This document shows, in pieces, positions 1-64,000 of a DNA stretch of 64,000 nt. The stretch lies in the NCBI GenBank assembly GCA_011033025.1, contig WFMF01000029.1, positions 310,001-374,000 of the forward strand, read 5' to 3'. Position 1 is the stretch's first letter. The number at the start of each line of letters is the position of its first letter. The notes beneath the pieces are model-generated. The model saw nothing but the letters and a program-made list of their open reading frames with translations, was not told the origin of the DNA and made no database searches. Both the position numbers and the translations under genes were made by a program. Source of the DNA: Beroe forskalii. Taxonomy: Eukaryota > Ctenophora > Nuda > Beroida > Beroidae.

Positions 1-279
1 TAATTCGGACAAAATTCTCAAAATTTTTATTCATCATAAGCAACTCGATGGCGAAAGAATTTGGAAAAATTCGAAACTTTAATTTTTGCGAAAAAAGGGC
101 GTGGCCCACCACACCCCTCAGGGTGGCCGAAAAATCTCGTATTAATTTTCTGATTTATTATAAAGTTTTTTGCAACACGATGAAAAAAGAATTTCGTTGC
201 CTACTTGAAAACGAATCGCCATAAATAAATAAATATATATATATTAACAACACGCATTATATATAGTAAGATAAAAGAT

Positions 280-425
280 AAAAGTGTGCGCTGGACGGAC
301 AAAAGCGCACACTATTTGCAGGGGTCAGGTTAGAGTGATGGTTAGGGTGTGGGTTAGGGTTAGGGTTAGGTATAGTTCTGAAATAAAGTGTGCGCTTTTG
401 TCCACTGGACGGACAAAAGCGCTAA
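280..425. repeat. Hairpin-flanked telomere-like repeat
   Basis: GTGTGCGCT...AGCGCACAC occurs at 283-312. A second hairpin, GCGCTTTTGTCC then GGACAAAAGCGC, lies at about 391-421. Between them is a run of GGTTAGGGTTAGGG-type sequence (about 330-368). The combination of palindromic flanks and a TTAGGG-like core recurs near 46.5-47.6 kb. Confidence 0.6.
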
Positions 426-1296
426 CTTTTATCAGGTCAAGGTCAGAGAACCCGTTTCATGCCAATTGTGCCATGTGCATATCGTTTTTAATCACATGAC
501 TCACTTCACGTGTTATACAAGTGTTGTAAATTATGTGAATATCCCAAAAGTTTGCGCTTATGTCCGGCAGCCGTTTTTGCCATTAATTTCTTCGAAATTT
601 AATTTAATATTTATGAGATTTATGTTGTGATCCATGAATTTTAAAATACTGCAGTGCGTACTGTAATAAGCTTCATTTCAAGTTTTCAAGTCTTACAGAT
701 TTTATATTTTCGAACTTCTATATTCTATAAATTATATCTTCATAATTTTTCTCTTATTTTTGTTATTCATTGATCATATCAATATTTTCAATGTTTTGTG
801 ATCAATTTCAAAATTTTGGAAAAGTCCCCCCCCCCCCAACGTTAAAGTGCTCCTATTAAACTTTTCAAATTTCGATTAATAGAAACTATGGTTTTACTGC
901 CATAGTGTTATTTTATCTAAGATTTGAGATTATTAAGACAAACCTTGGGCATATGAGGGAAAAGGAAAACTAATGAGGATGATGAGGGCAATCATACTCC
1001 TCAGGAGGCAGTCCGACTGCAGCTTCTTTGGCTACATTCTTAATGTTGCATCACCTAAGAAGGAGCAAGATAGTTTCAAATTATCTGCTTCATAGTTCAT
1101 ATTGAAGTTAAGATTTTGAAATTTTGAATATCATAGCCATAATGGGATGGAAAATGGGTAACAAGGATTTCACGAAAAGATAACATTAATGCCTGGGAGA
1201 TAAGATAACTATCCTCTAATAAGACGGTCACTGACTGCTCCTTTGGCACCCCCGTCTGTACCCCTCTCTCTCCTAGTACATGCCTCAGGGGCGCAC

Positions 1297-1376
1297 ACTT
1301 TTTGCCCCCTTCTTGGGGGTTGTGTGCTGAGGCCCCATGTTTTGCCCCCTTTTTGGGGTTGTGTGCTGAGGCCCTA
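1297..1376. repeat. Two-copy tandem repeat of about 40 bp
   Basis: The phrase TTTTGCCCCCTTCTTGGGG followed by GTTGTGTGCTGAGGCCC occurs twice in a row with small differences in the C and G runs. There is no sign of coding function. Confidence 0.6.
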
Positions 1377-2618
1377 AGTACCGGCAGTTCCATCAGGGTA
1401 ACTGACTCCTTGCTCCAGGAAGGGTACCAATGTAATAAAATACAGGACATACAAAAATATAATTAAAAGTTTTAGTTGAAAAAAATGTACCGTCACAGGC
1501 CATTAACCTATATTTTTAGCGACAAAATAACAGTTTATATTTCTATCGAAACATAGAACCCTCAGCCGTTTTCATCGGTGTCAATTTGTATCTTTTATTT
1601 CGCTGCTTGAATAAGATGTTTCTTAACATTTTCATTGTGTTCTCATTGTGTTGCTGAGTTTTATATGCCCATGCCCCATACTCATTTACGGTAAATGACG
1701 GTCGTAAATGACAGTTATATACAGTCGTAACAAAAAGGTTTAATAAATTTTTATTGGAAGCAGCTAGCCACATAGCTCTTTTTCTGTGCTTTTTTCAATT
1801 ACGGTGATTAGCGAGATGGACTAATTTGCCATTAATACAGTAGCTATTGTATAAAAACTTTTTCCAAAATTTTCAATAACGTTAGTTTAGATGAGACGAT
1901 ATTCAGACATAAGTTTAAAAAAAAGTCTCAACAAGGTAAAACTGGAACAAAATACCTATTACCTTATGTCAAATCTGCTGCAGTGGAGCCTAATATAATT
2001 ATTCAAACTGTTGGCTTAATTATTCCTATGATTAGCATATTGAGAGTGACATAATGCGTCCTAATTATGGAAATAAGAGCAAGGATTCGGCTGGCTGCTC
2101 ATTAATTTGGATGGACCACGGACAAAGGCCTCTACCATGCGATTATTAGCATCAACAATATGGGAGGCGGCTCGTCAGGCGCCGTAAAACGTTTAACTCC
2201 GTCTAAGCCGATCGTAACTCCATTCATAACACCAGAGTGCAGATAATATAAGCCCGGGACCACATTGCTAGAACATCATTATTGAAGAAGACTGCATGTC
2301 ACCTCAAGTCTCTTTGAGAGTTTGAGTTAATAATATTGCTAAAACTACACTATTGAAGAAGACTACATATCACTTCGAGTTATTGAAGATTTTCTTCTAG
2401 AATCTGGCATGGTTGCTCAACTCAAGGGTATTTTGCCTGTGATAAAACACCTGGTTCGCCAGTAATTGGTATTATCAATTATACCGGATAGCCCAATAAA
2501 AACGCAACTAAAGTAAAGTTTAATAACTTTGCTGTATTTTCAAGTTTCAGTGCACCACTCCCCTGCAGATTACTACCGTGCCATTATTTAAAGAGTGTAA
2601 CTAACTGGTCGTGGCACA

Positions 2619-2775
2619 ATACGCTAATCTAACGAGACAGAAGTGATACTGCTGCACTAATTGCATTCGGCTGACGCCTCGTACCAATAAGTATACTAAT
2701 CAACTCTCGGCTTCTCCTCGGGCGATTAGTACAATTAATGCAACGGTATCACAATGCGCCGTTAGATTACATCGA
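2619..2775. repeat. Imperfect inverted repeat
   Basis: TAATCTAACG and GTGATACTGCTGCACTAATT on the left are matched in inverse orientation on the right by AATTAATGCAACGGTATCAC and CGTTAGATTA. The arms are about 50 bp and imperfect, consistent with a decayed foldback element. Confidence 0.45.
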
Positions 2776-3756
2776 ATGAAATTTTAGGATGCCTCAGGTA
2801 TTGTTCACAAGTTTTCGCACCAAAACTTTTAGTCTAGTTCACAAAATGTCTGGGTTATCAACGAAAAACCGGTTTTAGGTCATATTCCGCACCTAGGAAA
2901 AACGAATTTCAACTTCAGTTCCATGATTCTCTGAAATTGCCCGAATATGTTAAATCGTCATTGAAATTCAAAAAATAATATTAACTGAACACAATCTGTG
3001 AATCACTAGTAAACAAACATCATGCTTATAAGCATGATGAAAGATCTCGACATGTTGGAAATTGATCTTGCATATAATGGCCATTTTTTCGTTAAAAAAT
3101 GTAAAAATTGGCATATCAGAAAGATTTTTTTGTTGTTGTTGCAAACTTAATAAACCTTTCAGGATATTTTGGTCAAATTTTGAACAACATGACCCAAAAT
3201 TTTGATGAATTTTCGAGTCTCAGAAGTCGAAAAATAAATCGATTTTTTTGTCAATAACTCCGAGACTTTTTGAGACAGAAATTTGAATTCCAATAATCAG
3301 AAGTTGTAGAGCTTTACTTTTCTTGCGTTTTTATTACGTCACCCGATTTGTATATTACCCAAGTAGATTAGAACATCAGCACAGTCTGAATTGTAGCAAT
3401 GCTACAAGAAGAAGGGAACAGGCAACTATTCACCTTGAGGCGATTACCAAACTTCTACAAACCTTATGATTATGAAGCAGTTTTACTGGGCCGCTACGAA
3501 ATGAGGGAGTCTGCGGAGCATTAAAAACAGTCAATGAAAATCCCGCATTACCGAAGCCTGCGGTCCTGCGAGAGAAAGTGGGGCTATTAAATCTGAATTG
3601 CATTAATGTTTGAATAATTCGAATACTTAATCTCTGATATCGTTGGCGATTGAACCGAAGAATCAGGTCTCTGAATTTGTTTAATCCTTGCTCCTCTCTG
3701 TGCGTGGTATTGCAAGATAACAGTTGCAATTAGACTCCAACAGGAGGTGAAAATAG

Positions 3757-4432
3757 AAGTAGGTAAAGTTAAAAGTAGTGGTAAAGTATAAAGTAAAGTT
3801 GCACTTATCAGGTAAAGTAGAAGACAAATTAGGAGCTAAAAGGAGATTGTCAAGTAGTAGATAAAGCATAGTAGGTAAAGAAATGGTAAAGTATTTATCA
3901 GGTAAAATAGTAGACAAATTAGCAGATAGATAAAAGGAGATTGTCAAGTAGTAGATAAAAGCATAGTAGGTAAAGAAGTGAGTAAAGTATTTATCAGGTA
4001 AAATAGTAGACAAATTAGCAGATAGATAAAGGAGATTGTCAAGTAGATAAAGCATAGTAGGTAAAGAAGTGGTAAAGTATTTATCAGGTAAAATAGTAGA
4101 CAAATTAGCAGATAGATAAAAGGAGATTGTCAAGTAGTAGATAAAGCATAGTAGGTAAAGAAGTGGTAAAGTATTTATCAGGTAAAATAGTAGACAAATT
4201 AGCAGATAGATAAAAGGAGATTGTCAAGTAGTAGATAAAGCATAGTAGGTAAAAGTAGTGGTAAAGTATTTATCAGGTAAAATAGTAGACAAATTAGCAG
4301 ATAGATAAAAGGAGATTGTCAAGTAGTAGATAAAGCATAGTAGGTAAAGAAGTGGTAAAGTATTTATCAGGTAAAATAGTAGACAAATTAGCAGATAGAT
4401 AAAAGGAGATTGTCAAGTAGTAGGTAAAGTAG
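3757..4432. repeat. Tandem array of about 92-bp units
   Basis: About seven head-to-tail units contain GGTAAAGTATTTATCAGGTA, AGTAGACAAATTAGCAGATA and GGAGATTGTCAAGTAGTAG, with short indels between copies. The marker GGAGATTGTCAAG recurs roughly every 92 bp. Minus-strand open frames across it only translate the repeat and are not treated as genes. Confidence 0.85.
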
Positions 4433-4549
4433 CAGGTAAAATATACTTGATCAGTTGGTATTGTAAAATTCAAAGTTCTGCGTCGGAACATGAAATTACG
4501 CTCTAAGACTGAGTTTTGCGGGCCGCGATCATGTAATGTAGACCATAAT

Positions 4550-5180
4550 ATCAGTCCCTTCTCATAAGAGGACTGGGATTAGAGTGGTAATTGGAATGGA
4601 ATCACCGTAGTGATTGAACGCTGAACTGAGATCAGAGTGCTAAGTGGATTGGCATCAGAGTGGTAAATGACCATTGGACTGAGTTCAGAGTGGTAAGCAG
4701 ACTGGGATCAGAGTGGTAAGTAGAATGGAATCAGAGTGGTAACTGGATTGAGATGAAAGTGTAAAATGAACATTGGACTGGGATCAGAGCAGTAAGTATA
4801 ATGGATTATTGAATTAGCGTAGTAAAGTAGTAAGTGAACTGAGATCAGAGTGCTAAGTAGATTGGGATCAGAGTGGTGAATGGACATTCGATTGGGTTCA
4901 GAGTCGTAAACAGACTGGAATCAGAGTGGAAAGTGGACTCAGGACAGACGTCAGAGTGTCAAATGGACTGGTATCAGAGTGATACGTGAATGAACAGAAT
5001 GGTATATAAATGGATTGAGCAGAGTGATATAAGTGGATTGAGATCAGACTGCAGGTAAGATAAGAGTGTTAGTGGACTGGAATTGGATTGGTAAGTCAAC
5101 CGAGTCAACAGAGTTCAGAAATTAGAGTAGGTAGTAAGTAGACTGGCGTCTGCTATCAGAGTGGTAAGTGGAAAATGTAG
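4550..5180. repeat. Degenerate minisatellite, about 25-bp units
   Basis: Many variants of GGATCAGAGTGGTAAGTGGA occur, strongly diverged and of uneven length. The core TCAGAGTG resembles the GTCAGAGTG of the array at 57.3-58.3 kb, so the two may be distantly related. Confidence 0.65.
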
Positions 5181-6103
5181 GAAACATCATGGAAGTCAGA
5201 ACAACTCTCTGATATCAACTGAACATTGGCAAATGAAGCATGTTTATATACATGGAAATTGGAATAAATAATCGTATGTGTACCTACGCACGTTATAACG
5301 TAGATTAGGTACTAATGTCAACAATTGCCTATAGATCTACAGCAATAATAACAATGTGTGCTAAGTGCTAAAACAACCACATTGTTTTTACTAATTTGGC
5401 ATAATTCAGTTATCCCAGCACTATTGAGTAGTGACAGTACTGCAATTTCATGCTCGATGGGTTAATTTGGCTAGCTAACCAGGATAATGTTACTTGATTG
5501 GGTACCTAGCATTATCAGTTTCTGATCGTTTGAAGAATCATTTTCCGTCGCATTTCAAATATTGAGAGTCCCAGTTATCAAAATATTATGTAGTTATCAA
5601 AATATCACCTGCTTTGATAGCATAGATATGTCAATTCATTCGGGTAATTTGGTTCTGAAATGATATATGGCATATCTTTGCTTATAATTGTCCTAGAAAT
5701 TTCGTTCGAATTGGAAAGTGAACTAGCGTTCACTGATTAATCACATGAACTGGCCCATTTTCCTAATTAACATTCAGGAAGCCCAATGAGTTTTTACTGT
5801 AGGGCACGTGACTACTCCACTTAATTGGAGCAGCGCAGAATCTGCACTAGATCTGTTGTTGATTTCTACAGCAGATAATATTCCCTAGATCTGCGGTCGA
5901 TCTGCGGTCGATCTGCGGTTGATCTGCACTGCAGATTTTAATGACCGCAGATTTTACGGAACATCGGACTGCAGATTCACAGCACATTTTAATAACCGCA
6001 GATCCACTGCAGATCTACCGCAGATATTCTGTACAGGAACAACGGAATCAAGAGTTTGACGACACAATATGATTGAACTGAGACTCGGCGGGTCTTGACT
6101 GCT
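5180..6103. other. Non-coding spacer with a palindromic motif cluster
   Basis: No gene seen. At about 5,885-6,030 the motif GATCTGCGGTC is repeated in tandem and is then followed by its inverse, GACCGCAGAT or CCGCAGATC, along with several CTGCAG cores. The cluster could fold on itself. Confidence 0.5.
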
Positions 6104-7306
6104 GACAGAAATGCTTGTGCGTGATCACCATATCTCGAACCCTTTCTATGATTCAGGCTAGTTGGCGACTACTTGCTTACACTTCAGCTCTAGGTATATT
6201 GACGGCTACTTGTTTACCCATCTTCTCTGGTATAGGTTGGTTAAATGTCTCACCTTATTTTTACTACGAGCACGTTACGGTTTTTATATAATTTTCTTCA
6301 TTTTCTATTTGTGGACTCACAAGTTACATTTAGTTCATTTATTGTTTATTTTATACTCTCTTTCTACTTAAAAAACTGATTCAAAGGCTTTTCATAATTC
6401 TTCCTCTAACCACATATCCGGAATTCTAATTTCACCTACATACCTTCTTCACTTGTTTTCCCATGAATTTTAATTAGTTGAATTTCATTAGTTCGTTGTA
6501 CTGGCATCAGCTTTGTGCTTGGGAGACAGACCGTCTATTTATACTTTTGTGGCTTACAACAATTATCTTATTCAATTTCCCTCTTACTCCAGCATTAATT
6601 ACATTACCTTTATTAATAATTTATGCTATGATTTGCTTTCCATGAAGAATGCCTTTTATTACATTTAGCTGCGTCCCATGATTGTTTTTCTACTTCCCCC
6701 TATTTCCCTTCGCTTACACTTACTTCAAGTTTGCTTCTATTCTATTACATTTACGTACTTAATACGTTCTTTATTTACTGTCTTGGTGAATGAGTACAAA
6801 TTAAAGTAAGTTTTTAACACATTAAATGGGATGTTTACTTAATTATATGTTTATCTATAATTCTTTGTTTTCCATTAACTCTTTTCATTGAACTGGGAGC
6901 TTTTTTATTAGTTTGGTTACGGTTCGGGGTACATATGGAATGGTTTCACCTTCTATATGTGCGGCCTCCGGGGTGTAGGTTTCTTGGGCTTGGAGGCCGA
7001 AAAATCGTGTGTGGTACACTTTGTGCTGCACAATCACCCTTGCCCAACTGATGACCCATGTTAGCCCTAGAGCACTAACGTTCACTTTCAGGCCTTAAAT
7101 TATTATTAAAAATCATAGAATCCTTTTAAGCATGAATGACTGGAATGATATTACACCCTATTACATAAATACATAATATGATTTAACCTTGCATGGTTAC
7201 ACGTATAATCGTTCATTTTATATTGCTTTTTGTAACCCTGAGATATGGACTGATCGGACTACAGCACTTCTGTACTGTAGTTCATAGATTAAAATATGTC
7301 TGGGCA
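6104..7306 (+). repeat. 1.2-kb direct repeat, copy 1
   Basis: This copy is nearly identical to 7,482-8,668, differing by a few substitutions and small indels. It starts with GACAGAAATGCTTGTGCGTG and ends near TTAAAATATGTCTGGGCAG. Both copies carry the same 69-codon open frame (6,162 here), which looks incidental. I see no transposase or polymerase. A recent segmental duplication or a non-autonomous element are both possible. Confidence 0.8.
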
Positions 7307-7481
7307 GTGAGTGTGCTCGTGGAGGCTTGATAGGCTCCCTTGACACGATACCTGTCGACAGTAATACGTCATGGGTGAGAGTCAGGTCATCTCCTAGCTT
7401 TAATTAGGTTAATTAGGAAATTGATATATTTTACCGCATAATTCAGCTAGCACCATAGCTGTCCTGGCTACCACCTGCGGC

Positions 7482-8668
7482 GACAGAAATGCTTGTGCGT
7501 GATCACCATATCTCGAACCCTTTCTATGATTCAGGCTAGTTGGCGACTACTTGCTTACACTTCAGCTCTAGGTATATTGACGGCTACTTGTTTACCCATC
7601 TTCTCTGGTATAGGTTGGTTAAATGTCTCACCTTATTTTTACTACGAGCACGTTACGGTTTTTATATAATTTTCTTCATTTTCTATTTGTGGACTCACAA
7701 GTTACATTTAGTTCATTTATTGTTTATTTTATACTCTCTTTCTACTTAAAAAACTGATTCAAAGGCTTTTCATAATTCTTCCTCTAACCACATATCCGGA
7801 ATTCTAATTTCACCTACATACCTTCTTCACTTGTTTTCCCATGAATTTTAATTAGTTGAATTTCATTAGTTCGTTGTACTGGCATCAGCTTTGTGCTTGG
7901 GAGACAGACCGTCTATTTATACTTTTGTGGCTTACAACAATTATCTTATTCAATTTCCTCTTACTCCAGCATTAATTACATTACCTTTATTAATAATTTA
8001 TGCTATGATTTGCTTTCCATGAAGAATGCCTTTTATTACATTTAGCTGCGTCCCATGATTGTTTTTCTACTTCCCCCTATTTCCCTTCGCTTACACTTAC
8101 TTCAAGTTTGCTTCTATTCTATTACATTTACGTACTTAATACGTTCTTTATTTACTGTCTTGGTGAATGAGTACAAATTAAAGTAAGTTTTAACACATTA
8201 AATGGGATGTTTACTTAATTATATGTTTATCTATAATTCTTTGTTTTCCATTAACTCTTTTCATTGAACTGGGAGCTTTTTTATTAGTTTGGTTACGGTT
8301 CGGGGTACATATGGGGTGGTTTCACCTTCTATATGTGCGGCCTCCGGGGGTGTAGGTTTCTTGGGCTTGGAGGCCGAAAAATCGTGTGGTACACTTTGTG
8401 CTGCACAATCACCCTTGCCCAACTGATGACCCATGTTAGCCCTAGAGCACTAACGTTCACTTTCAGGCCTTAAATTATTATTAAAAATCATAGAATCCTT
8501 TTAAGCATGAATTACTGGAATGATATTACATAAATACATATGTTTTAACCTTGCATGGTTACACGTATAATCGTTCATTTTATATTGCTTTTTGTAACCC
8601 TGAGATATGGACTGATCGGACTACAGCACTTCTGTACTGTAGTTCATAGATTAAAATATAGTGGGCAG
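7482..8668 (+). repeat. 1.2-kb direct repeat, copy 2
   Basis: Second copy of the 6,104-7,306 unit, offset by 1,378 bp, with about 175 bp of unrelated sequence between them. The spacer near 7,307-7,481 does not occur after copy 2, so this is not a simple continuing tandem array. Differences include a shortened ACACCC stretch near 8,525 and loss of one C near 7,957. Confidence 0.8.
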
Positions 8669-9472
8669 CTTCTACAACAACATTTAATATAATATATTGA
8701 AATAAACAAATAAATATATTGAAATTATATTAACAAGTTGTATTTTATCCTCACCAACACGAGTTTTTGTTTTTATATTCGCTTGGAAACCTGGCAAGTG
8801 GCAAAATTATTATCTTTTATTGATGTATTAAACTTGGCTTTTATTTATCTTTCATTTTTTATATTCATCAAGTTGGCTACGAGTTTTATGGAGACTCAAA
8901 TTTCCTTATCCTTAAGATTAATTCTGATGAGTTTCTTTCTTCATGTTGTTCAATGTGATATTGTTACGAAACAGTGAAAAGCTCGCTCGCAGGATGTAAT
9001 AAAATTTGATTTTACGATGAAAATTAAATCAAGGATTAATTATTCCTTTCAATGCTCGTTTATTTTCCTTCGCTTTGCAGTGTTTTGGCGATTTGCCAAA
9101 TCCCTTTCTCAAATTTCATCTAAAATTGTTAACAAATTACCCCATTCCCTTTCAAATTGATGATAACCCGCAACATTTGACTTTTAACTTTCACTCATTA
9201 AGTTCCAAGTTTGATGCTGAGATCTTTGAACTTTGCGGTAATGTGCTATTATGTGGCGTTAATTTTGTATTTTTTAAATTTTTCCCTGTTCAAGGTTGAT
9301 TTTTTTTCTTGTTTCCCTTTTAACATCCCCATTTGTTGAGCATCATGACGACTGCAGCCCTGTCCTAAAGACCCATCCCAGAAAACATCCCATATTCTCC
9401 AGTCCCAAACATAAAAGAAACACATACCAGAGCATCCAGATCTAGATCATCAGTGTAGAGTATCATGTTGGA
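8669..9472. other. Spacer upstream of the Sema/CCP gene
   Basis: AT-rich sequence with short open frames only. It ends in the likely 5' UTR or promoter region of the gene starting at 9,473. No TATA box or other core promoter motif is convincing. Confidence 0.4.
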
Positions 9473-12400
9473 ATGAACCCAGCCATCATATTCCTGATTC
9501 TACTGACTGATATTATCATAGCGCAAGAGACGAGCAATCTAGTCGACTTGCGATTCTTTAAGTGAGTTTTAGGAACTATTTTAGGGGAATTTTATAATCT
9601 TACTATATATAATTCTTCATCATATATATATTTATCTATGTAATTATGTTTGTCTGGCGTCTGTCCGGTCTGACACCACTCCGTAATGTATCAGAAGACG
9701 TGAAATTAGATCCTTGACACTGGTTAACTAGACTATATGGATTGTAAAGCACTGTCTCATCAGCAAATTCACAGTATGTTATGAATCTTGAATGTTTTGA
9801 TATGAGGTCTCAGGTACTGCTTTCTAGCAGGACCCAGTCTGTCCGGTCTGACATCACTCGCAACCCAATCGAGCACCCGACCGGAGGTCGCGGGTTTTGC
9901 TAGTTTATATAATTGGAACTTTTCAATTTTAACGAAAATCAAAACTTATTTGAAAATTTCAAATAGGTTTTGATTTTCGTTCATTACCAGTTACCACTTG
10001 CAGCCAAATCCTTGGCTCCATGACCTGTTCAAGGAACCATTGGATAATGAAAATAGCATTCTTGCAGTACAGTACTGTAATTTCAAGACAGATGAAGGTC
10101 GAAAGTTCTTTAAAATACTGAACTTTATACTCTCAGGCAGGAAAGTTGTTCAGTGTACCTTGGAGACGATGAAAGCGGCAGGTATGATCCTCGGACCCAC
10201 CTCCTCTACGCGAATAATACCATCAGTGACGTTGTCAACTGCAAACTACACCTTAGACAGGTAGGCTTTTTAGTGAATTACTGAAACTGCAAACTACGCA
10301 TTAGACAGTTAATGGAAGCCTTTGTGAATCTTTTTCCAATTCAAAAAAGGTAATTTTTATGGTTTTCCCCGAAATTTGAAAAATTTCCTTTTTAATTTCA
10401 GCTTCTCTATCGTCCACTTTTTCGACCAAATTCGTTGAATCTGCTCAATCAATGTTTACCCCCAACGTTCTCGCTACTTCACTGATTTGCTGTCAACCGC
10501 TGTCAACATAAAGAGTGGTTATTAAAAATCAATGACTCATATTGTTGAAAGAAGTCTGTCTGATTGTCAATGTCAAGTGTCCATGTTGCCTTTATGTATT
10601 TTTAATGACTGTAACTTTGAGTTCAATTTCAACAAGGCGGTAAGGCACGAAACTTCTATAACATCACCAATTATATCAAACCTATGAACTTGATGAATTT
10701 TAAAAAGGTCCTGTCATTCTGACATACTTCGTGTCTCGGACAGTGCAGAATTTGTATTATGTACAAATAATGGATAATAATTAAATGATAGGTAAGTAAA
10801 TAATACTAATATCAAATTATCAATGTTACGCGAATTTTTCGCAGTAACTTGGTGATGCAAGATTAGAGTCATCACTTTCCTTCCTGACACCACTTTACTC
10901 CTTGACTTCTCTTTACTTGAACTTGACACCAGTGTACTCCCTGACACCACTGTACTCCCTGACACCACTCTACTCCCTGACACAACTCTACTCCCTGACA
11001 CCACTCTACTTCCTTACACCACTTTACTCCCTGACAGCACTGTACTCCCTGACACCACTAAACTCCCTGACACCACTTTACACCCTGACACCACTGTTCT
11101 CCCTCACACCACTCTACCTCTCTACTCCCTGACACCACTGTACTCCCTGACACCACTCTACTCCCTGACACCACTTTACACCCTGACACCACTGACACCA
11201 CTCTACTCCCTGACACCACTCTACTCCCTGACACCACTCTACTCCCTGACACCACTCTACTCCTGACACCACTCTACTCCCTGACACCACTCTACTCCCT
11301 GACACCACTCTACTCCCTGACACCACTCTTCTCCCTGACACCACTCTACTCCCTGACACCACAGACACCACTCTACTCCCTGACACCACTAATCACTATA
11401 CTCCCTGACATCACTCTACTCCCTGACACAACTGTACTCCCTGACACCACTCTACTCCCTGACACCACTCTACTCCCTGACACCACTCTACTCCCTGACA
11501 CCACTGCTCCCTGACACCACTGTACTCCCTGACACCACTCTACTCCCTGACACCACTGTACTCCCTGACACCACTTTACTCCCTGACACCACTCTACTCC
11601 CTGACACCACTCTACTCCCTGACACCACTGTACTCCCTGACACCACTCTACTCCCTGACACCACTGTACTCCCTGACACCACTGTACTTCCTGACACCAC
11701 TCTACTCCCTGACACCACTCTACTCCCTGACACCACTCTACTCCCTGACACCACTCTACTCCCTGACACCACTCTACTCCCTGACACCACTGTACTCCCT
11801 GACACCACTGTACTCCCTGACACCACTGTCTTCCCTGACACCATCCCACTCCCTGACACCACCTTACTCCCTGACACCACTTTACTGCCTGACACCACTC
11901 TACTCCCTGACACCACTCTACTTCCTGACACCACTTTACTCCCTGACACCACTGTACTCCCTGACACCACTCTACTCCCTGACACCACTCTACTCCCTGA
12001 CACCATTCTACTCCCTGACACCATTCTACTCCCTGACACCATTTTACTCCCTGACACCATTCTACTCCCTGACACCACTCTACTCCCTGACACCACTGTA
12101 CTCCTTGCTTCATTTACACACTTTACACTTTGACATCATTCTGATCCTTGACACCGCTCTATTCCTTGACACCACGATTGAATTCAGGCTTGCTGCTGAG
12201 CTACACTTCGAATAAATTCAAGCTTTTGGGCCCCAGAGAATTTTAAGATTTTTAGATTTATATTTCTTAATATTTTCTCATCCCATATTCATGTTCAACC
12301 ACGGTTTAATTACATCATTTACCATTTAGAAAATTCCACATCATTTTGTCACTTCCTTTACAAAATACACAAGCTCACATAATTTTACCTGAAGTAAGGC

Positions 12401-15400
12401 AAGCGTGCTTGTTAGCCATTTTAAGATGTAAAATATTCCAAATTCTGAAATTTGATAAAATACGTTATATTAAATTTGATAATTCCCTGAGAAAATATCC
12501 CAGCCAAGAAACTCCCCTAATCGAATTTGAATTGAAACGCAATATGTCAGATAAAGAAGCATGGTAATTTTAGATAATTATCATTAAGTCCGTTAAAAGT
12601 CTCTGAAAATGTCTCTGAATTCTGGATGTTTCCACAAAATGATGTATATAAGTTTTATATGCCTGTCTCTCAAGATAAGAACCTTTAAATTTTAGGGCTC
12701 GGGTTCAGACCTAACTGTGCTTTACACGAATAATAAGTGCCACCATAAAATCTAACCACGATGAAGCTCAATATAATGCAACAAATCGTGTTTACCTTCA
12801 TCCCACATCCCAATCCCTCCTCTGTTATAAAATTGTTAACATCCTAACCCCCTCTCAGAAGGTTAAACTGCGGTTTCTGGCCTCGCTACCCCAGCTGAAA
12901 ACTACCCTGCTGTGTGAGGGTGTCTCCTTGCACTCCGTCATTGTCCGGGACGACAGTCAGACTGACGACTGTGAGTTCAGATTTATTCTACTTATTTCTC
13001 TTCAGATTATTTTGGAAATTTCTAATCTGAGATTTTTCCTGGATTTTCTTTGAACTTTTTTCCCTTTTCCTGGACTTATAGTATCCGGTATTATTATAAT
13101 TTTTTGCCTGATACAATTCTCAAGAATCCACATAATATATCGAGACTGAAGAGAGTTGTTGTGTCAAAACACTCTCTGGGTTTGTGATTTGTTTGTTTCG
13201 GTAAAAGCATAAGAAAGTGTTACATTGAGTACGGCCTGATATTATATCGCACAAAGAGACAGTGATAGAAAAAGCCATAGAAAAAAGAGAAATATTGGCG
13301 ATTGATAGTTGATGTCATTATCATAGTACAATGCAGGAAGTTGATGACGTTGATAACCGCCTACTTTTGGTAGCAGGGTCGGCGTGTGACGTGCCTAATT
13401 ATTTCGTACACGGCAGAGTTAGTTCATGAAATTGAAAAAATAAATTCATATTGTAACAGATATATAAACAAAATTCAAAACTTCCTCAAGGCTTCGACTG
13501 ATTACAAGGTAATCTCAACTACCTATATTGTAGGTATTTGCGAAAGAAGTTTTTGTTCATGTATTCTTTATCATGAATCAACAAAAACCAGATTCATTGA
13601 TTTCAGATAACCATGGCGACAACGACCTCTGTAAAGTAGAAAGCATCTCCTACTCTACCTACCTCTACCCTGATGTCTTTCTAGCATCCCCCTCAGCCCT
13701 ATATAGATTCGACTCTTCTGCTGGTAAGTTAACTTTTGTTGAATGATTAAGTTTGCATGTCAATTTTGTCTGGAAAACATTTTCCATCGCCATACTTATC
13801 GTACGACGTACAAACACAAAGAATTAGATCCCTGAGGAGTTAGTTCACATGGCGCATCAAACATCAGAAAATTAAAAATACCTCAGAAATTATTAGTACA
13901 AAATGTATATTTCTTCCGAAACTTTGATCTCTATTACCCCACTAAATTTTCCGATTCTTCTGCTGTCTTGACGAGATACGAGACACCAGAGACGTTTTCC
14001 AAAGTTCACCTTGTATTCAGACACGGACACTTCGTTTACATTATTTACACGGTAAGTCAATTGGAAGCTTAAAACTACATCAATTCTTCATTATTCACAC
14101 GGTAAGTCAATTGGAAGCTTAAAACTATATGATTTCCAAAATCAGACAATCTGATTTTATCGACCTAAATTATTATCAAGCCAATGTTATTCATTTGTTC
14201 GTTTGTATCCTTCACAGACCTTAAAACCATCTTTTTCTTCCAATTTTCACTCTAAAACCGGTCATGATGACGGAGAAAGTCAGTCATAATATTAAGCTGG
14301 GGTACGGTACCTTGAGGGCTCCTCCAGCATTTTAAATCTTCTTGGAATTTGCTCTTCGATTAGTTTTTGTGCCTCCTACAGCTGCAGCAAATGATTCATT
14401 GAATCCCATGATAAATTTGATACCTTATTACAGGAAATATCGCCTTCAGAAAAATGAGCCTACATGTCATTAAGCTACATGAAATTAAGCCCTTTTTTGA
14501 GGCCCTAGGGCTTAATTACATGTAAGCCTAATTTAATGTATTCCTAAATACATGCAGCCAAATAATCATTTTGGGGATAGAAAGTCTATGAAATTATGAA
14601 ATAGAAATTCCAGCCTTGTATTCAAATAATTAAGACTTTGTATTTTACGAATTAAGAATTTTAGGCTTGATCTTCTCATTTGAAAATTTGATAGGTTGAA
14701 TTAATTTCCAATTCCCACTGAAAACAATTAATTTCAATCGGTGAATTTTCAGAGACGATAATTACTATGACAAAATAACCTATAGAATAAGTCATCAAAG
14801 CATCATGAGAGTCTTATCACTTCATCAAGTCTATCAAATTGTTGATAGAATATATTTCCACAAAACTCAGAATACTTATTGGTTATCAGCCTTGGAAACA
14901 TTGCATGCTATGTAAACTCAGCTATGAAGATTTGAAGAAATAAGCAATGGAGGGTCAAGGAGTAAGCTCAACCTTCCAGAATGTGTCTCTTGCATTATTG
15001 ATAGTCTTGGCAATACCAGTGGCTTTCCATCCGGCATCAATTCAATGCAATACTGTATCAATTAATACTGAATGAAAAAAATCGATGTTTTCGAACTTAT
15101 TTGCTTGAAAAAATAGTCCTCATGAAATTAAGAATACATGTCATTAAGGTGCATGAAATTAAGCCCTTTTTGAGACCTTAGGGCTTAATTATATGTAAAC
15201 TTAATTTCCTGTAATAAGGTAATTTCTGAAGAAGAGACGATTTTATTTTCACAATTTTACCACTTCGAGCTGTGATAATAACGTCACTACTACCCACTGA
15301 CCACTGGCAATGACGGCGCGCACCCCACCCCCAAATATTTAGCTCAGATTTTGCAGCATTCCAGATAACTGCAGGTTTTGGCGGTAACGACGAAACTACA

Positions 15401-18400
15401 CTTTCGTCTTTGTAATGCACATGTTTTAAGAGCTCGTATATAATATACTATTGTGTATTTAGTTGATATAATGAGCCCTAGGAGTACTGTGTTAAACAGT
15501 GTGGGTCTTGATAGATAGGTGCTCTTTGTTCAATAAAATAATAAAGGGCGCTGGTATGTTGTTATGGGTCAAGTGTGCGAGGAATCAGCAATAATATGTA
15601 CTGAGCTTCATCAACAGGTCACCTTGGCGATGACACCTCCCTCAGCCACCTAGACTCCTAGAATTGTTCTGTACCGAGCAATCGAGCACCCTGATCTGTG
15701 ATAACAATTGATTACATACGATTTGCATTATGCAGTGACTGAACTCGTTTAGTCATGGTAGCACCTAGATCTGTGGTTAATAACTACCTAGATCTGTGAT
15801 TAATAACTACCTTATTACACACAAGATAGTGGCTGCTCAATGATCATTCAATTAGTCATGGTACTCTGGCGTTGTATGTATATTGTGTACACCAATGCCA
15901 CCTGATTCAGGGTCCATCACTTAGGTTAGTTTAACCATGATCAGTGCCTTAATGAGCAGTAATGATCTTAAAATGTCGTGTTCTCAAGAACTCTAGTAGC
16001 TACAACCCCTTGAGCTTCCCATGGGTACAATCAAATGAGATTTCAATCAACTTATACTAACGCAGAAAGAGAATAAGGTGTTTTGAAAATAATAACATAA
16101 TGACAGCAGAGATTTTTCAAATATTTTATCTTTCTCAAAAACAATAATACAATATAAAAGCTTTGGTCCAGCAAAACAAAAAAGTAGTTCAATAGATGCT
16201 AAAATGGATAGGTACAACACCTTTAACTGGTTAACAAATAGCAATACTAATTTTTAAACTTATCAAGCATCAGCTTTTCGCCTCAGTTCTTATGTGTCTA
16301 GGTCATTTTGCCTAACTGGCCATTTGGCCTAACGCCTAAAACTCACATAATTTTGAATTCTCTCTCCCCTGACCCTAATTGTGGTGTTCGGCCAAATTTC
16401 CAGTTAGACCAAAGGACCGAAAACCATCACCAAGTCCATTTTGACTCCAGAGCCAGGGAACCAAATTGCGACATCGTCAATTTGATGAAATCTTCTTCAC
16501 GAAATTCCTCCAAAGCACCCACAGTTTCTTAGTCATCAGCTTGTACATCTCACTGTAAAACAGAGGGTTTAGCAGACTGTTCAGAGGAATGAATATCAGT
16601 GCAAACAATTCAAATACCAACGGAGGGGGTATCTTCTTAAAAAACTCAAAGATTATGATGGTCAGGATGAATGGTATCCAGCACAGCAACTCAGATCCAA
16701 TCATAAGCGCGATTTTCAGGGTCATCGCTGAAGTTTGGGATTTATCAGCATTATTTGCGTTCCCTTGATTTTCGGAAACGGCAGCCAAAGCTTGCGTTGA
16801 TTTTCTTTGCTTGGATAAGATTCCAATGTAAGTTGTCAGGACAGAAGCCAACAGAAATGTCAAGGCACTGCAATAAGAAATTTTGTAGAAAGTATAGGAC
16901 CCCTGTGTTTTAAAGACATTATGAACACATAGGCCTGTGTTTCCGTAATATCCGATTTCTTCAATATCAAAAAGCTCTGGCTTCGATGTCAAATTTCTCA
17001 TATTTTCAATTATTTCATAGATATCTGAGGTTGTGTGGTTGAACATTCTTTCATTCATCATAAACAGTCGAGTTCTGTTTATGGGACTTTCGTTAAAAAA
17101 TGGATTTTGGTTCAAATATTTGAAAAAAATCTCAGTACCAAACAAATTTTTTACATATGATATCGGTAATAGTGGAAGGAAGGAATTGAACCAGTTTATG
17201 AGATTTATCATTGCTACCATCACAAAAACATCTCTCTTTTTCGTATGAGAGCCAATCTTCGTGCAGTTTCTCCATCGGGTATGACTGATAAGCGCAATAG
17301 TTAGGATGGAACCATGGGCTGAAGAACTGAAGATAGCCCCAAAGAGAGAGCAAACCCAACTTGATCTCCAGGCACTTTCTATCATGCAATACTTCCCTTT
17401 CAATCGGATTATCAGGCCCACCAGCACTATGCCAAACAGATAAACTCCCATCATCAAGTCATGCAGGAAGAGGTTTATCAGGAATATTCTCTCTGTCGCC
17501 TTAGCATTTGTTGAACATTCCATCTTCCAGGTTTTGAAGATTTGGCGACTGTTCATCACTATGATCAACATGGCCAGCAGGGCAGTGAATCCTACCACTA
17601 TCTTGGATTGAATGAGGAACTCAGTCGAAGATAAATATCCCATATCACAAGTCCCACACTCATCAGCCCCATTTTGGCAATCCTTCGCATGATCACATAC
17701 CTTCTCCGGTTCAATCCATTCTGTTGAATTATCACTGCAGTAGAATCGTCCTGGACAGCCCATCTCATCCAACCCAGACCGACAGTCCACAACACCATCA
17801 CATAACTGTGTCAGAGCTATCTCCGCATCCTTTGAGGACTTTAAACCTGGATCGCAAATAAAATCATAATCATGAAGGTATCCCAACATTATTTGGTCAC
17901 AGAAGTGGATCCAGTTACCCTTTTTAAAGCCGGGGACTCTAGAACAGTTGGATTTGCAGAACTTTGCTGCTGCGAAGGGGTGATCAAAGAAGATTTGCAG
18001 AATCTCCTTATTCTGAAATGCAATGTACATACATCTGTACAGTGGATTCGAGTCAATATTAAGATATGTTTTGCATTTTCTTCGCATCCCTTTTAAAAAT
18101 GAATTACTCACTACATGAGCAATTTCATTTCCTTTTATTGCACAGAAACTCTTTTCAGTGATACAAATATCCTCCAATTCTTCCACACCTTGGATGCCAG
18201 AACAGAAACATTCATCAGATGCGTCCATGCAATCTTTAATATCATCACACACTTTATTCAAGGTTACGCATCCAGACCCATCAACACAATAGAACAGATC
18301 AGTTGAATAATTTGAGCAGTGGCACTCATCTGTAAGGCATTCAGAGGTTCCATCGCATAAAAGGTCCAGATTTTCGAGTTTACACCACCATTCAGCAATC

Positions 18401-21400
18401 TGCAACTTTTTGGGGATCACCTTTCCGTGAGTAGGGTATCGAAGCTTATCAAAATTAAACCTGCAAAATTGGGGGTCAGTAGCGGGTCACCAGGGGTTTA
18501 TAGGGGTCAGTAGGAGTTCGCCAGGGGGGTCAGTAACGGGTCAGTAGGGGGTATTGGTTTACCTAAATACTTTGAAATTGACGCGATCGAAATTGAACCT
18601 GCAGTAAGATGGATCCTTTTCATCTATGGTTTTGTTGGTAGCTCTCTTAAGAAGTGCATTGGTCGTGTAGTCGGTTATCGTTCGCTCGAAACATGACTGT
18701 AAGCCGTACCAGTCACGGACCACATGATCTGTTGATCCCTGTTCAATGATGATCCTTTCCGGTGATGCCAGATGTAGGATTAATGTGATAACGTCTATCA
18801 TTTCCTTTCCTATTACTACCTAGAATAGAGAGGGTTGGTGGGTTAAAGTGTAGAAAATACCAAGGGAAGAGTTTAGTTCAGAAACGAAAATGAAATGATA
18901 CAGCAAAGCGATTTATGAGTTGAGTTTGACTCTAGAAAACATTTCTACCTTTGATGTTGTTGAATATTGAACCTCAACGGTCTCCCGAAGGAGAGCTGCT
19001 TTTTTATGGGCGGGTAAAGAATATTGAAATTTACCGAGAGAAGAAATTGAAGTCAGAAACAAAAATGAATTGTGCTTGACTCTAGAAAACATGACGAACT
19101 TTGATAGAATCTAACTCTTCCGACATACGAGTCATGCCAGAGGTGCAAATTCTACATAAAGCTCCATATTATATCCCATCGTGGTGCTACTTTTATGTTC
19201 TGAATATATTCATTAAATATATGGTCCGTTTGCCTTTCTAAGTCACAGGAAGCCTAACCCATTCAATACCGGCATGCATTGGTGGACTATTGTTGTATGC
19301 CGTCAACTTTCATGAATATAAATTTTGAAATATTTTCAATTTCGATACTCTATGGAGCAATTTTACATTTGTGGGGGCAGGAGCGAGATTTTCCAGAATT
19401 ACGAAATTTATCTAAAAAAAAGAAAATATTGATTAAATATAATAAAATGAAAGCAGATTTGTGGAAATGAAGTTCGAAAAATCAAAAAATACAAACGACT
19501 TGAAAAGTTTAAATAAAGTGTGCAATTTTTTGTTACTGGGGGTAGGGGTGCAACTCAACGAACTTTCGAAATAGTTAGATAGTTCGAGATTCCAGAACTC
19601 TGCTGATCTGCCTCACTCAGATTTACTACAAAAGGAAAATGTGGGGAAAAGTAATTATAGTGAGTAATTATGATAATTACATCAGAGACGTTTTAAATTA
19701 TTTTGTATCTATCAATATAACATTACATGCGCATCATTTTATTGTCCTTTCCGTGTTACGAATGGAACCCAAAAATTATATTGATAGAGAGGTGTCTTCA
19801 GGATTCAAAACACCCTTTAAGACGTAGGTTAGCGTTTGAAGCTTTGTCTGTTTTTTTTTCTTCGGGTCAGCTCTGTGTTTGATAAAAACAACAAAAATAT
19901 TCGCTCGTAGTGACCAACTGAAAGCGCTTGAAACTACAAAGAATATCATACCCTCGAGTAAATACTTGAATATCTCTCACAGTTTGTGAACCCTAGGAGA
20001 CATTGAAAAGAATGTTCATGGGGGTAATGAAAAACGAAAATTTTACTAAGTTTTCTAATATATTACGCTGATAAGAATATATTAGATAGAAAAACTCGAA
20101 GGATAGTTTTGCTTGAAATATATAAAGCAGGCGAGTTCGCATCTTTTTTGTTATTTATATTCTTGAATAATGAATATCTCATGCTGCATTGTGCACAAAA
20201 AGTTCATCACGTGGCACCCCCGGTTTTGCGACTGATTTAAGGATGAATATTTAACTTAACATGGTTTCCGGTCGATTTTCATATAATATCTTCTGAAGTG
20301 GAAAGAAAAGAAGTAAGGCCACACTTGCAGTGCTTTTCTAACTTCTTTCATAGAGGCCAAAGTGTGCTGCTTTTACTGTGGATAGTGGAGCGGCAATGAC
20401 TTACTTACTTCCCTCTTCACTCTGATCCTTGGATTATAAAATCGATATTCAGTGTTTGCTTCATGGTTGTCATATTCCAAAACAGATAAAACTTTGGATT
20501 CTTTATCAAATATATTTCATATAACTCGTAAATTATAGTTTATTCATCAAATCTGTTTCAGAATGTGGACGGTAAAGCCACTATCGGTAGGATGTGTGGT
20601 AACGATAACGGATTCCACAACGCATTCCGAACCTACCGTCAAGGACCTCTCTCCTGCACCACGCAAAACGTAATTATCTTCCAACCTTTGATTAATGGGG
20701 GGGGGGGTTGGTAAGGGGCGATGACCTCTCTCCGTTACCACGCAAAACGTAAACTAAAACAGTCTTCGAATATTAATTACAACTTTAAATTACTTAATTA
20801 GTATCATTTATTAAAAGAGCGAAGTTTCTCCATTTTTGCTGCCTTTGCTCATCAATTGCACTCGCAGTTTTGGTCAAACACTCGCATCTTGCGCTACATG
20901 CGGGAAGCGGGAACTGCGCAATTTTGCATAAAAACACTTTTTATCTCATGAGATAAATTTATCTCACTTTCCTCAGACTGAGCACCGTGTTGTGTTGTCA
21001 GCCCACTATGAGAGTGGTAACCTGGTACTGTTAACATCCCGACCTCCAATTACACTATCAGGTAGGTAATGGTGTTTGGGTACAGAATATACATCGTGAT
21101 ATGTCATTAAAATGTGCAATGTACCATGCGAAATACATTTTAATCATGCGATATACATTGATTTTCATTCGTGAAGGACCCTTAAAAATAATAGAGATAT
21201 TCAGAATAAAGCTATCACCAAATGCCGTCTTCCTAAGCGTACATGAATACGAAATCAAAATTTCCCTCAAATCGTTTCCTGGACATTTTGTCCTTGTTTT
21301 ACATCTTTGTCTCCCTCGCAGGACGAGTGCTATGCTCCATCCCCATCGATCACATCGACCTCATGTTAGACACTGGAGACTTCTTCTTCTTCGATGAACA

Positions 21401-24400
21401 TGTAAGGTTGAAGTTTAAACGTTAAATATATTTTGTAAACACCGTTTCAACTTGTTCTTGATTTAAAGTGCCTCTGATAGCCCTGTTTTTGGGGAAAAAT
21501 ATTTTTTTAAATTCCTGTTTTTAAAACCCCTTCTCACAACATAATTTTCCTCGAAATATAACGCCGAACATGCAACAATGCCTGAAATCCGTATGTTCCC
21601 AGGGTAACAGACAAGTTGCTAAGGGTTACAACCAAACCTGCAAAGGGGAACTCAGTGACCTCTCCCAACTCAAGGAGACGATACACGGCACTCAGATCAT
21701 TCTCAAGACCCTGACTTCTTATCTCACTTTTACTAAATACCAGGATACTTGGTATCTGGGAGCAGGTTAGGGGGTTTTGTCAATTGATTAACTAATTGAT
21801 TGTTTTTTGTTAGATTTTTCTTTTGGTGCTGTTTTTTCAGCGGTAGGAGCGAAGAAAATTTGCTAAATCATCGTGAGAGAGCGTAATATTTTCATGATGA
21901 GGTATTCTCTAGAGGCATTCGTGTTTATTCAGGGTTTAGAACACTATAGCATATTATTTTTAGACCATAAATTGAATATTTTTGTCGACTGAAAATATTT
22001 ATAACTGATGCTCCTACCGGTGATAAGCTAAACTGTGATTGACTTACCCCCGATGAAATGTTTGTCATCGAGTCAGGTTTACTATGCAGTATGCAAGGAC
22101 TGAGATTTACTACCGTGTTTTACTATTTCAGTCAGAACTCACATCATAATGTCCACAATCTACATCGATGGAAAAATAATGTTTTAAAACCTAAAATCAG
22201 GGTTTTTGATTGGTCAAAGGCTTCTGACTGGATGTTATTTTGAAATTCTAACAAGATTTTAGTCACATGAATGTTGAAGGTAGTCTTTCTTTAGATCAGT
22301 TCCAATAGACTGATAGAGCATTGCATTACCGCCGTCTAATACAGAAAAAGCATCCAAAAGCGAAATTCATTCGGTGCTACTTTGATCATTGGAGACTCGC
22401 AATGTTTAGTGTTTCTGATCCTTTGCCATCCTTTGTAATGATGAACTGTCAATCATCATACGACTTGTCATTGTGACGTCATTACGATCAATCAACTGTC
22501 ATTTACGAGCTACACCCTATGAAATGCATCCTTGCATATATCAGTTGTATTAGTATTCGATCGAGAAAGCCGATATGTCGACTACCATGGTTAGCGTGGT
22601 ACGTTTACCGCTTTTTTGAGCGAGGATTTCCCCGAGACTCGAACCATGGATGTCATGAATGACAGGCAGGAATCAAACGCAGCTCAGACACCAAATTAAT
22701 GATCACGTTTTCTTGCACTCAGCCTCTCACTTGTACATCCTATCATCAATATACGATGACTCATCCTCAGCAAGTGATTGCAGCTCTTCTGTGGTTTTAC
22801 GACGATAAAAATAAAACGCTCACATTTTCACGGATTCTGACTGACCTTGAATATTCTTAATTTTACACTGGTTTCATGTACAATAAATGTTGTCATGTTT
22901 GCGTCTTGATCTACCAAGTCTTATGGGCAGTTCAAAAGAAATTTGCGTATGAGATAACGTCATTCTCATAGCTCAAAGTTGTAAGTTGATGGAGTTGACT
23001 TGAAATGTCTCTAGCGTGGGTCTTACGTCAACATGAATATTAGACTTTAGTAATAATCTCAATTTTGATAGTCTAGTTACCAAGGAGTCAAAGTAGACAA
23101 ATTAAATGAGTTGATAGACAGGTTTCATTCGTAGTGTCTAACCAAGCACTCGTATATTAATTCATTTACATCCAACATTATGTCATACAAAGCGTGCGAC
23201 TAATTGTGATAAATTTGACATTTATTACTTACATATATAAATTTGACAAAGCCATAAATTCACATCATAAAGTTAAATGGTACCTAATGGGTTCATTCGA
23301 AGTTACTGAATGTATTCCACGAATTGAACTACAGAGACTATTCTAAATGAATGCCTCGCGCTCCTTGATCTTTCAGTGGCTTGAAAATTCATGAGCTATG
23401 AAAGATCGTGTGAAGAATGACATGTTCGCATAATTATGCTATTTTTCCGGTTTTTATTGAAATGACGCTCACCTTTCATGGTTACCAGCAAGAGCGTTCA
23501 TCAGTCACTAGAAAAAATCTCCCTCTATCAATCCTCCTATCTTCATTATTCCAAAAATTTCCAATTTTTCCTCTAATTCCATCTCCGTTAACCATCTCCG
23601 ATCCCATCTAACCCCATAATCTGAAATATCATGTAAATGCATCTAAAATGCTCCATTTCTAATTCTATCCCCAAATCCCCCCCCTTACCCCCTCTCCCCT
23701 CTCAGACGGAGTTTTGGATCTGCGCCAAGACTTTCCTCTCCTCCTCCGATCCTCCTCCTCCTTCCCCTCCAATAACTACCTCTACCAAAGTATAGCCACA
23801 GACATCGCAGAACCAGGTTAGATAGATGTGTATTTCATGTCACGACATCTTATCTTATCAAGCGTTAGGGTCAAGGTTGGGGTCAGGACAGGAAGATGAA
23901 GTGACCTGAGATCAAATGTCTTTTTTCCCACTTTTTGCTAAAGTTTTGACTCGACCCAACATATTCGACGATTATTGATTTACATATCATTCTCATTCAC
24001 TGCTGAATTTCTGGAATCATTTAAATTCTACTGCTGAATTGCTGTTATCATTTTAACTCTACCGCCAGGTCAGATAGATGTGCAGGATGGTGAGGTGACG
24101 GTGATAGGAAAGGGTGAGGTGACCTTCCTACCTCTCTACATCTGCTCACACCTACAGGTAAACTTTTACATTTACATTTTATCTAGAGGTAAACTTTTTA
24201 TTAGACATTTTTATTTAGAATTTCGTACCTTTTTCAAATTCGTACTTCCAAATTATTTTTTTAAAACTACTTTTGAAATATTTTTCGGGCATTTCCTTCT
24301 CGATGTACAATTTGTCAGCGTTTGTAGTACTTTGCACGCACAGAACTTCAAACTCAGCTCAGAGTTAGAACACTCAATTGTCCACTTTTCTGAGCACATA

Positions 24401-27400
24401 TTGTTGTCAAAATACTTAAAGTTACGAAGAAGCTGGAGAAGTTAAGGTGTTGGGTGGGAGATGTGTGTGATATTTACTTCAGGTCACAGCAGTCAATATA
24501 TACATTATTTCTAGTTTCTACCCAATTAATCAATTAGTAAGACTGATGACAGCTTGTAGTTTGTGTTGAGATTTTACAGTAATTTATAGTGGGTTGTAGA
24601 TGGTTTTCAGATGGCTGAAGAGAGTACATTGGAAGCCTTTTCTGACAGGTGGTGAAACCGTCAAAAACTCACGCCCCACCCTTTCTCTAGCCTCCTTTCC
24701 CAATCCCCTGCAACTCAAAAAACACTTCAGAAGGGAAATTTTGGGTAGATAAGCCCAAACATGCCATCTTTCATTTACAATCAAAAGTTGGATCAGAATT
24801 TTTGAAAATGTAACGAAATTTTACCCAAACCCCTCTTTCAGGAGCCTAGCACCTGCTACTCCGTTATCGGGTGTTCCTGGTCGCTGGAAAACTGGGAGTG
24901 TGTTCTCTCAGAACGGAAACTGAGTTTCAGTGCTGAGCATCCTGAGGGAGTTAAACACGTGATCAGGAAGGGCTGTCAGATTGAGACGACTACGTTTACT
25001 GAGTTCAATACTACCCGCTCTAACGAAGGTTAGAGGAGATTTTAATGAGTCTCTAAAGTCTAACGAGATGGAGGATTTCGAAAGTATTTTCGATAAGCGT
25101 TTTGAGTTTTCCTTACTTCATTGCTCTGCGCTACTTCAATCTCTTGACGCTATGGAAGAGATTTGCCTTGAAATTTAACCACCATATTCTCCTCAGACGT
25201 GCAATGTGAGACTCCCTCCCTGTCTCGTAACGTTGAGATAATCTCCCTTAACAACACCTGTATGGGAGCATTGCAGTTAGCGTGCAGGAGAGGTAGCTTC
25301 CTGAAGTCCGGACATTTGGATAGATACTGTCTACCGAGTGGGGAGTGGTCGGGGGTGGAGCCCGTCTGTCAGGGTGAGTTGACACCACTAATAGGTGACA
25401 CCACTTACCGCTGACACCACTCATCGTTGACACCCATTATCATTGACAGCATTCACCGCTGGCACCACTTATCTTTGACATCACTTATCGCTGATACCAC
25501 TTATCGCTGACATCACTTATCGTTGACACCACTCATCGTTGACATCACTTATCGTTGACATCACTTATCGTTGACACCACTCATCGTTGACACCACTTAT
25601 CGTTAATTGTTGACATCACTTATCGTTGCCACCACTTATCTTTAAATCTTTTGCAGCACTTTTCTTTGATACCACTTATCTTTGGCAGCATTTATCGTTG
25701 ACACCACTTATCTTTGACACCACGTATCTTTGACACCACTTATCGCTGACACCGCTTATCTTCGACACCAATTATCTTTGACACCACTTATCGTTGACAC
25801 CATTCATTGCTGACACCACTCATCGTTGACACCACTTATCTTTTACACCTCTTATCTTTGACACCACTTACCGCTGACACCACTTATCGCTGACACCACT
25901 TATCGTTGACATAACTTATCGTTGACACCACTTATCGTTGACATCACTTATCGTTGACACTACTTATCATTGACAGCATTCATCGCTGACACCACTTATC
26001 TTTGATACCACTTATCGCTGACACCACTTATCATTGACACCACTTATCGCTGACACCACTTATCGCTGACACCGCTTACCTTTGACACCACTTATCGCTG
26101 ACACCACTTACCTTTGACACCACTAATCGTTGACATCACTTATCGTTGACACCACTTATTGTTGACACCACTTATCGTTGACACCACTTCACCGCAGATC
26201 AGCAGTGTGATGCGCTTGACGCCGGATCATCTATCATCATCTCCAGCCCATCTCGACAAGTTGGATCCCTGGTTACATTCCAATGCTCTGACTCCTGTGA
26301 GACTCCCGTCAATAAGGACCCTATGCTGTGCACTGATACCGGGAAGTGGAACTCTTCCATTCCTTCATGCTCCCGTAAGTTTGTAGTATTTACGCAGATT
26401 TTAATTGAATTCCTTACTTTTTGCGTAGGTTCCAAATAAGTTTTTATTTTCAGTTTTGAGCGATTTGTCATTGTTTGGAGCATGAAAGATGAATTGATGA
26501 CATCAAAACGCCTTTTATAACTGTGCGTGTTGTGCCTCAAGATGGATGAAAATATCGATATTTCAACAGCAAATTAGCAAAAGTAACATTTTTGCACCGG
26601 GAATTTTTCCGCTCTCTGCATTTCTCTAAGTGCCGAAGATAATCCAAACGTATGGTTTCCTTCAGGGAGTAAATCGTACGGATATAAATGTATGTAGTAG
26701 TAAAATTCTTTGTCTTGATGAGTCGCTTTAAATTGGAATGTAATGATGTACGAGGCCTGAAATATGTTACAAATGTGGCGTAATTCATTTGACTTCGGAA
26801 GTCAACAAGTTTCTCGTTATAAAAAACTGGAGACTTATGTCGAACTGAAATCTTATAAGTGAAGCACACCCAGCCAACCAAATGAGAATACTTGACAATT
26901 ACAGTGGCAAATACCGATTACAATGCGTAGCAAATACCACTTAAAATGCGAAACAATTGATGCCAATTCAGCCAATGGTAACAACTTTTATAAGCCATTA
27001 CAAGCGATCATGTGACTCTATGTTAGTTTTTCGATTGTCAGCAGTAAGTGTAGGCAATGGGCGTTTCGTCAGATATTTCCTAAGTCAATTTTATCTAATT
27101 TATCATCATTTATGGTGAAAATTGTGTAACCAATCACGATTTGAAAGCATTGTTTGATTTCAATCATGATTGAGGCCCGAGAACAAAATTTAAAGTTGTT
27201 TGGGGATAACCAAAGATTTCCTGACGTAGCGAAAAGGTATGTCCCGGTTTTGAAACCAATTCAGACTCTTTTCCTCCACAACTTGCACAGCATTATTGCA
27301 ATTTTTGCCGTGGCAAATGAAATAAATGGATATTGTCGTTACATACCGGCTATTATTTACCCATCCTGTGGGGTGAATGGGTCAAAAAATGAAAAGAAAC

Positions 27401-30400
27401 GTTACTGAGGATCGCAAACATACTCTTGCAAATATCAATGAAAATTTTGCGATAATTGTGGCAATAGAACCGAAAATATCTGCCTTCAGAAGAATATTCT
27501 AGTTTTTCCTAGTCTCAGATTTCAGCTTGCTTATAGACGAAAACTTGTGCCACTCGCGGAGCAGTGGAGGAAAAGAGTCTGAATTGGTTTCAAAACCGGG
27601 ACATACCTTTTCGCTACGTCAGGAAATCTTTGGTTATCCCCAAACAACTTTAAATTTTGTTCTCGGGCCTCAATCATGATTGAAATCAAACAATGCTTTC
27701 AAATCGTGATTGGTTACACAATTTTCACCATAAATGATGATAAATTAGATAAAATTGACTTAGGAAATATCTGACGAAACGCCCATTGCCTACACTTACT
27801 GCTGACAATCGAAAAACTAACATAGAGTCACATGATCGCTTGTAATGGCTTATAAAAGTTGTTACTGCGAAACGTCTGTGAAACGCGCGCGCACTAACGC
27901 GCCAATAATTCTGACACCCTACTGTACTACTGCGTGATGACCCCAATGCTTCATTGCCTCAGGTGCCATTATATCCCGATCATCTAATTACCTCCACCCA
28001 CCCCCCCCAATTGCCCCCCCCCAATGCCCCCTATATTACTTCCCATTTGCCTAGGTAAGCGGTGTGACACGCTACCCTCCCTCCCACCTAACACTGAACT
28101 CCTCTACACTACCCTTGAGTGTGGAGGTGTCATGGTCTCAAAGTGTACTCCTGACACGGCTCTAGTGTCAGGAGACCTGCTCAGAGAGTGTCTACCAGAT
28201 GGCAGCTGGAGTGGAGAGCAGCCCAAGTGCGAAGGTGGGGCAGAGAAATTTAAATGACTAAAAAAGTAAATCGATCATTTCTATGGAAAAATCTTCCATA
28301 GACACTTTTTTCATCTTTGCTGGTGATTCGATTAAAGATTAATGGCGATTCGGATTCACCTGTCAGTGGACACTGTCATATTTCGAATAATCTAAATTTC
28401 TGTCACCCTTTTCCTAACCTCCTCCCCTCCAGTAACGCACTGTGGTCCCCTACTGAGCCCCCCTCACGGCTCCCTTACCTCCCTGTCAACCAGTGTGGGA
28501 GACGTGGTGACAGTCACCTGCAACACCTGTCATACTGTATCAGGTAAATCCCAAACACATGTCACACGGTCTCAGGTAAGATAAAGATCCTTGAAATTCT
28601 TGCAATACAGTCTCAGGTAAATCCGTGATTTTAGATCTTAGGAACACCTGTCACACTGTATCAGGTAAATCCCAAACACATGTCATACTGACTCAGGTAA
28701 GATAACGATCCTTGAAATACTTGTAATTCTGCCTCCGGTAAAAACGTGAATTGAGATTTAAGGAACACCTGTTATACTGTCTCAGGCAAATATTATAATT
28801 TTCTTTGGAGAGAGATTAAACATGTTATGGGGCCATGGAACCATTCTTCAATCAAACGTGTTTGGTTTTGTTCTTGAAATCTTGAGGTTACAATATTGGT
28901 TCCTCTGTCTGAGAAATTAAGAAATATATGATCCCATTTTCTTATTTCAAAGCGTTACTGCCACTCCAGTAAGCAATGTAAAATGACATCTAACGTCTAT
29001 CCGTCCTAGACACGCCGTCTCACACTGTCGCCATGGCAACGGAATGTCTGCCGTCTGGGGCGTGGTCAGCTCAGCCCACGTGTCAACTTGTAACTTGTCC
29101 TGTCTTGGAACCTAGCCAAGGTGAGTCACAGGGAATACTACTGTTTGTATTTTTATCAGGATGCATCAGGAACTTTATAAGCCTCATTTGAAATTTTATG
29201 GCCTGTGCCCCTGATTTTTAAGCTCATGTGTTCAGTTCGGTTTATTTTAAGCCCGTAATAAATAAAATCAACAACAATCAACCTGGACACTGTTTTCTGG
29301 CGTTACCATAGCTGCTCAGTGCTCTAGGCAGCCAGAGAACCTAAGTTTAATTGCTCACGGGTTCATAAAATAGTAAATGGCGATATGTAACGAAATTATT
29401 GAAAAACTCATGTTAGAAAACACGGTATACATAAATGCATACAATTAATGGCCCTCACATAACAATTATATGAAAAAACTATAAGATGGGTTACAGTAGT
29501 GTCACGAGTTCGAGAAATGATAATGAAAATCATTCTGTAATTTCCGAGTCGCGTGCACCATGTTATACTGTTCTCACTTCTCACGTACGTGTGTACAAAT
29601 GGTGGTCGTCTGGAAAGGTCGGAAAGTTTTCTCAGAACTCACGACATCCATTTTACAAACTTCTGTCCAATTTCTCCTCACCCCTCCCCACAGGAACTGT
29701 AATAAAACGGATGAACAACACGTGTATCGGGATCGCTGAGTTCGAGTGTCGTACCGGACATACCCTGGAGGCTGGGGATTTAGTGAGACACTGTCAGACT
29801 GATGGGACGTGGAGCGGCGAACTACCCACTTGCGAGGTGAGTCAAGACACGAAAATCTTATTCTTCATTTCGATTTATTGTGATTTAGGTTGGAGTAAAG
29901 CCCTTAGAGGTACGCCCCTGGCGTTTATCATCATCAACAATTACTTTTAATTCTGCATTTCGTTACTGTACATACATGAAAGTTAAGAATTAGAATGGAA
30001 GATGGAATTGTACTGTGTCTTTTTGAACTTAATCAGTCTTCATCTCAACGAATTTGGTGATTCTGCCGATTAAATTGATTCAATTCACTTCATAACCCCC
30101 ACTTCATTCCCCAGGTAGTCCGCTGTGAGCCCCTCCCTCTCGACCCTACTCTGGTTGTAATCTTAGAACAAGGAGCTCTATTCGGGGAACGTCTGGTGAT
30201 GGAATGTGCAGCAGGGACCAACTACACCTCAGGGTCCCTGGAGTTACATTGCCATAGTGATGGCACGTGGCACGGTGGCAGTATCCCCGTGTGTACCAGG
30301 TGGGTTTTATTTCAATTCATTGTTTTAAGGGTAACTTTTATTTCATCTAACAAAATTGATAAAATCGTATGTTTCCCTTGTATTGGGTAAGATAACAGGC

Positions 30401-30963
30401 AAAAAAGGTACTGGTATTCTTCTGTATTCTTCTGTCAAATTAAATCTCTGATTTTGAATCACCTAATCTCCTGCAGGATGGAGATGGAGTTCGTTACAGC
30501 AGTACCCCTCCCCATCACCAGTGATGAGGGAGGTAACAGGGGCCTGGTGGCCCTCGCTGTGGTAGGGTGGCTTCTCTTCGTGGCTTCCCTGATATTCATT
30601 ATGATGGTGGCGTTACTGGCTAAGAGAGGGTTGTTGGGAAGTGAGGTTATGCCACCCTCCTTCGGACAAAAAAGTAGGTTTTATAGGCTATTATTACAGA
30701 CTAGCGTAATGTTATTTATTAGCAGAATTTTTTCGACTGAGAAAACATAACTTTCGCCTAAAAACTGTCGATCATATTTCCACTTTCTTGCCCTGATTTT
30801 GCAGAATATTTTCTAGAAATCACCCACTTTTCCAGGCCCTGACTACAGTAAGTACACCAACAAGTTTGAGCGTCAAGTAACTCAAACCACGAACGCTGGT
30901 ACCCTTCAGAGATCAAGGGCAGGGACTGCAACCCTTTCAGAGGCAGATAGATACGTGTTCTGA
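9473..30963 (+). CDS. Sema-PSI-six-CCP single-pass membrane protein (20 exons)
   Basis: Exons: 9473-9561, 10137-10260, 12859-12970, 13607-13723, 13897-14051, 20977-21061, 21322-21401, 21603-21765, 23706-23816, 24069-24157, 24842-25028, 25197-25373, 26198-26374, 28055-28234, 28433-28543, 29010-29120, 29694-29836, 30115-30299, 30477-30673, 30836-30963. All have GT/AG borders and matching phases, and sum to 907 codons. Residues 1-17 form a signal peptide (MNPAIIFLILLTDIIIA). Residues about 22-370 resemble a Sema propeller of plexin/MET type: YDPRTHLLYAN, then TTLLCEG, then SGRVLCSIPIDHI. A Cys cluster (YICSHLQ...TCYSVIGCSW...WEC, about 372-395) fits a PSI module. Six CCP domains follow (about 438-798), with the C...C...C...W...C pattern and WSG-type endings. 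One helix (about 821-847, GLVALAVVGWLLFVASLIF) and a tail of about 59 residues complete it. The likely role is extracellular recognition at the cell surface; the ligand is unknown. The Sema call is by pattern and is less sure than the CCP call. Introns carry minisatellites, mobile elements and an antisense receptor gene. Confidence 0.75.
10262..10310 (+). repeat. Duplicated exon end in intron 2
   Basis: The last 23 bases of exon 2 (from ACTGCAAACTACACC through TTAGACAG) reappear 48 bp downstream as ACTGCAAACTACGCA through TTAGACAG. The second copy is followed by TT instead of the donor GT, so only the first can act as a splice donor. Confidence 0.7.
10866..12175 (+). repeat. 18-bp minisatellite in intron 2 of the Sema/CCP gene
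   Basis: About 65 head-to-tail copies of CTGACACCACTCTACTCC, with variants in the last eight bases (GTACTCC, TTTACTCC, TTCTCC). It is the largest of several arrays in the window that share the core TGACACCACT. The long minus-strand open frames here read as GVEWCQ or GSRVVS repeats because 18 is a multiple of three; they are not genes. Confidence 0.95.
14041..14120 (+). repeat. 50-bp tandem duplication across the exon 5 splice donor
   Basis: TTATTTACACGGTAAGTCAA at 14,041 is repeated at 14,091 as TTATTCACACGGTAAGTCAA, and the match continues through TTGGAAGCTTAAAACTA. The duplication therefore supplies a second intact donor (CG|GTAAGT) 50 bp downstream. Use of the second donor would shift frame and meet a TAA. 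Confidence 0.85.
14421..15221. mobile_element. MITE-like element with 18-bp terminal inverted repeats
   Basis: TACCTTATTACAGGAAAT at the left end is matched exactly by its inverse ATTTCCTGTAATAAGGTA at the right end. With TA taken as target-site duplication, the element is about 797 bp, as in Tc1/mariner-type insertions. Subterminal segments near 14,465-14,540 and 15,135-15,200 (CATGAAATTAAGCCC, then AGGGCTTAATTA) repeat each other. It has no coding capacity and sits in intron 5 of the Sema/CCP gene. Confidence 0.75.
15222..16476. other. Intronic spacer 3' of the nested receptor
   Basis: Part of intron 5 of the Sema/CCP gene and downstream of the minus-strand receptor stop codon. No exon, repeat family or RNA gene is recognisable beyond a short ACCTAGATCTGTG duplication near 15,763 and 15,787. 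Confidence 0.4.
16477..18801 (-). CDS. LDLa-domain seven-helix receptor (GPCR), two exons
   Basis: Exon 1 is 18801-18563 and exon 2 is 18460-16477, giving 740 residues. The start codon is followed by a short hydrophobic stretch (MIDVITLILHLAS), a plausible weak signal peptide. The ectodomain (to about residue 360) has four LDLa-type modules with acidic calcium-cage motifs: CDGTSECLTDEC, CDDIKDCMDASDEC, CDGVVDCRSGLDEMGC and CDHAKDCQNGADEC. Seven helices follow from about residue 366. HTRW stands where DRY is usual, WIPFILTIII marks helix 6 and NPLFY marks the NPxxY motif of helix 7. The second extracellular loop is unusually long and rich in N-glycosylation sites. No leucine-rich repeats are seen, unlike relaxin receptors; LDLa receptors such as molluscan GRL101 are the nearest known type I can name. 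The gene lies entirely, in antisense, within intron 5 of the Sema/CCP gene. Ligand and G-protein coupling cannot be inferred. Confidence 0.88.
18461..18602 (-). repeat. Duplicated AG|GT segment bounding the receptor intron
   Basis: On the minus strand TGCAGGTTCAATTTCGAT (exon 1, around 18,602-18,586) is repeated 138 bp later as TGCAGGTTTAATTTTGAT at the exon 2 acceptor (around 18,464-18,448). Both contain AG|GT. Splicing from the upstream AG|GT or from TTTAG|GTAAAC at 18,563/18,562 gives the same phase; the difference is exactly 12 codons. The intervening sequence also contains repeated GGGGTCAGTAG. Confidence 0.75.
18802..20976. other. Intronic spacer 5' of the nested receptor
   Basis: Rest of intron 5 of the Sema/CCP gene, which probably includes the receptor's promoter. 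A phrase CCACGCAAAACGTAA occurs twice (about 20,658 and 20,738), each after ACCTCTCTCC, around a G10 run. No exons recognised. Confidence 0.4.
25378..26197 (+). repeat. 16-bp minisatellite filling intron 12 of the Sema/CCP gene
   Basis: About 50 copies of TTGACACCACTTATCG and close variants (CTGACACCACTTATCG, TTGACATCACTTATCG). The array starts five bases after the exon 12 donor and runs to the exon 13 acceptor, so it makes up almost the whole intron. It shares the TGACACCACT core with the arrays in intron 2 and in two other genes. Confidence 0.92.
26978..27865. mobile_element. Foldback element with about 302-bp inverted arms
   Basis: Left arm 26,978-27,279 and right arm 27,564-27,865 are inverse copies of equal length, beginning GTAACAACTTTTATAAGCC on the outside and meeting at CCTCCAC / GTGGAGG on the inside. 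The arms looked near-perfect wherever compared. A 284-bp non-coding loop separates them. It lies in intron 13 of the Sema/CCP gene. Transcripts through it would contain a hairpin of about 300 bp. Confidence 0.85.
28520..28800 (+). repeat. 122-bp tandem repeat of the exon 15 end and its splice donor
   Basis: The end of exon 15 and its donor (AACACCTGTCATACTGTATCAG then GTAAATCCC) is repeated at about 28,643 and, more diverged, at about 28,765. Each unit also holds a second donor-like CTCAGGTAAGATAA. Several decoy 5' splice sites therefore follow the real one; the third main copy reads CAGGCAAAT and has lost its GT. Confidence 0.8.
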
Positions 30964-33900
30964 GGGGAGGGTCAAGGTGGTGAATATACACGCCAAACCT
31001 CATCAGTTGCACCAAGTAAAAGCCTGATAATGACGTCATTCTAAAGTTCTGAGAGATTTCATCCGAAGCTGAGATTTAAGCTGAATTACTTCATTGGAAG
31101 GTGCGCTTATCTCAGAGATCCTAGTTTGTTGCACCTTGAGAATTTGTTGGTAGAGAAAGTACGATTGATGGAGTCCATTTGAAGTAAACGACAGAAGCTA
31201 AATCACGCCTATGATATTGAGTGTCAAGGAATGTTTTGAATTGATATGGATCAGATGAAATTTTAAGCAGCCCGGAGAACTGAAGTGATCAAGATGTCAA
31301 AGAAATGCATTACTGGTCATACAACCCTCAAGACACAGCTTTCTTGTTTTTACAAGATCAAGAACTGGCAATTTAGATCAAGAACTGGCAACAGCATCAA
31401 GAATATTGCCCATATCAAGATTTTATTTTGAATCTTTTTCTGATATTATAGTGGAATTTATTAATCATTTTTCATATTATATGAATCGATATAACATAGG
31501 TTTAAAAACTAACCTACATAATTTCTTTATATATCAACTAAATTTCTTTATTATTCAAAGACTATTTTATAACTATATTTTGCTGACAATATAATATACC
31601 CCTCTCTTTTTGTAAGTACGATTAAATCTCCTAACAGTGGTACTGAAATAAGGGGAATCGGTGGCTAAACGCTACCATAGATATGGCAGTTAAGGTAATT
31701 ATATGACTACTTCAAGCCAAAAAATTATGAAGGCAATTAACTTTCCCAATATTGTTTCAATACATGAATGTTAATTTTTATTCCATGTAAAATAGATTCC
31801 ATGTAGATTAGAATTAGTGAACTGACCTCTCAATATTGTTAGACGTAGTTGAACTGTGCAAGCTTTTTCTAATGATTGTTATGTTTTCAGTGGTGTGTCG
31901 AACTCCTATGCTTTTCCATGCGCGGCTCACTGGCTGTTTATGACAGGCATTGAGCCGCACATGATTATGCCGCACACTTAGAAGTTTGGCATGCCCCTGT
32001 AACTATACTAAAGATTGTAAAGTTAATTTTGCTAAAAGTTGTAAAGTTAATTTTGCTAACAGTTGTAAAGTTAATTCTGCTAACAAACGTTAATTTTATA
32101 AGCCCTTGATAATGGTTACACCCTGTTGTAAGTATTTGTCTTTGAGCTTGTGAGGTTATATTTTTTTACCCATGTACTGTGTATATTTATTAAGTTATTG
32201 ATAAACTTTTGTATAAAGATTTATTATCTTTTACTTGTGTGATCTTCATTTTCTCGGTTAAAATTGTTAACTTGCACTTGTAAAATTCAAAGTGTTTCAT
32301 TGCCTATTCTGAATTGATTGATCAATTTCATTAACGTTTGCAGAAACCATAATTTACTCTCAAACATGTCTTGATTTGTTTCTGACAATTGTGATCACCC
32401 AATCAGTATACACAGAAATTTCCTTGCGTTTGAAATACATTAATTTTACCATATCATATTATCATACCAATTACAAATTATTCCTTCATTTTCTCAACGT
32501 CATCATTCAACAGGTTTATGTCTTCAGATCAGCAGATGCTTGATTATTTTGTCTTGCTCACAAGATGTTCATTTTTCTGAAAAACATCATGCTCATTGCT
32601 CAATTCATGTCAGACTCCCATTAGTCAGAGATCAGAAAAATCATCCTGATTTGTGAGATTGAATCATGAACTGAATAATAAAGGTACCACCAAAGCACAG
32701 ATATATTCAAATGGTACTTGCCAAATTAAAGTCTTGGAGAAAAGATAATTTGAAGGGTTTCAGTTATTGCTCTGAAAATTTTATTGAGTTGAACCGGTGA
32801 CCCGAGAATGGCCAGGCAGATGAAATGAAATGTTTTTAAAAACTTGGCATGAACTTAAACTTGACGCAGCAGCCTGCAGCAACTGTTTGCACTTGGATCA
32901 CCCTCACTCCTGACCCTGGATTGATGTACTCAAAGCTGCACCAACTTCAACTCAAATCGTAATATTTTTCCTACGCCGAATCCTCCGACCCCCTGTTTCC
33001 TCAAAAGAACACCCTGCTCCGGGCTAAGAGGTCACGCACGAATGCACAGGTATGCAATTGCATTGTTTGCAAACGTTCTTTGTGAATTCTGTTAAATTTT
33101 GTAACCGTGGTCATGTTTCCATTTCAACCGGGTTTTTAGGTTTCATGCATGCACGGCTTTCAAGACGCGCATAGGTACTCTTTTGCGGTCCGCCAGTCCG
33201 TGACAGTGCAACTGCAAGTTTGCGCGGTGGTATGGTTCAGGTTTGCGCGCAGCTGCGCAGTTGCAATACAAAAAGTTTAAATACCCATAGGCGTCTTGAT
33301 ACGCCGCGCGCATGAGCTTGAGCCAGCTCTGGAATTGTATTTGTAATCTAATATTTTAATTTAACCCCAATGCGCAAATCTTTGAAAGTGAATGGTCAAT
33401 CGAAAATTTCAAATTCGAATATTATATTCTTACTTCTAAAGAATATGGAGGAAGATAAAAACAGATAATTATTAAGGATGAAAATAAAGAAGAAAAACAT
33501 TTTATGTCTGTATCCACGTTATATTTTTTAAGTGTTGAAGTTTAGATCAACATTAGCCTGGTGCAAGTATGCTTTAAAAGTATGCGATTAAATAAAATCA
33601 ATTCTTCACTCCTCATCATGATGATGAAGTCAAAGCCATGGAGCTAGCCAACTGCCTATGTTTAGATTTAGTGTGTCATGTGTGTTACGTTAATGTACCT
33701 ACCTAGCTTCTAGCAAATACGAATACTTGTCATACAGTCGTGCAGGTATGCAATAATGACGTTTGCTTTGATTCACCTTTGTCCTTAATTGACAGTTGAT
33801 TACGTATGTTGAAGATCTGTAAATAGGATAGGGTACCTTTCCCTGAAGCTCAGCCGTGATACTGTTACCATCATACTATTGTTTGTTTTGCAAGACCTGG

Positions 33901-34786
33901 TTGAGATTTACTACTATTCACAGCAGGGCGCCTTCTATCCTACAACAGATTCGTAAAGTTCAATAGTGTCAATTTGGTATTTGACTGCAGCCGTTTAACC
34001 AGAGCACCGGTGGGCCTCGCCGGACGTCGATCGACCAATCGTGTAGCAACGATCAAGTCCGGTGACTCCCTCCGATGCTCACACTATTATTCTGAAGAGT
34101 TACGGCAGTTAACGCTCACGTTCTGTAAACTTTCGTCCAGTAAATTCTCGCCTGAATATAGGGTTTGAGAAGTAGCTAGAATGAGCCAGTCAGATATTCA
34201 GTCGAGGTCCTAGTTTTGACAGCCTAGAGCATATTTGTGGGCCGGTGGCCCCAGCGGCCTGCTTAACATGACATTTTCTTGTTTCCCTGTGATAATTAAG
34301 GCTTGACAAGTTAGCTAGAAAAAGTAGAAACTAGGCGTACAAGTGATTCAGAGATTGCGTTTTGAACAGAGTTTTTACGTACTGTTTGAGGGCCTGTGGT
34401 CCCAGCTAACTATGATGTGCTTTTCCCGCTTCCAAGTATTTATTGAGATTCATCGATGTTAAAGTGTTGATTGTTAACTGCTAATTAGGACGGACTGCTA
34501 CCGTCTTTACCTTGCATCATCCCAGTTTTTCCATTGGTCCTCTCTACTTTCGATGCTATTAAACTCTAAATTGAAACCTACAACTCAATGAATGTGAAAC
34601 TCCCTTGCTCCTAAAGTACATGCTCTAAGTACGATACCTTTTCAAGCAGTTACACAACGTACAGTCGCATATCCATCATTTTAAATTTTATGGGCTAATT
34701 TTATGATTTGTTTGTCGTTAGAAATAGAATGAAAACGCTGCCATGGATAGTTATAGTCTCTACGACATCATGCCATGTATAGAGAA

Positions 34787-34875
34787 TAAAATAACCATAT
34801 ATGGTAATTCTTTACTACAACCAATTGCCATACATGGTAATTATGGTACTAACCAATTATAACATATATGGTAGT
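34787..34875. repeat. Clustered CCATATATGG-type palindromes
   Basis: AACCATATATGGTAATTC, then CAATTGCCATACATGGTAATT, then ATAACATATATGGTAGTGG occur within 90 bp. CCATATATGG (34,795-34,804) is a perfect CArG-box sequence, the binding site known for SRF/MADS factors. A repeat origin is equally likely. Confidence 0.4.
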
Positions 34876-35009
34876 GGCTGACATCACTCTCTCCTAACTT
34901 ATAGAAAACGTTATTTTATTCGCCCCAGCCCCCCCCCCCTCCCTTATAAGTTATATATCTGCCTTTTACAAAAGCAGTTACCAAACCACCCCCTGCATTA
35001 TGTCGTTCA

Positions 35010-36330
35010 AAATAAATAGGCGGTCTCAATGACGTCACTGACATTGTGCGCGCTTCCAAATTGTTGGAAATAACCGCCTATTTTTCATGAGCAGGCATTT
35101 ATGGCTCTGATATAGGCATTGTGTGCTCCATGTGCACTACTGATAGTTAATGAGAGTTATCCTCTATGCTTGTAAATAGTGTTATACTGACACACATCAG
35201 CCTATATTTTATGTAATATAGAGTGCTTGTAGTATATCTGTCATGTGTGTTGGGTATATTTTATCTGTTGCAGGCGGCTGATTATGAATTATTCTTTTGG
35301 TTTATTAATCTATTTAAATAAAATTTGAGCGATACGTCAGAAACGCCCTACTTATTTCATAATGACGTCATATACACAACTTAAATATAATGACCTCATC
35401 AAATCCTACTTGTTATATAGCGGCAATGCTATGCTTTTATGATTATACCAACACTTTTGCTATCCTACGGACATCATATCCTCCCTGGTATTTAATGTTG
35501 TGCCCGCATATAAAATAATTAATTCGCCATTATAAACTGTGAGATGACGCTCAGAATAAATAGGCGGTCAGAATGATGTCATCAAGTCATTGGCCGCTTA
35601 AATTTGGGAAACAAGCGCCTATTTTCGTGAGCAGGTTATATAATATACCAACGTGTATTATATATAATATTTGCGTGTTCTAGTGAACTTCTATTAGTCA
35701 TTAAAACACTATAAACACCTGATAAGGGTCTCTTGTGAGATCAAACTCTCACTTCTATATAAATATCTTCTATCTTATAGCTAATCGATGGCTGCATGCT
35801 TTTGATCTCATATAGCGGCCACTAATAGATGGTTGCCCGTGAAAATGAAGTGTTTTGCCAATATCTACTAAATATTTATTCTTATGTATTGATATGTCCT
35901 CTATTTGACCCGCCTATTTTTCAGTAAGAGGGATACAGGTTTTATAGTGGGCATTGCTTTTTTGTTATACCAACAGTTGCTTTCCTACGGGTATTAATTA
36001 GTCCGCGACTTGCTACGTCATTAATCATTTAACCCTTTCTATGTCGCCTATATATTAATCACTTTTTACCGCTTGCCCTTTACTATACCAACGTTTATTG
36101 TTATTTTGCGTGTTCTGTGAACTTCTAAAATCTGAAATTAAACCCAAATTATTAGATCAAACCCTCATTGAATGCTCCTGCTCTTCATATCATGCAGCTT
36201 AAATGGTTCAACCTCATATATAAGATGGGAGCAAAAATAGGCGTTTGCTAACATCTATTTGCCATTCTGTTGGCAGAGGTCAAAGTTTAAATCCGCCTAC
36301 CAGAGAGGGATACGGGTTTTATAGTGGGCG
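35010..36330. repeat. Cluster of short elements with AATAGGCGG/CCGCCTATTTTT ends
   Basis: Two short units (about 35,015-35,098 and 35,555-35,637) begin AATAAATAGGCGGT, contain TGACGTCA-like or TGATGTCAT sequence, and end in CGCCTATTTT followed by TGAGCAGG. Solo ends appear near 35,911 and 36,237. Two further segments share AGAGGGATACAGGTTTTATA or AGGGATACGGGTTTTATAG with GTGGGC (about 35,927 and 36,306). They look like small non-autonomous elements of one family. Confidence 0.55.
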
Positions 36331-37360
36331 ACCCCAGTTTCTTTCACTTGACATGCTTTCGCCTTTCATTAGTCCGTGCTTTGCTCATTGAGTTTCAGTT
36401 TCGACCTTTCTATGTCGTGTTTATCTTTCTCCAATTTTTTGAGGTTTTGCCGATGGCACCTCTTAAATCCAAAATTGCACCAAATTATGACATCATCCCC
36501 CTATCGAGTGCTTCTGCTCTCTCATCCACAAATGGTTCACCCTTCCACTCTGGAAAGAAACCTTCTGTTTACCCCCTTTTTTGGGAGAAGGAAAATTTTA
36601 AATGACCGGATCTGCGGTCGTAAATTCTTGTCCCCTCGGACTTCAACCCTCAGTAAATTCCTCTATTTCACCCCTCCACTCTGCCTGTTTACCACCTGAT
36701 TTCTGGTTTAAGCTGTACACAGATGATTATCAGTTTACGCTAATAGGATAAAGATTAACTACGTTAGCACAATATGATTGTACGGCGCACGCGCAAGTAG
36801 CATACTTACTTTAGTGACGTCATTATCATGAGTTAGAATGGGGCGTTGATGACGTAATCCTGATGTTGTTTGAGCAGGGCTAGATTGTTTACTGCTCAAA
36901 TGCCGTGCCCGAGTGTTGATATTGTCGTTAATACTTAAAAATACTAGTATACTCGTGCCAATATGTAGACGAATATATTATACGCTTTATATTTTGTGTA
37001 TTTTAAGACGGTCTAACTAACGGCGTACGCTGACCTGCTGTAGCTGAGATCCAATCTGAGTACTGACTCTATTCCCAGTCCCATCAGAACTCATTATCTT
37101 ACCGCCTAGATAATATATCATTGTATTCTAATTGGATAACTCCTCCATGTCCTCAGCCCTGCTACTTTATCACAGTTCAACAGTATCAATATCACACCCT
37201 GTAACCCCTTTTCCCTTGACCCTTCTCAGATACCAATGCAATATCGCTAACCCTCCCAGCTTCTTCTCAGATTTGTTAAGGATACTGATATCCATGTAAC
37301 CATGTTATTCCACCCTGTTACCTCATTTAACTGCTATGTAACCCTCTTATCCCTTCGCAG

Positions 37361-40300
37361 GCACCATGTTACGGTTACTGATAACCCTGTTGCTCCACCT
37401 GATAGTATCCTGTACAGTAGCCCTGTGTCAGTATGTGGTTACCCTAAAACCCGGGATGTAGCTACCTTATCTTGTTATTCTGCCATGGAGTTCACTAAAT
37501 TCAGAAACAGGTGAGAGGAATCAGGAAAACATGGGGTTTTGAGTTGCTGGGATTCGGAAAATGAATTTCATGCTCTAAGCAGTTTTTGTGAGTTCTGATA
37601 ACGCCTTCCGTAATTTCCACACGACTGCTATTAGTACGCGCGTGATGCTAATGCGAAACCTGTATCATGTACATAATGTATAATGTATTTAATATCTAAT
37701 AAGACTGAAAAACTCTTTTGCTTTTGCTTTTCTGCTCCTCCGCTGAGTCTTCTGAAACCCTCTTTTCTCAGGAAGTGTGATCCTAGAAAAAGGCAGCCTG
37801 TGAAACTTCCATAAACTTCAAGGATGTTCCCACTAAAGTGACATGTCAGACGAAAGGTAACAAACCATTTCAACTGTGAGCTATAAATAAACCGACAGTT
37901 TAGGACTGGTTTTTATTTCTACATTCCAATTTGCAGAGTTGCATTTTTGTCAAACCCGTATGCTGCAAATTTTCTGAAAATGAATTCGAACTTATAAAGA
38001 TCCTTTATTCCCTGGATGTTCCATTCTATTTTTACATTTTCTCATGATAGTCCCTCCATGTCCCAACTCACAAGTTTTAAACTTTTAGTCCCCCCAACTA
38101 TTAACTGATCCCCCCATCAGAACTTTAAAGTTTAAGTTCCTCCATTTTAACCCCCTCCCTCCCCCTTCAGAAGAGACACTGAACATCACTGTGTTAGCTC
38201 TAGAGGAAAAGGAGCCTCTAAACAAAGAGAACGGCACTGTACCAGCTACCACACCCTATTTTAGGTGCCTCACGCCGTATCCAGATAACAAGATAACAGC
38301 GGGACATCTGCTGTCGCTCAACAGAGTTAATAGCCCAGGTAATAAAAACTTTACTTTTTCCTTTACTTTTTTTAATCAAAACTCTGCTTTTTCCATCCAC
38401 AAACACCTTTTTGTCTTCGAGAAGGCATTGAGGAAGGGTTAGAAAGTACATATTCTGAAAGCGCCGTAAAAATCCATGTTTTTTCGTATTTCAAGCTTTC
38501 TATGTCATCACATAAACTACATAAACTCCTGAACACTCATAGCCACTTCTCCCAATTATCGCATATTTTGCTTATTTTATTTCCAACTTCCAATGCCATC
38601 CCATAAACTCCTGAATATTCACATCCACTTCATCCTTCCTCGACCATCCAGTACACTTTATATTATAAGCTCTGACATGGAGTATCCCACTCGATTACCA
38701 CTCTCCTGTAAACCATGGAGTGGTACGTCACTATAGCTCGATTACCACTCTAAAACACACAGATTACCACTCTTAAAGACATCCATTTGCTGGGGTGGTG
38801 CCGCCTATCTCGATATAAGCCGATATATATATACCCTAGCACTGCATCACGTATAATTGGAGCGCATTTAAAGATGTGCGCATTTAAAGATATGCGCACT
38901 TAAAGATATGCGCGCTTGAAGATATGCGCACTTAAAGATATGCGCACTTAAAGATGTGCGAGGTTTTTGTTGAGGAAACAATTTCAATCAGCGTGCACTT
39001 ATTATAGTGCCAGTTTTAATTTTATCAAGATCACAAAATTTTATCAAAATATCTCATGTCTCATGGGTGAATGGGCGGTGCCGCGTATATACCGGCAACC
39101 GATATAATCGGTAATTGCGGAAGCAAGCATACAACATGGGTTCAATACAAAGGAATTAGGGAAGGTAATTGGTAATTAAACTTTCCTTGTTGATTTGGGG
39201 TAATTACTGATTATACTTCATTGTTGATTCCTAGTAATTAGCAAATGCTTTCTTCGTTGAATCTAAATCCAAGGATTCTGGAGTCTCGAAACCCGGGATT
39301 TCGACTCAGGATTCCCCATAATAAACCCCTGAGAAAGTAGTGGTTATCAACGTCATCAACTCCCTAAATTGTGCTATGATAATGGCGACATCCTTAACAG
39401 CCTATTATTCTCGTGCGGACTCATTAAAATCTGTAGTCTCGAAACCTTGGATTTCTACAAATTATTCGACTTAGGATTCGTATATAATGATACCTGAATC
39501 CATTGTTGAAGTAACTGTGATAAGGACGAATTTCCAAGAGGCTAATCCCCCTTGTTTAACATAGAGGTACTTATATATACCAGATAGTTGTGTGGCCATT
39601 TACCCATTTCTATTACCCGAGCCGTATTTTGGAGGCATCAAAGGAGACAGCTTATAAAATATAGTGAACTCATCACTGGAAGCAGTCTGATGCTCGGTGC
39701 TGTGCGTGAAGTAAAGGCGGTTAAGTGTCAGAGACTCTCTGTTTTAAAGTTAGATAATGACGGCATTCTCAGCCGCAGACTTTTATTTGCAGCCTTGAGA
39801 AATGAGAAATGAGAATGCTGGTTGAGATCGTTAGATGTTGCCCTGTTTTAGATTGGCCATGGGCTTGAGCTTTAGCCTTTAAATGTAATGGCTGTTTGGA
39901 AATGAGACCATTATAAGTGAGTTTTAAAAGCAATGACCTCGAATGAGTACAGAGAAGGGAGTAGCAATTATAATAGTAGCATTTTCTAGGAAGAAAGCTT
40001 TAGTCCCTAAAAGTATTCTAATTTATGTAAAATGGTATTTACTGTGCTCAATAATAAACAGTCAATGCACACTTAAATCCTTCAATCATATGATTTGAGT
40101 TTTGACAAACCCACGATGGTCCAATCTCAATTTGACGACACCCTGATGCCCCAACTTCAAATTGACATCATCCCCTATTGCTTCATTCTCAAATTTACAC
40201 CATACTTTCATGCTCCATTCTCAAATTTACACCATGCTTCTATGCTCCATCCTCCAAAATGGCACCATCTCATGACGCCCATTATCCCACGGCACCAAAT

Positions 40301-40685
40301 TGACATCACTCCTCTCAAATTGACACCATTTGACACCAAACCTCTCAAACTGACACCACTCCTCTCAAACTGACACCACTCTCCTCCCCCAGGCCGGGAG
40401 CCCCCCTCAGTCGGTTTCTACACCATCTCCGTCCTACCAACATGGGACTACGCGTACCACCAAACCTTCGAGTGTAACAACACCATGTACACTCTCGACA
40501 CAGTCTACTCCTGCCTCCAATTCCTACCCAGTGGCTGGCCCTGTTTCACGAACTGTACCATTCTGCATAAGATAGGGATTACTCTGGGGGTCATTATGAT
40601 ATTCCTGTCAGCGTATATGGTACTGTGTGTCGGACTCAGTAATTTGATGGATTTCTTCTGCAGAGGGGGGAAGTATAATTATTGA
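37361..40685 (+). CDS. Small two-helix membrane protein, 3' exons
   Basis: Exon 38171-38338 and terminal exon 40393-40685 join in phase. The last exon encodes a Cys-rich loop (FECNNTMYTL, YSCLQFLPSGWPCFTNC), a membrane helix (IGITLGVIMIFLSAYMVLCV) and a 15-residue tail ending GGKYNY and TGA. A probable upstream exon, 37361-37510, has good acceptor (CTTCGCAG) and donor (CAG|GTGAGA). In the phase that matches the next exon it reads MLRLLITLLLHLIVSCTVAL, a second helix, but this frame has a TAG at 37,459. That stop may be an error, a polymorphism, or show that the exon is read differently. The N-terminus is not located. The order helix, roughly 110-residue Cys-containing loop with N-glycosylation sites, helix, short tail resembles BK-channel beta subunits in layout, but I see no sequence match that would name it. 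Confidence 0.55.
38864..38970. repeat. 16-bp tandem repeat, about six units
   Basis: Units of GCGCACTTAAAGATAT with variants GCGCATTTAAAGATGT and GCGCGCTTGAAGATAT. It lies in the intron before the last exon of the small membrane protein gene. The rest of that 2-kb intron (38,339-40,392) shows no exon. Confidence 0.85.
40118..40392 (+). repeat. Short degenerate minisatellite with TGACACCACT core
   Basis: Variants of CTCAAATTGACACCA and CTCAAACTGACACCACTCCT run up to the acceptor of the terminal exon at 40,393. The core is the same as in the intronic arrays at 10.9 and 25.4 kb, in the same orientation relative to the host gene. Confidence 0.7.
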
Positions 40686-41793
40686 CTCTTGAAAATAAGC
40701 ACTGATCATATCAGGACGCGCATCGTGCGTTATTGTAATCGCCCTGTTTTAGGGATTAGAATTGAGATTAAGAGAAAAACTTGTGTTTGACATCACAGAA
40801 GTAGACTGAAGACTGAGTCACTAAGACTGGAAGCATGGCAGCATAGGTTGTGTCGTGATCCAAGGTATTATGAGACTAAAGAAGAGATGCTATTCAACTA
40901 TCGATGAGAGACACGAATCTAGATGTACCTAATTAGTTATTAATTAATTATTCATGTACTTCATTATCTTCTTTATTAAATTTGTACAGCGATTTTACAC
41001 CCATGGTTTATCTCTAGGTAAAGTTTGTCTCACCGACCACAGGCATCTGTGCCCGACAATCGTTCAATATGGGGGCGTTACAGACGAGCAATTCTCTACA
41101 CTTTCGAACGAAGTTTGAAGATCTATCGAACGGAAATATGCGACCAGTAAATTGTGCGTCCTTATCGATCCCCTTTACATTGTACACTCAAGATTTCACG
41201 CATTATCAAACAAATATAGCATGTCTTTGAGAAGATGTAATATGCGTAAAATGGGCATGTTTTTGAAAGGTTGTAGAGTGAGTTGAAAAGACTTATACTA
41301 TTCTTTACTATTTCTTCTACTATTTCTGAGACGCGCTCAACTTGCTTAAGTTGGTAGATCAAGATGAAAATTATAACATTATCAAGGTTGAATAATCAGT
41401 TCAACACAGTAAAAACAAATATTCAATAAAATAAAATATATATTTTACAATATTTGTTGAGAAATTCCATAGAGAAAATAAAATATTTTTCAATTTTGTC
41501 AGAAAAAATAGGTTACCAAATAGCTTCAAAAACATTTTCATTTTACCAAAATACTATTTAAAACATTAACTCACACCAATACTTTCATTCTTTCATCCAA
41601 TATGCCAACGACCATGAATTGAATGATTGCGATAAGTTTTGAGCCCGGAACAAAGCTCTAAATTTGGACTCTAAAAACAATTTTGACGCCTATACCAAGT
41701 TAGATTCCACCAAACTTCAGATCTTGCTAGTATTGCTGATGATATATGACACTCTAAGTATAGATTGTACACTAAGCACTCTTAGATATCTCA
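40686..41793. other. Convergent intergenic spacer
   Basis: Lies between the stop codons of the plus-strand small membrane protein gene and the minus-strand severin-like gene, so it must hold both 3' UTRs. No repeat family or RNA gene is recognised. Confidence 0.5.
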
Positions 41794-44700
41794 TTATTGC
41801 TGTAAAGCATCTATCAACAAGTGATCCATCCCTTCTTTCAGCACACTGATCGGAACATCCGGGAAACCAACTCCTGGGAAATTTATGTGTTAGAAAATAA
41901 TTCAGTTTCTTCACAATTTGAGAGAAATACACGTAGCCACGCAACTCCAGAACCGTTTGAGAGCGTTAAAACGTATAGCCTGTTTCTTGTCATCTAGCAA
42001 CCATTTTGTTAACGAATCCAAGGGTTTTATCTATAAGGGTGTAAGAGTATTCTACAAATACAACAAGTCACTTTCACGTGCAATTCCTACGTGATGTGTG
42101 ACCCCGATAATGTTTACAATAATTCCTACCTTTGAGGTAGTTGTGAGCGTAACCCAGCCCATTCTGCTTCTCCTTCTGACTAGCCTGTCCTCCAATCCAG
42201 ACAAAGACATGCTTCACCACATCTACTATGAAACAGTTGTCAGAGTTGAGGAGGGAGAGACTGACTGCTGCTCCTTCAGCAACAGACTCAATGTGGCACT
42301 CCCCATCTGAAGAAATATAAATCTTAGTTAGACAATTTCGGAAGTTGTCTCAATCTTCGATATACAGGTCTCACAGAAGCTTCCGATGTTTTTTTCTGTT
42401 TCTACTTTTATTTATTCTATTACTCTTAAATATTCCCCATTCTTCTCTGAGATCTCGAGCATTCGCCTGATTGATTCCCTCTGAGCCTTGGGCACCACTT
42501 TCTTGGGTTTATCACTGGACTTATCCTTGAGGTACTGCATGATGCTTGAGTATCCCTCCGTCTTCTCGTCTAGGACAGTGCTCTTAATCTGGAGAGGGAT
42601 GGGTCTTTTGATTGAAATACAAAAAGATGCAATTCAATTCAAATTTTGATAATCACTGATTGTGTATTTTTATATCTAATACGGTTAAATTTGAGAATTT
42701 GAGACAAAATCCAGCCCCCGCCTCGTTATTGTTTGTATTTGTTTGAATTTGCTTTCTAGGGCAGCAAAAAATACTTTCCAACCTTCCTCTTTGCTTCCAG
42801 CTCCTGCAGGTATCCAGCCGCAGAAAACTTCTCCATCTTGTCGCACTTAGCTCCGTTACACTGGTACAAGTGGTCTCCTGGGGGATAGAATTCTGGATTT
42901 CAGCTCTTTTTATTGGCCATGAACTGGTCATGAGATTGACACCTGAAACCGTGACCCCCTAAGCTCCTAAAGTTGTGAAGGGTAATCTTTTATGGCCCTA
43001 GGCCTTACACATCTACGGACGCTTTTCCTCAAATATTGGCACTTATTTATTAACGTACCGCTATCAATGATAAACACGTCATCGCTGCTCAGATACTCTT
43101 TATACGGACTCTTCTCGTATACCTGGGGAAATACAAAAGGATTTCAGGGATTTCTGTTCATCGAATTTTGAATGCGGATTTCAGGGTTTGTACGTACATA
43201 TAATTTTAGAATTTTGTGAGTGTAAATTTTAGGAATACAATTCATATCCATATTCCTCCAATCCTACGTTCATAGAATTTGTGTAAATTGTGGTTATTTT
43301 CTTGAATTCCAATTTGTTCTGATTGCTATTTTCGTTAGGAGCAATTTTATGGGCAGTTTAAGAACGCTTCATCCTCTTATTTTGAACACAAGGAAATAGT
43401 TTCCCATAATTAGAGAAGTTGTTGAGCTAAAGTTCGGATCTGGTCTAATTTCCTTAGCTGTTTTTTCAATGATTGGAGAAGTGGTAGAGCCTCGGTTCTG
43501 CCTTGGCCAATTCAAACACAAGGAAATATTACCTTGACAGTTTTCCCATCATTGGAGAAGTGGTAGAGCTTAGGTTCAGCCTTTGCCTCCTCCACATGTC
43601 TAAACCCGCTCTTAGCCCCTCCTTTTCGAATGGTAACACTCTTGAAGTAGGATTTGAAGAGAGGACTTTCGTTTCCTTGGGTTTCCCGGTGCTGAACAGG
43701 CTCGTCACCTGTGAGAGAAGAGGTTGAAATAGGGAAATTCCTGAGAGATAAGGTTTAGGTGTGTTGAAGGATGGTTTTTGTCATGTGTCTGACAGGGGTC
43801 ATTGGCATACTTTCATACTACCGATGGCCGTATGCAAGTAGTGATCAGGCGGTTTTACAACGAATTAGTGTACTCTAATTGGACCAAGTACTCAATTATT
43901 TATCATCATGAGAATTTATGCAGCAATTGAACGTTTCCTCAGAATTTATCTATTTCTACCGTATGACCATGAATAGAAATAGAAACAGAAATAGATATAT
44001 TTTTTTATAGAACATGTGTTTTCACCTAAGAGGCAGTCCAGCTCCACAGTCTTGTAGGCTGCAGTTCCGTATTCATCTTGGGTGGAGTACTTTCCAATCC
44101 AGAAGTGAATGTCGTAACGCAACTTATCCCTGAAGTTCATTTTTTCAATGAATTTTATGATCAACTTCCTAAATTGTTTTTCCTTTTTAGAGAGTCTGTT
44201 TGATGTATATGGTGCATTTTAAGTTTATTTTAACATAAATATGGGTCATCGGGCGACTTTTCATTGACCAAATTTCACTTACTCCTCCTCCTTCTTGTAA
44301 GTATTGAGGATAATGTAGCTGTCTCCACTGTAAAAGGTACCGTACTCGTTTTCTGGCTGGTTCTGGATTTTAAACTGAAAGAAGGAGTGATCCAATAAGA
44401 TTTTGAAACTACAATATAGTTGGGTTGATTTCTCTTTTTTCGACACAACACCTCTAAAAATTGTAGCCTCAAAATCACGCCACTACTGTAAATTCTCACC
44501 ACGAGATCACGCCACTTCTTTAATTCTCACCTGAACAACACGCCAGATTTGAAGTCCTACTTTCTGCCCTGAGCCCTGCCAAGCTTCTTCTGTCTCTGCT
44601 GCTTCTTTCTTGACGGCCTTTTCAGTGTCACTTCCTGCAATGTATTGATTTCAAACACGATGATTTCAAAATTCAAAACGCAAGGAAATTTTATTGGTAG

Positions 44701-45138
44701 ATTGCGATGTTGCACTGATTGTTCTGATTTCAAACACAAGGAAATGTTCTTGGTAATCATTTACATGTTACACTCAACGCTAGGAAATTTTTTTGGTAGT
44801 TTGCCTGTAGTTTGGAGCCAGGCTTCCATTGGTACCCATAAAGACCTATATTTGCATGGAAATTGACATTCATTTATCATATGCATGCAGAACATGACAA
44901 TACAATTATGTCGAAGTGTATACACCGAATACATACAGCTACTCCTAGCAGCGCATCACTATATCATGCACAGTGTCCACAAGAAATAAGCGAATGTGAT
45001 GACGCTCGTTGACAATCTCTTGACCCTTGTGAATGTGAGAATTACGCGTTGGCGTCAACAATACCGCCCATTTTTCAGAAACTCACCAAATAGCGCTAGA
45101 TTGCTGTCTTTCCAGTCGTACTTCTTAGCTTTCAGCAT
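41794..45138 (-). CDS. Severin/gelsolin-family actin-severing protein, ten exons
   Basis: Exons in transcript order: 45138-45087, 44634-44531, 44374-44283, 44129-44026, 43708-43533, 43122-43059, 42877-42783, 42588-42424, 42306-42130, 41873-41794. The product is about 366-370 residues, the size of severin/fragmin, with three gelsolin repeats. It opens with [18 protein letters not shown], typical of severins. G1 contains [16 protein letters not shown], then [29 protein letters not shown] (shown here in parts: [17 protein letters not shown]), then [12 protein letters not shown] and [10 protein letters not shown]2 has [10 protein letters not shown]3 has [11 protein letters not shown] and VFVWIGG. 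Known family members cap, sever or nucleate actin filaments under calcium control. The phase at exon 8 to 9 is unresolved: with acceptor 42,307 it fails by one base, and with the alternative GGGGAG|TGC eight bases further it holds but drops a few conserved residues. The exon 7 donor (GTTGGA) is weak. Confidence 0.88.
43400..43545 (-). repeat. Degenerate duplicates of the exon 5 end in the adjacent intron
   Basis: The plus-strand phrase ATTGGAGAAGTGGTAGAGC, which is the end of exon 5 in the severin-like gene, recurs just downstream in the intron at about 43,472 and, more diverged (ATTAGAGAAGTTGTTGAGC), at about 43,408. GGAAATA sequences accompany each copy. This looks like repeated tandem duplication across the 5' splice site. 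Confidence 0.7.
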
Positions 45139-46440
45139 GGCTACAGAGACTTACTACGGGGTGTTAGCAATGAGTAAGTTCGAGGATCATATCATCAGTA
45201 CTTCACAGCGAATTCAGTATTCACCCTCGTAGTCAGTGAATGAAAGAAAATGAAATGTAGTCGATACAGGTACCTACCTCCCAAAAATAGCAATGAACAC
45301 AAAAGCATGGAATTCAAATAAATGATAAAATGCATTTCCGGTTCCCTGATTCGTTAGAATGGGAAGGTTTTAGATTTCCTCCACTTTCTAATTTCTTACT
45401 GTGTCTCGCATTACAAGATAACGATCAGATATATTTAACTGTTATCAATATAGCAATAAAACGATGAAAGGCATGCAATCATCATTGTAATATAATTGAA
45501 ATGTGTCCTCTCTATATCAGCAAAAATGAATTATGATACGAACAATTGCAATGCAGATAAAGATGAGTAGATACGTATAAATTATTTCGCACAAATTTCG
45601 CTGTGCACATCTGATACCCATTGCAGGATACAGAATCCAGATAATACAATCCCTAAATCCAGATAATTACACCCAATCGATCTGCACACCTTGCAGCAGT
45701 TAACCACTCCACAAGGAGCTGTCTGAGAAGAGTACATGGGTTTGTAGGGCGTGAATGTGATGATCTAGCACCCTCTAAAAGTCACGTGACCTGTGTAAAT
45801 CTGTCACGTGACAGGGTAATCAGCCATTACATAATACAGCTACACCTCCGCTTTGAATTGCATGAGCTGCCCTTGGTGTTATGTACTAAAAAGTTACGTG
45901 TTAACGTCATCAATTACCCATTTTAAGCTATGATAATGACGTCACTCTCAACCCCACACATTGTCATATGGTGAGGTACCCTAATGAGTTGCAAGAGGAG
46001 TCAGAGGAGGTGTATTGTTATGGAGATTTGGAGAGAGCTATGTTCCGGGCTGAGAGCAGGATTTTAAGAGGTGTTAAGGAGGGAGAGAGCCGAGGCAGAG
46101 TTTAGATCATGTTTTGTATAATGACATACAGGGGAGTGTATAGGTACTGCAGAGCTTGAGCCTTGAAAGTTCCTAATCCCAAGTCTGCATAGGTACTCGT
46201 ACACGATACAGTGTTGTTTGCAATGATTCTGAAATGATCTGTGATCACATTCAAAATTTCATGTCATTTTAATGTCATCAATCATGTATATCCTTCTAAA
46301 ACCAAAAACATTTCACCGCCGCGGCTCTCCAAAAGCATATCATCGCCGGCACTCCGAAATGAAAATGATGAAAAGCCGACCATTACTCATTTTTCGGTTC
46401 CCCAGAACATCGCTGCGCGCAAACGCACACCATACCAGCT
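45139..46440. other. Flank of the severin-like gene
   Basis: Probable promoter and 5' UTR of the minus-strand severin-like gene at the left end. TCACGTGAC occurs near 45,781 and 45,804 (E-box cores). Apart from the small open frame at 45,968 I see no gene. Confidence 0.4.
45968..46105 (+). CDS. Possible 45-residue small protein or terminal exon
   Basis: ATG at 45,968 opens a frame of 45 codons ending in TAG. The product (MVRYPNELQEESEEVYCYGD then LERAMFRAESRILRGVK and a basic end) is rich in Glu and Arg and looks more protein-like than the surrounding random frames. No domain or homologue is recognised and no splice partner was found, so it may be chance or the last exon of an unseen gene. 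Confidence 0.3.
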   Translation: MVRYPNELQEESEEVYCYGDLERAMFRAESRILRGVKEGESRGRV

Positions 46441-46950
46441 ATGTAATGTAGGGTATGTCTCCCATGTAAACGGGGCTGAGTGACGTCACAGATCTAAACG
46501 TCAATTTTTCTGTATCCTAAACCTAACCATAGCCCTAACCCTGGTACGTCTCCCATATAAACGGGAGCCTTCATTATATATGACAATGACGTCACTCAGA
46601 AAAATATAATTAAGCGCACCTAGCGCTTTAAGGACTAGGGTTAGGGTCAGGATTAGGGTCAGGATTTGTTAGGGTTAGGGTTAGGATTAAGGTTAGGGTT
46701 TTGGTTAGGGCTATGGTTAGGTTTAGGATACAGAAAAATTGACGTTTAGATCTGTGACGTCACTCAGAGCCGTTTATATGGGAGAGATACCCTAACCCTA
46801 ACCTTAATCCTAACCCTAACAAATCCTGGCCCTAACCAGAACCCTAACCCTAGTCCTTAAAGCGCTAGGTGCGCTTAATTATATTTTTCTGAGTGACGTC
46901 ATTGTCATAGATAATGAAGGCTCCCGTTTACATGGGAGACTGACCTAATG
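46440..46950. mobile_element. Nested foldback element with telomere-like core, copy 1
   Basis: Outer ends TGTCTCCCATGTAAACGG and CCGTTTACATGGGAGAC are inverted. Inside are further inverted pairs: GTGACGTCACAGATCTAAAC with GTTTAGATCTGTGACGTCAC, and CGCACCTAGCGCTTTAAG with CTTAAAGCGCTAGGTGCG. Between them lie long TTAGGG/CCCTAA-like tracts in both orientations. Four TGACGTCA-type palindromes are present. Confidence 0.8.
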
Positions 46951-47023
46951 TAGATGAGTGCCTGACATCTTCAGACCCACGGCTTTGTCGTACGATGTAT
47001 AACCCGCTGACGCCAGCCGCGAT

Positions 47024-47057
47024 GAGAATCAGCGCCGCGCGCGCGGCGCTGATTCTC
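47024..47057. repeat. Perfect 34-bp GC-rich palindrome
   Basis: GAGAATCAGCGCCGCGC is followed immediately by its exact inverse GCGCGGCGCTGATTCTC, with no loop. It stands between the two telomere-like foldback elements. Confidence 0.9.
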
Positions 47058-47102
47058 GAGAGGGACTGTCAACGTCAGCATAGGTGTTACCATATGTTAC
47101 GT

Positions 47103-47626
47103 GTCCCTGTTTGTTCGCCCTTGGGTATGTGTCCCATATAACTCTGGCTGAGTGACGTCACAGACCTAAAGGTCAATTTTTCTGTATCCTAAACCTAACC
47201 CTGACCCTAACCAAAACTCTAACCTTAATCCTTACCCTAACCCTAACAAATCCTGACCCTAATCCTGTTCCTAACCCTAAAACTTGGTACGTCTCCCATA
47301 TAAACGGGAGCCTTCATTATCTATGACAATGACGTCACTCAGAAAAATATAATTAAGCGCACCTAGCGCTTTAAGCATTAGGGTTAGGGTTCTGATTAGG
47401 GTCAGGATTTGTTAGGTTCAGGGTTAGGATTAAGGTTAGGGTTTTGGTTAGGGCAATGGTTAGGTTTAGGATACAGAAAAATTGACGTTTAGATCTGTGA
47501 CGTCACTCAGAGCCGTTTATATGGGAGAGATACCTAAAACTTAAAGCGCTAGGTGCGCTTAAATGTATTTTTCTGAGTGACGTCATTATCATAGATAATG
47601 AAGAGCCAGGAGTTATATGGGACACT
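47103..47626. mobile_element. Nested foldback element with telomere-like core, copy 2
   Basis: A second copy of the 46.44-46.95 kb element. It starts GGGTATGTGTCCCATATAAC, carries the same GTGACGTCAC and CTAGCGCTTTAAG pairs and the CCCTAA/TTAGGG-like tracts, and ends ATAATGAAGAGCCAGGAG before a terminal TATATGGGACAC. Its right half is shorter than in copy 1: the second CCCTAA tract is missing. Confidence 0.75.
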
Positions 47627-47638
47627 AGCCCGCCCTTG

Positions 47639-48062
47639 GGCGCGCAAAATAAGGCTCCGTAACATGGAGTAAGCATAGGTGTAATGTGTGTACGCGCGCA
47701 GCTCTTCCGAGGAAGCGCAACGCGAACAGCAGTGAAATATAGTTGTTTGTGTTCAGCAACTTTTTCTCCGGAAACTGGAAACGGGCGCTTGAGCGCGCAA
47801 AGTATTTTTTCATTTCACACTATAAACTGACATTTGTAATTTCCCCTCAACCTTCCCCTAATCAGGTTTGGAGCAAGGCGCGCGCGCGTAAAACTAGGGA
47901 TCTGGTTAGAGCAACCCCCAACCAGGGCCACCCCGCGCACTCCGTGCGCGTAACCAGGGCCCTAGTTAGGGCAATTGTAACTTGTATGAGCTAAGTTCTG
48001 ATTCAACAGTATATCCACGTTTCTGAACTTACTCCATGTTACGGAGCCTATTTTGCGCGCGC
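47639..48062. repeat. GC-rich foldback element
   Basis: GCGCGCAAAATAAGGCTCCG then TAACATGGAGTAAG at 47,640-47,673 is matched by its inverse at 48,029-48,061. The interior holds CpG-rich GCGCGCGCG runs and a repeated AACCAGGGCC phrase. A related fragment with AACAAACAGGGACACGTAAC occurs near 52,238 and, inverted, near 47,098. Confidence 0.65.
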
Positions 48063-48239
48063 AAGCGCGCCTCTTCAGAGAAGAGGCAAAATAAGGCTCC
48101 ACCATAATGGTAATAGTCGATGCGCGTCGTAACTAATTATCGCGCGCGCTGAAAATATCCCGCGCATTGGATTCAGTGTGGATGGTTTACATAACATGAA
48201 TTGCATCGCGGCTGCACGATATGTCATTATGCAGTAAAA

Positions 48240-51200
48240 AGAGCCGGTGCTCACGAGCAGCAAGCATAATCAAACGGGGTACAAGGAGCCGGTGCTCACA
48301 GATTCACAAGCAATTAGCTAAATCAAATGGAGTAGATAGAGCCGGCCCAAAGAGTCACAAGCAGCAAGCATTATCAAATGGGGCAGATAGAGCCGGGCCC
48401 ACAGGCCAGAGTCACCTGCAGCAAGCACTATCAAATGGAGTAGATAGAGCCGGGCACACAGAGTCTCCTGCAGCAAGCATAATCAAATGGAGTAGATAAA
48501 GCCGGGCACACGGAGTCCTGCAGCAAGCATAATCAAATGAGGTAGATAGAGCCGGGCACAGAGTTTCCTGCAGCAAGCATAATCAAATGGAGTAGATAGA
48601 GCCGGGCCCACAGGCCAGAGTCACCTGCAGCAAGCATAATCAAATGGATTAGATAGAGCCGGGCACACAGAGTCTCCTGCAACAAGTATAATCAAATGGA
48701 GTAGACAGAGCCGGGCCCACAGGCCAGAGTCACCTGCAGCAAGCATAATCAAATGGATTAGATAGAGCCGGGCACACAGAGTCTCCTGCAGCAAGCATAA
48801 TCAAATGGAGTAGATAAAGCCGGGCACAAGGAGTCTCCTGCAACAAGCATAATCAAATGAGGTAGATAGAGCCGGGCACACAGAGTCCTGCAGCAAGCAT
48901 AATCAAATGGGGTAGACAGAGCCGGGCACACAGAGTCCTGCAGCAAGCATAATCAAATGGAGTAAATAGAGCTGGGTCCGAAGAGTCACAAGCAGCAAGC
49001 ATAATCAAATGGAGTAGATAGAGCCGGGCCCACAGGCCAGAGTCACCTGCAGCAAGCATAATCAAATGGATTAGATAGAGCCGGGCACACAGAGTCTCCT
49101 GCAGCAAGCATAATCAAATGGAGTAGATAAAGCCGGGCACAAGGAGTCTCCTGCAACAAGCATAATCAAATGAGGTAGATAGAGCCGGGCACACAGAGTC
49201 CTGCAGCAAGCATAATCAAATGGACTAGACAGAGCCGGGCACACAGATTCTCCTGCAGCATTAAGCATAATCAAATAGGGGTTCATAGAGTTGGGCACAC
49301 AGAGTCACCTGCAGCAAGCATAATCAAATGGGGTAGATAGAGCCGGGCCCACAGAGTCACCTGCAGCAAGCATAATCAAATGGATTAGATAGAGCCGGGC
49401 ACACAGAGTCTCCTGCAGCAAGCATAATCAAATGGAGTAGATAGAGCCGGGCACACAGAGTCACTTGCAGCAAGCATAATCAAATGAGGTAGATAGAGCC
49501 GGGCACAGAGTTTCCTGCAGCAAGCATAATCAAATGGAGTAGATAGAGCCGGGCCCACAGGCCAGAGTCACCTGCAGCAAGCATAATCAAATGGATTAGA
49601 TAGAGCCGGGCACACAGAGTCTCCTGCAGCAAGCATAATCAAATGGAGTAGATAGAGCCGGGCACACAGAGTCCTGCAGCAAGCATAATCAAATGGAGTA
49701 GATAGAGCCGGGCCCACAGGCCAGAGTCACCTGCAGCAAGCATAATCAAATGGATTAGATAGAGCCGGGCACACAGAGTCTCCTGCAGCAAGCATAATCA
49801 AATGGAGTAGATAAAGCCGGGCACACGGAGTCCTGCAGCAAGCATAATCAAATGGAGTAGATAGAGCCGGGCCCACAGAGTCTCCTGCAGCAAGCATAAT
49901 CACATGGAGTAGATAGAGCCGGGCCCACAGAGTCACAAGCAGCAAGCATAATCAAATGGAGTAGATAGAGCCGGGCACACAGAGTCTCCTGCAGCAAGCA
50001 TAATCAAATGGGGTAGATAGAGCCGGGCCCACAGAGTCTCCTGCAGCAAGCATAATCAAATGGGGTAGATAGAGCCGGGCACAGAGTTTCCTGCAGCAAG
50101 CATAATCAAATGGAACAGATAGAGCCGGGCACAGAGTTTCCTGCAGCAAGCATAATTAAATGGAGTTGATAGAGCCGGGCACACAGAGTCTCCTGCAACA
50201 AGTATAATCAAATGGAGTAGACAGAGCCGGGCACACGGAGTCCTGCAGCAAGCATAATCATTATCAAATGAGGTAGATAGAGCCGGGCACAGAGTTTCCT
50301 GCAGCAACCATAATCAAATGGAGTAAATAGAGCTGGGTCCGAAGAGTCACAAGCAGCAAGCATAATTAAATGGACTAGACAGAGCCGGGCACACAGATTC
50401 TCCTGCAGCATTAAGCATAATCAAATGGGGTTCATAGAGTCGGGCACACAGAGTCACCTGCAGCAAGCATAATCAAATGGATTAGATAGAGCCGGGCACA
50501 CAGAGTCTCCTGCAGCAAGCATAATCACATGGAGTTGATAGAGCCGGGCCCACAGAGTCACCTGCAGCAAGCATAATCAAATGGAGTAGATAGAGCCGGG
50601 CCCACAGAGTCACTTGCAGCAAGCATAATCAAATGGGGTAGATAGAGCCGGGCCCACAGAGTCTCCTGCAGCAAGCATAATCAAATGGATTAGATAGAGC
50701 CGGGCCCACAGAGTCACCTGCAGCAAGCATAATCAAATGGGGTAGATAGAGCCGGGCACACAGAGTCTCCTGCAGCAAGCATAATCACATGGAGTAGATA
50801 GAGCCGGGCCCACAGAGTCACCTGCAGCAAGCATAATCAAATGGAGTTAATAGAGCCGGGCCCACAGAGTTTCCTGCAGCAAGCATAATCAAATGGGGTA
50901 GATAGAGCCGGGCCCACAGAGTCTCCTGCAGCAAGCATAATCAAATGGGGTAGATAGAGCCGGGCCCACAGAGTCTCCTGCAGCAAGCATAATCAAATGG
51001 AGTAAATAGAGCTGGGTCCGAAGAGTCACAAGCAGCAAGCATAATCAAATGGACTAGATAGAGCCGGGCACACAGAGTAACCTCCAGCAAGCATAATCAA
51101 ATGGAGTAGATAGAGCCGGGCCCACAGAGTCTCCTGCAGCAAGCATAATCAAATGGATTAGATAGAGCCGGGCACACAGAGTCTCCTGCAGCAAGCATAA

Positions 51201-51780
51201 TCAAATGGAGTAGATAGAGCCGGGCCCACAGAGTCTCCTGCAGCAAGCATAATCAAATGGAGTAGATACTAGATAGAGCCGGGCACACAGAGTCTCCTGC
51301 AGCAAGCATAATTAAATGGAGTAGACAGAGCCGGGCCCACAGAGTCTCCTGCAGCAAGCATAATTAAATGGAGTAGATAGAGCCGGGCCCACAGAGTCTC
51401 CTGCAGCAAGCATAATTAAATGGAGTAGACAGAGCCGGGCCCACAGAGTCAACTGCAGCAAGCATAATCAAATGGGGTAGATAGAGCCAGGCCCACAGAG
51501 TCAACTACAGCAAGCATAATCAAATGGAGTAGATAGAGCCGGGCACACAGAGTCAACTACAGCAAGCATAATCAAATGGAGTAGATAGAGCCGGGCACAC
51601 AGAGTCTCCTGCAGCAAGCATAATCAAATGGAGTAAATAGAGCCGGGCTCACAGAGTCTCCTGCAGCAAGCATAATCAAATGGGGTAGATAGAGCCGGGC
51701 CAACAGAGTCTCCTGCAGCAAGCATATAATAAAATGGAGTAGATATAGCCGGGCCCACAGAGTCACATCTCACAAGCAAA
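48240..51780 (-). repeat. Satellite array of about 52-bp units
   Basis: Roughly 65-70 units of a sequence containing AGTAGATAGAGCCGGGC, ACAGAGTCTCCTGCAGC and AAGCATAATCAAATGG. Unit length varies by indels; a longer variant carries CCCACAGGCCAGAGTCACC. Longer blocks repeat (for example, similar runs at about 48,590-48,890 and 49,010-49,220), indicating higher-order duplication. Minus-strand frames reading LIMLAAGDSVCPALSTPFDY are translations of the repeat, not genes. Repeat units touch each other with no unique spacers, so this is not a CRISPR array. Confidence 0.95.
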
Positions 51781-53085
51781 TATCAATTAGCATAATCAAA
51801 ACGGTTAGAAAAGTAGAAAGAGCCGATGGCCACACAAAACAAATAATTTAATGAAGTAATGAGTAGCAACGAACTGCGTAAAACATCAACTGTTTATGGA
51901 AAGCCGGACACATTCCTCACTCTACTGCTCAGCAGATAGTTTATTCCATATATGGGTATCACCTGACAATTATTTCAAGGAACGCCTGTTAAACCTGACC
52001 TACGTCATCACTTTATCCAACGCGATTTGGAGGATCTCAAAATATGGTCATCTCTGCTAGAGTGACTCTCAACCTAGAGCGCGGCGTACGACGCGCGCAC
52101 TCAAACAATTAATGCCCAAATATGGTTGAATCACTTAATAGGGGCGTAAAATATGCGCCCCGAGCTGAGGAGCGAATCTTGCCATTGTTGCGTGGCCCTG
52201 TTTGTGACTTTTCTACGAAAAGCGCGCGCAAGCGCGAACAAACAGGGACACGTAACATGTGGTAATTCTGAACCAAAGTTATTTGGGACACATACCCGTA
52301 TATGGAGCCCCATGATCGAAAATTTTAAAATGAATCACATTGATCTTCAAATTGGCGACACTTGTGTTCGTTTTTGGCTATTTACAGGTGATTTTTTTTT
52401 GAGTTTTGGACATTACATTTTGGGCCATAGAGACTTAAGTAATATGGCAAAAAATCTTTCTGCTATGTCTAGGCATAATAAAATTCCTACTAAAACCACT
52501 AAATCATTACGGTTTTTCTTCCTAGGTGCAAGTATTTTAAGATTTCCGTTGGTATTTGATTTTCTGACCAGGGTGTCTGAGATCTTTTTACTAGTTAACT
52601 CCTGAAACTTTGCACATCATTCAAGTTTGATCCAAATAAAAAATTCTGTTTCTGGAAATATTTGAATTTTGCCAATATCAAGCTTTAGAGAGCCTCAAAA
52701 ATCTTACTTTTATGGTGCTTGATGATTGTCATTGAGACCCAAATTATGTTTGCAAACTTCTTTGTGCTATATGAAGGCCACTAGAATCAATAAATCATTC
52801 AGCAAATCAGGTTTTTCTTCTTAGGTCGAAGTATCTCAAGATGATGTAGGAATTACAATGATTCTCATTTTGGAACTGATCACACCTATTATCTTCTTTC
52901 ACAATTTTGATGAATGGATATTCAGTTATCTCATGTCTGACCCCTTAGACATACATAAATTATCTCATTAGAACAAGGCCAGACCATTTCTGGCCAGAAG
53001 ACTGAATTTAATCCCTTTTCTATTATGCTTGGCTTTATAACTACATTACATCATTGATTTGTAATACACAGTCTTGCAGCATGGT
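51781..53085. other. Flank upstream of the TECPR2-like gene
   Basis: Starts with decayed satellite units to about 51,830. A 150-codon open frame at 52,153-52,605 overlaps a dispersed GC-rich repeat fragment and has no recognisable domain, so I do not call it. The promoter or leader exons of the gene starting at 53,086 are probably here, but no motif is decisive. Confidence 0.4.
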
Positions 53086-56000
53086 ATGCAGGTTTTGGAA
53101 CACTGCCTACCCTTGACTGGAATTCCAAAATTTTATGGACTAAAGCAGGTAATTACAAATGTGAAGTGTCCCCTTATTAATCTTCTTTTCCCTAACATGT
53201 TGTAACCATTCTTGTTTGATTTATGTATGAATCAAACCAATATCAATCTCTCAGTCTTTCATTGGATAATGTCATTCTGACTTGCCAGCCATTTACATTA
53301 ATTCTAAATAATATAAACTCATTTCCAGTGCAACATTTCCAGTTGCTTTATGTTGATCTTTTATGTGGTAAAGCATGTTGATGATATATCTATTAGTCTA
53401 ATAGAAGACTGTTAATGCTGAATTTTAGGCAGGTTCAGTACATTTTTAGATTGTGTGGCATGGCAGAGATAAAAACTTTCATGTGATTTCCATGCTTGTC
53501 AATTTCTCATTATTATTATTATTAAATCTGGCAATAGTAAATACTTGAATATAATACTATGGTGCCTCTTCAATTTCTCAATGATTCAATGCAGTACATG
53601 CCACCAATTCTAGTCCAATAATACTTTTACACAAGTTTAGTGGTGAGGGAAATTGGTTGGTGTGAGAAATCAAAACATGTTTTGACTGTGCCAAGCTGTG
53701 ATTATACTGAACCTAGAACCTCATTGAACCTGCCTAAAGTTCAGCACTGTAATTGCAGTTCCAGATTCTTGAAAATGAAAAAAATTTTATGGTGGTAGTT
53801 ATTGTGAATGACTGACAAATTCTCAGGTTCCCCTTGATTACAAGCTTGTTGCATTTGAAGATAACTTCTTGGTCATTGGATCAGATGTTGGAGTAATACT
53901 CTGTTATAGCTACAATAGCAATTATGCTTTTAGGATTCCTCCTGAGGTTTGGTTTTAACTATGTTGTACAATTGTATCAACCAAATTAGACCCTGTTATA
54001 GGAAATTAGAGTGAAATCCCTCTGATGAGTTGTTTTTCTAACAATACCTATAATATCAGAATTAATTTTATATATTTCCTTCACTGCAAGTATACTATAC
54101 ACACTATACACACACATCGTACAACCTGCTGTCTACAGCGAAGGTAACACACAACGTACACGGGCTGATCTCGGTTTCTGGAAGATGGGAGTAATTTTAT
54201 TTTAATGAGATCATGACCAAGTACTGAATAGGGAAGAAACTCAGAAAAGTATGGGATTGACCCGGACTTGAACCCGGAAACCTCAGGAACCCGGAAACCT
54301 CAGGTTCAAGTCCGGGTCAATCCCATACTTTTCTGAGTTTCTTCCCTATTCAGTACTTGGTCATGATCTCATTAAAATAAAATACCTATAATAGTTTATT
54401 CGAAAATACTTATTAATGGCAATGTCTCTATCAGATACCAACCATTGTACCTCTCTTTAACAGGGATACAACACTGTCACATGTCTGTCCTTGAAAAACA
54501 AGACTTTAGTTTGGGGAACTGACAATGGTTACATAGGAATGAAGTATCTAGAGATTTCTGAAGCTACTCTCACCAAAAACAAGGTAAAATAACAATTCTA
54601 TATTTAGAACTGAGAAGCATTATAATATCCTGGTTTGAAGAAACATATTACAAAGGAAATAATTACTTGGCTCTAAACCATGCAGTGTCTGATATTTTCC
54701 TGGGTATCAAATTGCAATTGATCATTTAATTCTATACTACACTTAAATTTACATTGAGTAATTTGGCTGTCATTTATGTTTTGTTTAAGATAAAAAGTTT
54801 GTCATGACTGTTTATGTGAAGCCATAACGATTCAGTATTATAAATGACCTAAACTCATTATTTTTGAGGGATATCATTCCAGTCCTATTTCAGATTCATC
54901 ACCACGAAATCCTTCTTGAGGTCACACACTCATTACACATCACTAGACATCACTGAAGGTTAAATTCATTCTCCATTTAGCTCATAATCATGTATTGAGA
55001 TTGTATTCAGAGTACAAAATCAAAAATTCCTCTGGTTGATTAGTAGAGAATTAGGAACTTCCTGATATATCTGCTTATTCAGATGTTGAAGAAAGTACAT
55101 GACTGCAAAGTTGAATATATCTGCTACCATGGCAACAAGATCGCTAGTGCGGACAAAGAGGGCAACATTGCCATTTTGGACTTGTTTAAAGTAAGAGAAA
55201 AGTGACTAATCCTAATTCGTTGGAGAAATTTGTTGTTATGAAGTTATGAGAAATCTCAAATCATGTGTTTTGCCAGATTTTTTATAGACTGCTTGGGTAA
55301 CATGGGCCATTTTTTCAAGTCTTAAATTTCATAATTGCTATTGTTTCGATATGTTTGAACTGTGCTTCCCCACTTGATCATTATCATAATCATAGGTTTG
55401 TGGTAATTTCAGCCCCACATCAGGTGCCAACGTCATCAGAAGTAATTCACACGGAGTTAAGTAGTGTCATAAACCTGGCCTTCCTCAATAATGAGTGAGT
55501 TCAATGTGTAAAGTAGGTACTTGGTATAGAAATATTGCCATATATCGATATTATCTTATTAATAGTGCGTTCGGAAAAGATTGTCACTTGCAATTTTCTG
55601 GAGAAACGGCTGCCGGGAGTGACTTTTTGATGTGATATTCGTTTTTTTCAGACATTTTTGGATTAAGATAATCGGGTTTTACCGATAACTAAGTTTTCTT
55701 AGCCCATTCTACAGCAGATTCAAATTTCTAATTATTTGCTCCGCTGTACGAAACTGACCACAAATTTCGTTGTCAAAGAAAACGCGCTATCAACGGACCC
55801 AAGAAGTGTGAGATAATCAAAATGAGGCTGTTGCAGCACACGTGGATGCTAACCGGAACAAATGGACTGTTTTTCGTCGAGATGAAATAGTCCTAAGGGG
55901 TGCTTTGACCTCGAAAGGATATGCTCCAGATAGGGCAGTTGCAACTTTGCTCTGGCAATTGTCCAGAAATACAACATTTAAATAACTTGAAACCATCGGT

Positions 56001-59000
56001 TATCGTGTTAGGCTATTAGTTCAGACCCTTCCGTACACGAGACAACCATTTTAAGATTTGACTAATTTTCTTAACATCAGAAACGTGTGTGCTAGCTGTG
56101 TACTGCATTATCGGTTACTGAACTGTTAAATTTGCCACTTTTTAGCTCTAATCGTTATCAATAATGCAGGGTTAAATTGTACAGAAATTTGCCCCGGATG
56201 TCAACCAATCATCCTATTCTTTAGTTTTGGACCTGAAGGCCCTGAATATGTCCTGAATAGTGAAATCGGACCATAAAAACATGGCCTAGAAGATGTAGAA
56301 TTCGCCATACAGCGGAGCACCTGAAAACAATCAAAAACAGGCTAGATGACCCACTCAAAAATCTTCGTTAACACTGAAAATTTGCAATTCAGTCTGGTAG
56401 AGACCCTAGTACTCGACTATGTTGAAATTTTGATATTTTTGGTCATATTTGTCATTTTATGCCTGTAGTGACAATCATTTCCGAACGCCCTAGTATGTTG
56501 TGACCATTTACGAAAAATTAATAGTGTGGAATTAAAAACTATAACAATTAATGTGCCTCAACTAATTCAAACCCATATTATTTCAGATTACTCTTGGTCT
56601 CTACAGTGGCCAAGTCATTTATCTTGGATACCCTGGATAGATCAGTGTTTGCTATTGGAACTAAAGAAAGGAAACAGTGAGTGACCAAATCATTTTAGCG
56701 CGGTACCAGACTTAATTATGGTGTGAAATCAGTGAAGTTTACCAATGTCTCATGTGATGTGGGTGTGAATTGACGCGGTGTCAGAGTGTATTGGCATATG
56801 GTGAATCACAAATCAATAGGTATGCTGAAAAGTCTTCTCACCTTTTAAGCGATAGCTAAAGCTGACTCATGCAGTCATGCTAAGTGGGAATAACAGATAA
56901 AGTGTAGGCATAACAATGGAAACAAATCTGTGTCAGATAATGTCAAAATTAGCTAAGAATATCAAAAGCAAAGCAAAATATCGACGTAGAGTGAATCAGT
57001 TTCTGAAGAATATTTCATCCGAACACATAGAAATATTTACTATGTTGACAGTCCAGAGAAGAATTCATGCTGTGAAAACTGAGTGTTATTCTTTTCCTTA
57101 TCTAGAAAAGGAGATCTGTATTATGCAGGATATGTAAAATGTGTCATGCTGTAATTTGCTGCAGAGGACGAAAATTCTTAATTCAAACTCTCCTAGAGTA
57201 GCAAACTCTTCAAAAAAGAATATCCAATGCTTCATAAGTGAAGCAAGAAGGATACTGCCAAAGTAAGAAAGTGATGTCAGAGTGAAGTGGTGTCAGAGTG
57301 AAGTGGTGTCAGAGTGAAGTGGTGTCAGAGTGAAGTTGAGTCAGTGTAAAGTGGTGTCAGTGTAAAGTGGTGTCAGTGTAAAGTGGTGTCAGTGTGAAGT
57401 GATGTCAGTGTAAAGTGGTGTCAGTGTAAAGTGGTGTCAGAGTGAAGTGGTGTCAGGGATAAGTGATGTCTGAGTAACGAGATGTCAGAGTGAAGTGGTG
57501 TCAGAGTGGAGTAGTGTCAAAGTGAAGTGGTGTCAGAGTCAAGTGGTGTCAGAGTGATGTGATGTCAGAGTGAGGTAGTGTCAAGTGAAGTGGTGTCAGA
57601 GTGAAATGATTTCAGTGTGAAGTGGTGTCAGAGTGAAGCAGTATCTGAGTGAAGTGGTGTCAGAGTGAAGTTGAGTCAGTGTAAAGTGGTTTCAGTGTAA
57701 AGTGGTGTCAGAGTGAAGTGGTGTCAGGGAAAAGTGATGCCTTAGTAACGAGTTGTTAGTGTGAAGTGGTGTCAGAGTGAAGTGGTGTCAGAGTGAGGTG
57801 GTGTCAGAGTGAGGTGGTGTCAGAGTCGAGTGAAGTGGTGTCAGAGTGAAGTGGTGTCAGAGTGAAGTGGTGTCAGTGAAGTGGTGTCAGAGTGAAGTGG
57901 TGTCAGAGTGAAGTAGTGTCAGAGTGAAGTGGTGTCAGAGTGAAGTTGAGTCAGTGTAAAGTGGTGTCAGTGTAAAGTTGTGGCAGAGTGAAGTGATGTC
58001 AGAGTGAAGTGATGTCAAAGTGATGTCAGAGTGAGGTAGTGTCAGAGTGAAGTGGTGTCAGAGTGAGATGATGTCAGTGTGAAGTGATGTCAGAGTGAAG
58101 TTGAGTCAGTGTAAAGTGGTGTCAGTTTAAAGCGGTGTCAGTGTTAAGTGGTGTCAGAATGAAGTGGTGTCAGGGAAAAGTGATGTCAGAGTAACGACTT
58201 GATAGAGTGAAGTGGTGTCACAGTGAAGTGGTGTCAAAGTGAATTTATATCAGAATGAAGTGTTGTGAGAGTGTTTTCAAATTGCGGTGTCAAATTAAAG
58301 TGATGTCAAAGTGGAGTGATGTCAGAATATCATCAAAATGTCTTGATACCAACTTTACCTTTCCCACAGGGGTGTATACGGTAGTTGTGTGTTGGATTCC
58401 TACACTGTCCTGACAGCTAGACCCGGACTCAGACTCTGGTATGCAAACTCCAAAGGACAAGTCCTGAAGACACTTCAACTCAAGAAAATCCTGGGCGAAT
58501 GTGAACTGCATACTGCAACTCCTGGTGTCGATAAGGTGGGATTTTAGAATTTAAATTATTTAATTTTATTCTTTTTAATTTCTCTCATTCAGTTTAATTA
58601 CTGGTAAATAAATTACTGAACATTTGACGATTGAATCAATAAATGTTCAACCAGTGGTTCAATTCTATCTTCGAGTAATTCGTCAACGCTGATCTCTTTC
58701 TAAAATCGTTGGTATAATTTCAATGCCACTGCCCATCCTACTCTCGGCTAATTCACTGCTCACCATTCAGGATTTAAAGCTAGGCTCCGCTCTACCGAAA
58801 TCAGGAACCATTAATCGAGTTGAGCGGATTGACGACAAACTCATAATACTTCAGTGTAGCGACATCTTCATTTTCATGGAAACTATTGACCTCACAGTCG
58901 TCGGTAAGTTGCGCAATATGTGTTGCATTTCTCACTCGAAAGGGAAGGCGGTTTTCGTCATAAATTCACCATTCTAAACCTTTATGATGACGTAATCTGA

Positions 59001-62000
59001 ACCACCTAATGCTTATGAGTGATATCGTTTACTAAAGTGTAGTCTGCACTAAGTATTTAATGTATTAATATGGACTGCGCTTAATATTGGATTATCACGA
59101 TTGACAATGGTGCAACTCCCTAAGCTTCATACAGTGATCCTGTTAATGTATGGGTGTGGTCGATTAAATTTGCCACAAAACAGTTGTTACCAATAAGCTT
59201 TAAACGATCATTGAGGATTAGGTTCAGATTATTAGGTTCTGATTATTAGTTTCTGTGAGCAGGCCTTGGCCTTTATAAGGGTATCCCTGACACCACTTTA
59301 CGTAACACTACGTATCTCTGTAACCAGTTACTGTTCTACATACCAGAGGCTCTGCCACCAGTATACGGAATTCTAAGTCATACAAACAGTATCGTATTAA
59401 TCATCAACCCACCATTCTAAACCTTGATGATCACGTACCAAGCGTGTCTGTACTAATACGTGTAAGTATTCAGTGCATGTATGGACTTCGCTTAATATTG
59501 GATTGACATAGTGAACAATGGTGCAACTCCCTTAGTAATTTGTGGCAAATTTTACCAATTTTTCCGCGTGTTCACTGGAACGCGCAAGGACAAATTTGTA
59601 GAAATGTTAACGCGCCAAGTACAATTAAGAGCGCGCGCGTGAGAAAAACTGATAAAATGTCTCGCGCGTGACTTCATAATTCTACTCATTGACCGCTTTT
59701 TTTTTCAGGTTGGCTAAAAGAATCCGTTATCAGTTGGTGTTCCCATGCTCGCTCAATCATCCTTCTCTACCCAGACCAAACAGTCAAGATATACTACATC
59801 CCGAAAGATCCTGATCCAGTCATAGGGAATGGATCGGCTTTAAATGAGAAACCAATCGTAACCCCAAATTTAGAAAATAATTCTACCGCCGTTGACATTA
59901 AAACCATTCTCCCCAACCCTAAACCATCAGAAGATTATCAGTATCAGATATCAGCTGAAAAACTCGAGGAAATTTCAGATTTCGTTAATTCGGTATGTGA
60001 ACGTATAACACCAAATATAGAACCAGAGAAAACCGGTGACGTAGCTGGTGATTTAATCCAGACAAATTCAGAAACTTCTGTGGTGTCAAATGTTTCTGAT
60101 AACTCCGGAGATACGCCAGCTGATGAACAGCATTTCGAATCTATCAGTTTGAATATTGCTACCAATAGCATGACTATCGATAGCAATGAGGCTGGATCAT
60201 TAATTGGAAATTATCATCTGCAAGTTGGCAGCCTTCAAACTCACGCTGCTTTAAATGAATCATCGAATTCTTGTGATCAAAGAAAATGTTCCAACGCTAT
60301 CAGAAACCGTGCTGTTACTCATCAGACAGATAATGACGTCATCAAAACATCTGATAATGATGTCTTCACCCCTCATAATGGCATCATGGACACTTACTAC
60401 AGTGATACTACAGTAACTACTGATGGTAACGAAGTGATACCGCCATCAAATCATCCGATACCAATCAATGATACCGATACTTCGCAAGCATCTGAAGCGT
60501 CATACTCTGGACAATACGTCACAACGTCAAGCAGCCCTGTGTCCTCGCATCAAGACATCACTTTTAGAGATGTGGAGAAAAGTGTAGTGAGGTAAGTGAT
60601 TTTCATGGGAGGTTCGAAGATTCGTTTGTGTTATGATACTACTGTAGGTACCATAAGGAAGAGATTATGTCACTATTTAGTTAACTTAGTACTATATCTT
60701 TGCTTTCTAAGCATTATCGCCCAGAATGACATCAATAAAACGATTTCTTGGCACTCTATACTTAGAAATCTTGCTTTTGATTTGACAACAGCTGTACACA
60801 GCACTGTGACATCATAGATCTATCTTGAACTGTCTTCAGCTCTGTTTGAACTGTCCTTGGCACGCCCTGTCCTTTTCAACTACTCAACTTACTTAGTGCA
60901 TCACAATGTTGTTTGTTGTTTTGTCGCAGTTTTCCAGACAAGCTGCATGAGCTTCTTTGCTGTTAGATTCTTTGCTCGTATTCCGTATTCTGTATTACCT
61001 TCCCGAAGGGACATTATCTGGCTGGACATGGGTCTATGCCCCCATTTTGATCTTATCCGCCCAAAGTTTTGTCGGTCCATATATTGTCCGAACAATAATG
61101 TCCAACAATATAGTTAAATAGTGCTTTCATATGGCATCAAGATGCCACCACTTTCGCCTCCCGCATTTTAATGTAAACCGTTTGATCACCTAATACCATT
61201 GTGAAGTTGTAGGTTCAGTTAGTTGGTGATCTGGTATGATTCAAGTGTATTACAGCTCAGAGTAAGTCAAAATTCCAGTTATAAACACTTTTTATAAAGC
61301 ACCTCAGCACACATTTTAATCCCGGAAATAGGTAGCTTTACATATCATCCAATTCATACTCAACAATTCAGTCACATTTCCAGAGTTGTAATTGCAAGAT
61401 TTCAAGTTATATGAATACAGAGAACTTTTTCTTTTCCTAATTTGTTCCTTATCGAAGTATTGGGCGTGGGATGCTGGATGCCACATGGTACAATTTTCAA
61501 TAATTTCGGACCTATTGCTGTTGGTTTGTTTGTCGGCAAGATTTCATAAAGTGTATGTCATGTGTCACATAACGTTAATTAGAATGTGCATTTTGTGTTC
61601 TAAGTACTTGAGTAAAAGTGGACTGTGAGTAACAATGCGATGTGATTGAGATATGTGTTAACAGTGCTACGACATTCTCGTCATTTTGTCGTTATTTCAC
61701 AAAATACCGACAACTCAGTTTCATAAATCATATGCACGGCGGCACACTATTTTACCCACAGTACACCAGGCCTCGACCAATCAGCGCTCAGAACAATACA
61801 AATCATGGGCCATGATTGGTCAATCCTAAGATAACAGTGTCTTTTCTTCAGCGAGAGGAAAGTGATTGACGAGATAAGAGATAACCTGGGAAAAGCCATC
61901 ACCTCGTTCGGAAGCCGGTCCTCCTCTCCAAACGCTACCAAGCAACTCATTGTATCGGAGTCTAACCTTCCCATTCTAGATGTAAGATGTTGAATTAATC

Positions 62001-64000
62001 AGTCATTTCATGGCGAAAACTCATATTTTATGACAATGAAACAATGCTCTTTTGTGGTACCTACAAGATAAACTGCGGTGTTCTTTAGTGAAAAACCAAT
62101 TTCTTCAACGAAACCTTCAGTTATAAGTATCGAATTGAACCATGAATTATACGTCGAATTATACGTCGAATTATACGTCGAATTAAACCTCGAATATCAT
62201 TTCAGCCGGATAAGATCTCGCTCTCCTCCTCAAGACACAGTCTCACTGTACAGTTACAACTCCACTACATGTGAAGAAGAGGATGAGGTTATTGCTGTCA
62301 GCATTCGGAAGAAGAAACGAAGTGAGTTCAGCTGATATTCGCAACTTTTAGCTGATTCAAATCCCCTCCCCCAATCCCCCATATCATGACTTTAAAACGT
62401 AATACTATTTGGATAAATTTGAGCATTCCCGTGGGCACGCCTGTAGGTTGAATGCTCCTTTTTCAACTCATATATTTTCAGAAGCAAAGAAGAGCAAATC
62501 CCCGTGCAGTGATGAAATATCGGTTTCTTCGCGTGAAATAATCCTAGAAATGGACACAACTCCTCCTATCACACTGGGCAGTAGTCCTGTTGCTATGGTA
62601 ACCAGTCCTGTTGCTATAGAAACTAGTCCTGTTACTATGGACACAATCCCAGTTGCTATAGAAACAATCCCTGTTGCTATAGAAACAATCCCCGTTGCTA
62701 TGGAAACAGGAAATGCTCCCATAGATACAACTTCTGTGTCCGAAAAAGTCGGTGCTATAACCATGGACGCTGATACAATTCCAATTGGCACGAACTCAAT
62801 TCCCTTAGAAAAAACTGACTCGTTGCCCATAGAAACGGACTCTATCCCCATAGAAACTGACTCTTTCCCTATAGAAACGGACTCTTTCCCCAAAGATACG
62901 GACTCTATCCCTATAGAAACGGACTCTATCCTCAATCGAAGGAGACTCCCTATTCCCAGCACTTGAGGCCGAGCCACTGACCCTAACCACCTCCTTTGAT
63001 TTCTCCGAAGCAAGGACGCCTGTTGTTCAGAGCAGCATGGTCACTGCTTGGGATCACCAAACAGCAGTTTCTGATGATATCCCAGACGAGGTTAAGGAAC
63101 CTGAATCTCAGTCGTTTCCAGATACCAGCTCTACGTCTCTTGCTTCTGTCCCGGTTCAGGATGTAGTTTCTAGTCAGAATGATCCCTCTCTTGCACTCCC
63201 TTCCCCCAACCCCATCTCTGTATCTGGAATAACTCCTGTTCCCTCTTCTGATCCCTCTTCTGAACCAGAAAACACCAGCAACCCTACGATTATCGATCCC
63301 TCCCTCCCTCACCCTAGCTCCATAAGTCGTGCTACACGGACTATTGGTACTGACGTGCAGAACACTCCTCCTGTCTCCTTCAAATACCCGTCAGAGGGTG
63401 ATGAATCAGCAGTGCAGCATGGCACAGAGCCAGGATCTTGTCCCAAATCAGAGCCAGAATCTGGTCCCAAGTCTGGTGGGAAGCAGCAGTAAAATCTGGC
63501 CCAGAGCCAGAATCTGGCTCTAAATCTGGTGAAGAAGCAGTGAAGCCTGTTGTAGAGTTAGAACCTTGTCCTAAATCTGGTGGGGAAGCAGCAGTAAAAT
63601 TTGGCCGTGAGCCAGGATCTGGTAGTGATTGTAAAGAAAGTGGAGTGATGCCGGAGGAAACTGCTCAAACAACATCTCACGATGACCTGAAGGAGACTCC
63701 ATCACCGGGTGAGTTTTACTTCCTATCCTTTAAACCCTACCATTTTATAGCCTTTACCCTAATTCTAATGCTTTACCTTTAACCTCGCGCTTAAAAAAGG
63801 AGTAAATAAAATCAATTTGTCAGAATTAAGAATTTGAGCATGAGGACTATTACTTCAGGTAAAGATTTGGTTTCAGACTCCAGTCAAACAGACGACACTC
63901 CATTCCGGGATCTCAACACAGAACCTGATCTAGTCCCCTACTCCCTAACTGACTCCAACACAACCAGACGAGACTCTCACACCAATAGCACCAGCTCAAA
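53086..64000 (+). CDS. TECPR2-like (HPS5-related) beta-propeller protein, 5' part
   Basis: Exons: 53086-53148, 53827-53946, 54464-54583, 55083-55190, 55424-55494, 56587-56676, 58370-58535, 58771-58903, 59709-60591, 61852-61981, about 62206-62321, 62482-63708, and 63859 to the edge. Phases agree except between 61,981 and 62,206; a 27-base exon at 54,894-54,920 is optional. The N-terminal 370 residues follow the WD40-like propeller shared by TECPR2 and HPS5: LVIGSDVGVILCYS, IASADKEGNIAIL, LLLVSTVAKSFILDT, IGTKERK, and TARPGLRLWYANSKGQ. RPGLRLW and a lysine-rich patch (AVSIRKKKR, KAKKSKSP) inside a long Ser/Thr/Pro linker favour TECPR2 over HPS5. Vertebrate TECPR2 acts in autophagy and secretory trafficking; HPS5 belongs to the BLOC-2 complex. 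The C-terminal TECPR repeats that would settle the name lie beyond the window. The linker contains short amino-acid repeats (IPIETDS) and two frame breaks at about 62,930 and 63,478. Confidence 0.8.
54193..54395. mobile_element. Inverted pair of tRNA-like (SINE-like) sequences in intron 2
   Basis: About 85-bp arms are inverse copies: left from ATTTTAATGAGATCATGACC to GACTTGAACCCGG, right from GGTTCAAGTCCGGGTCAATC to ATGATCTCATTAAAATAAAA. GGTTCAAGTCC is the consensus T-loop/B-box of tRNA genes and is followed by tRNA-like acceptor-arm sequence (CAATCCCA). No complete cloverleaf is present; the A-box half is missing. This fits two head-to-head tRNA-derived SINE fragments. Confidence 0.7.
55565..56490. 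mobile_element. MITE-like element with TA target-site duplication in intron 5
   Basis: The left end GTGCGTTCGGAAAAGATTGT followed by CAC is matched by the inverse of the right end, GTGACAATCATTTCCGAACG then CCC. Both ends are directly flanked by TA, as for Tc1/mariner-type transposons. The 926-bp interior has no open transposase frame. It occupies nearly the whole intron between exons 55424-55494 and 56587-56676 of the TECPR2-like gene. Confidence 0.75.
57270..58330 (-). repeat. 16-bp minisatellite in an intron of the TECPR2-like gene
   Basis: About 60 copies of GTGTCAGAGTGAAGTG with variants (GTGTCAGTGTAAAGTG, GTGTCAGAGTGAGGTG). Its inverse contains TGACACCACTTCACT, so it shares the TGACACCACT core of the arrays at 10.9, 25.4 and 40.1 kb, but lies antisense to its host gene. 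Blocks of several units are themselves duplicated (AGTTGAGTCAGTGTAAAGTG recurs at least four times). Confidence 0.93.
58904..59708. other. Intron of the TECPR2-like gene with duplicated and CpG-rich segments
   Basis: A segment with CACCATTCTAAACCTTTATGATGACGTA at 58,968 (first 20 bases CACCATTCTAAACCTTTATG) recurs diverged at about 59,409, each followed by CTTAATATTGGATT and CAATGGTGCAACTCCCT. A lone TGACACCACTTTACG lies near 59,289. A CpG-rich patch with GCGCGCGCGTGAG is near 59,631. No exon recognised. Confidence 0.5.
60592..61851. other. Intron 10 of the TECPR2-like gene, nothing recognised
   Basis: Open frames of 60-90 codons occur on both strands, but they lack coding-like composition, domains and compatible splice sites. 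A short repeat of CTTGAACTGTC-like sequence is near 60,825-60,856. I see no gene or element here. Confidence 0.45.
62142..62190 (+). repeat. 12-bp triplet-phase microrepeat GAATTATACGTC
   Basis: Three perfect head-to-tail copies of GAATTATACGTC followed by a diverged fourth (GAATTAAACCTC). Because 12 is a multiple of three, the frame continuing into the next exon reads ELYV repeats. Whether this stretch is exon or intron is unclear; the strong acceptor TTTCAG at 62,205 suggests intron. Confidence 0.7.
62590..62935 (+). repeat. In-exon tandem repeat coding for IPxxIETDS/PVAIET units
   Basis: Within exon 62482-63708, variants of CCTGTTGCTATAGAAACAAT and then GACTCTATCCCCATAGAAAC repeat in the reading frame, giving two successive peptide repeat families (PVAIETI and SIPIETD). 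They lie in the disordered linker of the TECPR2-like protein. Confidence 0.85.

Follow-up and report, generated by a model that had tools for sequence, protein, structure and literature searches.

A predicted semaphorin-like membrane protein with a six-module CCP stalk in the ctenophore Beroe forskalii

What kind of protein is encoded by a Beroe forskalii gene that seems to join a Sema-like head to an array of complement-type (CCP) modules? In the 64,000-nucleotide stretch of contig WFMF01000029.1 analyzed here (the window), a single gene model spans 9,473–30,963 on the + strand, comprising 22 exons and a predicted protein of 972 residues. The exon chain is open, with GT-AG sites, from the ATG at 9,473 to a stop codon ending at 30,963, and the RNA presumably follows it. 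The predicted protein begins with a signal peptide, followed by a Sema-like head, a PSI-like cluster, six CCP modules, one transmembrane (TM) helix, and a 59-residue tail. The exons are as follows.

Exon 1, 9473..9561, + strand: start codon and putative signal peptide (visual inspection shows hydrophobic residues after the ATG); the donor, TAA|gtgagt, is good
Exons 2–3, 9991–10097 and 10154–10260, + strand: N-terminal head; open frame and splice sites, no profile signal
Exons 4–5, 12859–12970 and 13607–13723, + strand: N-terminal head; open frame and splice sites, no profile signal
Exon 6, 13897..14051, + strand: Sema FVYF-type strand (HFVYIIYT) at the 3′ end, 5′ half uncertain; the hhalign alignment starts inside, at residue 218
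Exon 7, 20562..20669, + strand: Sema R-x-C ... L-x-C motif, preceded by a phase-0 intron
Exons 8–9, 20977–21061 and 21322–21401, + strand: Sema, VLCSIPIDHID motif; within the hhalign alignment
Exons 10–12, 21603–21765, 23706–23816, and 24069–24157, + strand: end of the Sema-like head; within the hhalign alignment
Exon 13, 24842..25028, + strand: PSI-like cysteine cluster, poorer in cysteines than a typical PSI
Exon 14, 25197..25373, + strand: CCP1, by Pfam Sushi; five cysteines
Exon 15, 26198..26374, + strand: CCP2, by Pfam Sushi and cysteine alignment
Exon 16, 28055..28234, + strand: CCP3, by Pfam Sushi and cysteine alignment
Exons 17–18, 28433–28543 and 29010–29120, + strand: CCP4 and the start of CCP5, by Pfam Sushi
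Exon 19, 29694..29836, + strand: most of CCP5, by Pfam Sushi
Exon 20, 30115..30299, + strand: CCP6, by Pfam Sushi
Exon 21, 30477..30673, + strand: juxtamembrane stretch, TM helix (hydropathy), and start of the tail
Exon 22, 30836..30963, + strand: remaining cytoplasmic tail, C-terminal RYVF, and stop codon

The phase agreement of these exons is weak evidence, because it was itself a criterion in picking the splice sites. Least certain is the 5′ half of exon 6, with a codon score of −3.4 and a weak acceptor. In the codon scoring, the chosen forward frame is not the top-scoring one for exons 2, 3, 4, 5, 8, and 11, and exon 6 scores below zero; the scores of the CCP exons are not independent, since these exons belonged to the training set. 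The original prediction had joined 20 exons into one frame of 906 residues; the open chain stands, with the larger exon and residue numbers given above. The head, formerly placed in the N-terminal third, occupies about half of the protein, and its statistically supported Sema/PSI similarity is confined to residues 218–468.

The six CCP modules, single helix, and 59-residue tail that had been predicted were all recovered. Pfam Sushi matches six stretches (E 1.2e-26), each with the core features of tandem modules, four core cysteines and a tryptophan, in the alignment. CCP1–5 contain five cysteines instead of four, and the extra cysteines alternate along the array. The lone hydrophobic helix lies at about residues 888–913, with hydropathy up to 2.83, consistent with a single-pass form, and the tail has no Pfam GAP match. 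On the full protein, Pfam at E ≤ 1 listed Sushi, with HRM below its cut-off, and returned no IPT, GAP, or kinase domain. The C-terminal RYVF fits a class II PDZ-ligand pattern.

The predicted Sema domain has profile support for residues 218–468. Pfam found neither Sema nor PSI on the full protein, and Sema was likewise absent from three sub-fragments; PF01403 was not listed for the head at E ≤ 10, a setting in which the HMMER filters discard most matches above about 0.1. In contrast, a profile of 13 Sema+PSI sequences matched the head with HMMER at 23.2 bits, against at most 6.6 in 2,000 shuffles (E 1.5e-9 when taken as one comparison), in two colinear pieces at model positions 225–286 and 475–531. 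The hhalign comparison with the Sema+PSI profile gave a probability of 93.2, an E of 2.9e-7, and a score of 60.6 (best of 200 shuffles, 28.0), aligning query residues 218–468 with template positions 219–510. Since the alignment falls in this register, the unaligned N-terminus is long enough for the missing blades, and the propeller may be complete; residues 18–217 themselves showed no significant Sema similarity in the profile comparison. Among 1,565 sequences (1,563 ORFs from the window and from fetched loci plus two test sequences, with L008–L020 omitted as window duplicates), the head reached E 2.4e-6 and the ORF with exon 7 reached 14.5 bits (E 9.8e-4), while no window ORF beyond this gene did better than E 0.33. 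An earlier 7-sequence profile had given 8.7 bits with HMMER (best of 1,000 shuffles, 8.0) and, with hhalign, E 0.0013, a probability of 18.8, and a score of 34.8 (best of 100 shuffles, 28.4). Against the head, a plexin/MET-only profile scored 3.8 bits, with 1 of 2,000 shuffles higher, and a semaphorin-only profile 2.3 bits, with at least 5 of 2,000 higher. The phmmer search of the head against the PDB returned one match at E ≤ 10 (6fkk, E 0.42), spanning the Sema/PSI junction. BLASTP with the plexin of the same genome gave a best E of 0.17, out of register, and a paralogue search yielded no second head copy at E ≤ 10, all 12 matches lying on the window's own contig. In global mode, hhalign produced a meaningless alignment of 5 columns. 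The glocal score of the head varies with parameters.

Directly after the head lies the PSI-like cluster, in which several PSI cysteines are absent by inspection. Its assignment, also part of the original prediction, is favored by its place and by the Sema+PSI profile, which gave 12.6 bits for residues 416–500 (best of 2,000 shuffles, 7.8), but not by Pfam PSI, which surfaces only with the 78-residue region as the sole query (13.6 bits and E 0.087, against a cut-off of 23.1). The fold prediction of the PSI exon alone is uninformative, because the mean AlphaFold2 pLDDT was 59 and none of the 793 Foldseek matches at E ≤ 10 reached E ≤ 0.001.

The gene structure offers a further comparison. A phase-0 acceptor lies just upstream of the R-x-C motif in the window gene, and the same arrangement recurs at four of the five other Sema loci examined (C891, C780, C174, and C493, with a candidate phase-0 donor in the first three); it is missing at C869. 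C174 and C493 nearly duplicate each other, and C242, almost identical to C780, stood outside this comparison. The Beroe forskalii genome has at least one gene of plexin type, with Sema, PSI, and IPT, and in its plexin a single ORF runs through the splice point, whereas the Sema-IG-like gene at C174 shares the phase-0 site with the window gene. This Sema-IG-like gene and matches to glutamate receptors both agree with a ctenophore source. A matching intron phase after the PSI was considered for the Sema-IG-like gene and rejected, the phase being 1 in the window gene and probably 0 at C174.

Like the window protein with its Sema-like head and PSI-like cluster, plexins and MET/RON are membrane proteins in which PSI comes after Sema. 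They differ by domains that Pfam did not find here (IPT, GAP, kinase), and since neither IPT nor GAP was found, the window protein is not a plexin. Together with the semaphorin-type splice position, this displaces plexins as the best comparison. Membrane proteins with CCP arrays, among them the complement regulators that bind complement components, combine tandem CCP modules with a single TM helix and a short tail; the window protein adds a Sema-like head, and its CCP1–5 carry the fifth cysteine. Semaphorins, which bind plexins as dimers, have a common head and a variable stalk. In the accessible text of PMC6374515, the Sema-IG semaphorins of the ctenophore Mnemiopsis resemble the window protein in having a Sema-type head, a PSI-type cluster, a stalk, a TM segment, and a short tail, but carry two Ig domains instead of six CCP modules, and the window protein has a very divergent head and a reduced PSI. 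Non-bilaterian Sema-FN and class 5 semaphorins share the modular plan with a variable stalk, which in the same text consists of FN3 or TSP1 modules without CCP. A Sema–CCP class is absent from the accessible text of that survey of semaphorin classes, and a search of open-licence PMC literature found no description of the combination, in line with the earlier impression that no such family had been described.

With moderate confidence, we interpret the locus as one gene encoding a fast-diverged transmembrane semaphorin-like protein, with a Sema propeller, a reduced PSI, a six-CCP stalk, a single TM helix, and a short tail. The data fit a transmembrane semaphorin that exchanged its stalk better than the previously suggested re-equipped guidance-type receptor, yet the semaphorin-only profile alone did not lift the head above shuffles. 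The product would be a type I membrane protein with a tail lacking a catalytic domain. Its Sema propeller would face neighboring cells and most likely bind a plexin-type receptor, the CCP rod would set the reach and may supply a second contact, and the tail may be anchored to scaffold proteins through RYVF. If the CCP stalk is true, it would define a new semaphorin class, probably a ctenophore one, in a lineage where the systems for nervous and immune recognition are under debate. Surveys by keyword, BLAST, and Pfam can overlook members such as the window gene; because Pfam misses its head, the number of Sema proteins in genomes of this kind may be underestimated.

The predicted junction between PSI and CCP1 is backed by phase and proximity only. 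It is unlikely that a secreted divergent Sema-PSI gene and a downstream CCP receptor were wrongly joined here, or that intron retention lets one gene also yield a soluble form. An in-frame stop opens the intron that follows exon 13, so read-through would stop at once and give a soluble Sema-PSI form. Pfam Sema matches fall on seven contigs, none among those with Sushi matches (150 of 343 Sushi candidates scored), which also speaks for separate genes; since the Sema search missed the window gene itself, this comparison leaves room for further divergent ones. Against a split, the gap between exons 13 and 14 is just 168 bp and contains neither AATAAA nor ATTAAA, no signal-peptide exon was recognized in it by eye, and the CCP1 frame has no ATG between the last upstream stop and CCP1. 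A start near 21,243, named as a refuting case in the original prediction, is very unlikely. With the gene, or a second promoter of it, beginning there, exon 9 would be the first exon, and the product a CCP receptor of reduced length that has a signal peptide and retains half of the Sema-PSI as a remnant. The in-frame ATG does exist, its 27-residue hydrophobic lead runs into exon 9 with compatible phases and resembles a signal peptide by eye, and such a lead is unique among the 21 internal-exon acceptors listed. Inspection, however, traces its hydrophobic look partly to the pyrimidine-rich acceptor tract, and the shorter head retains only 12.6 of the 23.2 bits, with the hhalign probability falling from 93 to 17.5%. 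Just upstream, exons 6–7 hold the FVYF and R-x-C motifs of Sema in their proper order.

The head itself is extremely unlikely to be another beta-propeller or an unrelated fold resembling Sema by chance. The missing Pfam Sema match, the silent first 200 residues, the parameter-dependent glocal score, and the near-shuffle scores of the single-subfamily profiles would fit such a reading, but the combined-profile scores lie far above shuffles, the motifs are colinear, and the splice position recurs with its phase. That the CCP array is the working part of an adhesion, complement-control-like, or allorecognition receptor, with the Sema head a mere platform, is quite unlikely. Pfam recognizes all six CCP modules, whereas the head has diverged beyond its reach, and the alternating extra cysteines point the same way, as does the rise of a plexin and a Sema-domain gene in a sponge 6 h after LPS, reported in the accessible text of PMC8242945. 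However, no ligand or signaling motif was identified in the window protein, and CCP is a common extracellular module with at least 135 matches in the Beroe forskalii genome. Rather improbable, too, is a separate ctenophore Sema–CCP class whose head has diverged beyond the reach of standard domain searches and in which guidance-type recognition was fused to a CCP array for self/non-self or immune cell contacts.

CCP relatives elsewhere in the genome are distant from the array of the window protein (9 matches, best E 1.2e-14, 28% identity). Among its own six modules, CCP1, CCP3, and CCP5 are the most alike.

The gene under study lies on the plus strand (window 9,473–30,963), and its rebuilt chain comprises 22 exons joined at candidate splice sites by GT-AG introns. 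It encodes 972 residues free of internal stops, with the stop codon ending at 30,963; the original prediction of 20 exons and 906 residues came near this model but fell short of it. A 6.5-kb intron separates exons 1–6 from exons 7–22. Phase agreement among the exons is not independent evidence, since splice sites were picked to agree in phase. Exon 6 alone has a negative codon score; the other 21 exons score positive, and for exons 2, 3, 4, 5, 8, and 11 a different forward frame scores higher. The signal peptide was called by eye, and a hydrophobic helix at residues ~888–913 is followed by 59 residues. The 6.5-kb intron also harbors a nested feature:
Window 16477–18486, minus strand: intronless antisense ORF (669 residues) in which Pfam recognizes a rhodopsin-type GPCR domain (7tm_1, E 5.7e-11) as well as LDL-receptor class A repeats (LDLa, E 7.8e-8).

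The N-terminal head is likely a Sema domain. The Pfam search proposed for it listed no Sema match at E ≤ 10, and Pfam PSI matched the PSI-like cluster of exon 13 only when that region was submitted alone (13.6 bits, E 0.087), with nothing otherwise. An initial Sema profile of seven sequences gave a modest signal in the head. A second profile of 13 sequences, comprising plexins, MET, and semaphorins and including the plexin and one semaphorin of this genome, scored 23.2 bits (top of 2,000 shuffles, 6.6), and hhalign returned a probability of 93.2, an E-value of 2.9e-7, and a score of 60.6 (top of 200 shuffles, 28.0). The alignment spans residues 218–468 and supports the predicted Sema reading there; residues 18–217 carry no Sema profile signal. 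The N-terminal Sema part is poorly matched at other Sema loci of the genome too: with the same profile, hits before model position 200 occurred in two of six Sema-bearing contigs (C174 and C242), both weak, in scans of 10–20 kb each that possibly leave some N-terminal exons outside. Profiles restricted to plexin/MET or to semaphorins stayed at shuffle level, and a glocal test varied with gap costs; together with the signal-free residues 18–217, these results keep the assignment at likely. The head is single copy, with no second copy at E ≤ 10.

Pfam Sushi recovered the six predicted CCP modules as six stretches (E 1.2e-26). Within this region HRM also matches, slightly below its Pfam cut-off. 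CCP1, 3, and 5 are mutually nearest (39–41% identity, scores 100–118), each with an extra cysteine 18–19 residues past the first core cysteine. In CCP2 and CCP4 the extra cysteine follows the second core cysteine by 3–4 residues, and CCP6 has none. This likeness and cysteine pattern suggest that the array grew through module duplication, and disulfides possibly link neighboring modules.

According to the original prediction, a start near 21,243 would point to separate genes. An in-frame ATG does occur at ~21,243, with a 27-residue signal-peptide-like lead running into exon 9 that is unique to this start among the 21 acceptors listed. The resulting protein would retain only 12.6 of the 23.2 bits of the Sema profile score, and the motifs of exons 6–7 stand in Sema order just upstream; we therefore prefer the long form as the probable product. 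Between exon 13 and exon 14, which encodes CCP1, the gap is 168 bp and contains neither AATAAA nor ATTAAA, and the CCP1 frame has no ATG downstream of its last upstream stop. Read-through past exon 13 meets a stop at once, so a soluble form is possible. In the long form, a phase-0 intron separates the FVYF-type strand from the R-x-C-x-N/D-D motif. A phase-0 acceptor lies closely upstream of this motif at contigs C891, C780, C174, and C493, representing about three independent cases because C174 and C493 are near-duplicates. Candidate phase-0 donors were found at C891, C780, and C174; the upstream FVYF-type motif was not located at C493, and C869 carries strand and motif within one ORF. The shared position supports the exon join across the 6.5-kb intron. 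It also leans towards a semaphorin affinity, since the acceptor is common to other Sema loci, whereas one ORF runs through this point in the plexin at C691. The Sema loci of C780 (L022) and C242 (L025) are nearly identical on different contigs, as are those of C174 (L021) and C493 (L032); each pair may consist of allelic copies or of recent duplicates. At C780, the beginning of the R-x-C exon is in addition repeated as several short tandem copies.

In the PDB, a glutamate receptor of the genome matched ML032222a (E 1.1e-68), 4zdm (2.9e-56), and then a fly receptor (6.7e-33). The first two are ctenophore proteins, and the ML032222a sequence shares at most 48% identity with anything in the Beroe genome, in keeping with a ctenophore other than Mnemiopsis. 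At C174, ORFs taken by position, unspliced, show PSI (E 2.7e-6), followed by an ORF whose Ig match exceeds a Pfam cut-off; another ORF misses the I-set cut-off by 0.1 bit, and one more is hydrophobic and TM-like. This layout corresponds to the Sema-IG plan, reported from Mnemiopsis and assigned to the ctenophore lineage in the survey PMC6374515. The non-bilaterian Sema proteins listed there either have no extra domain or carry FN3, TSP1, or Ig, and the main text mentions neither sushi nor CCP. That survey was based on keywords, BLASTP, and TBLASTN, an approach that could overlook so divergent a head. No description of the Sema and CCP combination was found among the papers listed by searches of open-licence PMC. 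The seven Pfam-Sema contigs do not overlap with the Sushi-match contigs (150 of 343 Sushi candidates scored), a count limited by the Sema search having missed the gene under study itself.

Neither a catalytic tail nor IPT was found in the protein, which should therefore be a membrane-borne ligand or adhesion protein. Its architecture leads us to favor a role like that of transmembrane semaphorins, in which the CCP rod would serve as the stalk.

Several repeats lie in the gene or elsewhere in the window:
Window 10883–12104: minisatellite, 18-bp unit with TGACACCACT core, in an intron of the gene.
Window 25378–26189: minisatellite, 16-bp unit with TGACACCACT core, in an intron of the gene.
Window 57269–58273: minisatellite, 16-bp unit with TGACACCACT core in reverse orientation.
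Window 26978–27279 and 27564–27865: perfect inverted repeat of 302 nt, spacer 284 nt, in the intron that separates the CCP2 and CCP3 exons.
Window 28522–28791: 121-bp tandem duplication, 2.2 copies, beginning within exon 17 and repeating its splice donor.
Window 48257–51764: 52-bp satellite, 67 copies, in a stretch of strong A over T skew (0.349).
The inverted repeat may be a very recent inverted duplication, a foldback element, or an assembly artefact.
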